Shown here: one piece after another, positions 1-64,000 of the stretch
Numbering within the stretch: the stretch's first letter is position 1
How the letters are laid out: every line of letters starts with the position of its first letter
Source: a virus
Virus record (IMG/VR): IMGVR_UViG_3300026097_001223
Span: 62,001 to 126,000 of that record
Reading direction: 5' to 3' (one strand)
DNA: 64,000 nt
Position numbers and translations under genes: made by a program
The notes under the pieces: model-generated
Seen by the model: the letters and a program-made list of their open reading frames with translations, nothing else
The model's database searches: none
Told to the model about the DNA's origin: nothing

Positions 1-240
1 TGTGGCTTTGCCTGGATAGATGTTTACAAGGTTCGATCCAACAGCCGACTAGGAAAAGCACTCGCAAGTGTTGGATTTCGAAAGAGCTACACCGGCGGTC
101 TTCAACTGTGGAACGGACGCGACGGTTGGTACTTTGGTCAGAGCGTCGATGCCGCAGAAGCTGGTGCTCGAGCTTACGCTGATGTATTCCGAGCAGAACT
201 TGGATACGACAATGTTTACGCCGGCAGCCGGTTAGATTGA
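1..240 (+). CDS. Hypothetical phage protein, 5'-truncated by window edge
   Basis: The first base of the window lies inside an open frame that runs in frame 1 to a TGA at 238-240, giving the last 79 residues of a protein. The visible part is basic and aromatic, with a GFRKSYTGGLQLW stretch and an alanine-rich helix before the C-terminal AGSRLD. I do not recognise a domain. It is followed 9 nt later by the SleB-like hydrolase on the same strand, so the two are probably co-transcribed. The start and total length are unknown. Confidence 0.7.
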   Translation, partial: CGFAWIDVYKVRSNSRLGKALASVGFRKSYTGGLQLWNGRDGWYFGQSVDAAEAGARAYADVFRAELGYDNVYAGSRLD

Positions 241-249
241 GGCTAGACA

Positions 250-705
250 ATGATCAATGAAATGTTACTGGCGCTAACCATGTCACTGGATCCTGTTCAA
301 GCCGATTGCTTGGCAAAAAACGTATACTTTGAAGCACGTAATCAAAGTGACGCAGGTGGTATTGCTGTGAGCCATGTGGTATTAAACAGGGTAAACAGCA
401 ATCGCTATCCTGACAACATCTGTGATGTTGTAACACAGGCAAAACGAAACAGTGTTGGTCAATTGATTCGTCACAAGTGTCAGTTTTCTTGGTATTGCGA
501 TGGACTCAGTGATTGGCCAAAAGAACCTGCTGCCTGGAAGCATGCACAATCACTAGCAAGACAAGCATACTTGTTGCACAAGAACGGGTTCGACCTAACT
601 GATGGTAGTTTGTTTTATCATACAAAAGCTGTTAACCCGCGTTGGAACAGAAACATGACACCAGTGATGGTAGTCGACGACCATATTTTTTGGCGCGATG
701 ACTAA
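250..705 (+). CDS. SleB-like cell wall hydrolase
   Basis: A 151-residue protein matching the Hydrolase_2 (SleB/CwlJ) family, which cuts peptidoglycan. The family signature is visible as LAKNVYFEARNQS at residues 21-33, containing the conserved glutamate E28, followed by VSHVVLNRV and the CQFSWYCDG segment. The C-terminal half carries ALYFH-like aromatic residues (SLFYHTKAV). No signal peptide is obvious, so it would need a holin or act from the virion. In phages this family serves lysis or cell entry. It follows the truncated gene at the window edge and precedes a strong promoter, so it probably ends a transcription unit. Confidence 0.85.
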   Translation: MINEMLLALTMSLDPVQADCLAKNVYFEARNQSDAGGIAVSHVVLNRVNSNRYPDNICDVVTQAKRNSVGQLIRHKCQFSWYCDGLSDWPKEPAAWKHAQSLARQAYLLHKNGFDLTDGSLFYHTKAVNPRWNRNMTPVMVVDDHIFWRDD

Positions 706-709
706 TAGG

Positions 710-738
710 TTGACACAGCACCTGAACTAGCCTATACT
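710..738 (+). promoter_or_regulatory. Sigma70-type early promoter
   Basis: TTGACA at 710-715, 17-nt spacer, TATACT at 733-738, followed by TAATAAT. It sits between the hydrolase and the 802 gene and matches the promoters at 3668 and 53818 almost base for base. Confidence 0.85.
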
Positions 739-801
739 TAATAATGTAGCGAGAGGTATTGCACCGTATCGCAGTTTTATAGCAAAATGGAGAATAGCTA
801 A

Positions 802-1317
802 ATGGCTACTAAATTAGAAAACCTTCCATTGGAAATAGCACATTTCCAAGCATTTCGCAAATACATCCCCAAAAATGAAACTCTGTGTGTAGACAGTGTA
901 AAAACCTTACTTGAAATGGGTGCACTGCAGATCAGCACACTGTTTGAACATGCACTAGCAAACTATTGCGGCACTGAAGTAACCAGCACAGACGAAGCAG
1001 ATCTAAGCTGTGGTGCTGACGCTAAACTAACAACTGTGCGTACATACCGCTACGGCAAAAGCTATGGAGCTCCTGTAACAGGTGTTTATACCAAAACTGG
1101 CGACTTGCTGGTCCAATGCTACGAGCGCAAGCAAAACAAATTCTACTATTTCCGTATCCCACGTGTTGCTTACTGTCATATTCCAAAGACCAGCAACATT
1201 GAAATTCCCTTTTATTTAGATGGCACTCCCAAGCGCGAAAACGCCTGCGCTGTAAATTGGTATCAATTTGAGTGTGCTAGTTTTGAAGATATGTGCAATG
1301 AGGAGTACATGGCATGA
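802..1317 (+). CDS. Hypothetical protein, first gene of a ParB/HNH-like cassette
   Basis: A 171-residue protein transcribed from the promoter at 710-738. I do not recognise the family with confidence. The central stretch carries acidic residues followed by a D-A-K triplet (D73-A74-K75), which together with E50 and D67 could be a degenerate PD-(D/E)XK nuclease site, but the spacing is not canonical. The C-terminal half is rich in Tyr, Phe and Cys (ERKQNKFYYFRIP). The stop overlaps the ATG of the next gene by 4 nt, so translation is probably coupled and the products may act together. Confidence 0.75.
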   Translation: MATKLENLPLEIAHFQAFRKYIPKNETLCVDSVKTLLEMGALQISTLFEHALANYCGTEVTSTDEADLSCGADAKLTTVRTYRYGKSYGAPVTGVYTKTGDLLVQCYERKQNKFYYFRIPRVAYCHIPKTSNIEIPFYLDGTPKRENACAVNWYQFECASFEDMCNEEYMA

Positions 1318-2354
1318 CACGACTAGTTAAAAAATTCACCGACGTAGTAAATGAAGTACGTCTTGAGATGCAAGCAAGCAAAGGCATCACCCAGGCCGAT
1401 CTTGATAAATTTCGTGATAGAGTAGACGGCAATGGACACCAGTTTCCTGAAGGTTCCAACATGGTGCCATTTGCAGATCAATGGTTAGATTACGAAGTTC
1501 AACGTGCAGCTATTCCGGATCACATTCTCAACATTATGAAGAATTACGATCCTCGTTTGTGTGGTCCAGCCAGTGCATGCCAAGTTGCTGGTGAAGATTA
1601 CACAACCATATATGATGGACAACAACGTAGTATTGCAACAGCTTTGTTAGGGTTTACAGCTGGACCTTGCAACGTTGTGGTCACTGATGACCCGGCATTT
1701 CCTAGTTATGCATTTGAAATGCTCAACGAAACTGGTGTAAAGAAACTTATGCCTGCAGACTTGCACCGAAATGCTCTTACACGTTTTCGATTAGGGTCAC
1801 AAGAGCGAAGAAATATTCTTGCTCGTACACTGCAGGATCAATTTGATAATGCAGGCATTGATCTTGAAGACAAAGGAACACGCAAGAGTCCAAATCTTCG
1901 CGGAAATAATTCATACTACTTTTCGCACTTTAAGTATGCCTACAAGGGCATTCATCTAGACGAGTCGGGAAAAACACTGTTTCAGATTCTAGAAGCAATT
2001 CGGTCAGTGTTTCCGAGAAACGACGAAATTGACCAGGGTGTGTTCATTGGCTTGTATGAACTGGCACGACTGGACAGTCGGCAAGAACTGCCACCGATGT
2101 GGATGCAGCGAGTGCTATACAGTGTAGCAAAATATTTTGACAGTTCATCGACTTTGCACAGTAAAGCCAAGCTTCAGCATGCTCATGTGTTTCCTGGTGC
2201 TAGCTGGAGTGCTCCTAGTGCAATGGCAAACTTCCTGCGAGAACTGTACATCATGGAAGGCGGCAGTATTCCGCTTCCGTATCACGGTGTAGGTGCTATG
2301 ATGGATGTGGCAATCAACCCTGCTCCTGGCTTATTTCCAACAAAGGTAGTATGA
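1314..2354 (+). CDS. ParB/DUF262-like protein with DGQQR motif
   Basis: A 346-residue protein. Residues 60-135 look like a ParB/sulfiredoxin-fold domain: a helix (IPDHILNIMKNYDP), then a strand leading into DGQQR at 101-105, followed by SIATALLGF and a short strand. DGQQR/DGQHR is the signature of ParB-like NTPases and of DUF262 (GmrS-type) proteins. The rest, about 210 residues, is mainly helical and unrecognised. It is translationally linked to the genes before (ATGA overlap) and after (1-nt gap). The neighbour at 2356 has an HNH-like EHIVP motif, so the pair resembles a split GmrSD-like nuclease. That functional reading is inference. Confidence 0.7.
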   Translation: MTRLVKKFTDVVNEVRLEMQASKGITQADLDKFRDRVDGNGHQFPEGSNMVPFADQWLDYEVQRAAIPDHILNIMKNYDPRLCGPASACQVAGEDYTTIYDGQQRSIATALLGFTAGPCNVVVTDDPAFPSYAFEMLNETGVKKLMPADLHRNALTRFRLGSQERRNILARTLQDQFDNAGIDLEDKGTRKSPNLRGNNSYYFSHFKYAYKGIHLDESGKTLFQILEAIRSVFPRNDEIDQGVFIGLYELARLDSRQELPPMWMQRVLYSVAKYFDSSSTLHSKAKLQHAHVFPGASWSAPSAMANFLRELYIMEGGSIPLPYHGVGAMMDVAINPAPGLFPTKVV

Positions 2355-2355
2355 C

Positions 2356-2919
2356 ATGACTTTACAAGAAAGCATTGAAAATTTCCGTCAGCCTGTGTAT
2401 GTGCGTACTCGTCGTAGCCCTGAAACTTATGCCGCTACTGCCAAATACGTTGTACGCAGACTCAATGAACTTTGCGACGAGTATGATGCCACACGCAATG
2501 ATCAACAAACCGCTAGGTTGATTCGTGACGATGTTGACAATGCATTACGCAGATATCATGAGTATTGTATTAAACAAAACATTGGTGCGCACTACATTGA
2601 TCAGCACTGTGAGGACAATGGCATATTTGAGCACATTGTTCCTAACAGACTTGTGAGAGACATGCTGTTACATGATGTTATTACACCAGAGCAAGCATGT
2701 AATATGCCAACCTGTCGATTAAGTCGCGACAAGGATGTCCTGTTACGCGAAGCAGGCTGGACTAGTCGGACACCGGACATTTTCAATTTCTGGACAAGAT
2801 ACACCAACTGTTTTCCTGTAGATGGAGTGTTTGTTACACACGATGGAGTTGAAATATCCAGTGCTATGACACTGCTAGATCATTTCGAAATGTATGATCA
2901 CCTAGTAATCGGTCATTAA
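2356..2919 (+). CDS. HNH-like protein downstream of ParB/DUF262-like gene
   Basis: A 187-residue protein. FEHIVPNRLV (residues 91-100) resembles the first half of an HNH/His-Me finger, as in the EHI(L/V)P motif of DUF1524 nucleases, and is followed by C115 and C120 and a C-terminal SRDKD segment. A catalytic role is therefore possible but not proven, because I cannot place the second and third catalytic residues with confidence. The N-terminal 70 residues are helical and charged. It starts 1 nt after the previous stop and overlaps the convergent gene at 2902-3639 by 18 nt. Confidence 0.7.
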   Translation: MTLQESIENFRQPVYVRTRRSPETYAATAKYVVRRLNELCDEYDATRNDQQTARLIRDDVDNALRRYHEYCIKQNIGAHYIDQHCEDNGIFEHIVPNRLVRDMLLHDVITPEQACNMPTCRLSRDKDVLLREAGWTSRTPDIFNFWTRYTNCFPVDGVFVTHDGVEISSAMTLLDHFEMYDHLVIGH

Positions 2920-3639
2920 TTTTTCAACTACCTGTTTGATTTGATCTTTTGTAATGTTGTTATTAAATGTTTGTTGATTGAAATTTGTTACAAAGTTTAT
3001 CCAGTTAGCTATTAGCTGATCGTCATTGTCTAAATTTAAAACGTCGAGTATCTGTTCGGCACCGCTGGGTTCAGCTAAGACATTGTAGTCTATAGACAGA
3101 GATTGAAAAACAGAGCAGTCATAAAAATCCTGTAGATCACGAGTTTGCTCTAACTTAGTGAAAGAATAGTTTGCAAATTTTTGTGGTAAATGACAAAAAG
3201 AGTCATACAAAAAATCTGTGATTGAATCAATATCGAACTGTGGTTTGAATACAAGCATTTTAAAAATGTCAGTTGCATTGAAACTTTTGATAATTTTTTT
3301 TGCCTGTGCAAGATGTCCAAATTTTGATGCTATAAATTTTTCTGCATTAGGATTATAATTGCGTGTCCCATAGTCAGCTGTTAACGTATCATTGAAAGCA
3401 TTGTTTGGTAAACCAAAGTATGCCCAGTTATTAACCGTATCATTGATATCATTATTCCAGTTACTGTTAATATTTGGCACACATTGCGGATGATTAAGTA
3501 GAATTTGCAGTGCATGTTTCAGTCGTGCACTGCCATTTGGAGCTATTAATAAAATATGAGTGTGCCATTTTTGATTGTCAAATGCATCATAAAAATAATC
3601 GTAAGTGGGACAGGATGGATCTATCGGAAGAGTTCTCAT
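2902..3639 (-). CDS. Hypothetical protein, possible P-loop/sulfotransferase-like
   Basis: An AT-rich minus-strand gene lying alone between plus-strand operons. I place the start at the ATG at 3639 (245 residues). Starting farther upstream, at 3744, would run the gene across the early promoter at 3668-3696. Near the N-terminus, HILLIAPNGSARLKHAL followed by LLNHP recalls the 5'-phosphosulfate loop of sulfotransferases (strand, small-residue loop, helix, then L-x-x-HP), but the match is weak. The rest is helical, rich in Asn and Phe. Base composition is lower in GC than the flanking genes, like the glycosyltransferase-like genes elsewhere in the window, which hints at separate acquisition. Confidence 0.65.
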   Translation of the reverse strand: MRTLPIDPSCPTYDYFYDAFDNQKWHTHILLIAPNGSARLKHALQILLNHPQCVPNINSNWNNDINDTVNNWAYFGLPNNAFNDTLTADYGTRNYNPNAEKFIASKFGHLAQAKKIIKSFNATDIFKMLVFKPQFDIDSITDFLYDSFCHLPQKFANYSFTKLEQTRDLQDFYDCSVFQSLSIDYNVLAEPSGAEQILDVLNLDNDDQLIANWINFVTNFNQQTFNNNITKDQIKQVVEKLMTDY

Positions 3640-3667
3640 TACATTAGTTATCTTTTGTATAAAAAGG

Positions 3668-3696
3668 TTGACCTTTCTGACTAGATCGGCTATACT
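3668..3696 (+). promoter_or_regulatory. Sigma70-type early promoter
   Basis: AAAAAGGTTGACC, 17-nt spacer, TATACTAATAAT. TTGACC is at 3668-3673 and TATACT at 3691-3696, 28 nt before the start of the 3724 gene. The flanks are nearly identical to the promoter at 53818-53846. Confidence 0.88.
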
Positions 3697-3723
3697 AATA
3701 ATATAGACAGTGAGGAGAGAACA

Positions 3724-3942
3724 ATGAAAGTTGAAGTTGGGCAAAAGATTTACGGGCAGTACGGTGCAATGATTCCAACAGTGTATGGTGTTGTTGATCG
3801 CATTGACGACAACGGTGTTGTTTACTTTAGTGATCGTTATTCACCTGAAGAAGTTTACACAACACCACAGGAATACATCAAGCCTATCAAAGGCAATGCC
3901 AGTATTGAAGAACTTCCACTTGCAGTAGGAGTATATGCATGA
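3724..3942 (+). CDS. Small hypothetical early protein (72 aa)
   Basis: First gene after the promoter at 3668-3696, with a GAGGAG ribosome binding site about 8 nt before the ATG. The protein is beta-rich: the N-terminal KVEVGQKIYG and the central VYGVVDRIDDNGVVYF look like a small SH3/KOW-type barrel, but I cannot assign a family. It overlaps the next ATG by 4 nt. Position and promoter suggest an early, well-expressed gene. Confidence 0.8.
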   Translation: MKVEVGQKIYGQYGAMIPTVYGVVDRIDDNGVVYFSDRYSPEEVYTTPQEYIKPIKGNASIEELPLAVGVYA

Positions 3943-4160
3943 AAACAGTAAAGACAGTGTTTAGCGAATTGCTAGCACAAGGCACCGAGTGTGGCGTATG
4001 GACTGACAAAACGCAGATTGATTTGGAATCCATGTTACACGATTTTGAAACTGCTGAACGCAACATGCAAAATGTATTACCATACATGAAACGCCTATGC
4101 GAAGCAAAAGAAAGTTCAACCAAACTCAAGCGTTTACGTGAAAGGGCGTTGGCATTATGA
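3939..4160 (+). CDS. Small hypothetical early protein (73 aa)
   Basis: A mostly helical, charged 73-residue protein with no recognised domain. It overlaps both its neighbours by 4 nt (ATGA type), so it is the middle member of a translationally coupled three-gene early operon ending in the SprT-like metalloprotease. The basic C-terminus (KLKRLRERALAL) could bind nucleic acid or a partner protein, but this is a guess. Confidence 0.75.
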   Translation: MKTVKTVFSELLAQGTECGVWTDKTQIDLESMLHDFETAERNMQNVLPYMKRLCEAKESSTKLKRLRERALAL

Positions 4161-4645
4161 AAATTTATTTCAACAATCTCAGTCAGTACGCTGTGCAAAA
4201 GAATCAAGTGCAAGGGGTGCTGGAGTATTGTGCCAGTCAACTGTTGGACAAAGATCTTTACAATGCATTGGTGCTAGACATCAACGTAGAACGAGACTTT
4301 GGTTACGATGCAGAAGCAGGTGTGCATGACGATGAGTGGGACGATGTTGCGCCTTGCTTGTTTGCAATCACACTGGACCGGACGCTGGTAGAAGGCGATA
4401 TGGAGACACTGCTGAAAACACTGTGTCATGAAATGGTTCATATCAAGCAGTACATGACCGGTGAGCTCCGAGCAACAGCCAATAGCTTTGAATACAAAGG
4501 CACAGAATACAGCCTAGAGCAACCTGTGTCGCTTGCTGAGTATTATGCTTTTCCGTGGGAAGTAGAAGCCTACGGATTGGAACGTGCATTGTATTTCGGT
4601 TACACTGAAAATGCAAATGTTCTTGACAAACTATTGGCAGCCTAG
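4157..4645 (+). CDS. SprT-like zinc metalloprotease
   Basis: A 162-residue protein with a zincin signature: HEMVH at residues 91-95, preceded by a hydrophobic helix (LLKTLC), and a probable third ligand in PWEVEAYG at 133-140. The order matches SprT/Spartan-like proteases, which are common in T4-like marine phages, where their target is unknown. In cells the family handles DNA-protein crosslinks. It is the last gene of the early operon that starts at 3724, and the promoter for the AAA ATPase lies in its last codons. Confidence 0.82.
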   Translation: MKIYFNNLSQYAVQKNQVQGVLEYCASQLLDKDLYNALVLDINVERDFGYDAEAGVHDDEWDDVAPCLFAITLDRTLVEGDMETLLKTLCHEMVHIKQYMTGELRATANSFEYKGTEYSLEQPVSLAEYYAFPWEVEAYGLERALYFGYTENANVLDKLLAA

Positions 4646-4651
4646 TATTAT
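4623..4651 (+). promoter_or_regulatory. Sigma70-type promoter
   Basis: TTGACA at 4623-4628, 17-nt spacer, TATTAT at 4646-4651, overlapping the 3' end of the SprT-like gene and 33 nt before the AAA ATPase ATG. Confidence 0.75.
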
Positions 4652-4683
4652 AATAGAACAGTAAACAAAAGAGAGCTAGACAT

Positions 4684-5697
4684 ATGAATACTGTACTAAT
4701 TAAACAAGGTGTGTATCGCAACACCGAAATCGAAAACCAGGTGTTTGAGCTGGTACGCCCAGTTACACGCGGTAAAAAAGGCACCTACATCACAGTGCGG
4801 AACGACGGTTCTTTTGACGGTCCGGATAATATTCGAGTAAGTATTGATAATCACAACAGTGTAGAGTTTGCTGGAGGCGCTGTGAAAAACGGAGTTGTAG
4901 AATTTAAGAAAACCAAAACCGAAAGTGACGAAGAAGTCATGGAGCGTATTGGCAAACGTTTTGATATTTTGCACGACATGACGCGAGCTGCTATCAACGG
5001 CGATGTCCGTGCTATGATTGTTACAGGTCCTCCAGGTGTAGGTAAGAGCTTTGGTGTAGAATATGAGCTTGAAAAAAGCAGTATCTTTGATCGCATCGGC
5101 GGCAACAACACCAAGTACGAAGTGATTAAAGGCGCAATGACACCTGTAGGTTTGTATGCCACACTGTACAAGCATTCAGACAAAAATCATGTGCTGGTGT
5201 TTGATGACTGTGACTCAATCCTGCTAGACGATTTGAGTTTGAACATTCTCAAAGCCGCACTGGATTCAGGCAAGAAGCGTAGAATCTACTGGAATGCAGA
5301 TTCAAGCAAACTGCGCGGAGAAGGTATTCCTAACAGTTTTGACTTCCACGGCAGTGTGATTTTTATTACGAACCTAAAGTTCGAACATATCAAGAGCAAA
5401 AAACTTAAAGATCACCTAGATGCATTGCAGAGTCGCTGTCACTATCTTGACTTAACAATGGATACCATGCGAGATTGTTTCTTGCGTATTAAACAGATCT
5501 TCCGTAAAGGTGAGCTGTTTCGAGATTACAAGTTCACTCCAGAAGTGGGCGAAGAGATTCTTGACTTTATGGATAAGAATCAAAACAGGTTGCGCGAGAT
5601 GAGTTTGCGAATGGCACTTAAAATTGCTGATCTCACTCGTGTTTCATCCGACAACTGGCGAGAGCTTGCCGAAAGCACTTGTATGCGTCGGGTTTAA
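4684..5697 (+). CDS. AAA-family ATPase
   Basis: A 337-residue single-domain AAA ATPase. The Walker A motif GPPGVGKS is at residues 115-122, Walker B is LVFDD at 171-175, and a sensor-like FITN motif follows. The C-terminal third is helical, as in the AAA lid. An N-terminal beta-rich extension of about 80 residues precedes the ATPase. Proteins of this layout are frequent and mostly uncharacterised in T4-like cyanophages and pelagic phages. It has its own promoter at 4623-4651 and is closed by the terminator at 5749-5779, so it forms a monocistronic unit. Confidence 0.85.
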   Translation: MNTVLIKQGVYRNTEIENQVFELVRPVTRGKKGTYITVRNDGSFDGPDNIRVSIDNHNSVEFAGGAVKNGVVEFKKTKTESDEEVMERIGKRFDILHDMTRAAINGDVRAMIVTGPPGVGKSFGVEYELEKSSIFDRIGGNNTKYEVIKGAMTPVGLYATLYKHSDKNHVLVFDDCDSILLDDLSLNILKAALDSGKKRRIYWNADSSKLRGEGIPNSFDFHGSVIFITNLKFEHIKSKKLKDHLDALQSRCHYLDLTMDTMRDCFLRIKQIFRKGELFRDYKFTPEVGEEILDFMDKNQNRLREMSLRMALKIADLTRVSSDNWRELAESTCMRRV

Positions 5698-5702
5698 AGA
5701 GT

Positions 5703-5741
5703 TCAGGTTATCACTCACTGTCTAGCTCCTCGATAACCTGA
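5703..5741 (+). other. Perfect 10-bp inverted repeat (hairpin)
   Basis: TCAGGTTATC at 5703-5712 pairs perfectly with GATAACCTGA at 5732-5741 around a 19-nt loop, just after the AAA ATPase stop and before the terminator. It has no U tract of its own. It could protect the mRNA 3' end, be a protein-binding site or be a small structured RNA. Confidence 0.6.
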
Positions 5742-5748
5742 TCAATTA

Positions 5749-5779
5749 GGGCACCCTTTCGGGGGTGCCCATTTTTTCT
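5749..5779 (+). terminator. Rho-independent terminator
   Basis: GGGCACCC (5749-5756), a TTTCGG loop and GGGTGCCC (5763-5770), followed by ATTTTTTCT. This is a textbook strong terminator that ends the AAA ATPase unit. A GTG inside it (5765) is in frame with the next gene but is unlikely to be a start. Confidence 0.93.
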
Positions 5780-5782
5780 ATT

Positions 5783-6661
5783 ATGATTGTAAAAATATAT
5801 TTAGGACACAACTCACAGGACAGCGAACTGGTTTTACAATACCAGGTGCATGATACACCACTGGCTCGTGCATGGACAGAAAGACTAACAGCCGGCATGA
5901 GCTATCCAATTGACCATCCAGAAAGATTTTATGGGTGGAACAGCAAAGAACACGAATTAGACAATGCCACTGGGCAATTGTTACATGCTGTTAACACTGT
6001 GAATAGTCACAAAAAGATATTCTCAGACCCAGTGTCAGCCACAGACCAAGACTGGTTAAACAGTGTGCACACTGTGTTCGAAGATGTGCACGGCGGACTT
6101 GACCAGCAGGACACAGAATTTTTTCAAACTGCACCTGCAGAAGTGCAACGTGCGCTAGCCAATGTTAATGTGTATGTGCATGCTGTAGAAACTGCCGTGT
6201 CTGAGAAGTCAAATCCACGCTTTGTGGTAACACGCTGGGGCTTGCCCAAAACACATCTATTAGAAAAACAATGGATGAGTCAGTACGGTGTTGTTTCTCC
6301 ACCGTGGGGTAGCCTGGTGTTAAGCTATGTTGAAATTGGAAAGACCTTGGAAGATCTAGTGCATGATAACGAAGCACCCAGTGATCTAGGATTTAGACCT
6401 TGGAAACACTACAGTGCTGACTTTGTTGCTCGATTCTACGAAGAAGAAGACACTGTTAAAAAACTAAATCAAATGCGCTATGTGTTTGAATGGCATCGAG
6501 ACTGGTTTGAAGCCAGAGGCTTTGATCAGTTCGAAGATCCGCAACTGTTGCCCTTGCGATATCCTGTGGCACAGTTAATTGAAGAAATGCCCAGAGAAGA
6601 TCTCATTTACCATATTGGTAGGCATAATAGAGTAAAGCAAGTACAATTAATCCATGCGTGA
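5783..6661 (+). CDS. Hypothetical phage protein (292 aa)
   Basis: The start chosen is the ATG at 5783, because the upstream in-frame GTG lies inside the terminator hairpin. There is no good Shine-Dalgarno. The protein begins with a short strand (MIVKIYLGHN), then is mainly helical and acidic, with a WHRDWFEARGF stretch near the C-terminus. I do not recognise the family. It overlaps the uvsW start by 8 nt, so it is likely co-translated with the helicase and may belong to replication or recombination. Confidence 0.75.
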   Translation: MIVKIYLGHNSQDSELVLQYQVHDTPLARAWTERLTAGMSYPIDHPERFYGWNSKEHELDNATGQLLHAVNTVNSHKKIFSDPVSATDQDWLNSVHTVFEDVHGGLDQQDTEFFQTAPAEVQRALANVNVYVHAVETAVSEKSNPRFVVTRWGLPKTHLLEKQWMSQYGVVSPPWGSLVLSYVEIGKTLEDLVHDNEAPSDLGFRPWKHYSADFVARFYEEEDTVKKLNQMRYVFEWHRDWFEARGFDQFEDPQLLPLRYPVAQLIEEMPREDLIYHIGRHNRVKQVQLIHA

Positions 6662-8111
6662 ATGTAAACTAATCATCAAAGACGAAGTCAATGCCAAGAT
6701 CGAAGGACTAGACCTTGACACTCGTAAAAGGCTCACTAACAAGTTCAAGTATGAAGTGCCCTATGCTAGATATCTTCCAGCGGTTAAACTAGGACGATGG
6801 GACGGCAAAGTGGGATTCTTTCAACTGGGCGGCAGTACCTATATCAACCTATTGCCTGAGATATTAGAAGATCTAGAAAATCACGATTGGGATATTGAAC
6901 TGGAAGATCTTCGAGAATACCCAACGTCTTTTGGGTTTGAACCAGTTTACGAAAACACCTACAGTGACATACTTTGGCCAAAAGGACACCCAGCGGCTGG
7001 TAAAAGCATTGAACTGCGTGATTATCAAGTCAGCATTATCAATAGCTTTTTAGAAAACCCGCAGAGTATACAGGAAATTGCAACTGGTGCAGGCAAGACC
7101 ATTATGACTGCCGCACTCAGCGAACGTGTAGAGCAGTACGGCCGTAGTATTGTAATTGTGCCTAACAAGAGTCTTGTAACGCAAACAGAAAAAGACTATC
7201 GCAACATGCAACTGGACGTAGGTGTGTTCTATGGTGATAGAAAAGAGTTTGGACACAAACACACAATTTGCACATGGCAAAGTCTCAACGTGTTGTTAAA
7301 GAATACCAAGCGCGGCAGTGTAGATATCACAATTGGCGAATTTCTTGAAGATGTTGTGTGTGTAATTGTAGACGAAGTGCATCAAGCTAAAGCAGATGCG
7401 CTTAAAACTCTACTCACTGGTGTTATGAGTCGTGTGCCAATGCGCTGGGGACTAACTGGTACTATTCCTAAAGAACAGTTTGAATGGCAGGCAATTCATG
7501 TCGGTCTAGGTCCTGTGATCAATCAAGTGGCTGCTAGTGAACTACAGGATAGAGGGGTGTTGGCTCGTTGCAATGTTAATATTGTACAACTGGTAGATCA
7601 CGCTGAGCACCAAAATTATCAAAGTGAGCTTAAATATCTATTAGAAGAACCGGGCAGATTGGATACTATTGCCAATCTAGCACAATCAGTGAATGACTCA
7701 GGCAACACACTGATATTGGTTGACCGTATAAGTGCTGGCACTGCATTACAAGAACGCTTGCCTGACAGTGTGTTTATTTCTGGATCAACCAAAGCTGTAG
7801 ACAGACAAGACCACTATGACGAAGTACAAGAAGCGACAAACAAAATCATTATTGCAACCTATGGAGTTGCGGCTGTTGGGATTAATATTCCTAGGATATT
7901 CAATCTTGTTCTTGTCGAGCCTGGTAAGAGTTTTGTTAGAGTAATTCAAAGCATTGGCCGAGGCATTCGCAAGGCCGAAGACAAAGACCATGTAGAAATC
8001 TACGACATAACCAGTACATGTAGATTTGCTAAACGGCATTTGACTAAACGCAAGCAGTTTTATAAAGAAGCCAACTATCCTTTTCAGATTGAAAAATTGG
8101 AGTGGAAATAA
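6654..8111 (+). CDS. uvsW: UvsW-like superfamily 2 DNA helicase
   Basis: A 485-residue SF2 helicase closely matching T4 UvsW in length and layout. The N-terminal region (to about residue 115) is the UvsW-type DNA-binding part with LGRWDGKVGFF. The Q-motif region LRDYQ is at 121-125, motif I ATGAGKT at 143-149, DEVH at 240-243, GLTGT motif III, and the C-terminal motif VI QSIGRGIRK. UvsW unwinds branched DNA, reverses forks and drives the switch from origin- to recombination-dependent replication. It sits in a run of overlapping genes with small replication-associated proteins. Confidence 0.95.
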   Translation: MRECKLIIKDEVNAKIEGLDLDTRKRLTNKFKYEVPYARYLPAVKLGRWDGKVGFFQLGGSTYINLLPEILEDLENHDWDIELEDLREYPTSFGFEPVYENTYSDILWPKGHPAAGKSIELRDYQVSIINSFLENPQSIQEIATGAGKTIMTAALSERVEQYGRSIVIVPNKSLVTQTEKDYRNMQLDVGVFYGDRKEFGHKHTICTWQSLNVLLKNTKRGSVDITIGEFLEDVVCVIVDEVHQAKADALKTLLTGVMSRVPMRWGLTGTIPKEQFEWQAIHVGLGPVINQVAASELQDRGVLARCNVNIVQLVDHAEHQNYQSELKYLLEEPGRLDTIANLAQSVNDSGNTLILVDRISAGTALQERLPDSVFISGSTKAVDRQDHYDEVQEATNKIIIATYGVAAVGINIPRIFNLVLVEPGKSFVRVIQSIGRGIRKAEDKDHVEIYDITSTCRFAKRHLTKRKQFYKEANYPFQIEKLEWK

Positions 8112-8113
8112 TC

Positions 8114-8674
8114 ATGAGCAAAGAAAAACTTATTTGGGTGATTGGCAATGAATACCATGATCCAGATTATGCTATTAATCCAGAAACACATTGGAAACAT
8201 TGGTTGCCCAATCAGTACAGAGTGCTTGACTTAACACAAGAAAACATTAATAATATAGACATTCTGGAAAAGTTAAAAAACGATCAAGCTAGAGAATGGG
8301 GAATGCCTCATGCTATCTATATCTCCTTTGTGCCAATGGATCCAAAAGACTGTTTTCAGTTTTTTCCAGATGATGATTGGGACACGTATAAAGCCCCATT
8401 TAATAATCGCGTAGACTGGGCAAACATGAGCTTGAAAGAAATTGCTGTGGTAGAAAGTGTACTCAAAGTTGCTAGATCTCTTGCACCTACGGCATATACC
8501 ATAAACATGTTAGCTAATAACATACAAATTCCGCATAACCACATGTTAGCAAGAAATCTACACATTTTAAAATCACACACAATGAAGATTGATCTCTTGG
8601 AAAAACAACCACATGAAATCACAGAGTACGATTACAAACTATTTGCAAAAACACTACTAGAAGAAATAAATTAA
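8114..8674 (+). CDS. Hypothetical protein (186 aa)
   Basis: I use the ATG at 8114, which has GGAAA a few nt upstream, rather than the GTG at 8102 that overlaps uvsW. The protein starts with a short strand (KLIWVIGNEYHD) reminiscent of a Rossmann-like first strand but has no recognisable motif. The middle is rich in Asp, Phe and Trp, and the C-terminus is helical. Its stop overlaps the next ATG by 1 nt. It is unrecognised and probably co-expressed with uvsW. Confidence 0.75.
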   Translation: MSKEKLIWVIGNEYHDPDYAINPETHWKHWLPNQYRVLDLTQENINNIDILEKLKNDQAREWGMPHAIYISFVPMDPKDCFQFFPDDDWDTYKAPFNNRVDWANMSLKEIAVVESVLKVARSLAPTAYTINMLANNIQIPHNHMLARNLHILKSHTMKIDLLEKQPHEITEYDYKLFAKTLLEEIN

Positions 8675-9174
8675 TGAAAATATTAACAGTTGAAGATACA
8701 GTATACGAATTAGATGTTTTGCCTGAACAGGTGGACGATGTACAATTTGCGGTATTGGATAACAGCGATCCTACTGCGGTAGATTATTTCTTTCTGCCGC
8801 TGATCTATCTAGAAGGATTTACCAGTCCTGCTCTGGTACTAAAAATTGGAGAACACACTGTTAAAATGCCCATGGATTGGAAAATTCTAATTGCCGAACC
8901 TGATTGCGGCGAAATGGAAGTAATTCCGTTAACCAGTTTAAATGATCGTGGATTTAAAACGTTTGTGTACAATCCAAGAAGTAGTTATAGACCGGAGTAC
9001 GCAGATGTAGAAATCATCGACGTGTACAATGACGTAAGTTGGTATGCACCCAAGTTAAAAAATGGACAGATACTTGCAGTTCCACTCAGCAGTGACAACT
9101 CACCAGAGTGTGTATATTTTGTAAAAGACATCAGCCGTCATTGTGAAATAGTGGATATTAACCAAGCCTGTTAA
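8674..9174 (+). CDS. Conserved hypothetical phage protein (166 aa)
   Basis: A beta-rich 166-residue protein with segments such as PLIYLEGF, PMDWKILIAEPD and EVIPLTSLNDRGF. The general look is of a protein found across T4-like marine phages next to replication genes, but its role is unknown. It begins on the last base of the previous stop codon and is followed directly by the 9175 gene with no spacer, so the four genes 6654-9612 look like one translational unit. Confidence 0.75.
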   Translation: MKILTVEDTVYELDVLPEQVDDVQFAVLDNSDPTAVDYFFLPLIYLEGFTSPALVLKIGEHTVKMPMDWKILIAEPDCGEMEVIPLTSLNDRGFKTFVYNPRSSYRPEYADVEIIDVYNDVSWYAPKLKNGQILAVPLSSDNSPECVYFVKDISRHCEIVDINQAC

Positions 9175-9612
9175 ATGGATAAACTTCATATATCAAACGA
9201 AATGCGTGAATTCGATCTCAAGAATCGAAACTTCTATGACGAGCTCACAGACGAAGAACGCAAAAAATTTGGCCTGTACCTTATGATTCGTTGGGGTAGC
9301 AGTGTCGAAGGCAGTCGGGACTTGCAGGAGTTTTATGTAATTGCAACCAATGAAAGATTAAACAAACACTATTTTGATATCAAAGGTCATCCTAAACTGC
9401 ATTGGTTGTTGTGCACAACTATAAGCCCAGGGCTAGGTGCACATCGTCACAAGTGGATTGGCTACAAAAAGAAAACAGGCAACGACAGTAAAAATCGCAA
9501 GCTGTTGGAACGAGTGTACCCAAATGCCAAGAGTGATGAAATTGACACATTGCTGAAAATCATGGACAAAAAAGATTACAAAAAACTGTTACAAGAACAC
9601 GGGGAAGAATAA
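9175..9612 (+). CDS. Hypothetical protein, possible gp62-like clamp-loader small subunit
   Basis: A 145-residue basic protein. The central LHWLLCTTISPGLGAHRHKWIGYKKK followed by a helical, leucine-rich C-terminus loosely resembles the middle of T4 gp62 (an alanine/leucine helix, then G-S/P-G-L). T4 gp62 is the small subunit of the sliding-clamp loader. The resemblance is by eye only and the large subunit gp44 is not in this window, so the name is tentative. The gene starts immediately after the previous stop. Confidence 0.55.
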   Translation: MDKLHISNEMREFDLKNRNFYDELTDEERKKFGLYLMIRWGSSVEGSRDLQEFYVIATNERLNKHYFDIKGHPKLHWLLCTTISPGLGAHRHKWIGYKKKTGNDSKNRKLLERVYPNAKSDEIDTLLKIMDKKDYKKLLQEHGEE

Positions 9613-9615
9613 CCA

Positions 9616-10287
9616 ATGTTCAAGTGTGAGTATTGCAGCAGAGAGTTTGCTCGTGAAAGCACAGTGAATGCGCATGTGTGTGAACAAAAGAAAAGACATG
9701 ATCAGCAGAATGAACGCGGAGTCCAGTTGGGATATCATGGATTTTTAGAATTTTATCGCAAGTCGCAGGGTAGTGCACAAAATAAAACCTATGACAGTTT
9801 TGCAACCAGTCCGTATTATAGAGCATTTGTAAAATGGGGCTGGTATTGTGTCAACACCCGGGTGATTAATCCTGAAGGTTACCTACACTGGCTGCTGGAA
9901 CATAACAAAAAAATTGATGTATGGGCGAAGGATAAACAGTACAGCGAATATCTTGAAACCTATGTGTATCAGGAAAACGCAACAGTGGCACTTACACGAG
10001 CACTTGAATTGGCTGTTGACTGGCACGAAGACACAGGATATCCAGATAGAGATTATCTTCGGCATGCAAATCGCAACGGCTTGTGTTATAAAGTAGCCTC
10101 AGGCAGACTCAGCGCCTGGGTATTGTACAACTGTGCCAGCGGCATTGAGTTTTTGGAAGATCTCACAGTTGAACAGATTCAAATGGTTTGGCCTTATATT
10201 GATAGCGACCGTTGGCAACAAACCTTCGGCAAGTACTCTACTGATCAAGAGTATGTTAAACAGTTATTAAAGGAAGCAGGCTGGTGA
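9616..10287 (+). CDS. Conserved phage protein with N-terminal C2H-type zinc finger
   Basis: A 223-residue protein. The N-terminus has a compact zinc-finger-like motif with C4, C7, H20 and C22 (C-x2-C-x12-H-x-C). It is followed by a basic linker and a mostly helical domain rich in Trp and Tyr (YYRAFVKWGWYCV). The layout is one I associate with T4-like marine phages near clamp-loader and helicase genes, but the function is unknown. Nucleic-acid binding is a reasonable inference from the finger. The end overlaps the next gene's GTG start by 4 nt. Confidence 0.75.
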   Translation: MFKCEYCSREFARESTVNAHVCEQKKRHDQQNERGVQLGYHGFLEFYRKSQGSAQNKTYDSFATSPYYRAFVKWGWYCVNTRVINPEGYLHWLLEHNKKIDVWAKDKQYSEYLETYVYQENATVALTRALELAVDWHEDTGYPDRDYLRHANRNGLCYKVASGRLSAWVLYNCASGIEFLEDLTVEQIQMVWPYIDSDRWQQTFGKYSTDQEYVKQLLKEAGW

Positions 10288-11384
10288 CATTGAAAATAAA
10301 TTTTGACAATGGTGCACATGCCGATCATTTTTATCATCGATATGTAACCTGGTGCAAAGCTCAACGAGACGACTACGACAATCATGCTTGTCACCCAGTA
10401 ATAGAAAATCACCCTGACGGTTATCCTGTAATAAACTGGTGGGATGTTGATTCGATATCAGAATCTTCAAGTAAAGTAATTTTCATAGACAGTTTATTTG
10501 AAGGGTATAATATATTTGAACAAGCTCTTACAAAGCAAACTCTAGATAGATACCCTGCTGACAAGCACTATGTGTTTTTTAACTCTAGCAATTTTTCACA
10601 AACCGATTATCCAATGGCATACAGTTATGATGTTATACATGTACAATATATTCTGTATCAGCTGGAATTGATTGCCAACGATACAATAATTACTGGATAT
10701 TGTTATCACGATCAATCTGATTGGTTAACGCCTGATAAGAACATACTCTTTTATAGCATTATTGGACAAAAAAGACCAGATAGAGATGCATTTATTAAAA
10801 AAGTTGTCAGCACTTTCAAGAATGATCAATATATTTTGAAATACGACGGTGAATTATTAAATGATACGTTCAGCAACACATATCTAAGACAACCGTACGA
10901 AGCAACATTTGCTAAAGCTAGTTCTTTACCAGGACTTACAAGAATACCTTTGTTCAGAATAAGTTACGCTGTAGCAAAAAGATGTTTTTTTGGTTTGTTT
11001 GTAGATACTCTTCCGTTAGCACAGGACAATAAAGGATTTATATCTGGTCATGTGATACAGAGCTTTATGAACCAACAACCGTTTGTAGTGCTTGGTGCCC
11101 CAGGGTTGTTACGAGACATTCATGCTGCTGGCTTTCGCACATGGGGAGAACTGTGGGACGAAAGCTATGACAACGAGCCTGATTTTCATAAAAGACTAGA
11201 TAAGTGTATCACTGTTGCAAAAAGTCTGGAAACATTTGATTGGCAAAAAAACAACGATAAAATACGAGAAATTGCCATGCACAACTTTCATAATGCTATT
11301 GCATCAGGCAAACGAAGCATTGCAGAATTTAGTCGACTAGAAAAAACAGTTGAAAGTCTTTACAACCGTAATTTGGTAGTGTAG
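10284..11384 (+). CDS. Glycosyltransferase-like protein, family member 1 of 3
   Basis: A 366-residue protein with a GTG start overlapping the previous stop. The C-terminal half carries the signature shared with the genes at 38155 and 57740: a PF(V/I/L) strand, a small loop, L..(G/Y)F-T-(W/F) and then DESYD with a trailing R (QPFVVLGAPG, WDESYDNEPDFHKR). Such proteins are annotated as glycosyltransferase-like in marine phages; catalytic residues are not demonstrated. Base composition is more AT-rich than the upstream replication genes. A possible role is glycosylation of phage DNA, virion or host surface. Confidence 0.65.
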   Translation: MTLKINFDNGAHADHFYHRYVTWCKAQRDDYDNHACHPVIENHPDGYPVINWWDVDSISESSSKVIFIDSLFEGYNIFEQALTKQTLDRYPADKHYVFFNSSNFSQTDYPMAYSYDVIHVQYILYQLELIANDTIITGYCYHDQSDWLTPDKNILFYSIIGQKRPDRDAFIKKVVSTFKNDQYILKYDGELLNDTFSNTYLRQPYEATFAKASSLPGLTRIPLFRISYAVAKRCFFGLFVDTLPLAQDNKGFISGHVIQSFMNQQPFVVLGAPGLLRDIHAAGFRTWGELWDESYDNEPDFHKRLDKCITVAKSLETFDWQKNNDKIREIAMHNFHNAIASGKRSIAEFSRLEKTVESLYNRNLVV

Positions 11385-11393
11385 TATATACGT

Positions 11394-11981
11394 ATGTTTA
11401 ATGCAGATATTGACATTGATCTACCTGATAGACAAAAATTGTTGGATTTAATTTGGCATGTATCAGCCCGTCAAGAAAAAACCGATCAAGGAGTAAAGCA
11501 TCGCAGTGGTGTGTATGTTACTGATGTGCCTTATGATGCTTTTAACGACTGTGCTAGCATAGACTATCACGAAGCAGAAGATCGCGGTTACATAAAACTG
11601 GATCTGTTAAACATGAGTGTGTACGAAATGGTTCGCGATCCTGGGCACTATGCACAACTGGTCAGTCAAGAGCCAGACTGGGCACTGCTTGACAATTTAG
11701 AATTCACTCAGCAGGTTGTGCATATTGGTAATCACTGGAATACGCTACAACGCATGCCAGAGCCAGTGAATAGTATTCCTAGAATGGCTGCATTTATCAG
11801 TATAATAAGACCCGGTAAGGCACATTTGCAAGGCAAGAGCTGGGCCGAAGTGTTTGCTAGTGTGTGGGACGGAGATGAAAGTCGTGGTTACACTTTTAAG
11901 AAAAGTCATGCCATTGGCTACGCAAAATTAGTAGCATTGCATATTAATCTATTAAAGGAGAAGCTATGTACAAGTTCTTGA
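11394..11981 (+). CDS. DnaE (Pol III alpha)-like short protein
   Basis: A 195-residue protein that reads like a condensed piece of a C-family DNA polymerase alpha subunit. ADIDIDLPDR near the N-terminus resembles the DIDFD catalytic-aspartate strand of DnaE, YIKLDLLNMSVYEMV resembles the K(F/L)D(F/L)LGL segment, and FKKSHAIGYAKLVAL resembles the conserved F(N/K)KSHAxxYA motif. It is far too short to be a complete polymerase (DnaE is about 1,100 residues). It may be a structural or regulatory remnant. The small 11966 gene starts inside its 3' end. Confidence 0.65.
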   Translation: MFNADIDIDLPDRQKLLDLIWHVSARQEKTDQGVKHRSGVYVTDVPYDAFNDCASIDYHEAEDRGYIKLDLLNMSVYEMVRDPGHYAQLVSQEPDWALLDNLEFTQQVVHIGNHWNTLQRMPEPVNSIPRMAAFISIIRPGKAHLQGKSWAEVFASVWDGDESRGYTFKKSHAIGYAKLVALHINLLKEKLCTSS

Positions 11982-12097
11982 AAAAGTTATTCGGCATTGA
12001 GAAAGCACCAAATTCACAGCAAACATTGTCTAACACATTGGTGGCGCATATTGACAAAGCTGGACGCGGTCCAACTGCACCAAACAAGCTAAGTTAA
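11966..12097 (+). CDS. Small hypothetical protein (43 aa)
   Basis: A short open frame starting at the ATG at 11966 with an AAAGGAG ribosome binding site at 11954-11960, overlapping the end of the DnaE-like gene in another frame and ending at TAA 12095-12097. The product begins MYKFLKKLFGIEK, an amphipathic basic helix resembling the start of the 46721 gene product (MFGWLKKLF). This points to a membrane-surface or leader-like helix. The strong ribosome binding site supports translation. Confidence 0.65.
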   Translation: MYKFLKKLFGIEKAPNSQQTLSNTLVAHIDKAGRGPTAPNKLS

Positions 12098-12466
12098 TTT
12101 TTTAACCAAGGTTATGCTTTTGCGTTTGGTGCGTTTTTTATGCAAGTCACTGAGTCTGCACACTGGACCGTGCAGTATTTCGAGATCTTTGTTTGCAACA
12201 GTTTTGACGTAGGGCCTGAAATACTCCCAATCTCGTTTTAGGAAAATGTTTATTGGAATCATCCGATTGCTTTCCCACCACCACTGCATGGCCAGCTCTA
12301 GATACAGCACACGGATTTCCTGATCGGGAATAGCACCGTAATCATAAAAAGTGGTATGTGTTGTATCGTGATTGCTGACAATACCCACGTATTCGTTTCC
12401 GGCGTATCTCAACACTGTTAGAAATGGATATTTTTGTCCGAGCTTGTCGTAATAAGTACTATTCAT
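12089..12466 (-). CDS. Hypothetical protein (125 aa)
   Basis: A minus-strand gene convergent with 11966-12097 and overlapping its last 9 nt. The protein has a beta-rich N-terminal half (FLTVLRYAGNEYVGIVSN), a tryptophan-rich helix (LAMQWWWESN) and a strongly basic C-terminus (KKRTKRKS), which suggests nucleic-acid contact. I do not recognise a family. It faces the 12491 gene, with which it shares a 24-bp divergent intergenic stretch containing a TAAATA element at 12466-12471 reading rightward. Confidence 0.7.
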   Translation of the reverse strand: MNSTYYDKLGQKYPFLTVLRYAGNEYVGIVSNHDTTHTTFYDYGAIPDQEIRVLYLELAMQWWWESNRMIPINIFLKRDWEYFRPYVKTVANKDLEILHGPVCRLSDLHKKRTKRKSITLVKKLT

Positions 12467-12471
12467 AAATA
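12466..12471 (+). promoter_or_regulatory. Possible T4-type late promoter (TAAATA)
   Basis: CATAAATAAATT, 19 nt before the ATG of the 12491 virion-like gene. It matches the TAAATA late element seen at other virion genes here. Confidence 0.45.
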
Positions 12472-12490
12472 AATTGGAAGCGTATTAAAC

Positions 12491-13234
12491 ATGTATTCAA
12501 CACAGGCGTATTTATATCATCAACGCAGTCGGGTAATTATACTTGACACCACCATTGCGTCTGTAACAAGAAGGTATAGAAAGGTGTACTCAAAAAAACT
12601 ATCTCTAAGTCGTGGCACAGACAATGTAATTTTGTTTGAGTTTTTAAATCAAGATCAAAAACCAGTAAACATATCTGGAAGCACATTGACTTTTAGATTG
12701 ATTTCACAGGACGGCAGTCGTGTGCTACTAGCGCAAGACATGGTTACGCTAAATGCCGCACAAGGTCTGGCTAAAATTACTGTCAGTGAACAACAGTTGG
12801 ATCTCATTGATGCACAGGTTGCAAACTACAGTGTTGAAAGAACCAGTGGCATACTCAGTGAACCTACCTATGTCGACGATGATGCTAGTGCAAGAGGCTA
12901 TTGCAACATAGTAGACAGTGTATATCCAGATTTTGTTGCTAGCACCAGTATTACTATACCTGATCAAGCAGGCAACTCTCCTGCGTACACCAGCTCGTTT
13001 CAAACTGAAACAGATGTTCTCACACTCAGCATAACACCCAGTGATTTTACCGGCAACGTACAACCGCAAGGTGCAACCAACGACACAGACGACCTATGGT
13101 ATGACATCGGTAATGCCATAGCATTCAACAACAGCAATACCACTGTGGGCATAAACATAACTGGTTATCATCCTTATATACGGTTAGCAGTAAACACAGA
13201 CTCTGGTAACATTTCACAAATACTTTATCGATAG
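12491..13234 (+). CDS. Probable virion (baseplate/fibre-associated) protein
   Basis: A 247-residue beta-rich protein. From about residue 33, KKLSLSRGTDNVILFEFLNQ followed by a P-V-(N/D)-I-(S/T)-G motif resembles the N-terminal immunoglobulin-like domain of BppU-type baseplate proteins and of small virion proteins in T4-like marine phages. The sequence is Ser/Thr/Asp-rich with almost no Lys in the second half, as is common in phage fibres. Its start might lie downstream of the annotated ATG. The TAAATA element at 12466 would give it late expression, unlike the primase that follows. Confidence 0.65.
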   Translation: MYSTQAYLYHQRSRVIILDTTIASVTRRYRKVYSKKLSLSRGTDNVILFEFLNQDQKPVNISGSTLTFRLISQDGSRVLLAQDMVTLNAAQGLAKITVSEQQLDLIDAQVANYSVERTSGILSEPTYVDDDASARGYCNIVDSVYPDFVASTSITIPDQAGNSPAYTSSFQTETDVLTLSITPSDFTGNVQPQGATNDTDDLWYDIGNAIAFNNSNTTVGINITGYHPYIRLAVNTDSGNISQILYR

Positions 13235-13267
13235 ACAACTGTTATAAATTAATGTAACATATAGTTT

Positions 13268-14236
13268 ATGGATATAGTTCAATATCTCCCTGGCAAGCGA
13301 CGACAGACCACCAGTGGTTGGATCAGTTTCAACGCGGTGTGCTGTCAACACAATGGCGAAAATGTTGACAAACGCGGTCGCGGCGGTGTAAAAACTGATG
13401 GGGAAAATTGGACCTATCATTGTTTCAACTGTGGATTCAAAGCCAGTTTTGTACTAGGACGCAGTGTAAGCTACAGAGCTAGAAAACTGCTAGGTTGGCT
13501 GGGTGTAGACAGCAAAGATATTGAACTTCTGAGCTTGGAAAGCCTGCGCCACCGGAGCATCACTGACCTGGCACAACCACTTAGTGGACCACGATTGCCA
13601 GAGTTCGACGATCGTGCATTGCCCCAGTCAGCAGTGGCACTGGATCCAGAGTTGCATTTGGAACAGTATCAATACTTACAAGCAAGACACATTGACATTG
13701 ACAGCTATCCGTTTTTGGTAACTCCCAATGATCCTGGCAGAAGCAGTCATCGAGTGTTAATACCATTTACATTGAATCATCGCATAGTGGGCTATACCAG
13801 TAGATTTCTCGATGATAAAACTCCTAAGTATATCAGTGAACAACAAACTGGGTATGTGTTTGGGCTGGATCTACAAATGCCAGACTGGCAGTATATGATT
13901 GTCACAGAAGGTGTGTTTGATGCTATCAGCATCAGCGGTGTAGCAACACTGCACAACAAAATTGGCAAGGATCAGGCAGCATTGATCAAACAACAGCATC
14001 GTCGAGTTATTGTGGTCCCTGATCGCGACAGTGCTGGCTTAAACATGATAGACAGTGCTGTCGAACACGGCTTTGGTGTAAGCATTCCGCAATGGCCCGA
14101 AGGATGCAAAGACATAAACGATGCAGTGTGTGCACAAGGTGCTACAGCCACTATTTTGGGTATTGTAAAGAACGCAATGTACAATCGGATCAAAATTGAA
14201 ATGGCAAAAAAACACATGGCAAAGCAGATAGCATGA
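13268..14236 (+). CDS. DNA primase (gp61-like)
   Basis: A 322-residue primase of the T4 gp61/DnaG type, which makes RNA primers for lagging-strand synthesis with the gp41 helicase. An N-terminal zinc-binding module is visible as C25/C26 and H28 with C52 and C55 (YHCFNCGFKASF). The TOPRIM domain has VTEGVFDA with E214 and the metal-binding PDRDSAG at 251-257. It lies two genes before the gp41-like helicase, its natural partner, and overlaps the first radical-SAM gene by 4 nt. Confidence 0.92.
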   Translation: MDIVQYLPGKRRQTTSGWISFNAVCCQHNGENVDKRGRGGVKTDGENWTYHCFNCGFKASFVLGRSVSYRARKLLGWLGVDSKDIELLSLESLRHRSITDLAQPLSGPRLPEFDDRALPQSAVALDPELHLEQYQYLQARHIDIDSYPFLVTPNDPGRSSHRVLIPFTLNHRIVGYTSRFLDDKTPKYISEQQTGYVFGLDLQMPDWQYMIVTEGVFDAISISGVATLHNKIGKDQAALIKQQHRRVIVVPDRDSAGLNMIDSAVEHGFGVSIPQWPEGCKDINDAVCAQGATATILGIVKNAMYNRIKIEMAKKHMAKQIA

Positions 14237-15330
14237 ACTGTAACTATGCTGACCAAGGATTGTACATAGGCAGTACGCCCACGGGCAGAACACAGATTGC
14301 CATGTGCTGTTGGCAGCAAAAGCAAGTAATCCATGAACCTGTGAGCATGCAACATCCGCACTTGATAGAGATGAGAAACCTAGACATGCCATCGCAGTGT
14401 AGTCCTTATTGCAGTGAACCAGGGCATGTAGCAAATGAACGGGAACGGTGTCAACAAGATCCTTGGTGGAGCACTGGTGTTAAGATTAAAAAACTGCATC
14501 TTGAGCAGAGCTTGATATGTAATCTAGCCTGTATCAGTTGTAGTACACTGTACAGCAGTCGTTGGAACCAATGGTACAGAGAATTTGTTCCTGATGCAGA
14601 TCTCATCGAACTAAAACAACAACCAGAGTCTGTGTGGCAACATCTTGATCTAACTGAAGTTGAACATGTGCACTTCACCGGTGGCGAGCCATTGCTGAAT
14701 CCTGACAATATTAAGATTTTACAACATCTAGACAGCATTGGGCAACTTGAAAACACTGCTATCAGTTACTGTACCAATGGCACAGTGATGCCAGATTCCG
14801 CATTGCTTGAACTGTGGTCCAAGGCAAAATGGACAAGATTGTTTATCAGTCTCGACGGTGTTGGCAGCACGTTTGAATACACACGCTGGCCTGCTGATTG
14901 GCACACTGTGCGCACCAACATAGAAAAGTTTAGAAGTATCTCGGGCCCTTGTATACTGCTAGAAGTAGATGCAATTGTAGGAATACACAATCTTTGGAAC
15001 ATGGCAGAATTCTATCAGTGGTGGCTGGATCACTGTCAAACTGGTAATCAAGGTGACCCTAGTCAAGTGTTTGTGCGCAGTATTGAGCCCAGCAGTTATG
15101 GAGGGCGAGTGTTAAGTTTGAAAAATTTACCAACTGAGTTGGCAGACTCGGCTAGATCAACTATACTAAGCGTAGAATCTGTTCCAGGAGCACATAGTTT
15201 GTTACAAGATATAAGTACTACACCAAGTACAGAATGGATACAGTATCTAGATAAACTGGACGAACAACGTCAATGTGATTGGCGGACAAGTTTACAAGGC
15301 CCAATAACAACCGTAGGTAGCAACACTTGA
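14233..15330 (+). CDS. Radical SAM protein 1, twitch/SPASM-like cysteines N-terminal
   Basis: A 365-residue radical-SAM enzyme. The core [4Fe-4S] motif CxxxCxxC is C96-C100-C103 (CNLACISC) and the SAM-binding GGEP follows (FTGGEPLLNP). Ahead of the core lies a second cysteine set, C25-C26 and C56 with C60, like the auxiliary-cluster half of a twitch or SPASM domain but at the N-terminus. The gene is wedged between primase and helicase with 4-nt overlaps on both sides, so it is co-expressed with replication genes. The substrate is unknown. Confidence 0.85.
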   Translation: MNCNYADQGLYIGSTPTGRTQIAMCCWQQKQVIHEPVSMQHPHLIEMRNLDMPSQCSPYCSEPGHVANERERCQQDPWWSTGVKIKKLHLEQSLICNLACISCSTLYSSRWNQWYREFVPDADLIELKQQPESVWQHLDLTEVEHVHFTGGEPLLNPDNIKILQHLDSIGQLENTAISYCTNGTVMPDSALLELWSKAKWTRLFISLDGVGSTFEYTRWPADWHTVRTNIEKFRSISGPCILLEVDAIVGIHNLWNMAEFYQWWLDHCQTGNQGDPSQVFVRSIEPSSYGGRVLSLKNLPTELADSARSTILSVESVPGAHSLLQDISTTPSTEWIQYLDKLDEQRQCDWRTSLQGPITTVGSNT

Positions 15331-16733
15331 ACCAAGACTACAGTACTGAAATACAAAAACTTTTTATTGACATTGTGTTACATGACGCACCCAGCTATGT
15401 GCGTGTCCAGAACATCTGGAATCCAGACAACTTTGACAAAAGTTTACAACCAGCGGCTGAGTTTATACAAGATCATGTAAACAATCATCAAACTATGCCA
15501 GAGCGTAATCAAATTGGAGCCGTGACCGGCTTACGTTTTCCAGAGATCACTGATCTCAACGAAGGGCACTTGGATTGGTTTTTGGGCGAGTTTGAAAAGT
15601 TTACCAAACGTCAAGAATTGGAACGTGCTATTCTCAAAAGTGCCGACTTGTTAGAGAAAGGCACATTTGACCCAGTGGAAAAATTGATCAAAGATGCTGT
15701 GCAAATCTCTCTCACCAAGGATCTTGGCTTAAACTATTTCGAAGATCCTAAAGGTCGCTTGGCAGCATTAAAAGACAACAACGGACAGAATTCAACAGGT
15801 TGGCCTGCACTGGACAAAATGTTATACGGTGGATTCAACCGAGGAGAACTACAGATCTTTGCAGGTGGATCAGGTTCAGGCAAGAGTTTGTTTATGCAGA
15901 ATCTAGCATGCAATTGGATAGAAGCAGGACTCAATGGTGTATACATTACACTGGAACTCAGTGAAGGGTTGACAGCCATGCGCATAGACAGTATGTTAAC
16001 CAATACTGCTAGTAAACAGCTATTCAAAGACATCGACACTGTGGAAATGAAAGTGAAGATGATGTCAAAGAAAAGTGGACATCTACAGATTAAGTATTTG
16101 CCCGCACAGAGCAACGTTAATGACATTCGGGCGTTTATCAAAGAACTCCAGGTAAAAACCGAAAAGCAGGTTGACTTTATGTGTGTAGACTACCTAGACC
16201 TGCTTATGCCAGTTAGTGCCAAAGTATCGCCGAACGATCAGTTTGTAAAAGACAAGTATGTTTCAGAAGAACTGCGTAATCTGGCAAAAGAATTAAACAT
16301 ACTGTTTGTAACAGCGTCGCAGTTGAACAGAGCCGCAGTAGAAGAAATTGAATTTGATCACAGCCATATCGCAGGCGGTATCTCTAAGATCAATACAGCA
16401 GACAACGTGTTTGGTATTTTCACAAGTCGTGCAATGCGAGAGCGTGGTAGATATCAGATACAGGCAATGAAAACACGTAGTTCCAGTGGTGTTGGTAATA
16501 AAGTGGATCTTGAGTTTGATATGGACAGTTTGCGTATCCGAGATCTTGGCGAAGATGCACAAGAATCCAGCAGTCCGTCGAGCAATATAATGAACAGTAT
16601 CAAAAGCAAAAGCTATGTTGATCATTCCAGTGATAACGACAACGAAGAATCAGCAGATACTGGTAAAGCGTCTGGCGAAGTCGAATCAACTAAACTTAGG
16701 AAGCTGCTTAACACTATTAAAGATTCAAGTTAA
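15327..16733 (+). CDS. Replicative DNA helicase (gp41/DnaB family)
   Basis: A 468-residue RecA-fold helicase of the T4 gp41/DnaB family, which unwinds the fork ahead of the polymerase and recruits primase. Residues 1-130 form the helical N-domain. Walker A GGSGSGKS is at 180-187, then VYITLELSEG, the Walker B-like DFMCVDYLDLL, and the ASQLNR motif. The C-terminal 60 residues are Ser/Asp-rich and probably disordered. The start is a TTG overlapping the previous stop (CTTGA). I see no better start, but its initiation should be treated as uncertain. Confidence 0.93.
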   Translation: MNQDYSTEIQKLFIDIVLHDAPSYVRVQNIWNPDNFDKSLQPAAEFIQDHVNNHQTMPERNQIGAVTGLRFPEITDLNEGHLDWFLGEFEKFTKRQELERAILKSADLLEKGTFDPVEKLIKDAVQISLTKDLGLNYFEDPKGRLAALKDNNGQNSTGWPALDKMLYGGFNRGELQIFAGGSGSGKSLFMQNLACNWIEAGLNGVYITLELSEGLTAMRIDSMLTNTASKQLFKDIDTVEMKVKMMSKKSGHLQIKYLPAQSNVNDIRAFIKELQVKTEKQVDFMCVDYLDLLMPVSAKVSPNDQFVKDKYVSEELRNLAKELNILFVTASQLNRAAVEEIEFDHSHIAGGISKINTADNVFGIFTSRAMRERGRYQIQAMKTRSSSGVGNKVDLEFDMDSLRIRDLGEDAQESSSPSSNIMNSIKSKSYVDHSSDNDNEESADTGKASGEVESTKLRKLLNTIKDSS

Positions 16734-16736
16734 TCA

Positions 16737-17855
16737 ATGACGGATTCGGTGCACTGTCCTATTATACACGGTGGGTTGCAACTGTATTTTAAAAATACAG
16801 ACAACGCCAGTGCACTGGCAAATCACTGTTGTTTACGTGGTGATCTTTTTCCTATCACTGCCGGCGATGCAGTTTGGAATGATTCTAGACTGTGCAATCT
16901 ACGAGCTATAAATCTTAAAGAACACTGGGACCAAGGCTGTGCAAATTGCCGCAATCTTGAACGCAGTGGACTAGAAAGCTTTCGCACTGGCATGCTTCGC
17001 AAATTCGGCAAGCGCACTGACCTACCGGGTCCTCAACGACTTGACCTAATGTTTGATACCAGTTGTAATCTTGCGTGTCAAACATGTGGACCTGATGCCA
17101 GTACCACTTGGCAAAAGTATCAACTGGAACACGGTGACAGAACACAGCCTGTTGATCCAATAAACCGCTATCAAGAAGTGTCAGACACTTTAAAAAACAT
17201 AGATCTTAGCTGTTTACAACAAGTGGTATTCTGCGGCGGCGAAACACTGTTAGGCGGTGCACACTGGCAGGTAGCCGAGCTGTTAACTGAACTAGCTGAC
17301 CCGTCGAGGATCACCCTGAGCTTTCAAACCAATGGCACACAACCAATATCAAGCCGGTATTATGAATTGTGTAACAAGTTTGATCTTGTGAAACTGCATT
17401 TCAGTTTAGACGCTGTGGAAGAACAGTTTGAATATCTAAGATGGCCGGCTAGCTGGACACAGGTAACTGATAACATGTCCGAAATTAGAGATACTGCACC
17501 TGCTAACGTAATGTTTCTTGTCGAGGAAACAGTGAGCATTTTTAACTACGTGAATTTGCCTAGATTAAAAACCTGGATAAAAAACAACTTCTCCACCAAT
17601 CGAGAAGGGGATGTCACCGACCACACAAGACATCTAGCCAATGGGTTGTACAGTTTAGAAAACATGAGCAATCAATATGTGACTGCCATGCGTGAAACTC
17701 AGTACGGCAGTTTAATTCCCGACAATCATTTTGAAAACATTGCAAAAATACATTCAATGATTGGTATGATCAATGTTCATGATCGTCGTAGAAAACACGA
17801 TTGGAAAACAGTGTTTCCTGAAGTGGTTGAGCATTACAGCGATTATTTAAAATAG
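16737..17855 (+). CDS. Radical SAM protein 2, N-terminal auxiliary cysteines
   Basis: A 372-residue radical-SAM protein. The core motif is C110-C114-C117 (CNLACQTC), and the glycine-rich motif is FCGGETLLG, with GGET in place of GGEP. An N-terminal cysteine pair C31-C32 and a CANC motif (C68, C71) match the arrangement in proteins 1, 3, 5 and 6. It begins 3 nt after the helicase stop and converges on radical-SAM gene 3, overlapping it by 13 nt. The convergent arrangement of two paralogs suggests local duplication and inversion. Confidence 0.85.
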   Translation: MTDSVHCPIIHGGLQLYFKNTDNASALANHCCLRGDLFPITAGDAVWNDSRLCNLRAINLKEHWDQGCANCRNLERSGLESFRTGMLRKFGKRTDLPGPQRLDLMFDTSCNLACQTCGPDASTTWQKYQLEHGDRTQPVDPINRYQEVSDTLKNIDLSCLQQVVFCGGETLLGGAHWQVAELLTELADPSRITLSFQTNGTQPISSRYYELCNKFDLVKLHFSLDAVEEQFEYLRWPASWTQVTDNMSEIRDTAPANVMFLVEETVSIFNYVNLPRLKTWIKNNFSTNREGDVTDHTRHLANGLYSLENMSNQYVTAMRETQYGSLIPDNHFENIAKIHSMIGMINVHDRRRKHDWKTVFPEVVEHYSDYLK

Positions 17856-18886
17856 TCAGCCCAGCCTGTTAGATAGTCTTCTATTCTTATGCCTTTTAAT
17901 TGATCTTGTCTTGCAATATCCTGCTTTGCATGCTCTAGTATGCTATAGTGTGGTATGCTGTCTACGCTGTGATCGAGATAGTGTATTGCATGCACTGGGT
18001 TTGTGTTTAACACTTCTGCATACATATCTGTGGTCATTACTCCTGGTCGATAGTAATCGGGTTCTTCGATGCTTTTTGCTAGATAAGGAATATCATTGTT
18101 ATCGAGCCAATCAAGAGTTTGATCAATGTAGCGAATGTTGAGATTGCTGATCATTACACTGGCACTGAGATTAGATGTTATTTGTTTATAGTAGGCAACA
18201 TTGTCTGAAAAGTCTGCCCATTTTACTGGATATCGCATGTATTCATATACCGGGCCAATACCATCCATGCTGATGCAAAGATTCAAGTTAGTAAATTGTT
18301 TCAGCAGGTTTTCTTGGTCTTGGTTAAGCTTAACCGAGGCATTCGTAACCATAGTAACAAATAGATCAGTACGTCCGGATTGTGTCAGTTTGTGCAACAC
18401 TCGCCAGTTTTGTTTTTCCAGCATTGGTTCTCCGCCTACCATGCTGAGGTATGCTATATTGTCCCAGTCTATTCCTACATCATTGATATCCTGCGTCATG
18501 TACTTTACTGGCAATCCTTCCGTGAACTGCCAGGCTGTGCTTGCTTCTGGTCCACATGTTACGCAAAGACCGTTGCAGAGATTACTGGTATACAGTTTTA
18601 ACATGTAGGTAGTTGTGTTGCCATCCACAGCATCTTCTGCTATTTTTTCTATATCTTTGTCTAACAACCAATCCATTGTGCTGTTGTGTGTTTGTCTTTC
18701 ACTGACAGCACCACGATCTTCTGCTCGCCAACAGGTGGCACATGCAGGATGACGTGCTCCATTTTTTATGCTATCCTGTACACTTGCTCGACTTGTGCCA
18801 CGAGGCCATCTACAGCATCCAATATTGTCGAAGGTCTGTCCGTCGGTTTCATAACAGTGAAAAGGAATAACGCAAAAAACATCCAT
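17843..18886 (-). CDS. Radical SAM protein 3, N-terminal auxiliary cysteines, late-type leaderless start
   Basis: A 347-residue minus-strand radical-SAM protein. The core CxxxCxxC is C104-C108-C111 (CNGLCVTC), the SAM motif is VGGEPMLE, and the N-terminal auxiliary set is C24-C25 with C49 and C52. On the minus strand its ATG is preceded by TAAATA and a 5-nt GACGC gap, the same layout as four virion genes in this window. Late, leaderless expression is therefore expected, and with it a possible role on virion or late host components. Start choice is supported by this promoter. Confidence 0.86.
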   Translation of the reverse strand: MDVFCVIPFHCYETDGQTFDNIGCCRWPRGTSRASVQDSIKNGARHPACATCWRAEDRGAVSERQTHNSTMDWLLDKDIEKIAEDAVDGNTTTYMLKLYTSNLCNGLCVTCGPEASTAWQFTEGLPVKYMTQDINDVGIDWDNIAYLSMVGGEPMLEKQNWRVLHKLTQSGRTDLFVTMVTNASVKLNQDQENLLKQFTNLNLCISMDGIGPVYEYMRYPVKWADFSDNVAYYKQITSNLSASVMISNLNIRYIDQTLDWLDNNDIPYLAKSIEEPDYYRPGVMTTDMYAEVLNTNPVHAIHYLDHSVDSIPHYSILEHAKQDIARQDQLKGIRIEDYLTGWADYFK

Positions 18887-18891
18887 GCGTC

Positions 18892-18897
18892 TATTTA
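18892..18897 (-). promoter_or_regulatory. T4-type late promoter, 5 nt before ATG
   Basis: TAAATA on the minus strand (TATTTA at 18892-18897), separated from the radical-SAM 3 start codon by exactly 5 nt. Confidence 0.65.
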
Positions 18898-18917
18898 ATC
18901 ATTCTATTATCATAAAA

Positions 18918-18923
18918 TAAATA
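18918..18923 (+). promoter_or_regulatory. Probable late promoter (TAAATA)
   Basis: AAATAAATACT, rightward, 22 nt before the ATG of the 18946 gene. It is back to back with the leftward TAAATA at 18892 in the same divergent intergenic region. Confidence 0.55.
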
Positions 18924-18945
18924 CTTTAACTTGAGAACACCACCG

Positions 18946-19209
18946 ATGCAAAAACAAACAAAAAGTATACTAGAAGAACTCGAAGATCTGCATAACAATC
19001 GTTTTGCAGAAAAAGACAAACACTATGCTCTTGAATCTCGTGCTGTTAATGTATTAACCAATGTTAATAGATTTTTAGAAGGGTTAACTGAAAGTTACAC
19101 TGCCGAAGACGCTGAATATCTAGAAAGAAAATTCTACAATGCCATGAAAACCGGCGACAGCAAAAAATTTGTAAGAGCAATTAGAAGAGTAGCAGATGAC
19201 AACGAATGA
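18946..19209 (+). CDS. Small helical phage protein (87 aa)
   Basis: Starting at the ATG at 18946 (an in-frame TTG at 18931 is less likely), this acidic and basic helical protein has heptad-like repeats (ILEELEDLHNN, AVNVLTNVNRFL, AEYLERKFYNAM). It is unrecognised, but it lies at the head of a virion-gene block and behind a late promoter element, so a structural or assembly role is plausible. Its 3' end overlaps the large nucleotidyltransferase-like gene by 14 nt. Confidence 0.7.
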   Translation: MQKQTKSILEELEDLHNNRFAEKDKHYALESRAVNVLTNVNRFLEGLTESYTAEDAEYLERKFYNAMKTGDSKKFVRAIRRVADDNE

Positions 19210-21049
19210 GCATCTACTGGAAGGTGGTAATGTCTTTAAAGACGCCTCTGGCAAACCTACTACACAGCGTATCAATCAACGCGACATTCCTCCCACGGTT
19301 AGTTGGCTAGAGAAAGTAACTGGCCTGCCTCTCATGGACACAATGCTAGGCAGTACCGGTAAAAAGCCTTCATCCGGAGACATTGACCTGGGAATTGATG
19401 CAAACACTGTTCAAAAAGACGCAGTGTACAATCGTCTAGTTACCTGGGCAAAAAACAACGATCTTGATCCCAACGAATATGTAGCTCGCACTGGCATAAG
19501 TGTACATTTTAAAACTCCAATTCGCGGAAATCCTGAGCTGGGCTTTGTGCAGGCTGATCTCATGTTTGTGCCAGACATGCGTTTTGCACAATTTATGATG
19601 ACACAAGACCCAGCCAGCGAGTACAAAGGCATGATTCGCAATGTGCTGATGAACAGTGTTGCAAAAGCCAGTGGATACAAGTTGAGCTTGGACCAAGGAT
19701 TGTTGGATCGCCAAAGCGGCAATACCATAACCAAAGATCCAGATCAGGTAGCTCAATTGCTTTTAAACAAAAATGCCAGTGCAAAAAATCTATTCAGTGT
19801 TGAAGCTATACTGCAAACATTGGCAAATGACCCAGACCGAGATGCTAAACTAGCAGATTTTCGTGGCTTTGCTGAAAAGCAAAACATACAGTTTGAAGAG
19901 GTAGATGTCGATGACGCTGTGGGCATAATGGCCAGACTAAGAGATAGAATTGTCAATCAAGGTATGGACATTATTGTTGAAGCAGAAGCTAGAATACAGC
20001 ATCCAGAAGATGACGTATTTGAAAAAGGCAGTGCCGGTGCTAGAGCCGCACTAAACGCATTAAAAACTGCGGCAGCCAAGCCAAGTTCTACGACTATCAA
20101 GTGGGACGGTAAACCTGCTATTGTGTTTGGCAGAGATGCCCAAGGCAATTTCATTCTCACTGACAAAGGCGGATTCTTAAAAACTGGTGGAACAGGTCTC
20201 GCTCGCAGTCCAGACGATCTAGCCGACTTGCTGGCTCAACGCAAAGGCGATGACAGAAGTGAACTTATTCAACAGTACAGAAATATTTGGCCATTGATTC
20301 AAAGCATTACACCGCGCAACTTAAAAGGATTTGTGCAAGCTGACTTGCTGTATGTAGGAACACCCAGCGAACGAAATGGAGAGTTTGTGTTTACGCCAAA
20401 CATAGTAACCTATTCAGTGCCAGTCGACAGTGACCTTGGACAAGGAATTGCCAACAGCAAGCTAGGACTAGCTGTGCATAGCTATATAGAAAATCCGCAG
20501 AGTGATGCAAAGCCTATCAGTCCGGATGTGCTAGCAGATAATCCAGATGTACTTGCATTAGGCAGTAGCACTGGTATTACACAAGCAGTAGAGTTAAACA
20601 CTGCTGCTGTAAAAAAAGCAGAACAGTTGTTAGGTCGATATTCTAGAGATATTGATCAATTTTTAAATCCCAACGAATTGCGAGCGCAAAAAATCACAAA
20701 CTTGCCTGCGTTGTTAAAACAGTTTATCAATGTGCGAGTACGTCAAGGCAGTTTTGACAATCTAGCACAAGGGTTTCTAGAGTGGGTAGCTACAAAAGAA
20801 ACTGCTGCAAAAGTACAAAGAATACAGCAGTGGGCTCAGCAATATCAAACAGGTTTCAAAGCTGCTATCGGCGTGTTCATGGCAATCAGTGCTATCAAAA
20901 CGGATCTTGTAAAAAAACTAGATGCCAGCGGGCCTGGTGTTAAGGCCAGCATAGACAACGAGCCTGGGCATGAAGGATATGTAGGGCACGGATACAAGTA
21001 TGTGGATCGAGCACGATTTAGCAAAGCAAACTTTGCGCAAAACATATAA
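19196..21049 (+). CDS. Two-domain nucleotidyltransferase-like protein (Pol-beta-like plus KxDG/DUF6267-like)
   Basis: A 617-residue protein with two recognisable nucleotidyl-transfer signatures. Near the N-terminus GSTGKKPSSGDIDLGID (52-68) matches the GS...DxD motif of Pol-beta-type nucleotidyltransferases, with a probable third acid in VQADLMFV (D121). From about residue 297, TTIKWDGKPAIVFGRD matches the KxDG lysine motif of covalent ligases and capping enzymes (K302, D304, G305), as in DUF6267 proteins of T4-like phages, and is followed by VQADLLYVG. The C-terminal 150 residues are helical. RNA/DNA end processing or protein nucleotidylation is possible; the substrate is unknown. Confidence 0.72.
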   Translation: MTTNEHLLEGGNVFKDASGKPTTQRINQRDIPPTVSWLEKVTGLPLMDTMLGSTGKKPSSGDIDLGIDANTVQKDAVYNRLVTWAKNNDLDPNEYVARTGISVHFKTPIRGNPELGFVQADLMFVPDMRFAQFMMTQDPASEYKGMIRNVLMNSVAKASGYKLSLDQGLLDRQSGNTITKDPDQVAQLLLNKNASAKNLFSVEAILQTLANDPDRDAKLADFRGFAEKQNIQFEEVDVDDAVGIMARLRDRIVNQGMDIIVEAEARIQHPEDDVFEKGSAGARAALNALKTAAAKPSSTTIKWDGKPAIVFGRDAQGNFILTDKGGFLKTGGTGLARSPDDLADLLAQRKGDDRSELIQQYRNIWPLIQSITPRNLKGFVQADLLYVGTPSERNGEFVFTPNIVTYSVPVDSDLGQGIANSKLGLAVHSYIENPQSDAKPISPDVLADNPDVLALGSSTGITQAVELNTAAVKKAEQLLGRYSRDIDQFLNPNELRAQKITNLPALLKQFINVRVRQGSFDNLAQGFLEWVATKETAAKVQRIQQWAQQYQTGFKAAIGVFMAISAIKTDLVKKLDASGPGVKASIDNEPGHEGYVGHGYKYVDRARFSKANFAQNI

Positions 21050-21063
21050 TTTTATATCTGTGG

Positions 21064-21069
21064 TAAATA
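21064..21069 (+). promoter_or_regulatory. Late promoter (TAAATA) for the 21109 virion gene
   Basis: GGTAAATACAAC, 39 nt before the ATG. The leader includes a short GAGCT/AGCTC inverted repeat and a TAGGAG ribosome binding site at 21094-21099. Confidence 0.6.
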
Positions 21070-21108
21070 CAACGAGAGCTACAGCTCACCATTTAGGAGA
21101 AAAATATA

Positions 21109-21492
21109 ATGGCAACTTTTACTAAAACAAATGGTACATTGCAACCAGTTTTTGCAACAGATACTGCAGACGGTGCTATCGCCGGTGCAACAAGTCTTGC
21201 AGGCGCACCTGTAAACCTACAGGGTCCTAAGCTAGACTTCTTTACACTGACTGCTAATGCATCAGTTAACACTGCTGGTAACACAAGCGGCTACCTTACA
21301 GACGTTATCAATGCTGTTCAGCAAAAAGCAACAGTGGCTATGTATCAAGTAGACGGCACTAACATTTCATTGGGCGTATACCCAGCTGGTGCTTACACTA
21401 CAGCTACATTGCTATCAACTGCAAACGTAACCAACGCTACTTTCCAGTTAGATAGTGCACAAGACGTGGGCTTCAAGCTAGCCGACTCTTAA
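21109..21492 (+). CDS. Small abundant virion-type protein (127 aa)
   Basis: A 127-residue protein rich in Ala, Thr, Val and Gly with very few charged residues, as in highly expressed capsid decoration or tail proteins. It has its own TAAATA promoter, a good TAGGAG ribosome binding site and an immediate rho-independent terminator, so it is a monocistronic, probably strongly expressed late gene. Segments such as LDFFTLTANA and a final DVGFKLADS are typical of a family I associate with T4-like marine phages, but the exact location in the virion is unknown. Confidence 0.75.
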   Translation: MATFTKTNGTLQPVFATDTADGAIAGATSLAGAPVNLQGPKLDFFTLTANASVNTAGNTSGYLTDVINAVQQKATVAMYQVDGTNISLGVYPAGAYTTATLLSTANVTNATFQLDSAQDVGFKLADS

Positions 21493-21515
21493 TAGAGCTA
21501 GGTTACTACACGTCA

Positions 21516-21547
21516 AGCCTCGGTTTTGATAGCCGGGGCTTTTTATT
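21516..21547 (+). terminator. Rho-independent terminator
   Basis: AGCCTCGG (21516-21523), a TTTTGATAG loop and CCGGGGCT (21533-21540), followed by TTTTATT. It ends the 21109 transcript. Confidence 0.9.
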
Positions 21548-21551
21548 GGCT

Positions 21552-21557
21552 TAAATA
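21552..21557 (+). promoter_or_regulatory. T4-type late promoter, 5 nt before ATG
   Basis: TAAATA, then TCTCG, then the ATG of the 21563 gene. It lies directly downstream of the terminator. Confidence 0.68.
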
Positions 21558-21562
21558 TCTCG

Positions 21563-21985
21563 ATGCATAAAATTCAAGCAACATGCACTTTTGATATTAC
21601 GCCAACAGGTGCCTACAGTTATAGACCAATAGAACTTCCAGGTACTACTAAAAATGGACAAACTGTAGTGGATAAAAAACAATGGTATCATGTTGTTAAT
21701 CAACAGAGAAACTGGGACACAGTGCAGCAATTGCTCGATCTGAGAACACAGGTTGAATCCACCACTGAACCAAAAAAAACGGAAAATCTCTGGCAGTTTG
21801 AATTTAGCATCGATTTACAAAAAATTCACAGCAAACCTGACCAAGCATTAAAAATCATAATGGAAGATTTTCATTCAGTGCCAATTATACTTGATCTGGA
21901 TGAAACTGAAGATCTGTTGCCGTATATCACAACCACTGGAGATAATCCAAATCTCCAATTAAAAATTTTACAAGAGAATAAATAG
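21563..21985 (+). CDS. Hypothetical late protein (140 aa), leaderless-type start
   Basis: A 140-residue protein beginning with a beta strand (MHKIQATCTFDI). The middle is rich in Lys, Gln and Trp and the C-terminal part is acidic (LDLDETEDLLPYI). No family is recognised. The ATG is exactly 5 nt after a TAAATA element and there is no Shine-Dalgarno, so the transcript probably starts at or next to the start codon. It is followed 4 nt later by another gene with the same start architecture. Confidence 0.75.
   Translation: MHKIQATCTFDITPTGAYSYRPIELPGTTKNGQTVVDKKQWYHVVNQQRNWDTVQQLLDLRTQVESTTEPKKTENLWQFEFSIDLQKIHSKPDQALKIIMEDFHSVPIILDLDETEDLLPYITTTGDNPNLQLKILQENK
21979..21984 (+). promoter_or_regulatory. 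T4-type late promoter, 5 nt before ATG
   Basis: ATAAATA, then GTTAC, then the ATG at 21990. It overlaps the last codons of the 21563 gene. Confidence 0.65.
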
Positions 21986-21989
21986 TTAC

Positions 21990-22256
21990 ATGAACCCAAG
22001 TGAGCTGGAAAAACATCAATTAGAAACACACGTTGAATTGTGTGCTCAACGCTACAAGTATCTTGAAGATAAACTGGAATATCTTGAAAAAAACACTGAT
22101 GAATTAAAAACAATTGTAAGAGAAGTACACGATCTTGTGCAACAGCTAGATCGCAGAAGAAACAGTCAAATCATCGGTTGGGGTATTGCTGTAATTGGTT
22201 CACTGGTTGGTATCATCTCTTATCTCTTCATAGGATTCATCAACTCTGTAGGCTAA
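21990..22256 (+). CDS. Coiled-coil, single-TM protein (88 aa)
   Basis: Residues 1-57 form a charged coiled coil with leucine/tyrosine heptads (YKYLEDKLEYLEKN). Residues 60-85 form one hydrophobic transmembrane helix (IIGWGIAVIGSLVGIISYLFIGF). This helix-then-anchor layout fits small phage membrane proteins of the DUF7201 or holin/spanin-accessory type, but I cannot call it a holin. The TAAATA-N5-ATG start predicts late expression. The next gene's late promoter lies over its last codons. Confidence 0.75.
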   Translation: MNPSELEKHQLETHVELCAQRYKYLEDKLEYLEKNTDELKTIVREVHDLVQQLDRRRNSQIIGWGIAVIGSLVGIISYLFIGFINSVG

Positions 22257-22259
22257 ATA
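22254..22259 (+). promoter_or_regulatory. Probable late promoter (CTAAATAC)
   Basis: GGCTAAATACAG overlapping the stop of the 21990 gene, 23 nt before the ATG at 22283, whose leader has an AAAGGA ribosome binding site at 22265-22270. Confidence 0.58.
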
Positions 22260-22282
22260 CAGTCAAAGGAATCTACAAAATT

Positions 22283-23236
22283 ATGAAACTCAATGAATTA
22301 GACTTTATTGATTCTAAGTATGCTGCACAGCGTATGTTGGAATCACGCTATGGTCAAACGATCGACTTTGATCGTTTAACACCCACTAAAGCTCGTGAAA
22401 TGCACAGCCGTGTGCAAAACATGCTCGAAGCGCAACAAAACACCAGCACTGGGTTTGTAAGAGAAAACAACAGTGAATATATGAAACTGGTGCTTATAAA
22501 CAAGATCCTGGAAAGCACAATTGAAGAAGACGACACCTTGCCAGTGGACATGAAAGATCCAAAGGTTCGTGGTGTTATGGACAAGATCAAAAGAAATCAA
22601 AATCTTTCTCCGGACGAACAAAAAATGGCCAACAAACTTGCAGCAATGCAAGCAGAAGGCAAAGACCAAGACAGAAAACCTCCATTTGAGCCCGATGAAT
22701 CATCCATTGATACGGACAAGTATGGAAACAAAATCAAAAAGAAAAATGTACCTAAACATCTCGCCAAAAAAGGCATGCGCAAGTCGATGCAAACGCAAGA
22801 TATCAACGAAGGCACTGAAATACAAACAGCACAAGTGGTACTGGCTGCCAAAGACATGGGCGATCGGCTACAAAAAATGTTGCAAGATGTAAGCGAAATG
22901 CAATTCAAAGATCTGCCGGCAGTGGTCGAAAGCGCCAAAAGCGAAGTAGGCACAGAGCAAGCTGATCAATTCAGTCAAGCAGCTACTAAAGCGTTGCAGG
23001 ATCTATTGATGGCAACTCAACAAGCCAAACAGGAAATGGATCAAGCAATGGGCGCACTCACAGGTGAAGGCATGTCTGTGCCCACGGACAGTGCAGAAGT
23101 TGACACAGACATTGATGCTATCAGTGACACAGATGATGACTTTGCTGTGGACATCGAAACAAACACAGACGAAATGCCTGAGATTGATGTTGACACAGAT
23201 GATGACGCAGCGTCAGTAGGCAGAGCCGAGCGATAA
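22283..23236 (+). CDS. Probable prohead-core/virion protein (317 aa)
   Basis: The start chosen is the ATG at 22283, with AAAGGA upstream; a longer frame to 22178 lies over the previous gene. The N-terminus (MKLNELDFIDSKYAAQRML) is a helical segment of a type I associate with virion proteins of T4-like marine phages. The middle is Lys/Gln-rich and coiled-coil prone, and the C-terminal 50 residues are extremely acidic (repeated DTDDD). Such acidic, helical proteins are typical of scaffold or prohead core. It overlaps the next gene by 1 nt. Confidence 0.68.
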   Translation: MKLNELDFIDSKYAAQRMLESRYGQTIDFDRLTPTKAREMHSRVQNMLEAQQNTSTGFVRENNSEYMKLVLINKILESTIEEDDTLPVDMKDPKVRGVMDKIKRNQNLSPDEQKMANKLAAMQAEGKDQDRKPPFEPDESSIDTDKYGNKIKKKNVPKHLAKKGMRKSMQTQDINEGTEIQTAQVVLAAKDMGDRLQKMLQDVSEMQFKDLPAVVESAKSEVGTEQADQFSQAATKALQDLLMATQQAKQEMDQAMGALTGEGMSVPTDSAEVDTDIDAISDTDDDFAVDIETNTDEMPEIDVDTDDDAASVGRAER

Positions 23237-23571
23237 TGTTAATTCGTGAATTTGAGGAACAAAGCAACGATCGATTGATTGCATTGGTGCAGTTCCTCAA
23301 AGGCAGAATGCAGGACACAGACAGCGAAGCTAGTATCAGTGTAGATTCTTTTATTAAACTGGCTAGAGACATGGGGGTTGCAGTTTCTGAACGCAGCCTT
23401 CGTGATCTAGTGGAAAAGCCACCTCTTAGTAATCTAATCACCAGTGTTGACCAAGACCGTGTGCGGTTTGGCGGCACAGACAACCCAGCAGATCCTGAAA
23501 CCATGAGTGTCGACGACGCACAAGATGCAGTTGACAAAATGGCTAAACGAGCTGCAAAAAAAGGTTTATAA
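23236..23571 (+). CDS. Small helical protein, possible core/scaffold partner (111 aa)
   Basis: A 111-residue helical protein starting on the last base of the preceding stop. It begins MLIREFEEQSNDRLIALVQFL and ends in a basic tail (KMAKRAAKKGL). The central part has a DSFIKLARDMGV helix. No catalytic motif is visible. Tight coupling to the 22283 gene suggests that the two act together in head assembly, which is inference from position only. Confidence 0.7.
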   Translation: MLIREFEEQSNDRLIALVQFLKGRMQDTDSEASISVDSFIKLARDMGVAVSERSLRDLVEKPPLSNLITSVDQDRVRFGGTDNPADPETMSVDDAQDAVDKMAKRAAKKGL

Positions 23572-23599
23572 TTCTTAACAAGCGTTGTATAATAGCACA

Positions 23600-24283
23600 A
23601 TGCTTATATCTAAATTCGAATATCATACTCTCAAGCGCGAAAGCGTAAACGGCAAACGATTGTACGCTACTCCTGATGGCCTTAAACTGCCCAGTGTAAC
23701 TACCATCCTTGACAAAACCAAACCCAAAGAAAAAATTGAAGCACTTGCAAACTGGCGTAAACGAGTAGGGCACGAAAAGGCTCAACAAATAACCACCGAG
23801 GCTGCAAATCGCGGTACACGCATGCATACCTATCTAGAACGCTATATTCTCAATGGTGTTCACGAAGAAAAAACCAGTAACCCTTACAGTTGGCAAAGTC
23901 ATGACATGGCGCAGATAGTAATCAACGAAGGGCTAGACAAAGTAGATGAATACTGGGGCGTAGAAGTTCCGTTGTACTTTCCTGAAGTGTATGCCGGAAC
24001 CACAGACTGCGTGGGTCTTTACGAAGGTAAGTCTGCAATAATGGACTTTAAACAAACCAACAAGCCTAAAAAAACCGAGTGGATTGAAGATTACTTTTTA
24101 CAATTGTGTGCATACGGGGAAGCACACAACGAAGTTTATGGTACAGACATCACTCGCGGAGTTATATTGATGTGCAGCAAAGACTGCGAGTATCAAGAGT
24201 GGGTGCTAGAAGGTCAAGACTGGGAGAAATACCGAGATCTTTGGTGGCGCAGAGTTGAAGAGTACTATGTAAAACATAGATAA
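23600..24283 (+). CDS. PD-(D/E)XK exonuclease (RecB-family-like)
   Basis: I start at the ATG at 23600; an in-frame TTG at 23585 would place the start upstream of the TATAAT at 23588-23593. The product, 227 residues, has the Cas4/RecB-like nuclease pattern: RGTRMHTYLERY (family His), then YAGTTDCVGLYEGKSAIMDFKQTNKPK, which gives the catalytic D...D-x-K triad (TTDCVG ... MDFKQT). Q/Y residues follow (FLQLCAYGEA). Such nucleases are frequent in T4-like marine phages and may act in recombination or host-DNA breakdown. It lies between head and tail genes. Confidence 0.88.
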   Translation: MLISKFEYHTLKRESVNGKRLYATPDGLKLPSVTTILDKTKPKEKIEALANWRKRVGHEKAQQITTEAANRGTRMHTYLERYILNGVHEEKTSNPYSWQSHDMAQIVINEGLDKVDEYWGVEVPLYFPEVYAGTTDCVGLYEGKSAIMDFKQTNKPKKTEWIEDYFLQLCAYGEAHNEVYGTDITRGVILMCSKDCEYQEWVLEGQDWEKYRDLWWRRVEEYYVKHR

Positions 24284-24286
24284 ATA
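24281..24286 (+). promoter_or_regulatory. T4-type late promoter, 5 nt before ATG
   Basis: GATAAATA, then TCATT, then the ATG of the tail-spike gene at 24292. Confidence 0.68.
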
Positions 24287-24291
24287 TCATT

Positions 24292-26142
24292 ATGGCAATA
24301 GTACAGATATCCCGCATTACCCACAGAAAAGGTCTCCAAGAGAATCTACCGCAACTAGACGGCGGTGAATTAGGTTGGAGCACCGACAGTCAGCGACTGT
24401 TTATTGGCAACGGCACCACTGAAGAACCGCCTGCAGGCGACGGTGCTCCAGCTGTAGGTAATACAGAAATTCTCACTGAGCACAGTGACATTTTTGATAT
24501 CATTGGCAACTATACCTACAAAGGCCAAGAAGCAGGGTACACTGTACAAACTGGCGCTAGCGCAAACAATGCAGTAGAACGCAGTTTACAGAACAAGCTA
24601 GACGATCATGCAAGTGTAAGAGACTTTGGTGCTGTAGGTGACGGACAAACTGACGATACAGCTGCCATTAACAGAGCATTTTTTCAACTGTTCTGTCGCA
24701 GTGCCACTGAACTTTCACGTAGAAGTTTGTTTTTTCCAGCAGGTGAGTATCTGGTTTCTAGTACAATATTAATCCCCCCGTATGCCAGAGTATGCGGCGA
24801 AGGCATTGACAGTACCACAATCAAGTATGCACCAACAGAATGGAGCGAAACTGAGTCTTACACTGCAGGACAAGGTGTTATTAAAAGTACACTAGCCAAT
24901 CAAGGTCGTTACGAAGCCATACAAGACGTGCCAGCAGGCACAGCAGTTGACAACACAAATTACTGGAAATCTGTTGATGGGTATGTTGTGAGAACTTCTG
25001 ACAATGATCAAGAAGTTGGTGCAAACAACGGCATTTTTGGAAGAACAAGCAGTCGCTATAATATCATTGACGGCATGACATTTCAAAGCAATCAACCCTT
25101 GAGCAACGATTTTCCAGTGACAATTGCATTGGTAGGCAGTGCACGTGATTGTACCTTTAGAAACTGTGCCTTCCGTGGACCAGCTACCAGTACCAGTGAA
25201 CTTGGTATAATTTCTGAAACAGAAGCGGCGCCAGCAATTGACGAACTGTTTCCGGAGACCTATGGGTTTCAAATCACTTCACCTTTGCGTGGCGACAGCA
25301 GTACACTGGTCACTAGAGGTATCATCCTGGATAGCTGTTTATTTTCTGGACAAAGTCGAGGTGTGTATGCGCAGGATGATGTCGAAGGCATCACAGTACA
25401 AAACAGCACATTTGAAACACTGTTTCAGGGTGTTCACCTGAACAAAGCTGCAGGCACAATTGGTCCTACTGGATTCCGTGCAGTGCAAAATAGATTTGAT
25501 AACATCTACAGCAATGGATTGATCTTTGACGAAAGTGAAAGAAATATCAGTGGCTATAACATCTTTGAAAATGTAGGGAATGCCGGTAATATTCCTGACT
25601 ATAAACAATCTATTGTGGTTATAACTGATCGAAACAATCTCAGCATTGGTGATGTGTTTTTGCGCACAGACGCCGACGCTCTAGAGGCTCCTAGAATCGA
25701 CATAGGAGATGCTGAAAGTCTAGCAATTGAAATGGCGGAGCGTATCAGTCTTGGCAGCTACAATAGAGATGTAGGACACACCGAAACACTAAACAATAAT
25801 ACATCTGCGGCAACCACTATCATTACCAAAGACGCTTACCCTACAGTGGGCGATCCTGAACAGAGTGTGTTAAGAGCATTTAAAATGACCTACACAATCT
25901 ATAGAGGAACGTCTGTGCGAACTGGTCTGTTAACTGTTGTAGGCAGTGTCAGTGATGAAAGCAGCAGCACACTTACATTTGAGGATGATTATCACGAAAA
26001 CTCTGACACAGGAATTACACTGTCAGTTGATCAAACAGGTGAAGATGTATCAGTCCAATACACTAGTACCAACACCGGTGAAGATGCTACAATTCGTTTT
26101 AGCATTCAGTACATGACTGCGGCTGGTATACCGTCTGCATAG
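24292..26142 (+). CDS. Tail spike/fibre protein with pectate-lyase-like beta-helix
   Basis: A 616-residue protein. Residues 1-75 form a particle-binding N-terminal domain (IVQISRITHRKG, GELGWSTDSQRLFIGNG) seen in tail fibres of T4-like marine phages. From about residue 105, VRDFGAVGDGQTDDTAAINRA is the canonical start of a Pectate_lyase_3 right-handed beta-helix, with rung-like repeats running to about residue 460 (RNCAFRGPA, LDSCLFSGQS, VQNSTFETL). The C-terminal 150 residues are a beta-rich trimerisation or binding region. It probably binds or degrades host surface glycans. Expression from the adjacent TAAATA element would be late and leaderless. Confidence 0.88.
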   Translation: MAIVQISRITHRKGLQENLPQLDGGELGWSTDSQRLFIGNGTTEEPPAGDGAPAVGNTEILTEHSDIFDIIGNYTYKGQEAGYTVQTGASANNAVERSLQNKLDDHASVRDFGAVGDGQTDDTAAINRAFFQLFCRSATELSRRSLFFPAGEYLVSSTILIPPYARVCGEGIDSTTIKYAPTEWSETESYTAGQGVIKSTLANQGRYEAIQDVPAGTAVDNTNYWKSVDGYVVRTSDNDQEVGANNGIFGRTSSRYNIIDGMTFQSNQPLSNDFPVTIALVGSARDCTFRNCAFRGPATSTSELGIISETEAAPAIDELFPETYGFQITSPLRGDSSTLVTRGIILDSCLFSGQSRGVYAQDDVEGITVQNSTFETLFQGVHLNKAAGTIGPTGFRAVQNRFDNIYSNGLIFDESERNISGYNIFENVGNAGNIPDYKQSIVVITDRNNLSIGDVFLRTDADALEAPRIDIGDAESLAIEMAERISLGSYNRDVGHTETLNNNTSAATTIITKDAYPTVGDPEQSVLRAFKMTYTIYRGTSVRTGLLTVVGSVSDESSSTLTFEDDYHENSDTGITLSVDQTGEDVSVQYTSTNTGEDATIRFSIQYMTAAGIPSA

Positions 26143-26161
26143 TGTTACAAAACCGTAACAC
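26142..26161 (+). terminator. Intercistronic hairpin after tail spike
   Basis: GTGTTAC (26142-26148), AAAACC loop, GTAACAC (26155-26161). A perfect 7-bp stem directly at the stop codon but with no U tract, so it may be a processing or protective hairpin rather than a classic terminator. A weaker GTACC/GGTAT pair follows. The rest of the gap to nrdA (26162-26282) holds only AT-rich sequence. Confidence 0.5.
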
Positions 26162-26282
26162 AAAGAAGTACCCCTTGAGGTATTCAAGATATATATGTTG
26201 AAAATGTAAAAAACATCTCTGTAAATAAGAGCATGATGTATTCATGCCTATCTACAAATTCTAACCTAAAGAAGCAAAATAA

Positions 26283-28580
26283 ATGACACAGATCTACGTA
26301 ACGAAAAGAAAAGGAAATCGAGAACTTCTTGACCTTGAAAAACTGCATAAAGTTGTGTTCTGGGCTACAGAAAACATCAACGGTGTAAGTGCTAGTCAAG
26401 TAGAAATTGCCAGCAATGTGCAATTTTATAATGGTATTAAAACCGGCGACATTCAAGAGACGCTGATTAAAAGTGCAGCAGATCTAATCACAGAAGAAAC
26501 TCCGAACTATCAGCACGTGGCAGGTAGATTGATCTGTTATCATTTGCGTAAGCAGGTATACAATGATTTTACACCGTGGCATGTTCTTGATCTTGTGAAA
26601 AGAAATACCAAAATGGGCTTCTACGATCCAGAACTATTAAGCACCTATACAGAACAAGAATGGGATCGCATAAACAGTTTTATCAAGCATCACAGAGATG
26701 AAGACCTGACCTATGTCGCCATGGAACAGTTTCGTGGCAAGTATTTGGTGCAGAATCGTGTTACAAAAGAGATTTACGAAACACCACAAGTTGCCTATGT
26801 GCTGATTGCAGCTACACTGTTCAGCGATTATGACCCAGGTGTTAGATTACAGTATGTAAAAGACTACTATGATGCTATTAGCACACATCAAATCAGTTTG
26901 CCTACACCAGTAATGGCAGGAGTGCGCACCCCACAAAGACAGTTCAGCAGCTGTGTGTTGATAGAAAGTGATGACAGTCTCGACAGCATCAATGCTACTG
27001 CTAGCAGTATTGTAAAGTATGTGAGCCAGAAAGCTGGGATTGGTATAAATGCCGGAAGAATTAGAGCACTGGGCAGTCCAATTCGCAAAGGTGATGCTTA
27101 TCACACGGGCGTGGTTCCGTTTTACAAACTTTTTCAAAGCGCCACTCGTAGTTGTAGTCAAGGCGGTGTACGAAATGGTGCCGCTACGCTGTACTATCCA
27201 ATTTGGCACCTAGAAGTAGAAGATCTTCTTGTGCTTAAAAACAACAAAGGCACAGAAGACAATCGTGTGCGTCACATGGACTATGGTGTACAGTTTAACA
27301 AGGTCATGTATGAAAGACTGCTCAACGGTGAAGACATCACACTGTTTTCTCCGCACGATGTTCCTGAAATGTATGATGCATTTTTCTCGGATGTTGATCG
27401 TTTTCGTGAGCTCTATGAACGAGCAGAAAGAAACACACACATTCGCAAAAAACGTGTACCGGCAATTGATCTGTTTAGCTCTTTCTTGCAGGAACGCAAG
27501 GACACTGGTCGCATTTATCTAATGAATGTGGATCATGCCAACACACACGGAAGTTTTTTGCCTCAACATGCACCTGTAAAACAGAGCAATCTCTGTTGTG
27601 AGATTAATCTGCCTACAAAGCCACTGGACAGTGTCAACGACGAAGAAGGCGAAATTGCACTGTGCACACTGAGTGCAATCAACTGGGGAAGTTTTAAACA
27701 ACCCAGCGACATGGAAAAAGCCTGCGAGCTGGCTGTTCGTGGACTAGACGCACTTTTGACCTATCAAAACTACCCAATCAAAGCTGCCGAAAACAGCACT
27801 ATGAACCGGCGTCCGCTTGGAGTTGGCATAATTAATTTTGCATACTGGTTAGCCAAACAAGGTTATCGGTACAGTGACCCAGAGGCACTCAAAGAAGTTG
27901 ATCGCTGGGCACAACATTGGAGCTATTATTTGATAAAAGCCAGTGCCAAACTAGCCGAAGAATTTGGAGCTTGTCCGAAAAGCAACGAAACACGCTATCA
28001 CACAGGTGAACTGCCTGTAGATACCTATAAAAAAGATGTTGATGAGTTGGTAGCGCATGAAGATGCAGTAGACTGGACTGGTCTACGTGAGCAACTAAAG
28101 CAGTCGGGTATTCGAAATAGCACATTGATGGCACTGATGCCAGCAGAAACCAGTGCACAAATTTCTAACAGTACCAACGGAGTAGAGCCCCCGAGAAGCT
28201 ACATCAGCACCAAGCAAAGCAAGGATGGTGTACTCAAGCAGGTAGTACCGGAATACCGCAAGTTGAAAAATAAATATGACTTGTTATGGGATCAGTCAAG
28301 CCCAGAAGGGTATCTAAAAATCATGGCTATCCTACAAAAATATGTGGATCAAGGTATCAGTGTTAACACGTCTTACAATCCACAAAACTACGAAGAAGAA
28401 AAAATTCCAATGAGTGAAATGCTCAAGCATCTTGTGATGTTTTACAAGTATGGCGGAAAACAACTTTACTACTTTAATACTTTTGATGGCAGTGGCGAAA
28501 TCGATCTTGACAAGCTAAACGATACTCCACTTGAACCAGGTGCCGATGACGACGATGCCTGCGATGCTTGTGTAATTTAA
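26283..28580 (+). CDS. nrdA: Ribonucleoside-diphosphate reductase, class Ia alpha subunit
   Basis: A 765-residue class I ribonucleotide reductase large subunit, which reduces NDPs to dNDPs with NrdB. An N-terminal ATP-cone is present (YVTKRKGNRELLDLEKL to about residue 90). The active-site segment with SSCVLIESDDSL, NLCCEINLP and LCTLSAIN is recognisable, as are the ALMPAETSAQ loop and the C-terminal CxxC tail DACDACVI used for re-reduction by glutaredoxin. nrdA, nrdB and grx are contiguous. The enzyme is oxygen-dependent and does not use B12, so the btuB module of this phage is not needed for its own reductase. Confidence 0.96.
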   Translation: MTQIYVTKRKGNRELLDLEKLHKVVFWATENINGVSASQVEIASNVQFYNGIKTGDIQETLIKSAADLITEETPNYQHVAGRLICYHLRKQVYNDFTPWHVLDLVKRNTKMGFYDPELLSTYTEQEWDRINSFIKHHRDEDLTYVAMEQFRGKYLVQNRVTKEIYETPQVAYVLIAATLFSDYDPGVRLQYVKDYYDAISTHQISLPTPVMAGVRTPQRQFSSCVLIESDDSLDSINATASSIVKYVSQKAGIGINAGRIRALGSPIRKGDAYHTGVVPFYKLFQSATRSCSQGGVRNGAATLYYPIWHLEVEDLLVLKNNKGTEDNRVRHMDYGVQFNKVMYERLLNGEDITLFSPHDVPEMYDAFFSDVDRFRELYERAERNTHIRKKRVPAIDLFSSFLQERKDTGRIYLMNVDHANTHGSFLPQHAPVKQSNLCCEINLPTKPLDSVNDEEGEIALCTLSAINWGSFKQPSDMEKACELAVRGLDALLTYQNYPIKAAENSTMNRRPLGVGIINFAYWLAKQGYRYSDPEALKEVDRWAQHWSYYLIKASAKLAEEFGACPKSNETRYHTGELPVDTYKKDVDELVAHEDAVDWTGLREQLKQSGIRNSTLMALMPAETSAQISNSTNGVEPPRSYISTKQSKDGVLKQVVPEYRKLKNKYDLLWDQSSPEGYLKIMAILQKYVDQGISVNTSYNPQNYEEEKIPMSEMLKHLVMFYKYGGKQLYYFNTFDGSGEIDLDKLNDTPLEPGADDDDACDACVI

Positions 28581-28589
28581 GGACCTTAA

Positions 28590-29723
28590 ATGAAAAACAG
28601 TGTACTAGACTTAAAAACAAAAAGAAATCACACAGAAAGCAAGATCTTTCTTGATCCTACTGGCGGAGTAGGAGTACAACGCTATGATACATTAAAGTAT
28701 CGTGCATTTGACAAACTCACAGACAAACAGCTGGGATTTTTTTGGCGACCAGAAGAAGTAGACGTACTGCGTGATGCAAAGGATTTTCGCGACCTTACAG
28801 ATTACGAACAGCATATTTTTACGTCAAATCTCAAGCGTCAGATTGTGCTAGACAGTGTACAAGGTCGTAGTCCTAATCTTGCACTATTGCCATTGGTTAG
28901 TATTCCAGAAATGGAAACCTGGATTGAAACCTGGGCATTTTCAGAAACAATTCACAGTAGAAGTTATACTCATATCATTCGCAATGTCTACAGCGACCCT
29001 AGTCGAGTGTTTGACGAAATGACTGATATTGAAGAAATATCTGCATGCGGTCGCGACATATCCAAATACTACGACGATCTTATCGAAACTAGCCAATGGT
29101 ATCAACTGCTAGGCGAAGGTACGCATACCGTAAACGGCAAAACTATTACTGTGGATTTATATGATCTTAAAAAGAAACTGTGGTTATGTTTAGCTAGTGT
29201 GAATGTGCTTGAAGGTATTCGTTTTTATGTATCGTTTGCATGCTCATGGGCATTTGCAGAATTAAAGAAAATGGAAGGCAATGCCAAGATTATCAAGTTG
29301 ATTGCAAGAGATGAAAACGTGCATCTTGCTAGTACTCAACAGATGTTAAAGCTGTTGCCAACTGACGATCCTGATTTTGCACGAATCCAAGAAGAAACCA
29401 AACAGGAAATGATTGACATGTTTGTGGAAGCTGTGAATCAAGAAAAACAATGGGCATCATATTTGTTTAAACAAGGCAGTATGATTGGTCTGAACGAGCA
29501 ATTGTTAGGTGATTACATTGAGTGGATTGCCAACAAGCGCATGACTGCGATAGGGCTAGACAGTCCTTATCGCGGTGGTTCGAATCCGTTACCTTGGACT
29601 GCCAAGTGGATTGCCGGTGGCGATGTACAGGTAGCTCCGCAGGAAACGGAAATCACGAGTTACGTGATCGGTGGTACCAAGCAGGATATCACCCAAGATA
29701 CATTAACAGGACTAAGTCTATGA
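28590..29723 (+). CDS. nrdB: Ribonucleoside-diphosphate reductase, class Ia beta subunit
   Basis: A 377-residue NrdB, the diiron/tyrosyl-radical subunit. Iron-ligand helices are visible as [20 protein letters not shown] (E and H ligands) and later [13 protein letters not shown] (E...H ligands). The extreme C-terminus, which docks into NrdA, is DTLTGLSL. It starts 9 nt after nrdA with a weak AAGGACC ribosome binding site, and its stop overlaps the glutaredoxin ATG by 4 nt, so the three proteins are co-translated. Confidence 0.95.
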
Positions 29724-29989
29724 CCGTAAAACTATACTCAAAGGCATATTGCCCGCATTGTGCAAATGCGAAAGCAAAACTAAATGATTTAAACATTGCT
29801 TTCGAAGAAGTAAATATCGAAGGAGATCCGTCTGCTAGACAATATCTAGTCGAGCAGGGTTTTCGCACAGTGCCACAAATATTTGTCGACGATGAGTTAT
29901 TAGTTGAAGGCGGATGGCAAGGTCTTCGATCATTAAATGATCAAGACATCTATCAACGAGTAAATATTATTACAGAACAGGCAAGCTAA
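29720..29989 (+). CDS. grx: Glutaredoxin
   Basis: An 89-residue glutaredoxin with the dithiol site CPHC near residue 11, the cis-proline TVPQIF motif and the GG motif (EGGWQGL). It would supply electrons to the phage NrdA/NrdB. The ATG at 29720 overlaps the nrdB stop; a longer frame starting at 29522 runs inside nrdB and is not credible. Confidence 0.93.
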
Positions 29990-29992
29990 TAT

Positions 29993-30292
29993 ATGAAACT
30001 AAATCCAAACGAAGTCTATACCTTTAAACTAACCAGCGGCGAAGAAGTGGTTGCAAAGTTTATCAAGCAAGGAGACAGTGTGTACACCATTACTAATCCA
30101 TTAAGCGTGGCAATGGCACAGGAAGGCATGCAATTGATTGCCAGTGTGTTTACTGCAAAACCAGATCGACAAATGGAACTGCTGCGCAATTCAGTGAGCA
30201 TGATTGCTGAAACAAGACAGGAGTTGGAAAACAGTTACATTGAAGCAACCACTGGAGTAAAACCAGTTCAAAAACAAATCATAACAGGTTAA
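29993..30292 (+). CDS. Sm-like small protein (99 aa)
   Basis: A 99-residue protein whose first 60 residues read as a small five-strand barrel: VYTFKLTSGEEVVAKF then DSVYTITNPLSV, the pattern of Lsm/Hfq-like proteins found in T4-like cyanophages. The second half is a helix (LLRNSVSMIAETRQELENSYIEA). Binding RNA or another protein is plausible. It lies directly after glutaredoxin and 1 nt before the PAAR gene, so it bridges the nucleotide and tail-tip genes. Confidence 0.65.
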   Translation: MKLNPNEVYTFKLTSGEEVVAKFIKQGDSVYTITNPLSVAMAQEGMQLIASVFTAKPDRQMELLRNSVSMIAETRQELENSYIEATTGVKPVQKQIITG

Positions 30293-30293
30293 C

Positions 30294-30581
30294 ATGCCTA
30301 GTATTGTAAGGATAGGAGATGCGAACGGTGCCGGTGGTGTAGCTACCGGCGGTGTTCCTCGTGTGATTGTAAATGGTCGCCCAATCAGCGTAAACGGCGA
30401 CAGTGTTACTCCTCATCCTTGTTGCGGACAGCCCGGATGTGCCGCACACTGCTCAGCAGTGACAACTCTAGGATCGTCTAGAGCAATAGCCGGCGGAATC
30501 CCAATTCAGTATATTGGATGTCCAGACAGTTGTGGCCATTCAAGAGCTCAGGGCAGTCCTAACAGCATTGTAGGACCTTGA
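30294..30581 (+). CDS. PAAR-repeat tail tip protein (gp5.4-like)
   Basis: A 95-residue Gly/Pro/Ser-rich protein with the PAAR layout: a start VRIGDANGAGG, then cysteine/histidine residues that form the metal site at the tip (HPCCGQPGCAAHC and GCPDSCGH). PAAR proteins cap the baseplate spike and pierce the outer membrane. T4 gp5.4 is the equivalent. The next gene begins 1 nt downstream. Confidence 0.9.
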   Translation: MPSIVRIGDANGAGGVATGGVPRVIVNGRPISVNGDSVTPHPCCGQPGCAAHCSAVTTLGSSRAIAGGIPIQYIGCPDSCGHSRAQGSPNSIVGP

Positions 30582-30582
30582 C

Positions 30583-32385
30583 ATGCCCAATAAAACTCCT
30601 CTTCAGACCAGTCTAGGATCCTATCTCAGCAAAGATCGAGGGTTACGTATTGACCCAGTAACAGTAGGAAACATAGCTGCATATCGTGCAGTAGAGCCAG
30701 TGAGCAGTTATCGCACAATGATCGCAGCCGGAGATTCTAACCTAGGAGCAAGCGCGGCAGCTACATTGCGCCAATTAAAAAGTGATAGCCTATACCCATT
30801 ATTGGATACAGATCCAAGCGACAGTACCAACAAGTTTACAGATATTGTGGAATCTCACATTAATTTAATTTTGCCCAGTGATCTAACTATTTTTACACAG
30901 GTGTATGGCATTGCTGGTGCAGGTATTATACAAAACAACAGTTTAATAGAAAGTAGTTCAGCTATCAACGAAAAGCTGGGCAGCACCTTTACCAGCATGG
31001 ATGATCTAGTCACAGGAGGATTCAGTCAAGTAAGCACGGATTTACCTGCGTTCGGCAGTGACCTAGCAAATGCCGGCAATGCTATAAACCTTGCATATCT
31101 AGACAGACTAGGAGAACCCAGTTTAACAGTTGCTACAATCAAAAAGTCTGCCAAAGGATTCAGTGGATTCAGATCGCAAATGATTGCACAAGGTGTAAAA
31201 GCCAGTGTTATTGACACAATAAGTTTAACGTCGGGCAGTCCTGGCTTATTGGCTGAAAGTCAAATATATCAAGCTATGAAAACTGTTACTGATACAGATC
31301 TACAAAATATCCTAGATATACTGTCCTGTTCTGTATCAGTGACATCTCTGGACCAATTATTGGATCTCAAGATACTATTGCCGAATAGTTTTACAACACT
31401 GCTAGCGCCAGATGCCGAAGGCAATAGTTACAACATATACTCGGGCAGTGGGTTAAACAGTGTGTTTTCTGATCTAGGAGTCGAGCTAGGTGGCACAGCT
31501 ACTACACCTGAACTTGCTGGAAGTGCAAAAGCACTTGCAAAAAGTCTAAAGCAGATCAAAAACATCTCAGGCAAGAGTACCGGAGCCATTGCAGCAACTG
31601 TTCAAAGCATCGAAGTTAGTACAGATTTGCCAGATATAAATTCGTTATCACAGCCAATTCCAACGGATGCACAAATTGACATTGATGCACTTGCACAGGG
31701 CAGTGGTGCCGATGGCACTTATGTTGTTGCGGATGCCATTGGTAGTGTAGCTGGTTATGATTTCGATCCACTGTTACCATTGACTGTGGCCAACATTGAG
31801 TACGTGTCCAGCGAAGGGTTTGCAGATATTTTGTTTAGCAACAGCGAAAGTGTATTTCCGTTGATAACCGATGTTATAAATGGAGTATACGGGTCTAATC
31901 CAGATATCTACGGAGGGTTAGGAAATACACTCCCGAGTTGGATTACTAGTTCAGGAAACGGGTATGGCACTATAGACAGTGCATGTATTAGTTTAGCTCC
32001 AGATGCACAAACACAAATCAATGGTGTAGTAAGCAATCTCTCGGCAAGCCTGGCAGGCACTGATGTTGCTAATGCAGTACAAACTGCAAATGGCTACTGG
32101 TCCACTTTGGGCAATCGAATTGCACTAGAAAAGACAATCTTAACCAGTACAGGTGTTGATTTTGCAAATCTACAAGGGCAAGCTAAAAGTCTATCTATAT
32201 CCTGGGCCGATGGTGTTGCAAGTTATGCACTGGACACACAAACAGGTGGCGCAAGTGAATTTATTACCAAGATTGCCAACATTGATGATATCAGCGGGCA
32301 GACCGTTGTAGCGGCACTGCGCGAACAGCGCACTATCAACAGCCTTCAAAATCTTGGCACACCGCCAGACTCAAATAACACTTGA
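30583..32385 (+). CDS. Large virion structural protein (600 aa)
   Basis: A 600-residue protein rich in Ser, Ala, Leu, Gly and Asp, nearly without Trp, His or Cys, consistent with a virion component. Its position directly after the PAAR gene suggests a baseplate or tail-tip location. No catalytic motif or family is recognised. It has long helical stretches and a repeated ALAKSLKQIKN-type helix. The promoter at 32382 overlaps its last codons. Confidence 0.72.
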   Translation: MPNKTPLQTSLGSYLSKDRGLRIDPVTVGNIAAYRAVEPVSSYRTMIAAGDSNLGASAAATLRQLKSDSLYPLLDTDPSDSTNKFTDIVESHINLILPSDLTIFTQVYGIAGAGIIQNNSLIESSSAINEKLGSTFTSMDDLVTGGFSQVSTDLPAFGSDLANAGNAINLAYLDRLGEPSLTVATIKKSAKGFSGFRSQMIAQGVKASVIDTISLTSGSPGLLAESQIYQAMKTVTDTDLQNILDILSCSVSVTSLDQLLDLKILLPNSFTTLLAPDAEGNSYNIYSGSGLNSVFSDLGVELGGTATTPELAGSAKALAKSLKQIKNISGKSTGAIAATVQSIEVSTDLPDINSLSQPIPTDAQIDIDALAQGSGADGTYVVADAIGSVAGYDFDPLLPLTVANIEYVSSEGFADILFSNSESVFPLITDVINGVYGSNPDIYGGLGNTLPSWITSSGNGYGTIDSACISLAPDAQTQINGVVSNLSASLAGTDVANAVQTANGYWSTLGNRIALEKTILTSTGVDFANLQGQAKSLSISWADGVASYALDTQTGGASEFITKIANIDDISGQTVVAALREQRTINSLQNLGTPPDSNNT

Positions 32386-32410
32386 CAGATAAATAATATA
32401 CGTATATTAT
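32382..32410 (+). promoter_or_regulatory. Sigma70-type promoter
   Basis: TTGACA at 32382-32387, 17-nt spacer, TATTAT at 32405-32410, 29 nt before the 32439 start. Confidence 0.78.
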
Positions 32411-32438
32411 AACAATACAGTGAGAAAAAGGTGTTGTT

Positions 32439-32618
32439 ATGAAACTTGTAATAGGCATTTTGTTAGGCATTCTAGGCACATTTTTGTATTTAGACCCAGC
32501 AGGAACTGCTGATACTTTAGAAAAGTATGCATCTGAAGGAAGGGAGATTGTAGATACTTTGCCCGACAAAGTGGACACAGTTTCGGAAAAAGTGAGTGGC
32601 ATTAGACTGGGTCAATGA
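32439..32618 (+). CDS. Small single-TM membrane protein (59 aa)
   Basis: A short gene starting at the ATG at 32439, with an AAAAAGG ribosome binding site, ending at TGA 32616-32618. Residues 3-18 form a hydrophobic helix (LVIGILLGILGTFLYL), and the rest is an acidic helix. It is transcribed from the promoter at 32382. It overlaps the start of the next gene by 23 nt. It might be an inner-membrane-anchored factor, but its function is unknown. Confidence 0.72.
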   Translation: MKLVIGILLGILGTFLYLDPAGTADTLEKYASEGREIVDTLPDKVDTVSEKVSGIRLGQ

Positions 32619-33033
32619 CGTAGAACGAGCTAGAACACGTTCAGAAAAAATAGATGTAATTGAAAAAGCACTGATTGCTAGCAGATTAGGAAGTGCTAGT
32701 GCTCAGTGTTTTTTATACAATTGTTATCTCAGTTACAATCCAAATTATGTGTACTATATTAGACAAGTGCCTACAACCGCAAATCTATCGCATCAACCGA
32801 ATCCTTTTGTAAAATTTTGGGCACTGTGCGAAGCATTACACACTAGAAGCATTGTAGGAAAAAATATACAGATTGCAATCCTTGATACTAGTTCTAACTT
32901 TGACAGTCGTGTGTGGAATCAGATTTGTCGTGAAGTACTGCTCAAAAAGCTTGGACAAGGACTTACAACAAATATGTTAAATGCAGTACTGAAAAACACT
33001 GAGTGGGAAATACCAACAAAGCATGAACGTTGA
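32596..33033 (+). CDS. Stand-alone DNA ligase N-terminal domain-like protein
   Basis: A 145-residue protein that aligns by eye with the N-terminal DNA-binding domain of ATP-dependent DNA ligases such as T4 gp30: a helix (RTRSEKIDVIEKAL), an aromatic segment (YLSYNPNYVYYIRQVP), then WALCEALHTRSIVGKNIQIAI followed by WNQICREVLLKKLGQGL. There is no KxDG adenylation motif, so it cannot be a ligase by itself. The GTG start at 32596 is the first in-frame start and overlaps the small membrane gene. It overlaps radical-SAM gene 4 by 11 nt. Confidence 0.62.
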   Translation: MALDWVNDVERARTRSEKIDVIEKALIASRLGSASAQCFLYNCYLSYNPNYVYYIRQVPTTANLSHQPNPFVKFWALCEALHTRSIVGKNIQIAILDTSSNFDSRVWNQICREVLLKKLGQGLTTNMLNAVLKNTEWEIPTKHER

Positions 33034-33889
33034 TGCTGTTAAATGGTTACATGTAGAAGCTAGCAGTAGGTGTAATGCATGGTGTCCCGCATGCCCGAGA
33101 AACGTCAATGGATTTGGACTACGCCCTGGACTTGTGGAAACTGATCTTGATATAGACTCATTTGTAGAAACATTAAATGCATTGCCTAACCTTGAAGCTG
33201 TGCAGTTCTGCGGCAACGACGGTGACCCGATAGCACATAGAAATTTTATCGATTTAATTGATTTAATCCCAGACGATGTTTTTGTACAGATACACACCAA
33301 TGGCAGTTTACGTAACCGAGCTTGGTGGAAACAGCTTGCACAATCTCTGGAGTATCGCCGACATGAAATCTATTTTGGCATAGATGGACTAAAAGACACT
33401 CATAGGATATATAGACAAAACACTGATTGGAATAAAATTATAGCCAATGCCAGCGAGTTTATCAACAACAAAGGCACTGCTGTTTGGCAATTTATACCAT
33501 TCAAGCATAACCAGCATCAATTCATGGAATGCTACAGGCTCAGCCAACAGTTAGGGTTCCGTGATTTCAAGGTCGTGAAAACCTTTAGGTATCACAAAAG
33601 TCATGCAAGAGATTTCCGCACCGGCGAAGAGTACATGTTAGAGCCCAGTGATTTTTTTCTGGATATGTGGAATTCTAACAAGCCTGCAGAAGCACAGGAT
33701 TGTATGCATCTTTCTATACCGAGTGTGTATTTAGATGCACAAGGTCGAATCAGCGCATGCTGTTATCTAGCAGACAGCATTAATTTTAAAAATACCACAG
33801 AACTGTTTGCAAAATTGCAGATTGACAACAATGTAATTGCTAGTACGTCAACCTGTCAGTTCTGGTGTAGCGGATTAAGCGATAAATAA
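33023..33889 (+). CDS. Radical SAM protein 4, SPASM-like cysteines C-terminal
   Basis: A 288-residue radical-SAM protein. The core motif is at the very N-terminus, C17-C21-C24 (CNAWCPAC), followed by FCGNDGDP in the position of GGEP. The auxiliary cysteines are C-terminal: DCMHLS, then GRISACCYL and a closing TCQFWC. This canonical order contrasts with the other five radical-SAM proteins here, which have their CC...CxxC set N-terminal to the core. The start overlaps the ligase-domain gene. The substrate is unknown. Confidence 0.84.
   Translation: MNVDAVKWLHVEASSRCNAWCPACPRNVNGFGLRPGLVETDLDIDSFVETLNALPNLEAVQFCGNDGDPIAHRNFIDLIDLIPDDVFVQIHTNGSLRNRAWWKQLAQSLEYRRHEIYFGIDGLKDTHRIYRQNTDWNKIIANASEFINNKGTAVWQFIPFKHNQHQFMECYRLSQQLGFRDFKVVKTFRYHKSHARDFRTGEEYMLEPSDFFLDMWNSNKPAEAQDCMHLSIPSVYLDAQGRISACCYLADSINFKNTTELFAKLQIDNNVIASTSTCQFWCSGLSDK
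33883..33888 (+). promoter_or_regulatory. T4-type late promoter, 5 nt before ATG
   Basis: GATAAATA, then AACTT, then the ATG of the 33894 gene. It overlaps the stop of radical-SAM gene 4. Confidence 0.68.
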
Positions 33890-33893
33890 ACTT

Positions 33894-35840
33894 ATGTTCT
33901 TAGCTGTACTCACTCTTGTTACTGCACTTACTATCAGTGCTGTGGCAATCTATTATTCAGTAGCAGGCTTGGTGGCTATATTTGCCGCGGCAGCAGTGCC
34001 TATTATTATCATGGGCGGCGCACTGGAAGTTGGCAAGCTTGTTACAGCAGTGTGGTTACACAAATACTGGAACAGAGCCAACTGGTGGCTTCGTACCTAT
34101 CTTGGCCTGTCAGTGATTATATTGATGTTTATCACTAGCATGGGTATTTTTGGTTTCTTGTCAAAGGCACACATCGAACAAACTGCTACAGCCGGCGAAG
34201 GTGTAGCACAAATTGAGCGCATTGACGAAGAGATTGCCAGACAGCGAGCTGTCATCGAGCGAGCAGAAATAAAAATACAAGATGTGCAAACGTCAGGCAC
34301 TGGTGCAGATGTGAATATCCAGGCACAGATTGACCGAGAACAAGCTCGCATTGACACAGCATATGATCGAATACAACCTGCAATTGATTCAACCAACCAG
34401 CAGTTAGAATCAGACAAAGAATTTTTCCTTGGACAATTACCTGAACTGGACGAAAAACTTGCTCGACTGGATGACATGAGCAATATAGACACCACTGACG
34501 AAGAAGCAGTTAAACGACTGCAAGCACTAGTAGGCGCCAGACCAGATGGTGCATACGGTGGAGGCACTGCAAGAGCAGTTAGAGATTATCGCGAAGGTTT
34601 ACAAGCAGATCGTGACAGCATATTTGCAAAAGTAGAGGAGCTGAAAGCCTCGGCTCAGGAAGAAATTGCAAGACTTCGTGGTAGAGCAGAAAGCGAAATT
34701 GACGACAGTAATGCATTAATTGCACGACTAAGGTCTCAGCTAGGACAAACCACTGGCGAAGACATTGGTGCTGTGATACAAGAGCAAAATCAACGCATCA
34801 GTCAAGCAAACTCAGAAATGGATCAACTGGTGGAAGAAAAATTCCAGCTTGAAGCAGAGTATCGCAAACTAGAAGCAGAAGTCGGTCCGATTAAATACAT
34901 TGCAGAGTTTATCTACGGCGACGAAGCAAACAAAAACATGCTGGAAGAAGCAGTTCGCTGGGTTATAATTGTTATTATATTTGTATTTGACCCGCTAGCT
35001 GTGCTACTGCTTATTGCAAGTCAGTATACATTTAATTGGACTAGACAAGATCGTGCATCCATCCGTGAGGAAATTACACCACAAGATTCAGAAGAGACTG
35101 GAGAGTCTGGAGCCAGCCAGTCACATTCCGGTGAATATCATGGAAACAATGAAGAAACAGAACCCGAGCTTGTATTATCAGACACAGATACCGATACTGG
35201 AGAGAGAGATACAGAAGTTGAGGACACGCACAGCTTATCAGACCAAGTGCATACTCAGCCGATTATCGTTTACCCGGAACCAGAAGAGTTAAACTCAGTT
35301 GAAATTGACGATCTTGATGATGAGCCGCATGTTGTTATGGTTTACGAAGAAACAGTTGTGGACAACAACGAGCCCAACGCAGACAAAGCCAAGTTTGCAA
35401 TACTGCCGGATCTCGAAGATGCAATTCAAGAAGCACGATTCGAGGACGATCCAAACTATAGCGATCTTGGCAACGGATATGTGCAGTACAATGGCAAAGT
35501 ATACGCCAAAGAAGCATTTAGTGTCAGCTTCAAGGACATTGTTGCACGACCAGACATAGATATAGATACAAATGTAGACTTTGGCACACGCTTCCCAGAG
35601 CAGCCCACAAAAGGCGATTTGTTTCTACGTGTAGATCATCTTCCTACTAAATTGTACAAGTACAACGGTGCAAAGTGGATAGAAGTAGACAAAGATCAAA
35701 ATACTAGTATTCTAAACGATGACTCATATATAGAGTTATTAATTGACAAACTAGCCGACGGTACCTATGAGCCAGACATGCTAAGTGACCACGAGCGAGA
35801 CATTGTAGAAAAATATTTAACAGACAAAGGAGAAAAATAA
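33894..35840 (+). CDS. Large membrane/coiled-coil protein with PG-binding-like insert (648 aa)
   Basis: A 648-residue protein. About three transmembrane helices lie in residues 1-90, a long coiled coil spans about 100-330, and a further transmembrane segment spans about 353-378 (VIIVIIFVFDPLAVLLLIA). Residues 205-235 (AVKRLQALVGARPDGAYGGG) match the PG_binding_1 motif of peptidoglycan-binding domains. The acidic tail (380-580) is rich in Glu/Asp/Thr, and a small C-terminal domain follows. Such proteins occur in T4-like marine phages with unknown function. Late, leaderless start (TAAATA-N5-ATG). It could span or brace the host envelope during lysis or virion release. Confidence 0.7.
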   Translation: MFLAVLTLVTALTISAVAIYYSVAGLVAIFAAAAVPIIIMGGALEVGKLVTAVWLHKYWNRANWWLRTYLGLSVIILMFITSMGIFGFLSKAHIEQTATAGEGVAQIERIDEEIARQRAVIERAEIKIQDVQTSGTGADVNIQAQIDREQARIDTAYDRIQPAIDSTNQQLESDKEFFLGQLPELDEKLARLDDMSNIDTTDEEAVKRLQALVGARPDGAYGGGTARAVRDYREGLQADRDSIFAKVEELKASAQEEIARLRGRAESEIDDSNALIARLRSQLGQTTGEDIGAVIQEQNQRISQANSEMDQLVEEKFQLEAEYRKLEAEVGPIKYIAEFIYGDEANKNMLEEAVRWVIIVIIFVFDPLAVLLLIASQYTFNWTRQDRASIREEITPQDSEETGESGASQSHSGEYHGNNEETEPELVLSDTDTDTGERDTEVEDTHSLSDQVHTQPIIVYPEPEELNSVEIDDLDDEPHVVMVYEETVVDNNEPNADKAKFAILPDLEDAIQEARFEDDPNYSDLGNGYVQYNGKVYAKEAFSVSFKDIVARPDIDIDTNVDFGTRFPEQPTKGDLFLRVDHLPTKLYKYNGAKWIEVDKDQNTSILNDDSYIELLIDKLADGTYEPDMLSDHERDIVEKYLTDKGEK

Positions 35841-35843
35841 ATT

Positions 35844-36056
35844 TTGATAAAAGGACGCACCGTTAGAGTTCACGACGATAACGTAGAAAAAGCAATTAGA
35901 AAATTAAAAAAGAAAGTCAGCAACGACGGTCGTCTTTGGGAAGTACGTCAGCGTGAGCAGTACGAAAAACCCAGTCATAAAAGAAAAATTGCAAAGCAGA
36001 AAGCACGTTCAAGACATCTCAAACAACTCGCTAAACAAAAAAATCAAACCTATTAA
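35844..36056 (+). CDS. rpsU: Phage-encoded ribosomal protein bS21
   Basis: A 70-residue basic protein with the bS21 pattern: a short strand, a helix (VEKAIRKLKKKV) and the signature EVRQREQYEKPSHKRKIAKQKARSRHLKQL. In host ribosomes bS21 sits near the anti-Shine-Dalgarno end of 16S rRNA and affects initiation. Phage copies are known in pelagiphages and other large phages and may bias ribosomes toward phage mRNAs. The start is a TTG at 35844, with AAAGGAG at 35826-35832 about 11 nt upstream. The previous gene ends 3 nt before. Confidence 0.88.
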   Translation: MIKGRTVRVHDDNVEKAIRKLKKKVSNDGRLWEVRQREQYEKPSHKRKIAKQKARSRHLKQLAKQKNQTY

Positions 36057-36089
36057 ACCTTTTTTCTTGAATAATCACTCAAGAAGCAT

Positions 36090-36097
36090 TATAAATA
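36090..36097 (+). promoter_or_regulatory. T4-consensus late promoter TATAAATA
   Basis: The exact T4 late sequence TATAAATA at 36090-36097, preceded by a CTTGA/TCAAG inverted repeat. It precedes hsp20 by 59 nt. Confidence 0.75.
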
Positions 36098-36102
36098 GTA
36101 GT

Positions 36103-36124
36103 GTAACGCCGAAAGTCGGGTTAC
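36103..36124 (+). other. 5' UTR hairpin upstream of hsp20
   Basis: GTAAC-g-CCGA (36103-36112), AAG loop, TCGG-GTTAC (36116-36124). It is a nine-base-pair stem with one bulged G in the leader of the small heat-shock gene. The hairpin does not include the ribosome binding site, so a thermosensor role is only speculation; mRNA stabilisation is equally possible. Confidence 0.5.
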
Positions 36125-36156
36125 AAAGTCATTCTTGCTAAACAAAGGAGAAAATT

Positions 36157-36597
36157 ATGACACGTACACTTACAAGCACAGATCTAGCCCCATTTTATCG
36201 TAATGCGATCGGTATCGACAGTTTGTTTGATAGACTAGATCACCTAAACCGAGTCAGCGAAGGCTCGACTAACTATCCGCCCTACAATGTTATCAAGCAC
36301 AGTGAAGATGAGTACAGTATTGAAGTTGCTGTAGCAGGGTTTGCCGAAGGAGAAGTTGATATCAGTTTCAAGGACGGACAAGTGGTCATTGAAGGGAACA
36401 AAACTGATGAAGAATCTGCAGCAGAATACCTGCATAAAGGTATCAGCGGTCGAAAGTTTGTTCGCACATTTCAATTGGCTGAATACATTGAAGTCAAGTC
36501 AGCGACCATGGAAAACGGTATTCTTACTGTGTCGTTAGTACGACTTCTGCCAGAACGTCTACAACCTAAAAAGATTGAGATTGTTCACAAGTCGTAA
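36157..36597 (+). CDS. hsp20: Small heat-shock protein Hsp20
   Basis: A 146-residue alpha-crystallin-type chaperone. The central ACD is visible in YSIEVAVAGFAEGEVDISFKD and VVIEGNKTDEE, and its end in FQLAEYIEVKSATMENGILTVSL; the I/V-x-I/V-like C-terminal tail (PKKIEIVHKS) follows. Phage Hsp20 proteins are common in cyanophages and T4-like marine phages and are thought to hold unfolded virion proteins. It has a strong AAAGGAG ribosome binding site and the TATAAATA promoter at 36090, giving late expression. Confidence 0.92.
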   Translation: MTRTLTSTDLAPFYRNAIGIDSLFDRLDHLNRVSEGSTNYPPYNVIKHSEDEYSIEVAVAGFAEGEVDISFKDGQVVIEGNKTDEESAAEYLHKGISGRKFVRTFQLAEYIEVKSATMENGILTVSLVRLLPERLQPKKIEIVHKS

Positions 36598-36605
36598 CTT
36601 TTTGT

Positions 36606-36637
36606 TAAATACATGTAGCGGTCACATGGCCGCTACA
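36606..36637 (+). promoter_or_regulatory. TAAATA late element and 8-bp hairpin upstream of clpS
   Basis: TAAATA at 36606-36611, then a perfect hairpin TGTAGCGG (36614-36621) / CCGCTACA (36630-36637). The hairpin lacks a U tract and so is not a clear terminator. The clpS ribosome binding site TGAGGA follows. Confidence 0.5.
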
Positions 36638-36655
36638 CTTTGAGGAATCAAAAAA

Positions 36656-36964
36656 ATGCCAGCATCAGAAACAGAAAATCAATTAAAAAGTAAACTCAAG
36701 ATGCCACCGTTGTATCAAGTGATATACTTGAATGACAATGCAACCACTGTAGATTTTGTGATTGACAGTTTAATGGATCACTTTGGATACAGCAACGATA
36801 CAGCATTTGCATTAACTGACGAGATTCACAACAGCGGCAGTGCCACTGTTGCAGTAATGCCATACGAACTAGCAGAGCAAAAAGGTGTAGAAGTCACTAT
36901 ACAGGCTAGAGGCGCAGGATATCCTCTGCAAATTAAACTGGAACCAGACGAAGTTATAGCGTAA
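36656..36964 (+). CDS. clpS: ClpS-like adaptor protein
   Basis: A 102-residue protein with the ClpS fold pattern: YQVIYLNDNATTVDFVIDSL, then a helix (DTAFALTDEIHNSGSATV) and a terminal strand (VTIQARGAGYPLQIKLEPD). Cellular ClpS binds ClpA and delivers N-degron substrates. The typical ClpS VLlNDDxTTMEFV motif is matched well, with LNDN in place of LND(D/E). A phage copy could redirect ClpAP to host regulators. It follows Hsp20, so chaperone and proteolysis genes are clustered, and its last codons converge on the 36954 gene. Confidence 0.88.
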   Translation: MPASETENQLKSKLKMPPLYQVIYLNDNATTVDFVIDSLMDHFGYSNDTAFALTDEIHNSGSATVAVMPYELAEQKGVEVTIQARGAGYPLQIKLEPDEVIA

Positions 36965-37745
36965 CTACAATACGTTTAGGGTGGTACACAGACTTGGCAT
37001 GTCGGCTTGTGCGTTGGTTTCGGCAATTGTTAACAAATCGAATACCATGTTTAACAGTGTCAATGTCTCCGCCGTACTGGCCGAATATCCATGTATCCAC
37101 TTTTTCCACAGGTGCTTGTTTAATTAAACTTTTAAAAACACTGTTGCCCATGATAGATGAATTCATGCTTTCAGTGACATCTGGATCATGCTCTATCAAT
37201 TCATAAAGCGGTACTGTATGTGTAACAACAATTATTTTTTCAACTTGGTCCATTGAGTGCAAGCGTTCGAGAGTGTTGATTAGATATGTTGCATCGGCAA
37301 GTGCCAGTTCGCGAACTTCAGATGCATGTTCAGGGCCAAGATGGTTTTCTGCACACCACCACTGTTTTGCCTGCTGTGGATCTACATAAGGATCAAATGC
37401 AAAGTCCCACCAACCATTTGTTCCAACAATGGCAATTTGATTTGCAATCACAACATGATTTTGCAAATACACAAGATCATCGCTCTCTCCTAGGGAAGAT
37501 AACAAATCTTCGTAACTGTCGTCAATACTGTGCGGCAGTTCCACAATGTGTTCATCGTCGCCGTCGATGTAAAAAACAGTATCGTAGCACTGTTGTAGGT
37601 CTACTAAAAAGTCTACTACAGTATTTCGATCGTGACCGGCTCCGCCTGCAAAAATACAGTAGGGACTGGTTGCTATCATAGATAAATCTAAGTCAGGCCA
37701 AGACTCGATGAATGTATCGCTTATAATGTCAAATTGATATGGCAT
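36954..37745 (-). CDS. Calcineurin-like phosphoesterase, atypical motifs
   Basis: I start at the ATG at 37745 (263 residues), because the longer frame from 37832 runs over the start of the 37769 gene. Calcineurin-like motifs can be followed in order: FDIISDTFIESW, IFAGGAGHD, YIDGDDEH, VGTNGWWDF, VVTHTVP and IFGQYGG. Compared with the family (DxH, GDxx, GNHE, GHxH), GNHE is changed to GDDE and GHxH to GQYG. Metal binding may therefore be altered or lost. It overlaps clpS by 11 nt and is divergent from the 37769 gene. Confidence 0.68.
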   Translation of the reverse strand: MPYQFDIISDTFIESWPDLDLSMIATSPYCIFAGGAGHDRNTVVDFLVDLQQCYDTVFYIDGDDEHIVELPHSIDDSYEDLLSSLGESDDLVYLQNHVVIANQIAIVGTNGWWDFAFDPYVDPQQAKQWWCAENHLGPEHASEVRELALADATYLINTLERLHSMDQVEKIIVVTHTVPLYELIEHDPDVTESMNSSIMGNSVFKSLIKQAPVEKVDTWIFGQYGGDIDTVKHGIRFVNNCRNQRTSRHAKSVYHPKRIVVTL

Positions 37746-37768
37746 AGAACTATTTACAAGGAGATTAC

Positions 37769-38161
37769 ATGCACGTAATATTTGGAAAAGAAAAGGATCA
37801 ACTCGAAGAAAGTGATGTTGATATTGAAACACTCAAAACACAGTACAGTATAGTGCCGCTAGACCGTGTACGGTACAGTGACCAGGGAGAAGTTATTCAA
37901 AGTTGGTGTTTATTAAGTGGAGATAATACCAGCACTATGGAAGAAGCTCCTCATTTGCCTCGTTTAATTGAATTGCACGAAAACATGATGCAAAACTATT
38001 ACCGTCGAGAATGGAAGTTCTGCGAAGACGCAGCAGAAAATCTAAAAGGCAGGTTCGGCGGAGAGTTGGACAGCTTTTATCAACATTTTTTAAATCGTGT
38101 ACGCAACTACATAGACAACGAACCAGACGCAAACTGGGACGGAGTTATCAACAACTATTGA
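37769..38161 (+). CDS. Hypothetical protein (130 aa)
   Basis: A 130-residue acidic protein with an AAGGAG ribosome binding site, starting 23 nt from the divergent phosphoesterase. It has segments MHVIFGKEKDQLEES and RREWKFCEDAAENLKG, helical near the C-terminus. It resembles small conserved proteins of T4-like marine phages but has no assigned function. Its end overlaps the convergent glycosyltransferase-like gene by 7 nt. Confidence 0.72.
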   Translation: MHVIFGKEKDQLEESDVDIETLKTQYSIVPLDRVRYSDQGEVIQSWCLLSGDNTSTMEEAPHLPRLIELHENMMQNYYRREWKFCEDAAENLKGRFGGELDSFYQHFLNRVRNYIDNEPDANWDGVINNY

Positions 38162-39372
38162 TACCACAGCAGTGGATTTGTCGGAATGTAATTTTTACAC
38201 AGATCCGCTGCTGTTGACAGTGGCACAGGATCATGATTGCTTACGCTCAAATTTAGCTGGCTTTTGTCAAAGCAAGGTAGTTGTCTTTTAGACCAAGCTG
38301 AATGACTAGCAGCTCGCAAATTTTGATTCAGCTCATTGGTTACAGTTTCTAAAAATTCAGTGCTGAAAAAACGTCTTTTGTTGTATTCAGCTACAGCAAA
38401 GATGTTGTCGCTGTGACGCATAATGTTGCTGTTCTTTGCCTGCTCCATGGCGTTTACAATTGCACTCATTCTCATCACTGGATCTTCAATTTCATCATAG
38501 CCTTCGTCAATCCATCGTCCAAATGTTTGAAACCCATAGTCTCTGAGAACTTGCAAACTGCCGGGCCCGGCCATGAGAATAAACGGCTGACAACACGCAA
38601 TTGGTCTTAGTATTTTTTCTGTAAGCATTATTCGCTTTTGATCGGCTACAGTTTCTAGCACAACATCAAACAAACTGGATCTAACATCACTAGCACAGTA
38701 TGTGGCACTGCCAGCAGATTCTGCTGTGTTCGGTTCAAACGCAAATTCTGCAGAACTATACTTGCTATAGTGAGTGTCGCTGTCATATGGATTAAACCTT
38801 GTTCTAGTGCTAGAACACACAGCACTGTTGTTTAACAGTTCTAAAAACTTCAGTCTATACTGTCTGGATCCGGTCCAAGCTCTGCAATACACATTGAACA
38901 AATATTTTATTCTTCTCGGCTGTTTAACCACGGATGGATCTACTTCAGCATATCGATACCAATCTCGAGCAATCACAGCATGACTCCACCAATATGCAGT
39001 GCTGAATCTTTTGCGATACTGTTCTACTTGGTCACTGTTTATTTCACTGTGCAATAGTATTTTCTTTTTGTAAATGTTTGCCCAGGTATCAAAATCCAAA
39101 TTACATTCTTGCAAATAAACATGCAAGGCAGGGTCAAAATTTTCATGTAGGTAATCTTGCTGTGCATCTGCACTATACCAGTCAAATTGGAGAGGTTCCT
39201 GGTCGTGACAAATCACAATTGGCTTTATAATTGTATCATAGGGTTGCAAATCACGCAAAGGCCATAAATTGCTTTGATTTTTGGACCCATGCGGATAAAA
39301 ACGATAAATTAAAGCATTACCGTCGAATTGGTCGTCTATGTAATGATACAAACTGTCAAGAGGAATTGTCAT
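38155..39372 (-). CDS. Glycosyltransferase-like protein, family member 2 of 3
   Basis: A 405-residue minus-strand protein sharing the C-terminal signature of the 10284 and 57740 products: LTEKILRPIACCQPFILMAG, then YGFQTF and a DEGYD-x(n)-R segment. The N-terminal half contains CHDQEPLQFDW and an arginine-rich central segment. Glycosyltransferase is the best guess, but catalytic residues cannot be confirmed. Its ATG is one base from the divergent GTG of the sugar dehydrogenase (CAT-T-GTG), which suggests co-acquisition as a carbohydrate module. Confidence 0.68.
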   Translation of the reverse strand: MTIPLDSLYHYIDDQFDGNALIYRFYPHGSKNQSNLWPLRDLQPYDTIIKPIVICHDQEPLQFDWYSADAQQDYLHENFDPALHVYLQECNLDFDTWANIYKKKILLHSEINSDQVEQYRKRFSTAYWWSHAVIARDWYRYAEVDPSVVKQPRRIKYLFNVYCRAWTGSRQYRLKFLELLNNSAVCSSTRTRFNPYDSDTHYSKYSSAEFAFEPNTAESAGSATYCASDVRSSLFDVVLETVADQKRIMLTEKILRPIACCQPFILMAGPGSLQVLRDYGFQTFGRWIDEGYDEIEDPVMRMSAIVNAMEQAKNSNIMRHSDNIFAVAEYNKRRFFSTEFLETVTNELNQNLRAASHSAWSKRQLPCFDKSQLNLSVSNHDPVPLSTAADLCKNYIPTNPLLWYQ

Positions 39373-39373
39373 T

Positions 39374-40612
39374 GTGAATATTGGTTTTATTGGTCTCGGT
39401 AAACTAGGCCTAGATTGCGCAGAAGTGTTTGCACAACACTACGAAACACGTGGATATGATATCGCACCACGTACAAGCGATACAGTTATTGTATGCGAGA
39501 TTGACGAAGTAGTCAATAAAAGTGACTGGATATTTATCGCTGTTCCAACTCCCCACGAAGAAGGTTACGACGGCAGTGTGCCCAGCTCGCACATGGAACC
39601 AAAAGACTTTGGACATGATGCTGTAATCAGTGCTATTGATGCAGTTAACAAGCATGCAAACAGTGCAAAAAACATCGTGCTTATCAGTACAGTGTTGCCA
39701 GGAACCACGAGACGCAAATTTGCTAGCCGATTAAACAGTGATCACACATTCTTGTATAATCCCTACTTGATTGCAATGGGCAGTGTGAAATGGGACATGA
39801 CCAATCCAGAAATGGTAATGATTGGCAGCGAATCAGGCGATGATCCAGCAATGCACTCATTGATTGAAATCTACAAAAAAATGATGACAAACGATCCTCG
39901 TTATGTAACAGGCACCTGGGACGAGTGCGAAGCAATTAAAATTTTCTATAACACGTTTATTAGTGCCAAAGTCGGACTTGCTAACATGATTCAGGACTTT
40001 GCATTACGCATTGGCAATATTGATGTTGACGTAGTAACTGACGCACTCGCTAACAGTACCATGCGTATCATGGGACCAAAGTACATGACAGCAGGCATGG
40101 GCGATGCTGGTGCTTGTCATCCTCGTGACAATATTGCCCTGCGTTGGTTAGCAGAAAAATATGACATTGGTTACGATTTATTTGACACAATTATGCATGC
40201 TCGCGAGATACAGGCAAAGAACCTAGCTGAATATCTCATTGACATGCGTAAAGGCGACATGCCTATTGTTATCCATGGCAAGGCGTATAAACCAGATGTA
40301 GAATACTGCATCGGTAGCTACAGCACATTGATAGGTTATTATGTAGAGCAAGCTGGTGTTGATGTTGTGTATGTTGATCCTCTGGCCGACGACACAGAAA
40401 ATGTTGTTGACAGCGTGAACGAGCCTTGTGTGGTATTACTAGCACACAACAGAGGTATTACCTATGGGTATACTGGCACAGAAGACGAAGATCCTTTCTA
40501 CTTCGACATTCCAGCTGGTAGTATTATTGTGGATCCTTGGAGAAAAACTCCGTTAGACTTTAACAGCAACTATGAAGTGATCCATTATGGTAACACACGA
40601 CCAAATTATTGA
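39374..40612 (+). CDS. UDP-glucose/GDP-mannose dehydrogenase family protein
   Basis: A 412-residue nucleotide-sugar dehydrogenase, which would oxidise a sugar nucleotide twice to a uronic acid with NAD+. The N-terminal Rossmann motif is GLGKLG (7-12), followed by IFIAVPTP, then the hinge STVLPGTT. The catalytic Cys is C248 in GACHPRDN, and the C-terminal domain contains HGKAYKPDV. The GTG start with an AGAGGA ribosome binding site lies between divergent genes. It could make uronic-acid sugars for virion or host-surface glycans, together with the glycosyltransferase-like gene next door. Confidence 0.88.
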   Translation: MNIGFIGLGKLGLDCAEVFAQHYETRGYDIAPRTSDTVIVCEIDEVVNKSDWIFIAVPTPHEEGYDGSVPSSHMEPKDFGHDAVISAIDAVNKHANSAKNIVLISTVLPGTTRRKFASRLNSDHTFLYNPYLIAMGSVKWDMTNPEMVMIGSESGDDPAMHSLIEIYKKMMTNDPRYVTGTWDECEAIKIFYNTFISAKVGLANMIQDFALRIGNIDVDVVTDALANSTMRIMGPKYMTAGMGDAGACHPRDNIALRWLAEKYDIGYDLFDTIMHAREIQAKNLAEYLIDMRKGDMPIVIHGKAYKPDVEYCIGSYSTLIGYYVEQAGVDVVYVDPLADDTENVVDSVNEPCVVLLAHNRGITYGYTGTEDEDPFYFDIPAGSIIVDPWRKTPLDFNSNYEVIHYGNTRPNY

Positions 40613-41102
40613 TCCTTGGTGGACTCTAGCAGACCTAGAGTCCTTGGATTACATCAATGAACCTTTCAATGATGCAGAGAGTCTTGCACGTTGGAGAAAG
40701 CTAGGATATACACAAACCAAGTTTACCGGTGACATGTATGACATGCGGAATCCAAAACCGTTGTGGATAGACGGATTCAAAGACTATTTTCCCTACGATC
40801 ATTTTAGTTGGAGCCTGTATAAAATGGGACCCGGCACCACTTTACCATGTCACGGTGACACCTACAAACGTTTCCGAAATCTACATGGCATAGAAGATTT
40901 AAACCGCATTGTACGCAGTGTAGTGTTTTTGGACGACTGGCAAAGCGGGCACTATTTTGAAATTGACAGTCAGCCATTGGTAAATTGGTATAAAGGACAA
41001 ATTGTTACCTGGACAGGGGACACACTTCATCTAGCTGCTAACGTTGGCATGACTCCTAGATACACTCTTCAGCTTACAGGTGTGCGAAATGAAACTGCCT
41101 AA
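40587..41102 (+). CDS. 2OG-Fe(II) oxygenase/aspartyl-hydroxylase-like protein
   Basis: A 171-residue double-stranded beta-helix protein. Iron ligands are H89-x-D91 (PCHGD) and H148 (GDTLHLAAN), and R158 fits the 2-oxoglutarate-binding arginine. The order resembles aspartyl/asparaginyl beta-hydroxylase-like cupins. It overlaps the sugar dehydrogenase by 26 nt and the amidinotransferase by 14 nt, so the three form one coupled module. Its substrate may be a peptide or a small molecule. Confidence 0.72.
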   Translation: MVTHDQIIDPWWTLADLESLDYINEPFNDAESLARWRKLGYTQTKFTGDMYDMRNPKPLWIDGFKDYFPYDHFSWSLYKMGPGTTLPCHGDTYKRFRNLHGIEDLNRIVRSVVFLDDWQSGHYFEIDSQPLVNWYKGQIVTWTGDTLHLAANVGMTPRYTLQLTGVRNETA

Positions 41103-42015
41103 GGTGTACTCAGCTAACGAATGGGCACCGCTGGAAAGCATTGTGGTAGGCAGTGCACTGGGTGCTTGTTGGCCCGATCAAGATCCTGTGTTTCAGTTGG
41201 AAAAAGATCGCACCCTGTGGAAAAAATCACCCTTGCCCAGCGGCCCAGTTGCACCTCATGTGATTGAAGAAAGTGAAGAAGACCTCGATGCTCTTGCTGA
41301 TATACTGGAAAAGCAAGGCGTAACAGTGCATAGGCCGCAACACCGGGACTTTGAAAAAACCAATGGCATGTACAATTATTGTCCTAGAGACCGACTGTTA
41401 GTAGCCGATGCAACAGTTGTAGACTGTGCCATGATGTACCCTAGTAGAGATCAAGAAATAGAAACATTAAGTCATGTTCTTGAAGATGTGCCAGTGATTA
41501 AAATGCCAAGAGATTCAGGCATGGTGTTGGATGCAGCAAACGTTTGTCGGTTAGGCGACACCTGGTTGTTCCTTGAAAGCAACAGTGGCAATCAAGCTGC
41601 ATATCAATGGTTATGCGAGCAGTTTCCAGAAAAAAACATTGAAAAAGTAAACTTTTATGCTGGTGTGCACATCGACAGTACTATTTGTGCTATTAGCGAT
41701 AGCACAGTGTTGGTTAACTCACAGCGTGTAAAGCTCGATCAGTTACCCGAAGCACTGTCTGATTGGAATATCATATGGGTCGATGATGTTGTAGCACAAG
41801 ACTTTTATGAATACCCTTATGCCAGCAAATGGATTGCTATGAATGTGTTAAGCGTTGACCCAGGTACAGTTGTGGTGGATCGCAAACAAGATCGCTTAAT
41901 AAATACATTAGAAAGAAATAATTTCACAGTGATCCCCCATGAGCTGAGACACAGTAGAACACTAGGCGGAGGGTTCCATTGTGTAACCCTGGACCTAAAG
42001 AGGCGACATGTCTGA
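41089..42015 (+). CDS. Amidinotransferase-family protein (glycine amidinotransferase-like)
   Basis: A 308-residue protein of the amidinotransferase/arginine-deiminase superfamily. Start ATG 41089 is preferred to GTG 41080. Conserved features: an N-terminal EWAPLESIVVGSA, the DAANVCRLGD segment, the catalytic-histidine motif GVHIDSTIC (H194) and the catalytic-cysteine motif GGGFHCVTLDLKR (C298). Enzymes of this group transfer the amidino group of arginine to amines, or deiminate it. An amidine-bearing sugar or amino acid would be a reason to lie next to a sugar dehydrogenase and oxygenase. Its end overlaps the tail-fibre start by 8 nt. Confidence 0.82.
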   Translation: MKLPKVYSANEWAPLESIVVGSALGACWPDQDPVFQLEKDRTLWKKSPLPSGPVAPHVIEESEEDLDALADILEKQGVTVHRPQHRDFEKTNGMYNYCPRDRLLVADATVVDCAMMYPSRDQEIETLSHVLEDVPVIKMPRDSGMVLDAANVCRLGDTWLFLESNSGNQAAYQWLCEQFPEKNIEKVNFYAGVHIDSTICAISDSTVLVNSQRVKLDQLPEALSDWNIIWVDDVVAQDFYEYPYASKWIAMNVLSVDPGTVVVDRKQDRLINTLERNNFTVIPHELRHSRTLGGGFHCVTLDLKRRHV

Positions 42016-44005
42016 CCAAGAAGCATTAAAAAAACTATTAGATTCTGAAGAAGTACAACAACAGATTCGTATTGCAATCAATCAGATTGTAAATCAGCAC
42101 GTGAGCACTTCGCTGTCGCAAACAGACATTGATACTGCTGTTGATAGACACTTGGCAAAAAGAATACGTTTTAACAAAGATACTGTACTGGATAGTTTTC
42201 CTGGTATACAGGATAGCAGCACTAAACCAGAACTAACCATCTTGCCAGACAATGTTGTTGTTGAATCTACATTGATTGCAAAAAATATTGAATCAATGGA
42301 AACAGCTAAACTTGAAAATCTAGAAGTAAACGGAGAATTAAAGTTCAACGGCGATTCATTGGTCAGCACCGGGAACAATAGCAAACTGCTGGATTATATT
42401 ACAAAATCGATCACTGCCGGCATAGATCAAACAGTTGTATCTGGTATAACTGACTCAGTAAAAAACAGTATAACAAACGAAGTAATAACCAAAGCCAGAC
42501 TGGAATACAATAAAACAGTAAAAGATATAGTCGAACAAGAAATACCTTTGTTGCTCAATACTGCGGAAGTTGAGCAGAAAATTGATACACTGAGCAACCA
42601 AATTATAAATCAGCTGGTTAACCGTACGGTGGAATCCACTGATATTGCTAACCTAGTAAAGCAAAATGTCGACCGTGCAGTTCGCATAAATCGAGAATCT
42701 CTTAAAACTTCATTCCCAGGTATTGATGACAATGCTGACAGTGTAGAGCTTACACTGTTACCTGACACTGTTGTTGCAGAAAACAGTTTGGTAGCCAAAA
42801 ATCTAGAAATAATAGAACATGCTAAAGTACAGGATTTAGAAATTGCTGGCAATATCCTGTTCAATGGCAATGCTTTTGTTAATCGCGGTGACAATCGTGC
42901 ACTGATTGAAGAAATAACTCGCAGTCTCACAGCCGGCTTAGATAAAAAAATCCTAGACAGTATCAGTACCGAAGTAAAAGAAAAAATCAATCAACGTGTG
43001 CTGGAGAAAGGACAACTGGAGTTCAGTGCAACCATTCGCGATGTAGTTGAGCAAGAGCTTCCAGCCTTTTTAGCCGGTGACGCGGTTGATGCTAAAGTGG
43101 ATGCACTGCTACCCCAAATTCTCAACCAGAACATTGAACGCACAATTAAATCTGCAGATGTACCGAAATTGGTAAATCAAGCAGTCACACGCACAATGAC
43201 ACTGAACAAGAGTCAATTAAACAAGATGTATCCGGGCATCGAAGATCAAAGTGAAGAAGTCAGTTTAACTCTGATGCCAGGTGTGGTTGTTAATGAAAAT
43301 GACTTTGTAAGTAAAAACATAGAAGTAGTGGGTGATCTATCTGCTAAGACCGCTACTGTGAACAGTTTAACAGTGGTAGACAATTTGAATGTTCAAGGCG
43401 TGGCCTGGGACGGAATCACTGAGCAGATTACAGCCGCAGTAAAAACAAGAGTACAAGATCAGTGGCAAGACACTGTAACTGACAAAGTTACAGCACAGAT
43501 TGCTAAAACAGGCATTAACATCAATAGTGCAATCATAGACGGTCAGCCGTTGATAAACAATGGACGATTGCATGACACTGTGGTTGAAACTGCGCCTCTA
43601 AGAAAGCTTGAAGTAAACGGCACTGCAAATATTAACAATGTTACAATAACAAAAACTCGTCTTGGCATTGGCACAAACAGTCCAGAACGCAGTCTCAGTG
43701 TGTGGGACGAAGAAGTAAGTGTTGTTGTTGGCAAGCACAAGACTAATACTGCCTTCGTTGGTACCAACAGAGATCAGGAGCTACAAATTGGCACAAACAA
43801 CAAAGGACAGTTGATTGTTAAACAAGACGGCACTGTTAGTGTGCCCAAGTTAGTTGTCGGCAAAAATCAAATTGGACACACTGACACTGTGCCAAATTGG
43901 AGCGGTACCAAAGGTGATATTATGTTTAACAGTAATCCAGGAAACGGACAATCATTTATCTGGATCTGTCTTGGCGCATACAGATGGCAAGGATTTGGCG
44001 AATGA
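42008..44005 (+). CDS. Tail fibre protein with three 172-residue repeats
   Basis: A 665-residue protein built on a tandem repeat: PGI(Q/D/E)D begins at residues 65, 237 and 409, exactly 172 residues apart, each followed by a (S/E)LT(I/L)(L/M)P...V(V/A)(V/E)..(S/D).(V/I).KN(I/L)E stretch. Between anchors are coiled-coil-like segments (TAGIDQTVV, TAGLDKKIL). After residue 560 a different domain follows, with a GIGTNSPE motif, ending in a WICLGAYRWQGFGE-type tip that resembles tail-fibre C-termini. It is probably a trimeric fibre. Its last codon overlaps the next ATG. Confidence 0.82.
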   Translation: MSDQEALKKLLDSEEVQQQIRIAINQIVNQHVSTSLSQTDIDTAVDRHLAKRIRFNKDTVLDSFPGIQDSSTKPELTILPDNVVVESTLIAKNIESMETAKLENLEVNGELKFNGDSLVSTGNNSKLLDYITKSITAGIDQTVVSGITDSVKNSITNEVITKARLEYNKTVKDIVEQEIPLLLNTAEVEQKIDTLSNQIINQLVNRTVESTDIANLVKQNVDRAVRINRESLKTSFPGIDDNADSVELTLLPDTVVAENSLVAKNLEIIEHAKVQDLEIAGNILFNGNAFVNRGDNRALIEEITRSLTAGLDKKILDSISTEVKEKINQRVLEKGQLEFSATIRDVVEQELPAFLAGDAVDAKVDALLPQILNQNIERTIKSADVPKLVNQAVTRTMTLNKSQLNKMYPGIEDQSEEVSLTLMPGVVVNENDFVSKNIEVVGDLSAKTATVNSLTVVDNLNVQGVAWDGITEQITAAVKTRVQDQWQDTVTDKVTAQIAKTGININSAIIDGQPLINNGRLHDTVVETAPLRKLEVNGTANINNVTITKTRLGIGTNSPERSLSVWDEEVSVVVGKHKTNTAFVGTNRDQELQIGTNNKGQLIVKQDGTVSVPKLVVGKNQIGHTDTVPNWSGTKGDIMFNSNPGNGQSFIWICLGAYRWQGFGE

Positions 44006-44571
44006 TCACTCGTTCAGCATGGATACTAGACGACAACAGCATCAAGCGTAAGAGCTATGATTTTGATGACATGCGAGCAGTGGGCCCATTGTGGGGAGGA
44101 CCGGCTACTTTTCAAGAATGGTACACTGACAACATTGTTAGCATGGATTTGCCCACTAACAAACAGTTGATAGCAAGAAAAATGCACAGCAACACCAATC
44201 TTCATGTACCCAAAGATCAAAATGCTGGCCTTGATCGCCCTGGCGGTGTTAGGCTGTTCGAACACGACTACAAAGAAACTTTTATACATCAAGATCAACT
44301 GTGTTGTATGATGCTGATAGCTGACTTTCACGACATCTTGTTGCTCATGCATTTCAAAGTTGCACCTGACATCACAGGAGATAAACTGCACGATCGCAAT
44401 GAAAAAATGTATATCAGAGAACTTAAACACGCAATAGAATCATATCCAGAAACACAGTTTGTTGCAATCGACGTCGGTGATGATGTAGATGAAAGTTTAC
44501 TAGAACTTGATAATTTCACTTGCGATACCTACAAAAATGTGTTAGAGTTGTTGTTAGACAACGACGACTAA
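44002..44571 (+). CDS. Hypothetical protein, co-expressed with tail fibre (189 aa)
   Basis: I start at the ATG at 44002, which overlaps the fibre stop codon in ATGA fashion; a longer frame starting at 43984 is possible but less likely. The protein is acidic at the C-terminus with no recognised motif. The first residues (MITRSAWILDDNSIKRKSYD) and a NTNLHVPKDQ segment are distinctive. Coupling to the tail-fibre gene makes a fibre chaperone or attachment role plausible. Confidence 0.7.
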   Translation: MITRSAWILDDNSIKRKSYDFDDMRAVGPLWGGPATFQEWYTDNIVSMDLPTNKQLIARKMHSNTNLHVPKDQNAGLDRPGGVRLFEHDYKETFIHQDQLCCMMLIADFHDILLLMHFKVAPDITGDKLHDRNEKMYIRELKHAIESYPETQFVAIDVGDDVDESLLELDNFTCDTYKNVLELLLDNDD

Positions 44572-44581
44572 GGATAGGTAT

Positions 44582-45658
44582 ATGCACCCACGTGTAGGGT
44601 TCTGTTGCAAGTATTTGCATCCAGATCAAACTCAATCTAAAAAGCTGTTAGAAGAAATTCAGCGCCCATTAACTGAACGGTGTACAACTGTGGCCTGGCT
44701 TAATCGTCAAACTCGCGAAGATGCAGAACAGCGTCTTTGGGATCTCATGGTTCATAACACACAGGCATGTTTGAATCTGGTAAACTATGTAGGAGGATTA
44801 CCAAATGAGCTTCGAATGGTTCGACTGGGTAGTAATCAGTTGCCTATGTACACTGAGCCTAGCTGGCGCTATTTTTGGCAGTTACCTAGTGTACGTGAGT
44901 ATTGCGAAAAAGCATTTGCTCGTGTCGGTGACGCCGCTCGTAGACAGAATGTTAGGATCAGCTTTCATCCTGGGCAGTTTTGTGTGCTTGCTAGCGATAG
45001 TGATAGTATTGTAGAACGCAGTATAGAGGAGTTTGAATATCATGCCGATATGGCCAGGTGGATGGGTTACGGTCGTTCCTTCCAGGACTTTAAAATCAAC
45101 GTACACATATCGGGTCGAAAAGGTCCACAAGGCATCAAAGAGGCTCTCCCAAGACTCAGCACCGAAGCACGAAACTGCATCACAATCGAAAACGATGAAT
45201 GCGGATGGGGATTGGATGCCAGCCTCGAATTGGCTAAAGATTTGGCGCTCGTACTAGACATACATCATCATTGGGTAAGAGAAGGCGAATATATTGATGT
45301 GGATGACGATAGGGTTAAGCGTGTTATTGACAGCTGGCGTGGTGTACGCCCTGCATGTCATTACAGCGTGTCAAGGGAAGACTACTTGGATGGGCATTCA
45401 AGCACGGTCCGGCCGGATATGGCTGCACTGCTTGCTGCTGGATACAAAAAACAAAAACTGAGAGCGCACAGTGATTTCTATTGGAATCATGCTGTGAGCG
45501 AATGGGCTGCTACGTTCAGTGAATACTTTGATATTCAGTGCGAAAGCAAGATGAAAAATCTAGCCAGTCACCCGTTTGCTAAAGACTATGTGATGACAGC
45601 GGAATCAACGTGCGAAAGTCTTCGTCGCGAATCCGATCTAGCTCTTTGTTATAGTTAA
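44582..45658 (+). CDS. uvsE: UV damage endonuclease UvsE (UVDE)
   Basis: A 358-residue UV-damage endonuclease of the UvdE/UvsE TIM-barrel family, which nicks DNA 5' of photolesions. Recognisable are MHPRVGFCCKY, the LPNELRMVRLGSN segment, and metal-ligand stretches ISFHPGQFCVLAS, IENDECGWG, LDIHHHW and RAHSDFYWNH. It fits a phage exposed to sunlight. The 3' end overlaps the convergent radical-SAM gene 5 by 80 nt. A hydrophobic alternate-frame ORF (44805-45014) is embedded in it. Confidence 0.92.
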   Translation: MHPRVGFCCKYLHPDQTQSKKLLEEIQRPLTERCTTVAWLNRQTREDAEQRLWDLMVHNTQACLNLVNYVGGLPNELRMVRLGSNQLPMYTEPSWRYFWQLPSVREYCEKAFARVGDAARRQNVRISFHPGQFCVLASDSDSIVERSIEEFEYHADMARWMGYGRSFQDFKINVHISGRKGPQGIKEALPRLSTEARNCITIENDECGWGLDASLELAKDLALVLDIHHHWVREGEYIDVDDDRVKRVIDSWRGVRPACHYSVSREDYLDGHSSTVRPDMAALLAAGYKKQKLRAHSDFYWNHAVSEWAATFSEYFDIQCESKMKNLASHPFAKDYVMTAESTCESLRRESDLALCYS

Positions 45659-46724
45659 CCTGTGTTTGCCACAGCGCAGGGTCAAACTTGTGCTGTGCAA
45701 TCTGCTTCCGAAGCTGTTCAAGCCATACACGGCTATCCTCAAAGCTTTCAACAGCAATAGTTTGATCTAAATTTTCTAGTACCATGGGTTTAAGATCGTC
45801 GGGCCAATTAACTGGATTCATAAACTCGGGCATCCACACAGATTTTGCAGTTTGCTTACATATATGTCCTCGGGCATGTTTTTCATGGCGTATGTCTGAT
45901 ATGTATTTTTGTAAAGGACCTAGATGCAATAGGTTGAGATTACTGACAGTGGTATTAAATACCACACTTTTTCCTACTTGAACAATCTTCTTGATATTTT
46001 TATCAACTTCTGTCCAGTTAGTGCCGTGTCTTATTATTTCGGCTTGTTCGCCTACAGCATCCAAACTGATTGCCCACGCTAGATAATATCCTAGCTTTTC
46101 TGACATTTCCTGCCAAAAGTCGTCAAACACACTGCCGTTTGTGATCATAACTATACGGCGATCCTTTTCTTTGGCGTTGGACAGTTGATACACAAGGTTT
46201 TTTACCTCGTCTATCAAGGTGGGTTCTCCACCGGCAAGTGTTACAATTTGCAGTTGTTCAATGTTGTCAGCAATCCAGGTTTGATTTTTGCTATTATTGA
46301 ATACCAACTTGCTGTTTACAGGAGGCTGTAGATTTTTTATATAGTCGCTTTGTTTTAAATCAGCTAACCAGGCACTGCTTGCACCTGCATAGCAACTACG
46401 ACACTTGAAATTACAAAGATTGTTACTGCGATAATCAAACTCAGTAATATTAGTTTCTGTATAAAAGTCAGGATGGTCCTCTAGACCTTTTTGTCTTGTA
46501 CTAGAAAACCCATTTTCTTCCTGTTTTTTGCAAAATCTGCAGTCGTTATCAACCTCGCCACGCAAAAACTTTTGTTGTAATTGCTCTAGTTCATCGCTAG
46601 CCAACCATTCGTCGATACTGCCAGTAAATCGTTTTGCGTAGCTACAGCAAGGTTTTACCCCATCGTGCTCGCTGTAAACACTGCGGAACGGCATCGGGCA
46701 ATACCATTGAGAATCGGACATCAT
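45579..46724 (-). CDS. Radical SAM protein 5, N-terminal auxiliary cysteines
   Basis: A 381-residue minus-strand radical-SAM protein. The core is C104-C108-C111 (CNFKCRSC), the SAM motif LAGGEPTLI, and the N-terminal auxiliary set is C26-C27 with C62 and C65 (CRFC). The C-terminal 26 residues lie in the 80-nt overlap with uvsE. It is the second gene of a two-gene minus-strand operon (ATGA overlap with the 46721 gene), which has a TAAATA element 24 nt before its first gene, so late expression is likely. Confidence 0.85.
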   Translation of the reverse strand: MMSDSQWYCPMPFRSVYSEHDGVKPCCSYAKRFTGSIDEWLASDELEQLQQKFLRGEVDNDCRFCKKQEENGFSSTRQKGLEDHPDFYTETNITEFDYRSNNLCNFKCRSCYAGASSAWLADLKQSDYIKNLQPPVNSKLVFNNSKNQTWIADNIEQLQIVTLAGGEPTLIDEVKNLVYQLSNAKEKDRRIVMITNGSVFDDFWQEMSEKLGYYLAWAISLDAVGEQAEIIRHGTNWTEVDKNIKKIVQVGKSVVFNTTVSNLNLLHLGPLQKYISDIRHEKHARGHICKQTAKSVWMPEFMNPVNWPDDLKPMVLENLDQTIAVESFEDSRVWLEQLRKQIAQHKFDPALWQTQVNYNKELDRIRDEDFRTLIPLSSHSL

Positions 46725-46993
46725 TTTGCTAGACTTTTTACCTGGGCTACTAGATCGGCTTTCTTTTTACGTCGGTCAATGTCTACATCAAAATTTTCTT
46801 TTGCGTAGGTTTCTAATTCGGCTTTGGTCATTTTGTCTAAATCCGCTTTAGGCTTTTGCGTGTTGTTTACACCGTGAATGTCAGCAACATGGCCGAGTAA
46901 CGGCTCTGGAGTTGTAGTAGGCGCAGTTTTTTCGGGTTGCGTATACAAGCCATCATCGGTACTAGTAAATAATTTTTTTAGCCATCCAAACAT
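46721..46993 (-). CDS. Small SAP/HeH-domain-like protein (90 aa)
   Basis: A 90-residue protein on the minus strand. An amphipathic basic N-terminus (MFGWLKKLF) is followed by a Pro/Thr-rich linker, then a helix-extended-loop-helix-like C-terminus (DKMTKAELETYAKENFDVD ... KKADLVAQVKSL) like the HeH/SAP nucleic-acid-binding fold. The ribosome binding site GAAGGA is good. It is the first gene of the operon with radical-SAM 5. Confidence 0.75.
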   Translation of the reverse strand: MFGWLKKLFTSTDDGLYTQPEKTAPTTTPEPLLGHVADIHGVNNTQKPKADLDKMTKAELETYAKENFDVDIDRRKKKADLVAQVKSLAK

Positions 46994-47017
46994 TTTGTTG
47001 TTCCTTCTGTTATGGGA

Positions 47018-47023
47018 TATTTA
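47018..47023 (-). promoter_or_regulatory. Probable late promoter (TAAATA, minus strand)
   Basis: GGTAAATATCCC on the minus strand, 24 nt before the ATG of the 46993 gene, with GAAGGA between. Confidence 0.58.
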
Positions 47024-47060
47024 CCTTGATATTTTTTAGTGCAAAAAGATAAGAAAAATG

Positions 47061-47089
47061 TTGCAATGCACAAAAATATCATATATACT
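47061..47089 (+). promoter_or_regulatory. Sigma70-type promoter
   Basis: TTGCAA at 47061-47066, 17-nt spacer, TATACT at 47084-47089, 28 nt before the ATG at 47118. Divergent from the late element at 47018. Confidence 0.75.
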
Positions 47090-47117
47090 TGCAACTTAAA
47101 CATTAAAGGAGAACCAC

Positions 47118-47354
47118 ATGTTTGATTTTGAAAAAGCCCGTGAAATGATGAATGTAGATCAATACACAAAAACAGTTAACACAGCGGTAGATACTGCCAT
47201 TGACCAGATGGAAGCATCTAGCAATGCATTTGCCGGATACATCACCGACAACAAAGCCAAAAGCTTTTTTGAAGCAGTCACTGAAGCACAGTATTCAACT
47301 GTACGCACTGCTATCAGCAACTATCGTTTGGCTGTAAAGTCAATTTCCATCTAA
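47118..47354 (+). CDS. Small helical early protein (78 aa)
   Basis: A 78-residue helical protein (MFDFEKAREMMNVDQYTKTVNTAVDTA) with a strong TAAAGGAG ribosome binding site and its own promoter. It has a phasin-like look (helical, Ala/Thr/Gln-rich, EAVTEAQYSTV), but that resemblance is weak. It is monocistronic, since the next gene has its own promoter. Confidence 0.72.
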   Translation: MFDFEKAREMMNVDQYTKTVNTAVDTAIDQMEASSNAFAGYITDNKAKSFFEAVTEAQYSTVRTAISNYRLAVKSISI

Positions 47355-47374
47355 CCTTTACAAATAAAAGGTTG
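47354..47374 (+). terminator. Weak hairpin overlapping promoter
   Basis: AACCTTT (47354-47360) pairs with AAAGGTT (47368-47374). The right arm overlaps the -35 of the next promoter, so it might limit read-through into the following gene. Confidence 0.4.
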
Positions 47375-47401
47375 ACAATGTTGTCAGTCTCCTTTATTAT
47401 A
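47373..47401 (+). promoter_or_regulatory. Sigma70-type early promoter
   Basis: AAAAGGTTGACA (TTGACA 47373-47378), 17-nt spacer, TATTAT at 47396-47401, then AATAAT. It drives the 47432 gene. Confidence 0.8.
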
Positions 47402-47431
47402 ATAATATAACGTGTTAAAGGAGACTAGACA

Positions 47432-47722
47432 ATGAATTCACGTGTTAAAGCCGCAGTTGATGCAATCAACGCACTTGAAAACTTTAATGAGTTACGTAAC
47501 ATATATACAGCAGTTCGTCAAAAAGAAACCCGCCTGAGCCGCAACAATATTCGCAGCATTGTAAAAGGTTCTGATGTTGAATTTACAGCCCGCAATGGCA
47601 CTGTTGTACGTGGCGTTGTAACCAAAGTAAATCGTAAAACTGTTGAAGTAGTTCAAGCAGGTGCTACACCTTTCGGTCGCACAACCTACAAGGTTCCTGC
47701 TAGTATGTTAACTGTAGTTTAA
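47432..47722 (+). CDS. Small KOW/SH3-like protein (96 aa)
   Basis: A 96-residue basic protein. The N-terminal half is helical (AAVDAINALENFNELRNIYTAV). The C-terminal half looks like a KOW/SH3 barrel (GSDVEFTARNGTVVRGVVTKVNRKTVEVVQ), a fold often found in RNA-binding or ribosome-associated proteins. It has a GGAGACT ribosome binding site and lies 12 nt before the lipoprotein gene, so the two may be co-transcribed. Confidence 0.75.
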   Translation: MNSRVKAAVDAINALENFNELRNIYTAVRQKETRLSRNNIRSIVKGSDVEFTARNGTVVRGVVTKVNRKTVEVVQAGATPFGRTTYKVPASMLTVV

Positions 47723-47734
47723 AGAGGAGTTATT

Positions 47735-48397
47735 ATGAATAAGTCAATCCTAGCTGTAGCTCTTGCGAGCACTGTACTTGCTGGTTGTTCCAGCTTGAAT
47801 CCACTGAGCAACAACACTGTTGTTCAACAACCTGATAGCAACATGACTGCTGTAAAAGAACGCACTGTCGGTCTTGAATTCGACGAAGATGTTAAAATTG
47901 TGTACACCACGTTTGGCAATCTCAAGCGCATTGAAGTATTGGGCCGTGCACCAAGTTGGAAGGCACAAGCACCAGTGATGGCAGAAATAGATGCCAAAGA
48001 AAAGATGGTGCGATTCATGTACGAAGAAGACGTGTCCAGTGAACGCCGTGTGAACATTGTTGCTCGTTCGTTGGAAAAGGCCACTGACAATGCTGTAAAT
48101 CGCATGGACGGTACCGCTGTTGAATACAGTGCCGCAGAGCTAGAAGGCGAAGTCGCACAAGGTGCAACTCCGGGCCAAGACAACACCAGTCGCCGGATTG
48201 CCGAAACTGTAGAAAATACCACAGTGAATGTACTGAAAACAAGCACTGCCAGCGGTAAACTGCGTGGATTTATTAAAACCAAAAGCTACGAGACCAAGGC
48301 TAAAAACGGCGACACATACTTTGTGGTAAAGTATGAATGGAGTGAGGACAACGTAGATGTTGCAAATCAAGTTCGTGCTAAGATGTTTGGTAACTGA
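47735..48397 (+). CDS. Exported lipoprotein (220 aa)
   Basis: A 220-residue protein with an N-terminal lipoprotein signal: hydrophobic core (SILAVALASTVLAG), lipobox LAGC with Cys18 and then Ser/Asn-rich mature N-terminus. The mature protein has beta-rich and Glu/Thr-rich parts. Phage-encoded lipoproteins can block superinfection or be part of the lysis system. It is translated just before the 48399 exported protein, so the pair may form an envelope complex. A link to CsgG/LPP20-type secretion proteins is possible but not shown. Confidence 0.82.
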   Translation: MNKSILAVALASTVLAGCSSLNPLSNNTVVQQPDSNMTAVKERTVGLEFDEDVKIVYTTFGNLKRIEVLGRAPSWKAQAPVMAEIDAKEKMVRFMYEEDVSSERRVNIVARSLEKATDNAVNRMDGTAVEYSAAELEGEVAQGATPGQDNTSRRIAETVENTTVNVLKTSTASGKLRGFIKTKSYETKAKNGDTYFVVKYEWSEDNVDVANQVRAKMFGN

Positions 48398-48398
48398 T

Positions 48399-49454
48399 AT
48401 GAAAAAGCTGTTTGCCGGCATGCTGTTAGGGTTGAGTTTGATCTCAACCCATGCAGTAGCAATTGACCCGCAGTGGGCCAGTGTTATTGTTAATGCAGGA
48501 CGCTGGATGTATCTCTATAACGCAGAGAACGAACAACAGCGAGCATATCAAATTCGTGTACAAGGTGTCGGTGCCACTGAACAGCAAGCAAGACAACAGG
48601 CATTTGCACTGGCAGTAGAACAAGCCGTGGGCACACTGTTAGTAAGTGAAACCGAAGTTGACGTCAACGACGTTGTAAGACGCGATCTACTGAACTACAG
48701 CAGTGGTTATATCTACAACTTCAAGTATGTGTCCAGAACACAGAGTGCGCAGGGTGTACGGCTGGTAATAGATGTTTGGGTACAAGAAAGCGACATCGCA
48801 GAACGCATTGCTACGATCAGCCGTGACAAGAGCAAACTGGAAGGCAACCGAATCAGCAACACGCTTGCCAGTATCGAAAAAGAACAAGCGTCTGGAGACC
48901 GTTTGCTGGAAATCGTGCTTAACGATTTTCCGAGTAAGAGCTACGAAATAAAAACTACACGACTAGAATACACTGTAGAAAACCGTGTACCTTATCTGAA
49001 TGTCAGTTATAATATCAGTTGGAAAGAAGGCTACATAGACAGTCTCAAAGATACACTGCGTAGAGTAGGTGTTCGCAGTAGACTTGCTGATAACGATCCA
49101 GGCATGCTGTTTGTGGATACAGACTGTGTATTCTGTCGCAACGAAGGATACGCAACTGATAGCACCCGCGGTCGTAAAATGGTTGTGAACACATTTTATA
49201 AACAACCACACTTGTTGGTGACCATCTTTAACAGCAACCGTGTACCAGTAGCAGAACAGTGTTGGTGGTTTCCAAATCTAGGCGGCGACACAGCAGACGT
49301 ATTGCTTAATGCCGATATGCAAAAGGTTCGTGTGTATCCTGAGCAAACGCTATATAACACTATGAAGATGGATATCTCTGCCTACGACGTAGAAGACATG
49401 CACAGTGTTGAACTCAACATTGTAAGCAAAAACAACTGCCCGGAGTTGCAATGA
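48399..49454 (+). CDS. Exported periplasmic protein with FlgT/LPP20-like N-domain
   Basis: Starting at the ATG at 48399 (351 residues), the product has a cleavable signal peptide (KKLFAGMLLGLSLISTHAVA). The mature N-terminus IRVQGVGATEQQARQQAFALAVEQAVG matches the V.G.G.s...A...A...A...G pattern of FlgT and LPP20 outer-membrane-associated domains. Two cysteine pairs lie in the second half. With the preceding lipoprotein it might form an outer-membrane assembly. It is unusual for a phage. It overlaps the 49451 gene by 4 nt. Confidence 0.72.
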   Translation: MKKLFAGMLLGLSLISTHAVAIDPQWASVIVNAGRWMYLYNAENEQQRAYQIRVQGVGATEQQARQQAFALAVEQAVGTLLVSETEVDVNDVVRRDLLNYSSGYIYNFKYVSRTQSAQGVRLVIDVWVQESDIAERIATISRDKSKLEGNRISNTLASIEKEQASGDRLLEIVLNDFPSKSYEIKTTRLEYTVENRVPYLNVSYNISWKEGYIDSLKDTLRRVGVRSRLADNDPGMLFVDTDCVFCRNEGYATDSTRGRKMVVNTFYKQPHLLVTIFNSNRVPVAEQCWWFPNLGGDTADVLLNADMQKVRVYPEQTLYNTMKMDISAYDVEDMHSVELNIVSKNNCPELQ

Positions 49455-49690
49455 GCGAACAACCCCTTTGGTTTAACAAAATCACAGGACAGTGGGAACC
49501 TCGTATAAAAATTGACAGCGAGGAGTTTTGGGTGCGTCATGTAGAATACCAACAGTCGCCCTATCAACAGTGGCGTGAAAACATGGTATACAAAGATACT
49601 GTGATGATGGAAAGTATAGAACAAGAATTAGATGCAATGACTCGATATCCAGCTGCTGAAAAAATATGGAACAAGATTAAATCCACATGA
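49451..49690 (+). CDS. Small hypothetical protein (79 aa)
   Basis: A 79-residue protein starting in the exported-protein stop (ATGA). It is aromatic and charged (WFNKITGQWEPRIKID) with a helical C-terminus. No domain is recognised, and it lacks a signal peptide. It overlaps the 49687 gene by 4 nt. Confidence 0.7.
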   Translation: MSEQPLWFNKITGQWEPRIKIDSEEFWVRHVEYQQSPYQQWRENMVYKDTVMMESIEQELDAMTRYPAAEKIWNKIKST

Positions 49691-49917
49691 CACCCCAAGA
49701 AATATTTGAATATCGACTGAAATGGAAGCCTGGCACTTGTGTAGCTGTGCACAGTGACTTGGAAAATCGTGCTAAAACTTGGTGCAATAAAAACGTGCCC
49801 AAGCATCAGTGGACCACAGTAGAATACACAGATGTGTATGAGCATACCTACTGTTTTGAGTCTGTTGAGGCTGCAGAACAGTTTAACATAGAGTTTCAAG
49901 ATTGGATAACAAACTAA
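49687..49917 (+). CDS. Small hypothetical protein (76 aa)
   Basis: A 76-residue protein with N-terminal MTPQEIFEYRLKWKPGTCV and a C-terminal FESVEAAEQFNIEFQDW helix. The type is one I associate with T4-like marine phages. Its last codons overlap the TTG start of radical-SAM 6 by 16 nt. Confidence 0.7.
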   Translation: MTPQEIFEYRLKWKPGTCVAVHSDLENRAKTWCNKNVPKHQWTTVEYTDVYEHTYCFESVEAAEQFNIEFQDWITN

Positions 49918-51104
49918 GTTGCCCTTGGGCTGAACAAGGTTTAGCATTGCACAACACCGGCAGGGCTCTGCTGTGTTGTCACAGTCGTAGCTATTTAGAA
50001 GACGACAACGGTGATTGGATCTATTGGCACAGTCACACTCTTGATGATGCGTGGAACAGCAAAACACGTCATGAAATAATTGACAGTTTGGCACAAGGCA
50101 TTGAGCATCCAAACTGTGATGCATGTTGGCAAGAAGAACGTGTTGGCCGTAAAAGTCGTCGTATTGTAGCCAAGGAACAATTTGATTTGCCGCCGGCTGA
50201 CTCACCAAAACTAGTCGATCTTAAACTAGGCAACACCTGTAATCTTGCATGTACCATGTGCTGGCCTGAAGTAAGTTCAAAATGGCTTGCTGACTATTAT
50301 CATGTATACGAAGATCCAAATATTATCTACAGTGACTACAAACAACGCTGGGCTAGTATACAAAAAAGTTATGACCGAGAAAATCACCAGCTTTGGGACG
50401 ATTTAAAGCGCATTTTGCCAAATGCCGAACACTTGGATATTTTTGGTGCTGAGCCATTTTTGTTGGATAGACTATGGGATATACTAAAATGGAATGTAGA
50501 ATTAGGGCATAGCAAAAACCAAACTTTGCATATTAATACAAATACTACCATCTGGCGGGATGATTATGTTAATATCCTATCACATTATAAAAAAGTATCC
50601 GTGGATCTAAGCATAGACGCTACTGATCACTTATTTGAATACATACGTTATGGAGCTGAATGGCAGATTGTTCAAAAAAATATACAAAAATGGGCCGCTA
50701 TAAAAAAAACAAATAAAAATATTAATGTAGCACTGTGCGTGACTGTAACAAACACTAATGTGTTTGATCTAGATAATATATACTTAAAACTAAGAGAATA
50801 TGGTCTTGCCTTCTTCCTTAACATTGTTCATATGCCTGTGCATCAGTGTATTCGGAGTATGCCTAGCCAGCTGAAAACAATAATTAATAATAAATTACGA
50901 GATAATATTGACAACCTGGGATACAAACGTGAAGTAGAAAGTTTGTTAAATTTTATGATGCTGGACGACCCAGATCAAGAAGCCAATTGGCAAGAATGGT
51001 TGCGAAGCACATATGAGTTGGAAAAAAGAAGAGGCAATAGCTTGCGTAAGGCCGCTCCAGAATTTATCTCAGTGCTCGACCGACTGGGTTACCATCTTCC
51101 TTGA
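49902..51104 (+). CDS. Radical SAM protein 6, N-terminal auxiliary cysteines
   Basis: A 400-residue radical-SAM protein. The core is C113-C117-C120 (CNLACTMC), the SAM-binding motif is FGAEPFLL (GAEP instead of GGEP), and N-terminal auxiliary cysteines are C25-C26 with C72 and C75 (CDAC). The start is a TTG at 49902 inside the previous gene; the N-terminal auxiliary motif requires a start near here. The codon mix is more AT-rich in the C-terminal half. It converges on the 51064 gene, overlapping by 41 nt. Confidence 0.82.
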   Translation: MDNKLSCPWAEQGLALHNTGRALLCCHSRSYLEDDNGDWIYWHSHTLDDAWNSKTRHEIIDSLAQGIEHPNCDACWQEERVGRKSRRIVAKEQFDLPPADSPKLVDLKLGNTCNLACTMCWPEVSSKWLADYYHVYEDPNIIYSDYKQRWASIQKSYDRENHQLWDDLKRILPNAEHLDIFGAEPFLLDRLWDILKWNVELGHSKNQTLHINTNTTIWRDDYVNILSHYKKVSVDLSIDATDHLFEYIRYGAEWQIVQKNIQKWAAIKKTNKNINVALCVTVTNTNVFDLDNIYLKLREYGLAFFLNIVHMPVHQCIRSMPSQLKTIINNKLRDNIDNLGYKREVESLLNFMMLDDPDQEANWQEWLRSTYELEKRRGNSLRKAAPEFISVLDRLGYHLP

Positions 51105-52107
51105 TTACCTCCCCGGCTTGATTTACCACAACAACATCTTTTGTGCCACGTTTACCAAATGCTCTGGTCATAACCACTGCCAGTGGTCTGATACCACGGA
51201 TACCTAAACTGCGGCTCAGCCTGCCTTCGTTGTTTCTCAACAACCAATACATGGCATGACTTTCGGGTATATCTTTGATGTCTTTGATAACTGCATGACA
51301 TTCGATAATAATCTTATTGCCCTGTTGCACAAAATGTTGTGGCTGAAAACTTTGTATTACAATGCCGCCTTGTGGATTGATGTCAGTGCCAAAGATAGCT
51401 CGCATGGCTTCTTCGGCTGTGGGCTCAACTACAACTTCTCGACTGAGTTTAAAACTTCCGCTGGGTAATTCAATTAAATCAATGGTGCCGCGATCTACTA
51501 AGCGATCAATGATCTCTCGTGCCTTTTCGCCAAACGCACTGTCAGCACTTTCCCACGTGTCAGCATTTACTTTTTTGATACTCACTGGTAACTGTTGTGT
51601 ATCGCTTGCTAGAACAACATCTGCTTTTTTGCCGCCGGCTACATCTTTACCGCTGGCCATTACCTGAGTAACATTGTCGATGCTGAGCGTTTTACCGCGT
51701 TGATCCTTAAAGGTTACATCAGCGGAACCATACTTTTCTACAACACTTTGAATCATGCCTGCTAGTTCCATTTCGTTGGCAATGCCAGCACTTTTATCAC
51801 CCTGGACACCTGTGTCTTTTACGATGATTCTAGTTGGATCATTTTCAAATGCAATATAGCCCACACTGCTGAGACTGGGCTTGTCTTTTAAAATTTGTGG
51901 ACCTAGGTTTGGCATGTCTCGCTGAAGCAGACCTAGAACTCGTTGAAGATTGTCTTCTCGATACTGCACCTTGCCTGGGCCGTCTGGTATTTGTATCAGC
52001 ACACTAATGTTGTTGCCTTTGATCTTAAGGTTTTCGTACCCTTGTTTTTTTAAATATTCTGCAACCTGGCTGTTGGCTGCTTCTGTTAGATTGATTAAGT
52101 CTCTCAT
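51064..52107 (-). CDS. Putative PD-(D/E)XK-like protein (347 aa)
   Basis: A 347-residue minus-strand protein. E112 in the NEMEL helix, D163 in KADVVLA and K178 in VSIKK form a possible E...D...(S/x)xK nuclease core, as in restriction-endonuclease-like folds (usually D...ExK). The C-terminal half is rich in Ile, Arg and Val with no clear motif. The start ATG at 52107 lies 59 nt from the divergent 52167 gene. A nuclease role is inference; it could equally be a structural protein. Confidence 0.58.
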   Translation of the reverse strand: MRDLINLTEAANSQVAEYLKKQGYENLKIKGNNISVLIQIPDGPGKVQYREDNLQRVLGLLQRDMPNLGPQILKDKPSLSSVGYIAFENDPTRIIVKDTGVQGDKSAGIANEMELAGMIQSVVEKYGSADVTFKDQRGKTLSIDNVTQVMASGKDVAGGKKADVVLASDTQQLPVSIKKVNADTWESADSAFGEKAREIIDRLVDRGTIDLIELPSGSFKLSREVVVEPTAEEAMRAIFGTDINPQGGIVIQSFQPQHFVQQGNKIIIECHAVIKDIKDIPESHAMYWLLRNNEGRLSRSLGIRGIRPLAVVMTRAFGKRGTKDVVVVNQAGEVIKEDGNPVGRALR

Positions 52108-52166
52108 TGAAAATCCATTGTGTTGTATTACTTATGGTAATTATTAAACAAAACAAAGGAATCGCA

Positions 52167-52688
52167 ATGACCCAGCCTGTTCAAGTTTACAAAGACATTT
52201 TAGACGCCGTCACCTTGGAAAACTTCAAGCAAGAAATATCACAGAGCAACTTGAATTTTTCTCAGGAATACCCTAACAGGCTGTTGACCACAACAGACCA
52301 CACAGCCTGGTTGATCAATACCTTTCAATCTCTGCTTGATGAAATACAACCTTATACAGAACACAGTCACGTTCAACAGGCCTTTATAGGCTACGAGCTT
52401 CCTGAATGTGTGTTTTCGATACACAGAAGTCATCCTGCTATTGCTGGAGTAGTACATGTGAGTCTGGAAGATCATCCAATGAATAGCTTGATTTGTTTAA
52501 CAGACAGCCTGGATAATCCTGATGACTATCTCTGGGGATTAGGGAACTATTCAGCTGACAGCTATGAATTTGTTGCTAACAGTGCTATTGTAGTGAAAAA
52601 CACAGAGCCGAGATATCATTGGGGATTTCGATTGCCAATCGGTCCTAACACTGTCAAACGAGGCGTTTGGTTTTACCTTGGCAAGTAG
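52167..52688 (+). CDS. Hypothetical protein, possible 2OG oxygenase-like (173 aa)
   Basis: I start at the ATG at 52167, with AAAGGA a few nt upstream; an upstream in-frame TTG at 52107 would overlap the opposite gene. The sequence is beta-rich, with FSIHRSHPAIAGVVHVSL and RYHWGFRLPIGP reminiscent of a degenerate iron/2OG cupin, but an HxD pair cannot be placed, so the assignment is weak. It is convergent with the 52689 oxygenase, and the two stop codons are adjacent. Confidence 0.6.
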   Translation: MTQPVQVYKDILDAVTLENFKQEISQSNLNFSQEYPNRLLTTTDHTAWLINTFQSLLDEIQPYTEHSHVQQAFIGYELPECVFSIHRSHPAIAGVVHVSLEDHPMNSLICLTDSLDNPDDYLWGLGNYSADSYEFVANSAIVVKNTEPRYHWGFRLPIGPNTVKRGVWFYLGK

Positions 52689-53201
52689 TTAAACAAACTG
52701 AAACCCAATGCTGGTTCTATAACCATTTGTTAAGAATCCGCTTTGGTGTGTTTTTAGATTTGCATTGAGATTGAAATATCCGCAGTTTTGTTGATATTTC
52801 ACAGTATGAGTAATTGGTTCCATGAAGGTAGTGCCAGGTATAGGATGATTGCTCTTCATCAGATACACCTGGCTCATTATTGATATGTCAGTGGCATCGC
52901 GATGTCTAGGTACTTCACTGCCAGGCAAATCCAAAAACAATTTTGCTTTGCGGTATTCAACATCCAGTCCAGTGGTCTGTCTACACAGTTCTGCCATTTC
53001 AAGTCCGAGATCTCTAAAAGGATCTTCGTCGTTGCTCACAGGATAACTCATTCTAGCTAGACGACGGTCCATGTGCCAATGATAGCCGTGTTCAAAAAAT
53101 GTGTCTAGCCAGGCCAAAGTTTCTTCGGTGAATACACTGTTGATTTCCCACAGTGTATCAAATGGTATGTTGACGTCGATGTCAGGGTTCAAATACTGCA
53201 T
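52689..53201 (-). CDS. 2OG-Fe(II) oxygenase-like protein (170 aa)
   Basis: A 170-residue minus-strand protein with iron-ligand pattern H-x-D in PRHRDATDIS and a distal H followed by R in LKTHQSGFLTNGYRTSIGF. The fold resembles phage 2OG-Fe(II) oxygenases. On the minus strand its ATG lies 6 nt after a TAAATA element, close to the 5-nt spacing seen elsewhere, so late expression is likely. Confidence 0.72.
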   Translation of the reverse strand: MQYLNPDIDVNIPFDTLWEINSVFTEETLAWLDTFFEHGYHWHMDRRLARMSYPVSNDEDPFRDLGLEMAELCRQTTGLDVEYRKAKLFLDLPGSEVPRHRDATDISIMSQVYLMKSNHPIPGTTFMEPITHTVKYQQNCGYFNLNANLKTHQSGFLTNGYRTSIGFQFV

Positions 53202-53207
53202 AATGAA

Positions 53208-53213
53208 TATTTA
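53208..53213 (-). promoter_or_regulatory. Probable late promoter, 6 nt before ATG
   Basis: TAAATA on the minus strand (53208-53213), then TTCATT, then the ATG of the 53201 gene. Confidence 0.5.
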
Positions 53214-53227
53214 AACCGTTTTACAAT

Positions 53228-53356
53228 TCAATAAAAATCTTTATACTTGGTAGACATTAGCTCGCGAACACCGTCGTAGTCACCTTGATTTGCTAGTTCT
53301 TTGCATTCCAGTGCAATTGCTATGCTCTTGCAAAAATTAACGAGATAGGTTATCAT
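53228..53356 (-). CDS. Small hypothetical protein (42 aa)
   Basis: A 42-residue minus-strand gene (MITYLVNFCKSIAIALE ... YKDFY), with an AAAGGA ribosome binding site just before its ATG at 53356. It starts inside the 3' end of the 53513 gene and is the last of a three-gene minus-strand chain. The N-terminus is hydrophobic and may contact membrane. Confidence 0.6.
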   Translation of the reverse strand: MITYLVNFCKSIAIALECKELANQGDYDGVRELMSTKYKDFY

Positions 53357-53513
53357 AATATCCTTTGTTGTTGGCGTATTGTTTTTGTAACCACTCAACC
53401 TGTTCCAAGCTGTCTGGCTTGTGGCTGAGAATATATTTTTCTAGATCTGTGAGTTTTTTCTTTTTTGGTGTATGCTCGATTGGAAAAAACAATCCTTGTA
53501 AAAAGTCAATCAT
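53337..53513 (-). CDS. Small hypothetical protein (58 aa)
   Basis: Minus strand, starting at 53513, where AAGGAG is 7 nt upstream; an upstream start at 53519 would put the ribosome binding site too close. The product is MIDFLQGLFFPIEH followed by a lysine-rich and helical part. It overlaps the 53704 gene in ATGA fashion, which supports this start. Confidence 0.7.
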   Translation of the reverse strand: MIDFLQGLFFPIEHTPKKKKLTDLEKYILSHKPDSLEQVEWLQKQYANNKGYYDNLSR

Positions 53514-53704
53514 CGCCATGCTCCTTCTAATAGGTTTTTTGCATATTCGTGATACCCGTGACGAGCCAGTTGTGATGCCGCTCTGCAACGACCATACCAT
53601 TCAAGTTGGCGGTAAAGTCTTTTGGCAAATCTTCGGCACTTGATTTGAAAAACAGGACGACGAAATGCCACGTCGTTTGTGCTGCTTTGTATGCTTTGTT
53701 CCAT
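53510..53704 (-). CDS. Small hypothetical basic protein (64 aa)
   Basis: A 64-residue arginine-rich protein (RRPVFQIKCRRFAKRLYRQL) on the minus strand, with an AAAGGA ribosome binding site before the ATG at 53704. It begins a minus-strand chain of three small genes. The basic helical character is consistent with nucleic-acid binding, but the function is unknown. The 168-nt gap up to 53872 holds the early promoter at 53818 reading the other way and nothing else I can call. Confidence 0.68.
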   Translation of the reverse strand: MEQSIQSSTNDVAFRRPVFQIKCRRFAKRLYRQLEWYGRCRAASQLARHGYHEYAKNLLEGAWR

Positions 53705-53817
53705 TGTGTAGAATCCTTTGTGGTTGTCTTTTAGACAGTGCTATTTATTGCAGTGCAACAATAATACTAAACTTTCGTAGAAAAAACAAATTTTTCTATA
53801 TCTTTTAGAAAAAAAGG

Positions 53818-53846
53818 TTGACCATACTGTGCATCGACCGTATACT
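53818..53846 (+). promoter_or_regulatory. Sigma70-type early promoter
   Basis: AAAAAGGTTGACC, 17-nt spacer, TATACTAATAAT; TTGACC at 53818-53823, TATACT at 53841-53846. It is a near-copy of the promoter at 3668-3696, including the flanks. Confidence 0.88.
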
Positions 53847-53872
53847 AATAATGTGAGTTAAGGAGAAAGGCA

Positions 53873-54070
53873 ATGAGTGACAAAATTGAAATTTTAAAAG
53901 AGGTCACACCCGGCCTTCCGCAAAACGTATACTATGTTCAGGGCACAAGTCTTGTTGCTTTCTACCCTGAGGGCGACAAAGATGCGTTTCGTATCTATAA
54001 AACACCGCTGAAGCATTTTTCCAAGCGGTACCGCAAATTTGAAACAATTGCAAAGGTGAATGCACTATGA
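53873..54070 (+). CDS. Small hypothetical early protein (65 aa)
   Basis: A 65-residue protein with a TAAGGAG ribosome binding site. It has a beta-rich middle (NVYYVQGTSLVAFYPEG) and a basic C-terminus (SKRYRKFETIAKV). It heads an early operon of small genes driven by the 53818 promoter, and overlaps the next ATG by 4 nt. Confidence 0.75.
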   Translation: MSDKIEILKEVTPGLPQNVYYVQGTSLVAFYPEGDKDAFRIYKTPLKHFSKRYRKFETIAKVNAL

Positions 54071-54411
54071 TGTTGAAGTATCAAAATCTTGCCAAAGTTG
54101 GTGACACAATTCGTGCTTACGACTTTATGGGTCGCAAAGACGCATATATTCAGGGCACAGTAGTTGACAAAGGACCAGTCAAAAACGAGGACGGTGCTTA
54201 CATGCTGTTTGATGGGTACACAATTCAAATCGAAAAAGACGGTGCCGAGTTTGGTCGTGAAGGCGATATTGGGTATATCCCATTTGAAACGTCAATGGAT
54301 TATGACAATCGTGTTGAGCTAGTCGACTGGGATAATCGTGCCGAAGAAGAGTTGGCAATCCAGATGATGAAAGAACTCAACGCAGAACAGAACTGTATGG
54401 TGAACGTATGA
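54067..54411 (+). CDS. Small beta-rich protein (114 aa)
   Basis: A 114-residue protein whose first half reads as a beta-barrel (KVGDTIRAYDFMGRKDAYIQGTVVDKG ... YMLFDGYTI), then an acidic helical C-terminus. No family is recognised. Overlaps of 4 nt with both neighbours indicate coupled translation. Confidence 0.75.
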   Translation: MMLKYQNLAKVGDTIRAYDFMGRKDAYIQGTVVDKGPVKNEDGAYMLFDGYTIQIEKDGAEFGREGDIGYIPFETSMDYDNRVELVDWDNRAEEELAIQMMKELNAEQNCMVNV

Positions 54412-54632
54412 AAAATTTTGCAATGTTTACTCCGGAAGGAGATCAATTGGTAAGACGTATTGCGGATGCAGCAATCACCATGATCAATAACGGTGACTTT
54501 ACCAAGTCCGAAGCGTATGACTTTGTGTTTCGCAAGTTGCGTCTATTGTCAAACAGCGACATGTTTGGTGAAGCAGGTGATACAGCAGTGCGTGAGTGTG
54601 TTTTATTTGCAATAGACAAGGGGTATGCATGA
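54408..54632 (+). CDS. Small hypothetical early protein (74 aa)
   Basis: A 74-residue helical protein (FTPEGDQLVRRIADAAITMI, AYDFVFRKLRLLS). It overlaps the previous gene by 4 nt and the next by 4 nt. The function is unknown. Confidence 0.72.
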   Translation: MKNFAMFTPEGDQLVRRIADAAITMINNGDFTKSEAYDFVFRKLRLLSNSDMFGEAGDTAVRECVLFAIDKGYA

Positions 54633-54793
54633 TGTTAGCACCAGTTTTTTGGTTAGTTGCAGTTGTGTTAGCTGCGCTGCAATTTTTTATAGGACATAAT
54701 GTATTACTCACACTGTGTGCATTTGCTTTCTGGGGGCTGGGTGCTGTTAGTTTGGTATACAAAATGAGACAAGCCATCTACGAGGAGAAGTAG
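54629..54793 (+). CDS. Small two-TM membrane protein (54 aa)
   Basis: A 54-residue membrane protein starting at the ATG at 54629 (ATGATG, overlapping the previous stop), with two hydrophobic helices (VFWLVAVVLAALQFFIG and LLTLCAFAFWGLGAVSLVY) and a basic/acidic tail. Holin-like architecture is possible, but its position in an early operon argues against it; a membrane anchor or superinfection factor is equally likely. Confidence 0.68.
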   Translation: MMLAPVFWLVAVVLAALQFFIGHNVLLTLCAFAFWGLGAVSLVYKMRQAIYEEK

Positions 54794-54794
54794 C

Positions 54795-55001
54795 ATGTAT
54801 AATTTGTCAGTTCTTGAAGACTACTGCGAACAGTTGCGATCTGATGCAGAACGCAAGGTAGAGTGGACACTGAGCGATCACATCTCGCTGGAACGAGCAG
54901 TGCGTGTTCGCAACAGTTTGTATGCTATAGCAGACGAAATTGAAGAAGTTATTGCAGGTATTCGGGTAGCCGATAAGTATCTGCATGAAGATGACTCGTA
55001 A
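54795..55001 (+). CDS. Small hypothetical protein (68 aa)
   Basis: A 68-residue acidic helical protein (LSVLEDYCEQLRSDAERKVEW, LYAIADEIEEVIAGI) with a GGAGAAG ribosome binding site. It lies between the small membrane gene and tctB, and overlaps tctB by 17 nt. Confidence 0.7.
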   Translation: MYNLSVLEDYCEQLRSDAERKVEWTLSDHISLERAVRVRNSLYAIADEIEEVIAGIRVADKYLHEDDS

Positions 55002-55431
55002 CAGAACTGTAGCGGCACTTTTTGCAGCTATAGCAGTTTACTTTTTTGTTTACAGCTTTCAATATCAACTAGGCAGTGCCAGTAGAATGGGCCCTGCCTA
55101 TTTTCCTATTATGACCAGTGTAAGTTTGTTTGCTGTGGCTGTGTGCATATGGCTGTTTGAAAACGATCATGCACCAGCCAGATTTGAATGGGACGTTTTC
55201 TCCGCAGGAGTGCCCATTGGTGCTATTTTGGTATTTGCAGTCAATCTTGAATTTCTCGGTTTTGCAATAACCACAATGTTGGTAACTCTGCTTACTGCTG
55301 TGAGCAAAGAAAACAGAAACCTACCACTCACACTGGGCACAGGCATTTTTCTAGTTGGCCTAGGTTGGGGAGTTTTTGTAAAGTTTCTTGATGTGTATCT
55401 GCCCATGTGGCCTGCTTTTTTATGGAATTAA
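54985..55431 (+). CDS. tctB: Tripartite tricarboxylate transporter TctB-like small membrane protein
   Basis: A 148-residue protein of the TctB family, the small membrane subunit of TTT secondary transporters. Four transmembrane helices can be placed (AALFAAIAVYFFVYSF, ITTMLVTLL, GIFLVGLGWGVF and the helix at 75-92), and the typical LGSASRMGPAYFPI segment follows helix 1. The ATG at 54985 is one option; 54991 is another. It is immediately upstream of tctA and overlaps it by 10 nt, as in bacterial tct operons. There is no tctC nearby. Confidence 0.88.
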   Translation: MKMTRNRTVAALFAAIAVYFFVYSFQYQLGSASRMGPAYFPIMTSVSLFAVAVCIWLFENDHAPARFEWDVFSAGVPIGAILVFAVNLEFLGFAITTMLVTLLTAVSKENRNLPLTLGTGIFLVGLGWGVFVKFLDVYLPMWPAFLWN

Positions 55432-56918
55432 TTGACAACTTATATCTAGGATTTGCAACTGCACTCAGTGTTGAAAATATTTTCTACTGTTTTGTGGGTG
55501 TGTTTTTAGGCACCGCTGTGGGTGTTTTGCCTGGCCTCGGACCGCTGGCTGCAATAACCATGCTGTTGCCACTTACATACAGTTTCAATGATCCAAGCAG
55601 TGCTATTATCATGCTTGCTGGCATCTACTATGGGTGTCAGTATGGAGGAAGCACTGCCGCAATTCTAGCAAACATTCCCGGCGAAAGCAGTGCAGTGGTC
55701 ACTGTGGTAGACGGTTATCAAATGACCAAACAGGGTAGAGCTGGCACTGCACTGGTAACAGCGGCACTGAGCAGTTTTTTTGCTGGCACTGTTGCTACAC
55801 TGTTTATTGCTGTTGGTGCACCTGCTCTAGCCGAGGTAGCATTTGCGTTCGGTCCGCCTGACTATTTCAGTCTCATGTTTCTGGGACTTATACTGGCAGT
55901 GGCATTGAGCACAGGCAGTGTGCTAAAAAGTCTAGCAATGGTGATATTTGGTGTACTGATCGGTCTTATTGGCACAGACGTTACCACAGGCGTTGCACGA
56001 TTTGATTGGGGTGTACCAGAACTGTTCGATGGCATTCCATTTGTGGTAATTGCAATGGGACTGTTTGGTTTTGCTGAAATCATGTACAACCTTGAAAATC
56101 CACATGTGCGACAATCACTGAATAATCAACAGCCCACTCTTAGGTTATCTAACAAAGAACTCAGGCGAGCCGCTCCGGCAACAGTTAAAGGCACTGTGGT
56201 CGGTAGCTTTCTTGGACTGTTGCCAGGCAGTGGAGGAATCATTGCTAGCTTTGCTGCCTATGCATTAGAAAAAAGAACCAACAAAAAACATCACAGTGAA
56301 TTTGGTAAAGGCGCAATCGAAGGTGTAGCAGCTCCCGAAAGTGCAAACAATGCTGGCAGTCAAACCAGCTTCATTCCCATGCTGGTATTGGGTATACCTA
56401 CTACTCCTATCATGGCACTGATGATAGCCGCACTCTTAATACACCATGTAGTGCCTGGTCCTCAGATAGTCAGCACCAATCCCGAAGTTTTTTGGGGATT
56501 GATTGCCAGTATGTGGATAGGCAATCTGCTGTTGCTGGTTTTGAATCTGCCGTTGATTGGTATTTGGATACGCATGTTAAATATAAGTTATAATATACTG
56601 TACCCAATTATACTGATATTTGCATGCCTGGGCGTGTATGTGGTCACCAGCAATGTTGTTCATGTATTAATGACCGTTCCTTTTGCAGTGCTGGGTTATC
56701 TGTTTAAAAAATGGGAATGTGAACCCGCGCCATTGATGATGGGATTCATAGTAGGAGCAGCCATGGAAGAACATCTACGCAGGGCCATGACCATCAGCAA
56801 AGGTGATTGGATGGTATTTGTGGAAAGACCTATCAGCGCCACACTGTTGGCTATCGCAACAGCATCTTTGGTTGTTGTGGCAATTTACGTTGCAAGGAGA
56901 GTGCGTGTACATTCGTGA
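55422..56918 (+). CDS. tctA: Tripartite tricarboxylate transporter TctA-like permease
   Basis: A 498-residue, many-helix membrane protein matching TctA. The family signature YYGCQYGGSTAAILANIPGE followed by VVDGYQMTKQGRAGTAL is clear near residues 60-95, and a second GLLPGSGGIIASFAAYAL segment is seen later, with MLVLGIPTTPIMALMIAALL. TctA with TctB imports tricarboxylates or other organic anions captured by a periplasmic TctC. A phage copy might be paired with a host TctC. The start at 55422 overlaps tctB; the GTG at 55407 is less likely. Confidence 0.9.
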   Translation: MELIDNLYLGFATALSVENIFYCFVGVFLGTAVGVLPGLGPLAAITMLLPLTYSFNDPSSAIIMLAGIYYGCQYGGSTAAILANIPGESSAVVTVVDGYQMTKQGRAGTALVTAALSSFFAGTVATLFIAVGAPALAEVAFAFGPPDYFSLMFLGLILAVALSTGSVLKSLAMVIFGVLIGLIGTDVTTGVARFDWGVPELFDGIPFVVIAMGLFGFAEIMYNLENPHVRQSLNNQQPTLRLSNKELRRAAPATVKGTVVGSFLGLLPGSGGIIASFAAYALEKRTNKKHHSEFGKGAIEGVAAPESANNAGSQTSFIPMLVLGIPTTPIMALMIAALLIHHVVPGPQIVSTNPEVFWGLIASMWIGNLLLLVLNLPLIGIWIRMLNISYNILYPIILIFACLGVYVVTSNVVHVLMTVPFAVLGYLFKKWECEPAPLMMGFIVGAAMEEHLRRAMTISKGDWMVFVERPISATLLAIATASLVVVAIYVARRVRVHS

Positions 56919-57750
56919 AAAAAACGGCATAGATGATCTGTACGGATACAGTGTTGGCACGGTGTTAAATGATTGCGGACATGACGACAGTAAATTGATT
57001 GCAATGCTTATCCAAAAGGCAATGCGCGACTACAATGTCAATGTATGGTTATGTGATTTCACTGTGAAAAATTTACTTGAATATTCGCAGGCACAAGAAC
57101 GGTGCGGCGTAGCACAGGTGTATAATAATTACATTAATGATTTTATCCTAGGAAACAACTATACTCCCAGGCAATATGAATACCCGGCAGATTATGTAAT
57201 GGGTGCACAAGAGTTCGACGAAAGTGTTAGATTTTACAATGCTACAAAGTTTGCATATTTTTTAGAAAATCCTATCGACAAGTTCCGTGTACCGATTGCT
57301 TATAGTTATGGCGACAATAACACACTGTTAAGACACCCAGGTAACACACGCTACATGTCAATGATGGCAATGCCAGACAATACAGGTGTGCAATTGTTGA
57401 TTACGGATTTTGTAAAAAATAAACAGATTTTAGAACATGCAAAAGCACAGTGCACTAACTGTGTTAATCTTGCTGAGTGCACTGCACAAGAAATAGTTGA
57501 ACTATTTGATTTTAGTACGTACCACGGATTAAGTGTGCGATATAGTAATCTTGTAGGAATACAAGTGGTAGAATCTCACAGCCGATTAACAGAATTTTAC
57601 GAGCCTTTTATTATTTCTTACACTGGTTCTGAATTGTATGTTAACAAAACCTTGGTCGCACAATTACGTGTCGGTGAAAAAAATCATAAAGATTATTTTT
57701 ATATGCCTGGCACAAAACATGACTATTTGCAAATGGAATATGAGTTTTAA
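56905..57750 (+). CDS. Hypothetical protein (281 aa) downstream of tctA
   Basis: A 281-residue protein with a GTG start at 56905, supported by AAGGAG five nt upstream, overlapping the end of tctA by 14 nt. It is richer in Asn, Tyr and AT than tctA. A C-x2-C-x5-C segment (CTNCVNLAEC) may bind metal. I do not recognise the family. Its overlap with the glycosyltransferase-like gene downstream suggests that it serves the same glycan pathway rather than transport. Confidence 0.65.
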   Translation: MYIREKNGIDDLYGYSVGTVLNDCGHDDSKLIAMLIQKAMRDYNVNVWLCDFTVKNLLEYSQAQERCGVAQVYNNYINDFILGNNYTPRQYEYPADYVMGAQEFDESVRFYNATKFAYFLENPIDKFRVPIAYSYGDNNTLLRHPGNTRYMSMMAMPDNTGVQLLITDFVKNKQILEHAKAQCTNCVNLAECTAQEIVELFDFSTYHGLSVRYSNLVGIQVVESHSRLTEFYEPFIISYTGSELYVNKTLVAQLRVGEKNHKDYFYMPGTKHDYLQMEYEF

Positions 57751-58912
57751 ATTTTTTATACCCAATGGCAAACTACTTCGGCAATCCATTGTGCCACAAT
57801 TTAATTTTTTAGATACACTTGAGTATTTGAACATTGAGTATACTGTAACCAATAGGCCAGAATCTGACAGTATTCTTTTAATTGTGCCGCTAAATGAAAT
57901 ACAAATTCGAGGCAACGACCACTGGGTCGAAGGCATAAAAAAATATTTCACAGATCATTCTTGGTCAGGTCCGGTGCTGATTTGGTACCCCGAGGAGCAG
58001 TTTGATTGGATATCCGGCGGACATATTTTAAATGAAATTGTAAAAAAGCTAGGTTATCCAAAACACAATGTTTTTTACGTTAGCGGAGATAAAACACCAG
58101 TTGAATCGGCTAACCTAGCTAGCGACAATGTTTTGTATTTTCCTTACTTTGCTTATCGTATATCAAGATTAACTGCTCCAACAAGCAAACAACTCAAGTC
58201 TGCTCAAAAATCTTTTATTTGTCCAATATGGCATGCGAGACCAGCAAGGCAATATCTACTGCATTATCTTTATAAAAATAATTTTTTAGATAAAGGATAC
58301 GTAAGCTTTGGGAGAAATAAGTATTCCACATTGGAGGTTTTAAAACAGTATTCCAGCAAATACTTACCAGCCAGCGAGCTAGAGCAAATTGCGGAAACCA
58401 TGACTCTGTTTTTGCCATTGGAAGAAAACAATTTTACTCCGCAATATCAATTGACAATCGATGACTCGGGTATGAGTCAAGACAAGGCATGGAGTCATCA
58501 GTGGTTGTTAGATCAATTGTATCCTTATATGAGATCCACAAAGGTTTATATTTCGCCGGAATCCGGGTGGAATTGGCAAGGGGACTTACCACACCCTACA
58601 GGATTTCTCACTGAAAAAACTTTTTTCGCTGTGTTAAGCAGAATGCCGTTTTTAATTCATGGCGAAAAACATTTAATAAAAACCATGCAAGATCTTGGCT
58701 ATGAAACATTTTCGGATCATGTAGATGAAAGCTACGATGAACACGACAGTATTCATCAACGTACATTGGCAATGCTCGATTCACTTAATCAATTTTGTGA
58801 TATTAGTGACATATCAGTGTTCGATGATATTGTCGAACACAATTACAATGTGCTGTTAACCAGCGACTATAAATCTATGTTAACTACTCAATTAGAAAAA
58901 ATACAGCCTTAA
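57740..58912 (+). CDS. Glycosyltransferase-like protein, family member 3 of 3
   Basis: The ATG at 57740 is chosen (390 residues) because the longer frame starts inside the previous gene. The C-terminal half has FLTEKTFFAVLSRMPFLIHGE, LGYETF and DESYDEHDSIHQR, matching the other two family members at 10284 and 38155. The N-terminal half contains YPEEQFDWISGG. It is AT-rich. Probably carbohydrate transfer; the acceptor is unknown. The tRNA promoter follows 4 nt after the stop. Confidence 0.68.
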   Translation: MSFKFFIPNGKLLRQSIVPQFNFLDTLEYLNIEYTVTNRPESDSILLIVPLNEIQIRGNDHWVEGIKKYFTDHSWSGPVLIWYPEEQFDWISGGHILNEIVKKLGYPKHNVFYVSGDKTPVESANLASDNVLYFPYFAYRISRLTAPTSKQLKSAQKSFICPIWHARPARQYLLHYLYKNNFLDKGYVSFGRNKYSTLEVLKQYSSKYLPASELEQIAETMTLFLPLEENNFTPQYQLTIDDSGMSQDKAWSHQWLLDQLYPYMRSTKVYISPESGWNWQGDLPHPTGFLTEKTFFAVLSRMPFLIHGEKHLIKTMQDLGYETFSDHVDESYDEHDSIHQRTLAMLDSLNQFCDISDISVFDDIVEHNYNVLLTSDYKSMLTTQLEKIQP

Positions 58913-58916
58913 TTGG

Positions 58917-58944
58917 TTGACAAACAAGTTGTTTAGTGTAAACT
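58917..58944 (+). promoter_or_regulatory. Sigma70-type promoter for tRNA(CAU)/btuB region
   Basis: TTGACA at 58917-58922 and TAAACT at 58939-58944, 16-nt spacer, 11 nt before the tRNA. It may also drive the riboswitch and btuB by read-through, since I see no strong separate promoter between them. Confidence 0.65.
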
Positions 58945-58955
58945 ATAAACAAGTT

Positions 58956-59032
58956 GGACCTATAGCTCAGTTGGTTAGAGCAGTGAACTCATAATTCATT
59001 GGCCCCTGGTTCGAGTCCAGGTGGGTCCACCA
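58956..59032 (+). tRNA. tRNA with CAU anticodon (Met elongator or Ile2)
   Basis: A 77-nt cloverleaf with acceptor GGACCTA/TGGGTCC, anticodon loop CTCATAA (anticodon CAU), T-arm CCTGG-TTCGAGT-CCAGG and encoded CCA. The body around the anticodon and variable loop (GCAGTGAACTCATAA, TTGGCC) looks more like bacterial tRNA-Ile2 (CAU, lysidine-modified, reads AUA) than elongator Met, but I cannot decide between them by eye. Confidence 0.9.
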
Positions 59033-59080
59033 ACTTATTCATAGCTGCAACTCGTAGTGCATAACTAAAACTAGGTACAG

Positions 59081-59246
59081 TTGAGGTCACCGTGAACATA
59101 GAGATTCATGGGTAATCGGGGAAGCAGTAAATCTGCACTGGCCTTGCAACGGTAGAGCGACACTGGGTCGCGAGTCCGAATGCCGTCCTCAATATTCTGG
59201 TACCGCAGAGCACAAGGTACTGCTCTGACAACTTACAAAAAGGTAC
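59081..59246 (+). promoter_or_regulatory. Cobalamin riboswitch (B12-responsive leader) of btuB
   Basis: All main elements can be drawn. P1: TTGAGG (59081-59086)/CCTCAA (59187-59192). P3: GATT (59103-59106)/AATC (59114-59117). The conserved GGGGAA (59118-59123). P4: GCAG (59124-59127)/CTGC (59133-59136). P5: ACTG (59137-59140)/CGGT (59150-59153) with L5 containing CCTTGCAA. P6: GCGAC (59157-59161)/GTCGC (59167-59171). The J6/3 core GTCCGAATGCCG (59174-59185) resembles the CUCCGAAUGCC of Cbl-II riboswitches such as env8. P13: CAGAGCA (59206-59212)/TGCTCTG (59221-59227) with L13 CAAGGTAC; CAAGG complements CCTTG of L5. GTACC (59200-59204) can pair with GGTAC (59242-59246) at the Shine-Dalgarno, suggesting translational control. 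It precedes a B12-receptor-like gene, which fits. Confidence 0.9.
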
Positions 59247-59249
59247 ACA

Positions 59250-60860
59250 ATGAAAAAATCTATTCTCTCCATTGGCCTATTGGCCGTGTCTCTTTCTACG
59301 TCAGCAGAAACCACTGACATAACAATTTATGTTACTCGAACACCAGTTGAACAAAGCATTGACACCAGGAGTTATACTAGAGCGGACTCTTTAGAACAAC
59401 TGGAACAGTCTCCGGGTATTAATATTGTGCAGAGCGGACCGCGTGGACAAAATACCAGCATGTTTGCACGAGGCACAGAAAGTGACCATACACTGCTTGC
59501 TATCAACGGCATGCCTATCAAAGATCATAGCACTATATCTGGCAGTGATGACATTGGACAACACAGTTTGGCTGGTATTGATCAACTGTTGTTTATACGA
59601 GGTCCAGCCGGTAGCGCCTATGGGCCCAATGCTGTAGGAGGTGCTGTTGACTTTATCAGTCGCGGCACAGGCGACAGTGTATCAGCATCAACTGGTACCT
59701 ATGGTTATAAAAATCTGTATGGCAGTAAACGTTTTGCAAAGGATTCCTTTGCTGGTAGCATTGCTGTTGAAACAGAACGTGCCAATGGCATTGATGTTCA
59801 GGACAACGGTGATCAGGACAGCTACACCAAGAAAAACATAAACCTGTATGGCAGTTGGATGCTGGATCAAGGCGACTTGTACTTGAACTATATCCAGTCA
59901 GACAATAGCAGTGACCTAGATGGATGGAACGAAACCAGTAACTGGCAGTTTGATAACACACAACTTGGCTACGAAACACAAAGTGCTCGGATCGTCTACA
60001 ATCAAGCAAATCATAAACGCATCTATGATACTTCCAGTGTGTATCTCAGCTCTGACGCTAGACTGTTGACTGAAAAAACCTGGAATCAATGGACAGTGAG
60101 CCTAGAGCACAGCAATCATGAGTACGACAGCAACAGTCGAACTGAGCAAGGGGCAGCTGTTGCTTATAATGATCAGTGGCTAAGTGCCGAATTGCGATCC
60201 GATGACACTGAGCTAGGGTCATTTGCCAGCTGGAGACTGGGCGTTTCTCACAGTGGTTTGCGAGCCAGCGTCGCCAACGGATTTAGAACCCCCAGCCTCT
60301 ATGAAGTCTACGGTGATGATTTGTATGTAGAAGAAAACACAGGCCTGCAAGCAGAATATATCACTGCATATGAATTGGGATATAGAAACAGCTGGGTTGA
60401 TACTGCTTTGTTTTTCAACCAAGAAACAGACAGGATCACATACATCACTGATCCAGAGACCTATGTAGGACAGTACACAAACAACATCAAAGACACTGTT
60501 CGTACACACGGAGTTGAAACATCTCTTACCAAAACTGTGGACGATGTTACTGTGAATTACAACTATACCTATACCTGGAGTGATGCAGACAAGCTGAGAC
60601 AGCCAGCTCACATGCACAACCTTGCTCTTTTATATGGCAGTGTAACATATAGTGCACAGTATATAGGATCGCACCTGGACACTGACAGCAACACGTTTAC
60701 TACAGTGAACATGAATGATGTGCTGTTACAGAATTTGTCTTACAAGAAAAAATGGTTCACTGTGACGGTAAATAATATCACTGATCAACAGTATCAACGT
60801 CCAGATGGGTATCAACAATACGGACGCACTATCACATTAAAGGCAGATTATGAATTCTAA
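59250..60860 (+). CDS. btuB: TonB-dependent outer-membrane receptor, BtuB-like
   Basis: A 536-residue protein, shorter than E. coli BtuB (614). Signal peptide residues 1-19, a TonB-box-like ITIYVTRTP, plug motifs LEQSPGINIVQ, RGTESDHTLLAINGMP and RGPAGSAYGPNAVGGAVDFIS, a long beta-barrel, and the terminal Phe of outer-membrane proteins (ADYEF). It should import vitamin B12 across the outer membrane, with energy from host TonB. The ribosome binding site lies in the riboswitch expression platform. The next membrane gene overlaps by 11 nt, so both are under B12 control. Uptake of B12 or receptor replacement (blocking other phages) are both possible. Confidence 0.9.
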   Translation: MKKSILSIGLLAVSLSTSAETTDITIYVTRTPVEQSIDTRSYTRADSLEQLEQSPGINIVQSGPRGQNTSMFARGTESDHTLLAINGMPIKDHSTISGSDDIGQHSLAGIDQLLFIRGPAGSAYGPNAVGGAVDFISRGTGDSVSASTGTYGYKNLYGSKRFAKDSFAGSIAVETERANGIDVQDNGDQDSYTKKNINLYGSWMLDQGDLYLNYIQSDNSSDLDGWNETSNWQFDNTQLGYETQSARIVYNQANHKRIYDTSSVYLSSDARLLTEKTWNQWTVSLEHSNHEYDSNSRTEQGAAVAYNDQWLSAELRSDDTELGSFASWRLGVSHSGLRASVANGFRTPSLYEVYGDDLYVEENTGLQAEYITAYELGYRNSWVDTALFFNQETDRITYITDPETYVGQYTNNIKDTVRTHGVETSLTKTVDDVTVNYNYTYTWSDADKLRQPAHMHNLALLYGSVTYSAQYIGSHLDTDSNTFTTVNMNDVLLQNLSYKKKWFTVTVNNITDQQYQRPDGYQQYGRTITLKADYEF

Positions 60861-61338
60861 TATACGACTTTTTTTATTTTTAGCAGGGGCACTGTTTTTA
60901 TTTAGAATTGTGCCGCATCCTCCAAACTTTACACCTGTTATCGCGGCAACTGTGTTTGCCGCGTGTGCAGGACAGCGTTTTTGGGAAACCATGGCTGTGG
61001 TGCTACTGGCAATGTTTGTGAGTGATTTGTTTTTAGGATTACATGCTGGTATGCTGTGGGTATACGCCAGCCTGGTACTTGTGTTCGTGACCTCAAGGTA
61101 TATGAGTTTACTTGCAAGCACACTGATTGGACCTACAGTATTTTTTGTGTCTAGTAATTTTGCAGTATGGTTGAGCGGATGGTATCCTATGACCCTTGAA
61201 GGGTTGATTACTTGTTATGTGGCTGCCATACCATTTTATGCGACCAGCTTGACTGCGACAGTGTTCTATGTTATATTATTTAAAATAATGCAACGTTATC
61301 TCGCAGTAGCTCAGCAGGATAGAGCATCGGACTTCTAA
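60850..61338 (+). CDS. DUF6580-like multi-pass membrane protein, candidate B12 inner-membrane transport component
   Basis: A 162-residue protein with five to six transmembrane helices. The N-terminal FRIVPHPPNFTPVIAATVFA is a strong match for the DUF6580 signature, and SDLFLGLHAGMLWVYASL fits its second half. These proteins often sit next to B12-receptor genes and are suspected of cobalamin transport. It overlaps btuB by 11 nt, so it is under the same riboswitch. The last 13 codons (AVAQQDRASDF is the classic translation of a tRNA) run into the tRNA-Arg gene, so the true C-terminus may have been altered by tRNA insertion. Confidence 0.78.
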   Translation: MNSNIRLFLFLAGALFLFRIVPHPPNFTPVIAATVFAACAGQRFWETMAVVLLAMFVSDLFLGLHAGMLWVYASLVLVFVTSRYMSLLASTLIGPTVFFVSSNFAVWLSGWYPMTLEGLITCYVAAIPFYATSLTATVFYVILFKIMQRYLAVAQQDRASDF

Positions 61339-61376
61339 TCCGAGGGTCGCAGGTTCGAATCCTGCCTGCGAGGCCA
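61300..61376 (+). tRNA. tRNA-Arg (UCU)
   Basis: A 77-nt cloverleaf: acceptor CTCGCAG/CTGCGAG, anticodon loop CTTCTAA (anticodon TCT, reading AGA/AGG), T-arm GCAGG-TTCGAAT-CCTGC, discriminator G and CCA. It overlaps the end of the DUF6580-like gene by 39 nt. Confidence 0.94.
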
Positions 61377-61417
61377 ATTATTCCTCTTGCCGCTAAGTAC
61401 AAAAATAGGAAAAAATC

Positions 61418-61666
61418 ATGAACTTTTTTATCATAGTACTATTAAGCGGATCGGTCAATGGAGCCGAAGAGTATTTTATTGTAACTGATCCAACATTTGA
61501 AACCATGGAACAGTGCGCAGATCATGGCGTTAACAACCAAAGTTCAGTGTTACAGGGCATGTACAATGCTACGGGTAGAACAAACTGGGACACAATAGCC
61601 TGCGTTGATAAAGAAAGATTACAATACATGTTAAGAAATATAAAACCAGAAGGTATAGATGCATAA
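61418..61666 (+). CDS. Small exported protein (82 aa)
   Basis: An 82-residue protein with an ATAGGA ribosome binding site, a hydrophobic N-terminus that looks like a signal peptide (MNFFIIVLLSGSVNGA), then a cysteine- and Asp-rich mature part with two cysteines (CADHG and ACVDK). It is probably periplasmic. It overlaps nadE by 8 nt. Confidence 0.7.
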   Translation: MNFFIIVLLSGSVNGAEEYFIVTDPTFETMEQCADHGVNNQSSVLQGMYNATGRTNWDTIACVDKERLQYMLRNIKPEGIDA

Positions 61667-62420
61667 AACTCCAGAAAACATAAGCAATTGGATAAAAACC
61701 TACGCTGAAGATGCTGGACTCGAAACTCTAGTGGTAGGTGTAAGTGGCGGCATTGACAGTGCTGTAGTGAGCACACTGTGTGCAATGACTGGCATGAACA
61801 CAGTGGTAGTGAGCATGCCTATTAGACAAAAGGACGAGCAACATGAACTCAGTGTTGATCATTGTTTGGCATTGCTTGAAAGATTTCCAAATGTTCACTG
61901 GGACACTGTGAATCTCACTGAAGCGTTTGAACAACTAGAAACACTGTTTGCAAACACGCAATACAACAGTGAATTAGCATTTGCCAACAGCCGCAGTAGA
62001 CTGAGAATGATCACACTGTACCAAATTGCAGGAAGCACTCGCGGACTTGTGGTGGGCACTGGCAACAAGGTTGAAGACTTTGGCGTTGGGTTTTACACCA
62101 AGTATGGCGATGGCGGTGTTGACATTTCGCCCATTGCAGACCTAACAAAAACTCAAGTTTGGGAAATGGGAAAAACAATCGGCGTCGATCAACGCATCAT
62201 TGATGCCAAGCCCACCGACGGATTATGGGACGATGGTCGAAACGACCAGGATCAATTAGGCGGATTGACCTATTCACAATTAGAAGAAGCCATGCGCCTA
62301 GCAGATGCAGTGCGAGCAGGTGCTCCTCTAGAAGCGCATGAAAAACGACTGCTAGACAAGTACAACGAGATTCGCAAACCAAACCTGCACAAGATGAATC
62401 CAATTCCTGTATTTAAATGA
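61659..62420 (+). CDS. nadE: NAD synthetase (NadE)
   Basis: A 253-residue ammonia-dependent NAD+ synthetase. PP-loop SGGIDS at residues 29-34, then RSRLRMITLYQIAG, LVVGTGNKVEDFGVGFYTKYGDGGVDISPIADL and DGLWDDGRNDQDQLG cover the conserved NadE motifs. It turns NaAD into NAD+ with ATP. A phage copy may support NAD-demanding metabolism or restore NAD+ depleted by host anti-phage systems. It is in an operon with the exported protein before and the sulfotransferase after (4-nt overlap). Confidence 0.95.
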   Translation: MHKTPENISNWIKTYAEDAGLETLVVGVSGGIDSAVVSTLCAMTGMNTVVVSMPIRQKDEQHELSVDHCLALLERFPNVHWDTVNLTEAFEQLETLFANTQYNSELAFANSRSRLRMITLYQIAGSTRGLVVGTGNKVEDFGVGFYTKYGDGGVDISPIADLTKTQVWEMGKTIGVDQRIIDAKPTDGLWDDGRNDQDQLGGLTYSQLEEAMRLADAVRAGAPLEAHEKRLLDKYNEIRKPNLHKMNPIPVFK

Positions 62421-63007
62421 GCAACATACCAAAAAATAAAAGCGTTTTAATTTTTGCATATTTTCGAAGTGGTAGCACTGCTCTCTGTGACCAAATTGCT
62501 AAACAATTAAATGTCCCTAATTTTGACGAAGCATTTCATAACTGTTACCCTGACAGAAGAGATGAATTTTTAAAATATTATCCTAAGCGTTGTGTATTCA
62601 AAATCATGGGCGATCAAACTGGAGGGAAGTATACCGCCCAAATTAACAATGCATTCCGAGACTGCTACACTATAAAATTAACAAGACGAGATTTAGCAGC
62701 ACAATGTACAAGCTGGGTTATAAGTCAAATGGGCTACATATGGCATCAATACAAAACTATGCAAATGTCAGATTATACCATTGAAATTGACCATAAATGG
62801 TTTAAGTTATATATAAATCAAATTTTGCAAAGCAATCAACTTATTGATAGTTTTACAAGATATACCAACTTTGACAAACATTTGGTATACGAAGATTTAA
62901 AACCAATTACCGGTGACTATATAAAGCGTAAAAAACCTACTAACTACACGGAAGTATATGATTCGGTTAAAATTATCTTGGAAAGAAATCATGGATATAA
63001 CTTATGA
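62417..63007 (+). CDS. Sulfotransferase-like protein
   Basis: A 196-residue protein with the N-terminal PAPS-binding loop pattern FAYFRSGSTALCDQ (about 13-26), followed by ITLKLTRRDLAAQ-type strand and helix (YTIKLTRRDLAAQC) where the 3'-phosphate site is expected. This matches Stf0/Stf-type sulfotransferases found in marine phages and cyanophages. It may sulfate a surface glycan. Overlaps of 4 nt link it with nadE and the SGNH hydrolase. Confidence 0.78.
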   Translation: MSNIPKNKSVLIFAYFRSGSTALCDQIAKQLNVPNFDEAFHNCYPDRRDEFLKYYPKRCVFKIMGDQTGGKYTAQINNAFRDCYTIKLTRRDLAAQCTSWVISQMGYIWHQYKTMQMSDYTIEIDHKWFKLYINQILQSNQLIDSFTRYTNFDKHLVYEDLKPITGDYIKRKKPTNYTEVYDSVKIILERNHGYNL

Positions 63008-63678
63008 ATCTTGTTGTATTCGGCGACAGTTTTGCTCATGGGATTAATAAAGAACCTTATCGCATGTTAAACGAGGAAAGTAACGCACAAAGCTTTGCGC
63101 AACAGATTGTTGACCAATCTAATGTGTTTTCTGAATGTATAAACAATGGCAAATCGGGAAATAGCAACGGTTGCATTGCCCATGATGTGTACCAATATAC
63201 TCTAGAAAACAATACCAGTAACTGTTTTTTTCTTATTTGTTGGACCACTCCTTTGAGAAGACATCGGTGGAACGGGAAAACTTATGTGCCTTGTAATGCG
63301 CAAATTGCAGAATATACAAATCACAGCAGAATTTATGAAACTCTTAGAGATATTGCACTTGTAGCAAATTTCTTACAGCATAACAATATTCCATACTTGA
63401 TGACTCAAGCATTTGATGACTTAAAAAAATACACACACGACAAAACCATAATGATTCCTAACTGGATAGAATATCCAGCGCCTAATAACACACTTTTTGA
63501 CATCTGCGCAAAAAGGTGGCTCAGTGATGTTGAACACAATGATTACAAAAAAAATCATGCTACGTTTGATGTAGAGACCGAATATCTTGCTGGATGTAAA
63601 CACCCTAACAAACTAGGTCATCAGAAGATTGCAGAAACATTGTTGCCTTACATTTTACAAAAGATTTCAAAAAAATAA
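63004..63678 (+). CDS. SGNH/GDSL hydrolase-like protein
   Basis: A 224-residue protein with the N-terminal GDS motif (VVFGDSFAHG, nucleophile S9), the oxyanion residues NGKSGNSN, and the C-terminal catalytic-His segment HPNKLGHQKIA. It fits SGNH acyl-ester hydrolases that remove acetyl groups from glycans. Together with the sulfotransferase it may modify or de-modify surface polysaccharide. It ends just before the tRNA cluster. Confidence 0.82.
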   Translation: MNLVVFGDSFAHGINKEPYRMLNEESNAQSFAQQIVDQSNVFSECINNGKSGNSNGCIAHDVYQYTLENNTSNCFFLICWTTPLRRHRWNGKTYVPCNAQIAEYTNHSRIYETLRDIALVANFLQHNNIPYLMTQAFDDLKKYTHDKTIMIPNWIEYPAPNNTLFDICAKRWLSDVEHNDYKKNHATFDVETEYLAGCKHPNKLGHQKIAETLLPYILQKISKK

Positions 63679-63691
63679 CCATTATTTGTCA

Positions 63692-63720
63692 TTGACCATA
63701 CATAAAAAAACTGTTATAGT
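63692..63720 (+). promoter_or_regulatory. Sigma70-type promoter of tRNA cluster
   Basis: TTGACC at 63692-63697, 17-nt spacer, TATAGT at 63715-63720, 10 nt before tRNA-Ser. Confidence 0.78.
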
Positions 63721-63730
63721 TAATCATAAT

Positions 63731-63823
63731 CGAGAAGTGGCCGAGTGGCTGAAGGCGCTCCCCTGCTAAGGGAGTATAGGGTTTGTAGCCCTATCGAGGG
63801 TTCGAATCCCTCCTTCTCGGCCA
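63731..63823 (+). tRNA. tRNA-Ser (GCU)
   Basis: A 93-nt class II tRNA: acceptor CGAGAAG/CTTCTCG, anticodon stem CTCCC/GGGAG with loop CTGCTAA (anticodon GCT, reading AGC/AGU), a long variable arm and encoded CCA. Serine codons AGU/AGC appear heavily used in the phage genes. Confidence 0.95.
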
Positions 63824-63836
63824 ATTTTACATATAT

Positions 63837-63913
63837 GCCGCTGTAGCCCAATTGGCAGAGGCGTCTGGTTTAGGTCCAGAAGGTTGGGGGTTCGACTCCC
63901 TCCAGCGGCACCA
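63837..63913 (+). tRNA. tRNA-Leu (UAG), unusual short variable arm
   Basis: Acceptor GCCGCTG/CAGCGGC, anticodon loop TTTAGGT with anticodon TAG (reads CUA/CUN), T-arm GGGGG-TTCGACT-CCCTC and CCA. The variable loop is only 5 nt (AGGTT), whereas bacterial tRNA-Leu has a long class II arm. Confidence 0.9.
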
Positions 63914-63920
63914 TACATTT

Positions 63921-63995
63921 GCGGGTGTAGCTCAGTGGTAGAGCCCTTCGTTGCCAACGAAGCTGTCGTGAGTTCGAATCTCATCACCCGCTCCA
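63921..63995 (+). tRNA. tRNA-Gly (GCC)
   Basis: A 75-nt cloverleaf: acceptor GCGGGTG/CACCCGC, anticodon loop TTGCCAA (anticodon GCC), T-arm GTGAG-TTCGAAT-CTCAT, encoded CCA. It is the last gene before the window end; the cluster may continue. Confidence 0.95.
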
Positions 63996-64000
63996 CTTAG

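Follow-up and report, generated by a model that had tools for sequence, protein, structure and literature searches.

The window analysed here, a 64,000-nt stretch of a 182-kb viral record in IMG/VR, comes from a T4-like virus that encodes gp23 and a T4-type terminase. Within it, four conserved enzyme families form one unit joined to a fibre-like gene (Table 1). The genes for a glycosyltransferase (GT)-like protein and a UDP-sugar dehydrogenase (UGDH)-like protein lie head to head with start codons 1 nt apart, and, 9 nt before the GTG at 39374, the probable ribosome-binding site of the latter falls within the opening codons of the oppositely oriented GT gene. Downstream, the UGDH-like gene overlaps the 2-oxoglutarate (2OG) oxygenase gene by 26 nt, and the oxygenase gene overlaps the amidinotransferase gene by 14 nt when counted from the ATG at 41089, or by 23 nt from an upstream GTG at 41080, where the reading frame opens. 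The 26- and 14-nt overlaps reported in an earlier note on this DNA are therefore present, the second on the ATG start, and the fibre gene said to follow immediately is represented by a fibre-like gene that overlaps the amidinotransferase gene by 8 nt.

Table 1 Features of the enzyme cassette and its downstream neighbours (positions in the window)
Feature	Position	Strand	Basis
GT-B-fold glycosyltransferase-like protein, 405 aa	38155..39372	-	AlphaFold/Foldseek
AGAGGA, probable ribosome-binding site of the UGDH-like gene	39359..39364	+	Read from sequence
UDP-sugar dehydrogenase-like protein, 412 aa, GTG start, optional cassette member	39374..40612	+	Pfam, PHROG, PDB profile
Small 2OG-Fe(II) oxygenase-like protein, 171 aa	40587..41102	+	Invariant residues, AlphaFold, Foldseek
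StrB1-type L-arginine:X amidinotransferase, ~309 aa	41089..42015	+	PDB sequence match
Fibre-like virion protein candidate, 665 aa	42008..44005	+	Overlap, internal repeats, synteny
195-aa protein, frequent cassette neighbour	43984..44571	+	Synteny

Sequence and structure comparisons support the identities that had been claimed for all four enzymes. The best structural-database match to the amidinotransferase is StrB1, the L-arginine:inosamine-phosphate amidinotransferase of the streptomycin pathway (PDB 1bwd; E 2e-55, 192 bits), compared with E ~1e-27 and 100 bits for the glycine enzyme AGAT in single-sequence PDB searches. The amidinotransferase profile scores StrB1 at 297 bits and AGAT at 169 bits, with AGAT, HsvA and SxtG falling between 164 and 177 bits. 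Catalytic D151, H197 and C301, together with D104, D199 and R216, are kept in 103–104 of 104 homologues; the catalytic Asp/His/Cys and arginine-binding residues are thus shared with StrB1, and the YA-x-x-H-[VI]-DST loop is similar. Judged by sequence, the window enzyme is far closer to inosamine-phosphate than to glycine amidinotransferases, and its predicted activity is transfer of an amidino group from arginine to an amine. It differs from StrB1 in being ~40 residues shorter and in having no inosamine or cyclitol genes seen alongside. AGAT, HsvA and SxtG have the same fold family and catalytic residues, but the window enzyme has not retained the Asn and Met residues of the AGAT 300-flap, which influence the choice of acceptor (PMC4887976).

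These comparisons bear on whether the locus might serve small-molecule metabolism, with the amidinotransferase and oxygenase producing either ornithine for polyamines or a free guanidino compound, which would aid the infected cell or act as a signal, and with the GT acting separately. An aquatic-virus amidinotransferase is listed as K00613, glycine amidinotransferase, in a single-cell study (PMC8226683), and the creatine-pathway gene GAMT is reported as virus-enriched in a catalogue of ocean auxiliary genes, where creatine synthesis is discussed (PMC11360552). Moreover, bacterial relatives of the amidinotransferase, mostly 35–40% identical, adjoin AMP-binding (adenylation)/carrier proteins and PALP/ornithine-cyclodeaminase-like genes, small-molecule neighbours which suggest that enzymes of this superfamily may use amino acids as acceptors too. 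The exception is a 57% identical relative (L243) on a 4.4-kb MAG contig in which the gene sizes match the viral order. By contrast, the nearness to StrB1 and the altered 300-flap argue against a creatine-type activity, the cassette showed no GAMT-type methyltransferase, and the GT and fibre-like genes are tightly linked to the amidinotransferase gene. Because StrB1 outscores AGAT, a creatine or glycine pathway is not our first choice; creatine metabolism is disfavoured, and we regard small-molecule metabolism in general as quite unlikely.

The UGDH-like protein matches Pfam UDPG_MGDP_dh (8.9e-15), PHROG 9148 (6e-87) and, in a PDB profile search, UGDH itself (1e-26). Its Rossmann and central domains and the retained active-site residues K189, N193, C248 and D252 are those of UDP-glucose 6-dehydrogenase. 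In contrast, the conserved glutamates of the PEFLxEG motif have been replaced in its clade: the motif reads PYLIAMG in 63 of 63 homologues and PYLIAQG in the relative from phage HTVC008M. The protein also falls short of the curated NCBIfam cut-off for NDP-sugDHase (138 versus 189.8 bits) and far below those of the equivalogs. By sequence, then, it is a UGDH relative from a divergent clade. Judged from the PDB alignment, Y131 probably occupies the position equivalent to E161 of human UGDH, a mutant of which traps a thiohemiacetal (PMC3184952). Given this trapping and the loss of the glutamates, the product of the window enzyme may differ from that of UGDH; the dehydrogenase may stop at, or divert, the thiohemiacetal/thioester stage and give a product that is not a plain uronic acid.

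The remaining two enzymes are more readily recognized from structure models and invariant residues. The oxygenase-like protein reaches no Pfam cut-off and has no credible match there, whereas 13 of 46 members of its family, the window protein not among them, match Asp_Arg_Hydrox (PF05118; best 3.7e-4). An HxD...H iron triad (H89-x-D91, H148) and a putative 2OG-binding arginine (R158) are invariant in 115 of 115 homologues. Its AlphaFold model (pLDDT 94.6) is a double-stranded beta-helix that Foldseek matches to P4H, AsqJ and AspH at E ~5e-5; there are 148 PDB matches at E<=0.001, and those listed are mostly 2OG enzymes, the remainder being cupins. Sequence and model together indicate a 2OG-Fe(II) oxygenase-like protein that shares with AspH-type (PF05118) and prolyl-4-hydroxylase enzymes the beta-helix, the triad and an arginine ten residues past the distal histidine, but that has just 171 residues. 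Two other candidate oxygenases gave negative results: CP220 gp085, in a profile comparison, and the HTVC008M gene downstream of UGDH. The 405-aa protein matches no named glycosyltransferase family in Pfam, PHROG or PDB sequences. When its model (pLDDT 86.6) was compared with the PDB by Foldseek, the 50 best matches were nearly all GT-B enzymes, including SdgB, sucrose-phosphate synthase, WaaG and SenB, at E values of 2e-3 to 8e-2, none reaching E<=0.001; the phage glycosyltransferase 9iqz is also among these weak matches. On its modelled fold, we assign it as a divergent GT-B-type glycosyltransferase.

Conservation of gene order, which the earlier note had named as a test of its proposal, is borne out in IMG/VR. 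The oxygenase gene lies directly upstream of the amidinotransferase gene in 77 of 85 amidinotransferase-anchored loci. In the 58 of these loci with enough upstream DNA that remain after removal of near-duplicates, the oxygenase directly precedes the amidinotransferase in 52, a GT lies within 5.5 kb of the amidinotransferase in 53, and the dehydrogenase is present in 43 and absent in 15. From these counts, the core consists of the GT, oxygenase and amidinotransferase, with the dehydrogenase as an optional member. The oxidised sugar proposed earlier consequently stands in part: a UGDH-like gene is present, but sugar oxidation is not core, since the enzyme is optional across loci and belongs to a clade without the canonical glutamates. 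Coding overlaps also recur, commonly of 23 nt between UGDH and oxygenase, 4 nt between oxygenase and amidinotransferase and 8 nt between amidinotransferase and fibre-like genes, and GT and UGDH starts are mostly 0–3 nt apart, sizes that are approximate across loci as starts were taken from the longest reading frame. The occurrence of the same order in dozens of divergent viral contigs shows that the arrangement is not due to chance. Accessory genes vary by locus and include a phosphomannomutase (L025), a second 2OG oxygenase (L001) and a radical SAM enzyme (L043), a variation similar to that of glycan modules. The 195-aa gene, the product of which has no Pfam match, is found in 46 of the 85 amidinotransferase-anchored loci, in which UvdE, a DNA repair enzyme, is likewise a frequent conserved neighbour.

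The fibre-like protein contains tandem copies of a ~170-aa unit, its repeats are long and its C-terminal domain is conserved; relatives measure 340–440 aa. The window protein has no match in Pfam or the PDB, and PHROG matches in the family are scattered and confined to single members, one of them to a baseplate protein. We therefore treat it as a fibre-like candidate on the strength of its repeats, C-terminal domain and context, an assignment that database matches do not confirm. Its link to the enzymes, also claimed earlier, gains support from the genomic data. When IMG/VR was searched with this family, using an alignment itself built from module loci, 73 loci had at least 3 kb of upstream sequence, and the amidinotransferase was within 5.5 kb in 72 and directly upstream in 62; the 195-aa gene was counted in 62, and other syntenic upstream genes were rarer (H130 in 31, MPP in 26). 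The 8-nt overlap between amidinotransferase and fibre-like genes is identical in 18 of 28 such pairs. The converse is weaker: a fibre gene is downstream in 28 of 40 amidinotransferase loci, and ~30% are without one. In one virus, L340, the fibre, 195-aa and UvdE genes are present, and a search of the 103-kb record found no amidinotransferase or GT. The association of cassette and fibre is thus strong but not absolute. We compared the L340 fibre with the others in search of a target residue; it retains essentially all conserved residues and differs at a single conserved column (A562 to S), so no target site on the fibre can be named.

Could these genes be mere neighbours, auxiliary genes of no shared function that have stayed side by side as T4-like genomes were passed down vertically? 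The sample includes many T4-like viruses, with gp23 in 12 of 22 records, so inheritance accounts for part of the synteny, and UvdE and the 195-aa gene count among the conserved neighbours as well. However, the overlaps persist, the accessory enzymes change, the amidinotransferase far exceeds other syntenic genes in its association with the fibre, and an oxygenase–amidinotransferase pair recurs in a different operon, that of the cyanophage S-SCSM2R. We consider simple co-inheritance very unlikely.

A further possibility is that the dehydrogenase, oxygenase, GT and amidinotransferase decorate a hypermodified base of the viral genome. Bacillus phage SP-15, which carries a UGDH, places glucuronate on a modified DNA base. 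The relationship between the SP-15 and window dehydrogenases, the weak match of the GT model to 9iqz and the frequency of UvdE nearby are consistent with such a role. No thymidylate-synthase-family hydroxymethylase (PF00303) was found in the window's virus record, which may be incomplete, and 17 of 21 module-bearing relatives similarly have no gene of this family. Moreover, the cassette adjoins a fibre gene rather than replication genes, and the UGDH is optional. DNA hypermodification is accordingly disfavoured, and we judge it highly improbable.

The main rival to decoration of the fibre is modification of a host surface glycan such as LPS or capsule, which could, for instance, keep progeny or rival phages from adsorbing again; adjacency to the fibre gene would then reflect a shared role at the host surface. 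Within the annotated phage collection, the cultured cyanophage S-SCSM2R is the only phage with a detectable oxygenase–amidinotransferase pair (29% and 33% identity), and there the adjacent genes lie inside a polysaccharide-type operon with GT25, other GTs, an aminotransferase-like gene and a radical SAM gene. This operon is without the divergent GT-B/UGDH/fibre arrangement of the present cassette, and its amidinotransferase is annotated merely as ‘inosamine amidinotransferase’. Related dehydrogenases of phages Bellamy and HTVC008M also sit among glycan-type genes, including a carbamoyltransferase, a NadE-like gene and a methyltransferase; across 22 records, UGDH and the NadE-like gene showed no clear coupling. 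In addition, DegT aminotransferases and epimerases are present in several viruses that carry the module, and modification of a receptor recognized by the fibre would equally yield the association in 72 of 73 loci. Against host-glycan modification stand the tight coding overlap with the fibre gene, the lack of any membrane transferase or flippase seen within the cassette, and a search of the window's virus record that gave no DegT aminotransferase or epimerase match. On balance we think it unlikely.

Our tentatively favoured reading is that the cassette serves T4-like viruses in decorating the virion or a surface, with an acceptor, product and recipient that we infer as follows. The amidinotransferase would move an amidino group from host L-arginine onto a primary amine, which, given its resemblance to StrB1, is probably that of a sugar or cyclitol or of an amino-acid side chain. 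The AspH-like oxygenase could hydroxylate the same precursor or a protein acceptor, and the GT-B enzyme would transfer the finished group; in most members, the dehydrogenase could supply a C6-modified UDP-sugar. The likeliest recipient would be the fibre-like protein, the gene of which overlaps that of the amidinotransferase. Such a fibre would gain positively charged guanidino groups, with altered receptor binding or shielding as a possible consequence. The more specific claim, a post-translational ‘amidination’ of the virus's own fibre in which the cassette draws on host arginine to equip the fibre-like protein with a hydroxylated glycan or side-chain modification carrying a guanidino group, is possible but doubtful. 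An amino sugar made entirely by the phage was also considered and was rejected on the missing DegT and epimerase matches; no amino-sugar aminotransferase was found in the record, which may be incomplete.

Decoration of virion proteins by phage glycosyltransferases has a precedent in mycobacteriophages (Freeman et al. 2023, cited in PMC12619734); that system differs from the present cassette in having neither hydroxylation nor amidination and in targeting the capsid and tail tube instead of a fibre. Within the open-access literature, we found no paper that connects amidinotransferases with glycosyltransferases of phages or with tail fibres, an absence that is not proof of novelty, and for guanidino compounds just the ocean catalogue with its creatine synthesis and an unrelated paper. 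Chemical decoration of a fibre or surface sugar by such enzymes is apparently undescribed so far. If the group is indeed carried on the fibre, this would be virion chemistry of a new type that bears directly on host range and on the choice of receptor. More broadly, viral amidinotransferases booked as K00613 may be modifiers of glycans or proteins rather than creatine-pathway genes. Relatives of the cassette genes occur in hundreds of IMG/VR viral contigs, with at least 575 carrying relatives of the amidinotransferase, at least 571 of the oxygenase and at least 458 of the glycosyltransferase.

In the cassette, the genes for the glycosyltransferase (GT) and the UDP-sugar dehydrogenase-like protein (UGDH) are arranged head to head, with a start-codon spacing of 0–3 nt that is kept in most of 50 loci. 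At 22 loci the amidinotransferase gene is followed by a member of a 245-aa protein family, for which Pfam and phage searches returned no match; UGDH is present in 21 of these 22 loci and was scored absent in none. A unit of ~170 aa, repeated in tandem, adds to the length of the fibre-like protein, whose relatives are 340–440 aa long. The tailspike-like gene lies distant from the fibre-like gene.

StrB1-like amidinotransferases also occur in marine Halieaceae/Luminiphilus and other bacteria (L281, L271, L272 and further bacterial loci), where the neighbouring genes encode an adenylation/carrier protein, PALP and OCD proteins and a phosphopantetheinyl transferase. This gene set possibly represents an undescribed guanidino natural-product locus.

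Elsewhere in the window, the NadE-like protein shares 55% identity with the NadE-like protein encoded near the UGDH gene of cyanophage Bellamy. The six radical SAM genes, at least five of which are related to PHROG 14086, are an unusually high number for a single phage in 64 kb. The same phage window encodes both a TctA transporter and a TonB-dependent-receptor plug protein.

Coordinates of features in the window and of the 245-aa family example (locus L003)
Feature	Position	Remark
Radical SAM	14233-15330	
Radical SAM	16737-17855	
Radical SAM	17843-18886	(-)
Tailspike-like protein	24292-26142	matches several PHROG tail families
Radical SAM	33023-33889	
GT/UGDH head-to-head start codons	39240-39510	starts 0-3 nt apart
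Fibre-like protein	42008-44005	(+)
Radical SAM	45579-46724	(-)
Radical SAM	49902-51104	
TctA tricarboxylate transporter	55407-56918	full-length; Pfam E 2e-149
TonB-dependent-receptor plug protein	59250-60860	
NadE-like, Stf0-sulfotransferase-like and GDSL-like genes	61659-63678	gene ends overlap
245-aa family, example member	L003:8943-9680

Follow-up and report, generated by a model that had tools for sequence, protein, structure and literature searches.

Why would a phage carry a gene for a vitamin B12 receptor, placed behind a putative cobalamin riboswitch and joined to the gene of a small membrane protein? The window analysed here, a stretch of 64,000 bases, corresponds to bases 62001-126000 of the 182,329-base IMG/VR record IMGVR_UViG_3300026097_001223, and the contig encodes terminase, portal, major head protein, tail sheath, UvsX and clamp loader proteins that mark it as a T4-like member of the Caudoviricetes. 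On the strength of sequence comparisons, we consider it likely that the locus is a B12 acquisition operon of this T4-like phage, controlled by its own compact (class-II-like) cobalamin riboswitch, repressed at translation and used when B12 is scarce. A sequence-only reading of the same DNA had already described a tRNA followed by the leader, a BtuB-like receptor gene and a DUF6580 gene in one operon; this arrangement is indeed present, and the tRNA is a tRNA-Met. The locus is laid out as follows.

58917-58944, + strand: candidate sigma-70 promoter TTGACA-16-TAAACT (10/12 matches), just 5' of tRNA-Met
58956-59032, + strand: tRNA-Met (CAT), from tRNA prediction, upstream of the operon
59080-59193, + strand: predicted cobalamin aptamer (RF00174, independent model R1)
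59200-59246, + strand: proposed expression platform, as read from the sequence
59250-60860, + strand: BtuB-like TonB-dependent vitamin B12 receptor, 536 aa (TIGR01779, PDB BtuB, structure model)
60850-61338, + strand: DUF6580 (PF20221) membrane protein, 162 aa, whose start overlaps the btuB stop by 11 nt
61300-61376, + strand: tRNA-Arg (TCT), covering the last 39 nt of DUF6580

The candidate promoter could drive both tRNA-Met and the operon; it is a weak candidate, since sigma-70-like sites are not more numerous in the region than expected by chance. At the other end, the C-terminus of the DUF6580 protein (VAQQDRASDF) is encoded within the tRNA-Arg gene.

Such a contig is metagenome-derived and might be an assembly chimera or a mis-called bacterial sequence, but phage genes flank the operon on both sides across the 182 kb, base composition is 0.44 for btuB and 0.42 for DUF6580 vs 0.42 for the window, the same module turns up independently in numerous phage contigs, and the closest relatives of its btuB among the sequences compared are phage genes. 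We regard an artefact of this kind as extremely improbable, and bacterial contamination was ruled out by the phage gene context.

Elsewhere on the contig, TctB and TctA genes lie at window positions 54985-56918. Downstream of a second TctA comes the gene of a secreted 352-aa protein that has no Pfam match and might be a binding protein of the TctC kind (L003 16134-18656); judged from their sequences, these phage Tct genes are parts of a tripartite tricarboxylate transporter. Radical SAM matches are strikingly many, with seven proteins on the contig, of which two are just under the Pfam cut-off or match SPASM more strongly, and an eighth protein shows a weak match to the 4Fe-4S domain Fer4_12 (for the radical SAM and Fer4_12 proteins: window 14233-18886, 33023-33889, 45579-46724 and 49902-51104; L002 60-1091; L005 1004-2164).

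The first step is to establish what the leader is. Its assignment to the cobalamin family, first made from the sequence alone, is borne out by the Rfam covariance models, as RF00174 matches positions 59067-59205 (+ strand) over its full length (1-189) with 29.2 bits (E 1.2e-5 against all Rfam, 1.1e-6 over the 182-kb contig) and is the best-scoring family of clan CL00101 at this site. This score is slightly under the gathering score of RF00174 (31.5), so that a default Rfam scan misses the aptamer. A covariance model built from 13 aptamers of other phages, with the window excluded (R1), gave a single match in the 64-kb window, at 59104-59193 (E 0.0025). The structure of R1 comprises 19 pairs, with 94.7% of cells paired vs at most 46% when it is slid; 11 pairs are changed on both sides, and the covariation score is 0.559 vs 0.173 after shuffling, a value reached by 0 of 500 shuffles. 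A match to plastid ycf2 at the locus was discarded, being antisense to the tRNA and below its cut-off. The elements of the leader, all on the + strand, are listed by position.

59080-59086/59187-59193, + strand: P1
59090-59096/59105-59111, + strand: P2 (7 bp)
59117-59119/59183-59185, + strand: P3
59124-59127/59133-59136, + strand: P4
59142-59146, + strand: L5 CCUUG, proposed half of a kissing loop, complement of 59213-59217
59150-59152/59176-59178, + strand: P6
59157-59171, + strand: P7-like hairpin
59179-59185, + strand: J6/3 GAAUGCC
59200-59204, + strand: GUACC, which could pair with GGUAC at 59242-59246 (ribosome-binding site) or with GGUAC at 59074-59078 beside P1
59206-59227, + strand: P13 hairpin CAGAGCA-CAAGGUAC-UGCUCUG, from folding
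59213-59217, + strand: L13 CAAGG, complementary to L5 CCUUG
59237-59243, + strand: Shine-Dalgarno AAAAAGG, downstream of P13 and before btuB

Among the helices named by the sequence-only reading, P1, P3, P4, P6 and P13 were found again, whereas P5 shrinks to about 2 bp; the conserved strings GGGGAA and GTCCGAATGCCG of the core do occur in the leader. The 7-bp P2 and the P7-like hairpin come in addition to what had been described. Thermodynamic folding of the leader is not decisive (z -1.6). The P3-P6 core with its conserved GGGAA and J6/3 is present, as is the CCUUG/CAAGG loop pair. By J6/3 and by its compactness the aptamer resembles class II, yet its best family is RF00174 and it has a P2. 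Judged by its Rfam score, the predicted aptamer is a distant member of the cobalamin riboswitch family.

How this leader might act is suggested by known cases. When a btuB or env8 riboswitch binds cobalamin, P13 and the kissing loop between L5 and L13 become more stable, and this helps to conceal the ribosome-binding site (PMC10653944). The L5-L13 complementarity of the window, taken alone, is not above chance (shuffle p 0.24); the pairing is supported by its position and by co-variation in other phage leaders. The leader holds one GUACC and three competing GGUAC copies, and neither MFE nor partition-function folding gave a ligand-dependent change at the ribosome-binding site. Because of the loop match at p 0.24 and because folding singled out no switch, the expression platform is put forward as a hypothesis. 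Under this scheme, the leader would be open when cobalamin is short, and BtuB and DUF6580 would be made; BtuB at the outer membrane, with the TonB of the host, and DUF6580 at the inner membrane, probably as a solitary S-component-like carrier of B12, would then let the vitamin flow in. When cobalamin is plentiful, the aptamer would be bound and the kissing loop and P13 locked, which would make the ribosome-binding site less accessible and switch uptake off by repression at translation.

The receptor gene had been called BtuB-like from its translation, and this identity is upheld by profile, database structures and modelling. B12-receptor models rank first for the 536-aa protein (TIGR01779, E 8e-36), the solved structures nearest by sequence are all BtuB (PDB, E 8e-19), and the predicted structure (pLDDT 85) reaches a TM of 0.81 to E. 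coli BtuB, the top 12 PDB matches of the structure search being BtuB as well. The TIGR01779 equivalog cut-off is not reached (123.8 vs 599.7 bits); phage relatives of the protein are likewise far below it, and btuB of marine SAR11 and SAR116 is also under it. Asp190 and Asp224 are invariant among 39 phage and bacterial relatives and align with the E. coli BtuB residues Asp195 and Asp230, which belong to the calcium site. The closest btuB relatives among the compared sequences are phage BtuBs, with 33-34% identity.

The second protein matches PF20221 with E 2.9e-32 (112.6 bits vs a gathering score of 27; Pfam), and its model is all-helical with a pLDDT of 92.5. Good fold matches are limited to ECF S-components, namely 4huq_S (TM 0.54, probability 0.95), FolT 5d0y (TM 0.58/0.60) and RibU (TM 0.51), and the Foldseek E-values of these are not significant. 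The PDB gave no sequence match for this protein, the viral fold library no match for its model, and no paper on DUF6580 was found in the literature searched (subscription papers and preprints excluded). Its tie to B12, formerly a guess, is now backed by this S-component-like predicted fold, non-significant E-values included, and by bacterial operons: the order riboswitch-btuB-DUF6580, found in SAR11, SAR116 and further bacteria, links the protein to B12. As modelled, DUF6580 is probably an S-component-like B12 carrier of the inner membrane.

The sequence-only reading had implied that the unit was unique. This was wrong: dozens of viral contigs carry the module. Searches of IMG/VR, phages, plasmids and GTDB with the single BtuB or DUF6580 protein of the window were unproductive, whereas alignment-based searches were productive and retrieved DUF6580 in 80 IMG/VR loci (49 distinct proteins once near-copies were removed; loci bear L numbers below). 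A BtuB-like gene adjoins DUF6580 in 35 of these 80 loci, and DUF6580 stands alone in most others. The AdoCbl-II riboswitch RF01689 scores above the Rfam cut-off in 20 of the 80 records (58-93 bits). According to R1, the phage riboswitch directly precedes the module, except in L174 and L189, where it is located between the DUF6580 and btuB genes; in these two, the Shine-Dalgarno AAGGAG lies within L13, immediately before btuB, as expected from the kissing-loop mechanism known for btuB and env8HyCbl (PMC10653944). Most riboswitch-bearing phage loci have the order DUF6580-btuB; the L129 group, the L169 group and the window have btuB-DUF6580, and a third type consists of DUF6580 alone. No RF00174 match was found in 37 NrdB-related viral records scanned. 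A class-I B12-box pattern occurred at 21 loci of viral contigs, and the 17 of them that were checked contained no riboswitch supported by Rfam; the phage riboswitches seen here thus appear to be of the compact kind. Taken with the bacterial operons, these loci show at the level of sequence that aptamer, btuB-like gene and DUF6580 gene form a single compact unit, which is found again and again in phages and bacteria.

In many related phages, those of the L129 group, no riboswitch was detected with btuB-DUF6580, which implies that B12 control is not essential to the module. Upstream of the riboswitch-less btuB-DUF6580 pair, L129 (2690-3270) and its kin L130-L134 and L140 have a glutamine riboswitch (RF01739, over the cut-off), a manA RNA (RF01745, just under the cut-off), a hairpin that resembles a terminator, and a promoter-like sequence directly followed by the start of btuB. 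In another phage group (L186 and L190-L193), DUF6580 lies directly 3' of a NAD synthase gene that is related at 52% to the one at window 61659-62420.

BtuB is a classical receptor of phages and colicins, and together with the loci lacking a detected riboswitch this leaves some room for another use of the phage protein: it might alter superinfection, compensate for a host receptor lost at phage entry or serve as a decoy, the riboswitch having merely come with a bacterial operon. We find this unlikely, because DUF6580, an inner-membrane protein with no surface role, is kept with btuB or, in most other loci, without it, and because the riboswitch is retained and co-varies, and in some phages (L153, L182) stands upstream of DUF6580 without btuB. 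That B12 sensing is retained points to B12 as the point of the module.

The other question is whether the operon is of use to the phage at all. A tree of DUF6580 shows 8 changes of label between phage and bacterium, at least 5 of them forced by supported branches, and such frequent change indicates that the gene has been exchanged repeatedly between phages and bacteria. The window operon could then be a recent passenger, acquired by chance from a bacterium and neutral or decaying, as the entry of the DUF6580 3' end into a tRNA might also suggest; we judge this quite improbable. The reading frames are open and the presumed calcium-site Asp is conserved, whole phage clades carry the gene (e.g. 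15 and 9 rows of the tree), and insertions occur at several places of T4-like genomes, near head, tail and replication genes, all of which argues for a maintained function. Among 50 of the DUF6580-bearing records, 21 contained a T4-like portal gene, and the neighbours of many loci are T4-like genes for head, tail or replication that have relatives in the phage of the window.

If the preferred reading of a B12 acquisition operon holds, who would use the vitamin? The ribonucleotide reductase of the contig is NrdA/NrdB-like, and a domain search of the contig found no B12-binding domain. The earlier statement that any benefit must sit in host enzymes or at the level of the receptor still holds for this reason. 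The enzymes served by the imported B12 would be those of the host, with methionine synthase as the most plausible one, and the vitamin would in this way contribute to one-carbon supply for the synthesis of phage DNA and protein. Much of the life in the sea is limited by vitamin B12, which most bacteria there must take up from outside (PMC9296465).

The phage leaders also bear on an RNA of known structure. The leaders of L174 and L189 resemble env8HyCbl, the crystallised class-II cobalamin riboswitch of marine metagenome origin, and a 102-nt sequence taken to be that of env8HyCbl was used for comparison. Its core pattern occurs in 30 viral contigs, including those of L174 and L189, and an env8HyCbl-type riboswitch was found in 28 further contigs, with a BtuB-like gene downstream wherever the locus reaches. 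L290 and L302 match the full 102 nt letter for letter, flanks outside the search pattern included. L290 adjoins baseplate and tail-fibre genes and a BtuB-like gene, L283 and its kin (including L290) adjoin T4-like neck, baseplate or tail-fibre genes, and the L307 contig encodes a T4-like major head protein (E 1e-170). In these env8-type leaders, L13 holds the AAGGAG of the downstream gene, as in L174 and L189.

The bacterial set, obtained by alignment search of genomes, comprises 80 DUF6580 loci. R1 riboswitches were found in 20 of them, one of which (L255) is a stretch of phage-like DNA within an archaeal MAG, and RF00174 adds about 13 loci, placed within loci by mapping of contig ranges; in all, a cobalamin riboswitch accompanies DUF6580 in about 30 of the 80, and btuB adjoins it in 28. 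The SAR11 order, riboswitch-btuB-DUF6580, is that of the window, and SAR116, Ignavibacteria and others share it. L255 (NZDU01000048.1) looks like phage, as it repeats the phage locus L097/L182, and L203/L204 from a Neomarinimicrobiota MAG look like phage as well, with a DUF6580 match common to phage locus L143. DUF6580-first phage leaders and SAR11 leaders have a long conserved downstream expression platform in common. In the phage leaders L123-L168 and in L282, L260 and other SAR11 leaders, a conserved stretch of about 75 nt lies 3' of the AdoCbl-II aptamer (AGTCC-CTGT...GGCCAGGAAAAGTCTAGTTCT-CAA...GCAGTGGC in phage and SAR11 leaders), in which CCGCUGU can pair with ACAGUGG in competition with a start-codon hairpin. 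Whether B12 regulates SAR11 btuB was stated as unknown (PMC9296465); the riboswitch leaders that precede btuB-DUF6580 in SAR11 suggest that it does.

More broadly, we lean towards the view that marine T4-like phages widely carry uptake modules under B12 feedback, that DUF6580 supplies the inner-membrane B12 carrier so far missing in SAR11, other marine bacteria and their phages, and that env8HyCbl is a phage riboswitch controlling a phage btuB. The presence of the predicted riboswitch and the uptake genes in this phage and in dozens of its relatives suggests that viruses in the sea manage how the bacteria they infect are supplied with the vitamin; if phages bring receptor, inner-membrane carrier and sensor, viral infection would have a part in the marine vitamin economy, and the expression of phage genes would track the cofactor state of the cell with no need for a regulatory protein from the phage. 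Through the bacterial operons, DUF6580 acquires a role that can be tested, and the env8 match, if true, would show where in nature a structurally solved RNA belongs.

No description of a phage cobalamin riboswitch or of a phage riboswitch-btuB unit was found in the literature searched (again excluding subscription papers and preprints), and a Riboswitch Scanner survey of pelagimyophages reported no riboswitches (PMC7029224). Glutamine riboswitches occur with tmRNA in the OM43 phage Melnitz and the pelagiphage Mosig (PMC9004378); like the predicted one of the window, these are metabolite riboswitches in marine T4-like phages, but their ligand is another one and they are linked to tmRNA or phage genes, with no uptake operon. 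As in E. coli, a cobalamin aptamer lies in the btuB leader and the receptor has the same predicted fold, whereas identity to E. coli BtuB is about 22% by structural alignment, with the TIGR01779 equivalog cut-off unmet, and no BtuCDF genes were noticed in the phage, which has DUF6580 instead. DUF6580 resembles BtuM and solitary ECF S-components by its predicted helical fold, and differs in lacking a PDB sequence match and a significant E-value. Unlike the bacterial operons, the unit of the window is in a phage genome, its riboswitch differs in type from those of SAR11, and the BtuBs nearest to its own are from phages. Finally, it departs from env8HyCbl/RF01689 by its P2 and P7-like hairpins, by RF00174 as best family and by a Shine-Dalgarno downstream of P13, which env8-type leaders have in L13, whereas it shares with them a compact form without the large class-I periphery, J6/3 GAAUGCC, the proposed L5-L13 kissing loop and a position upstream of btuB in phage contigs.
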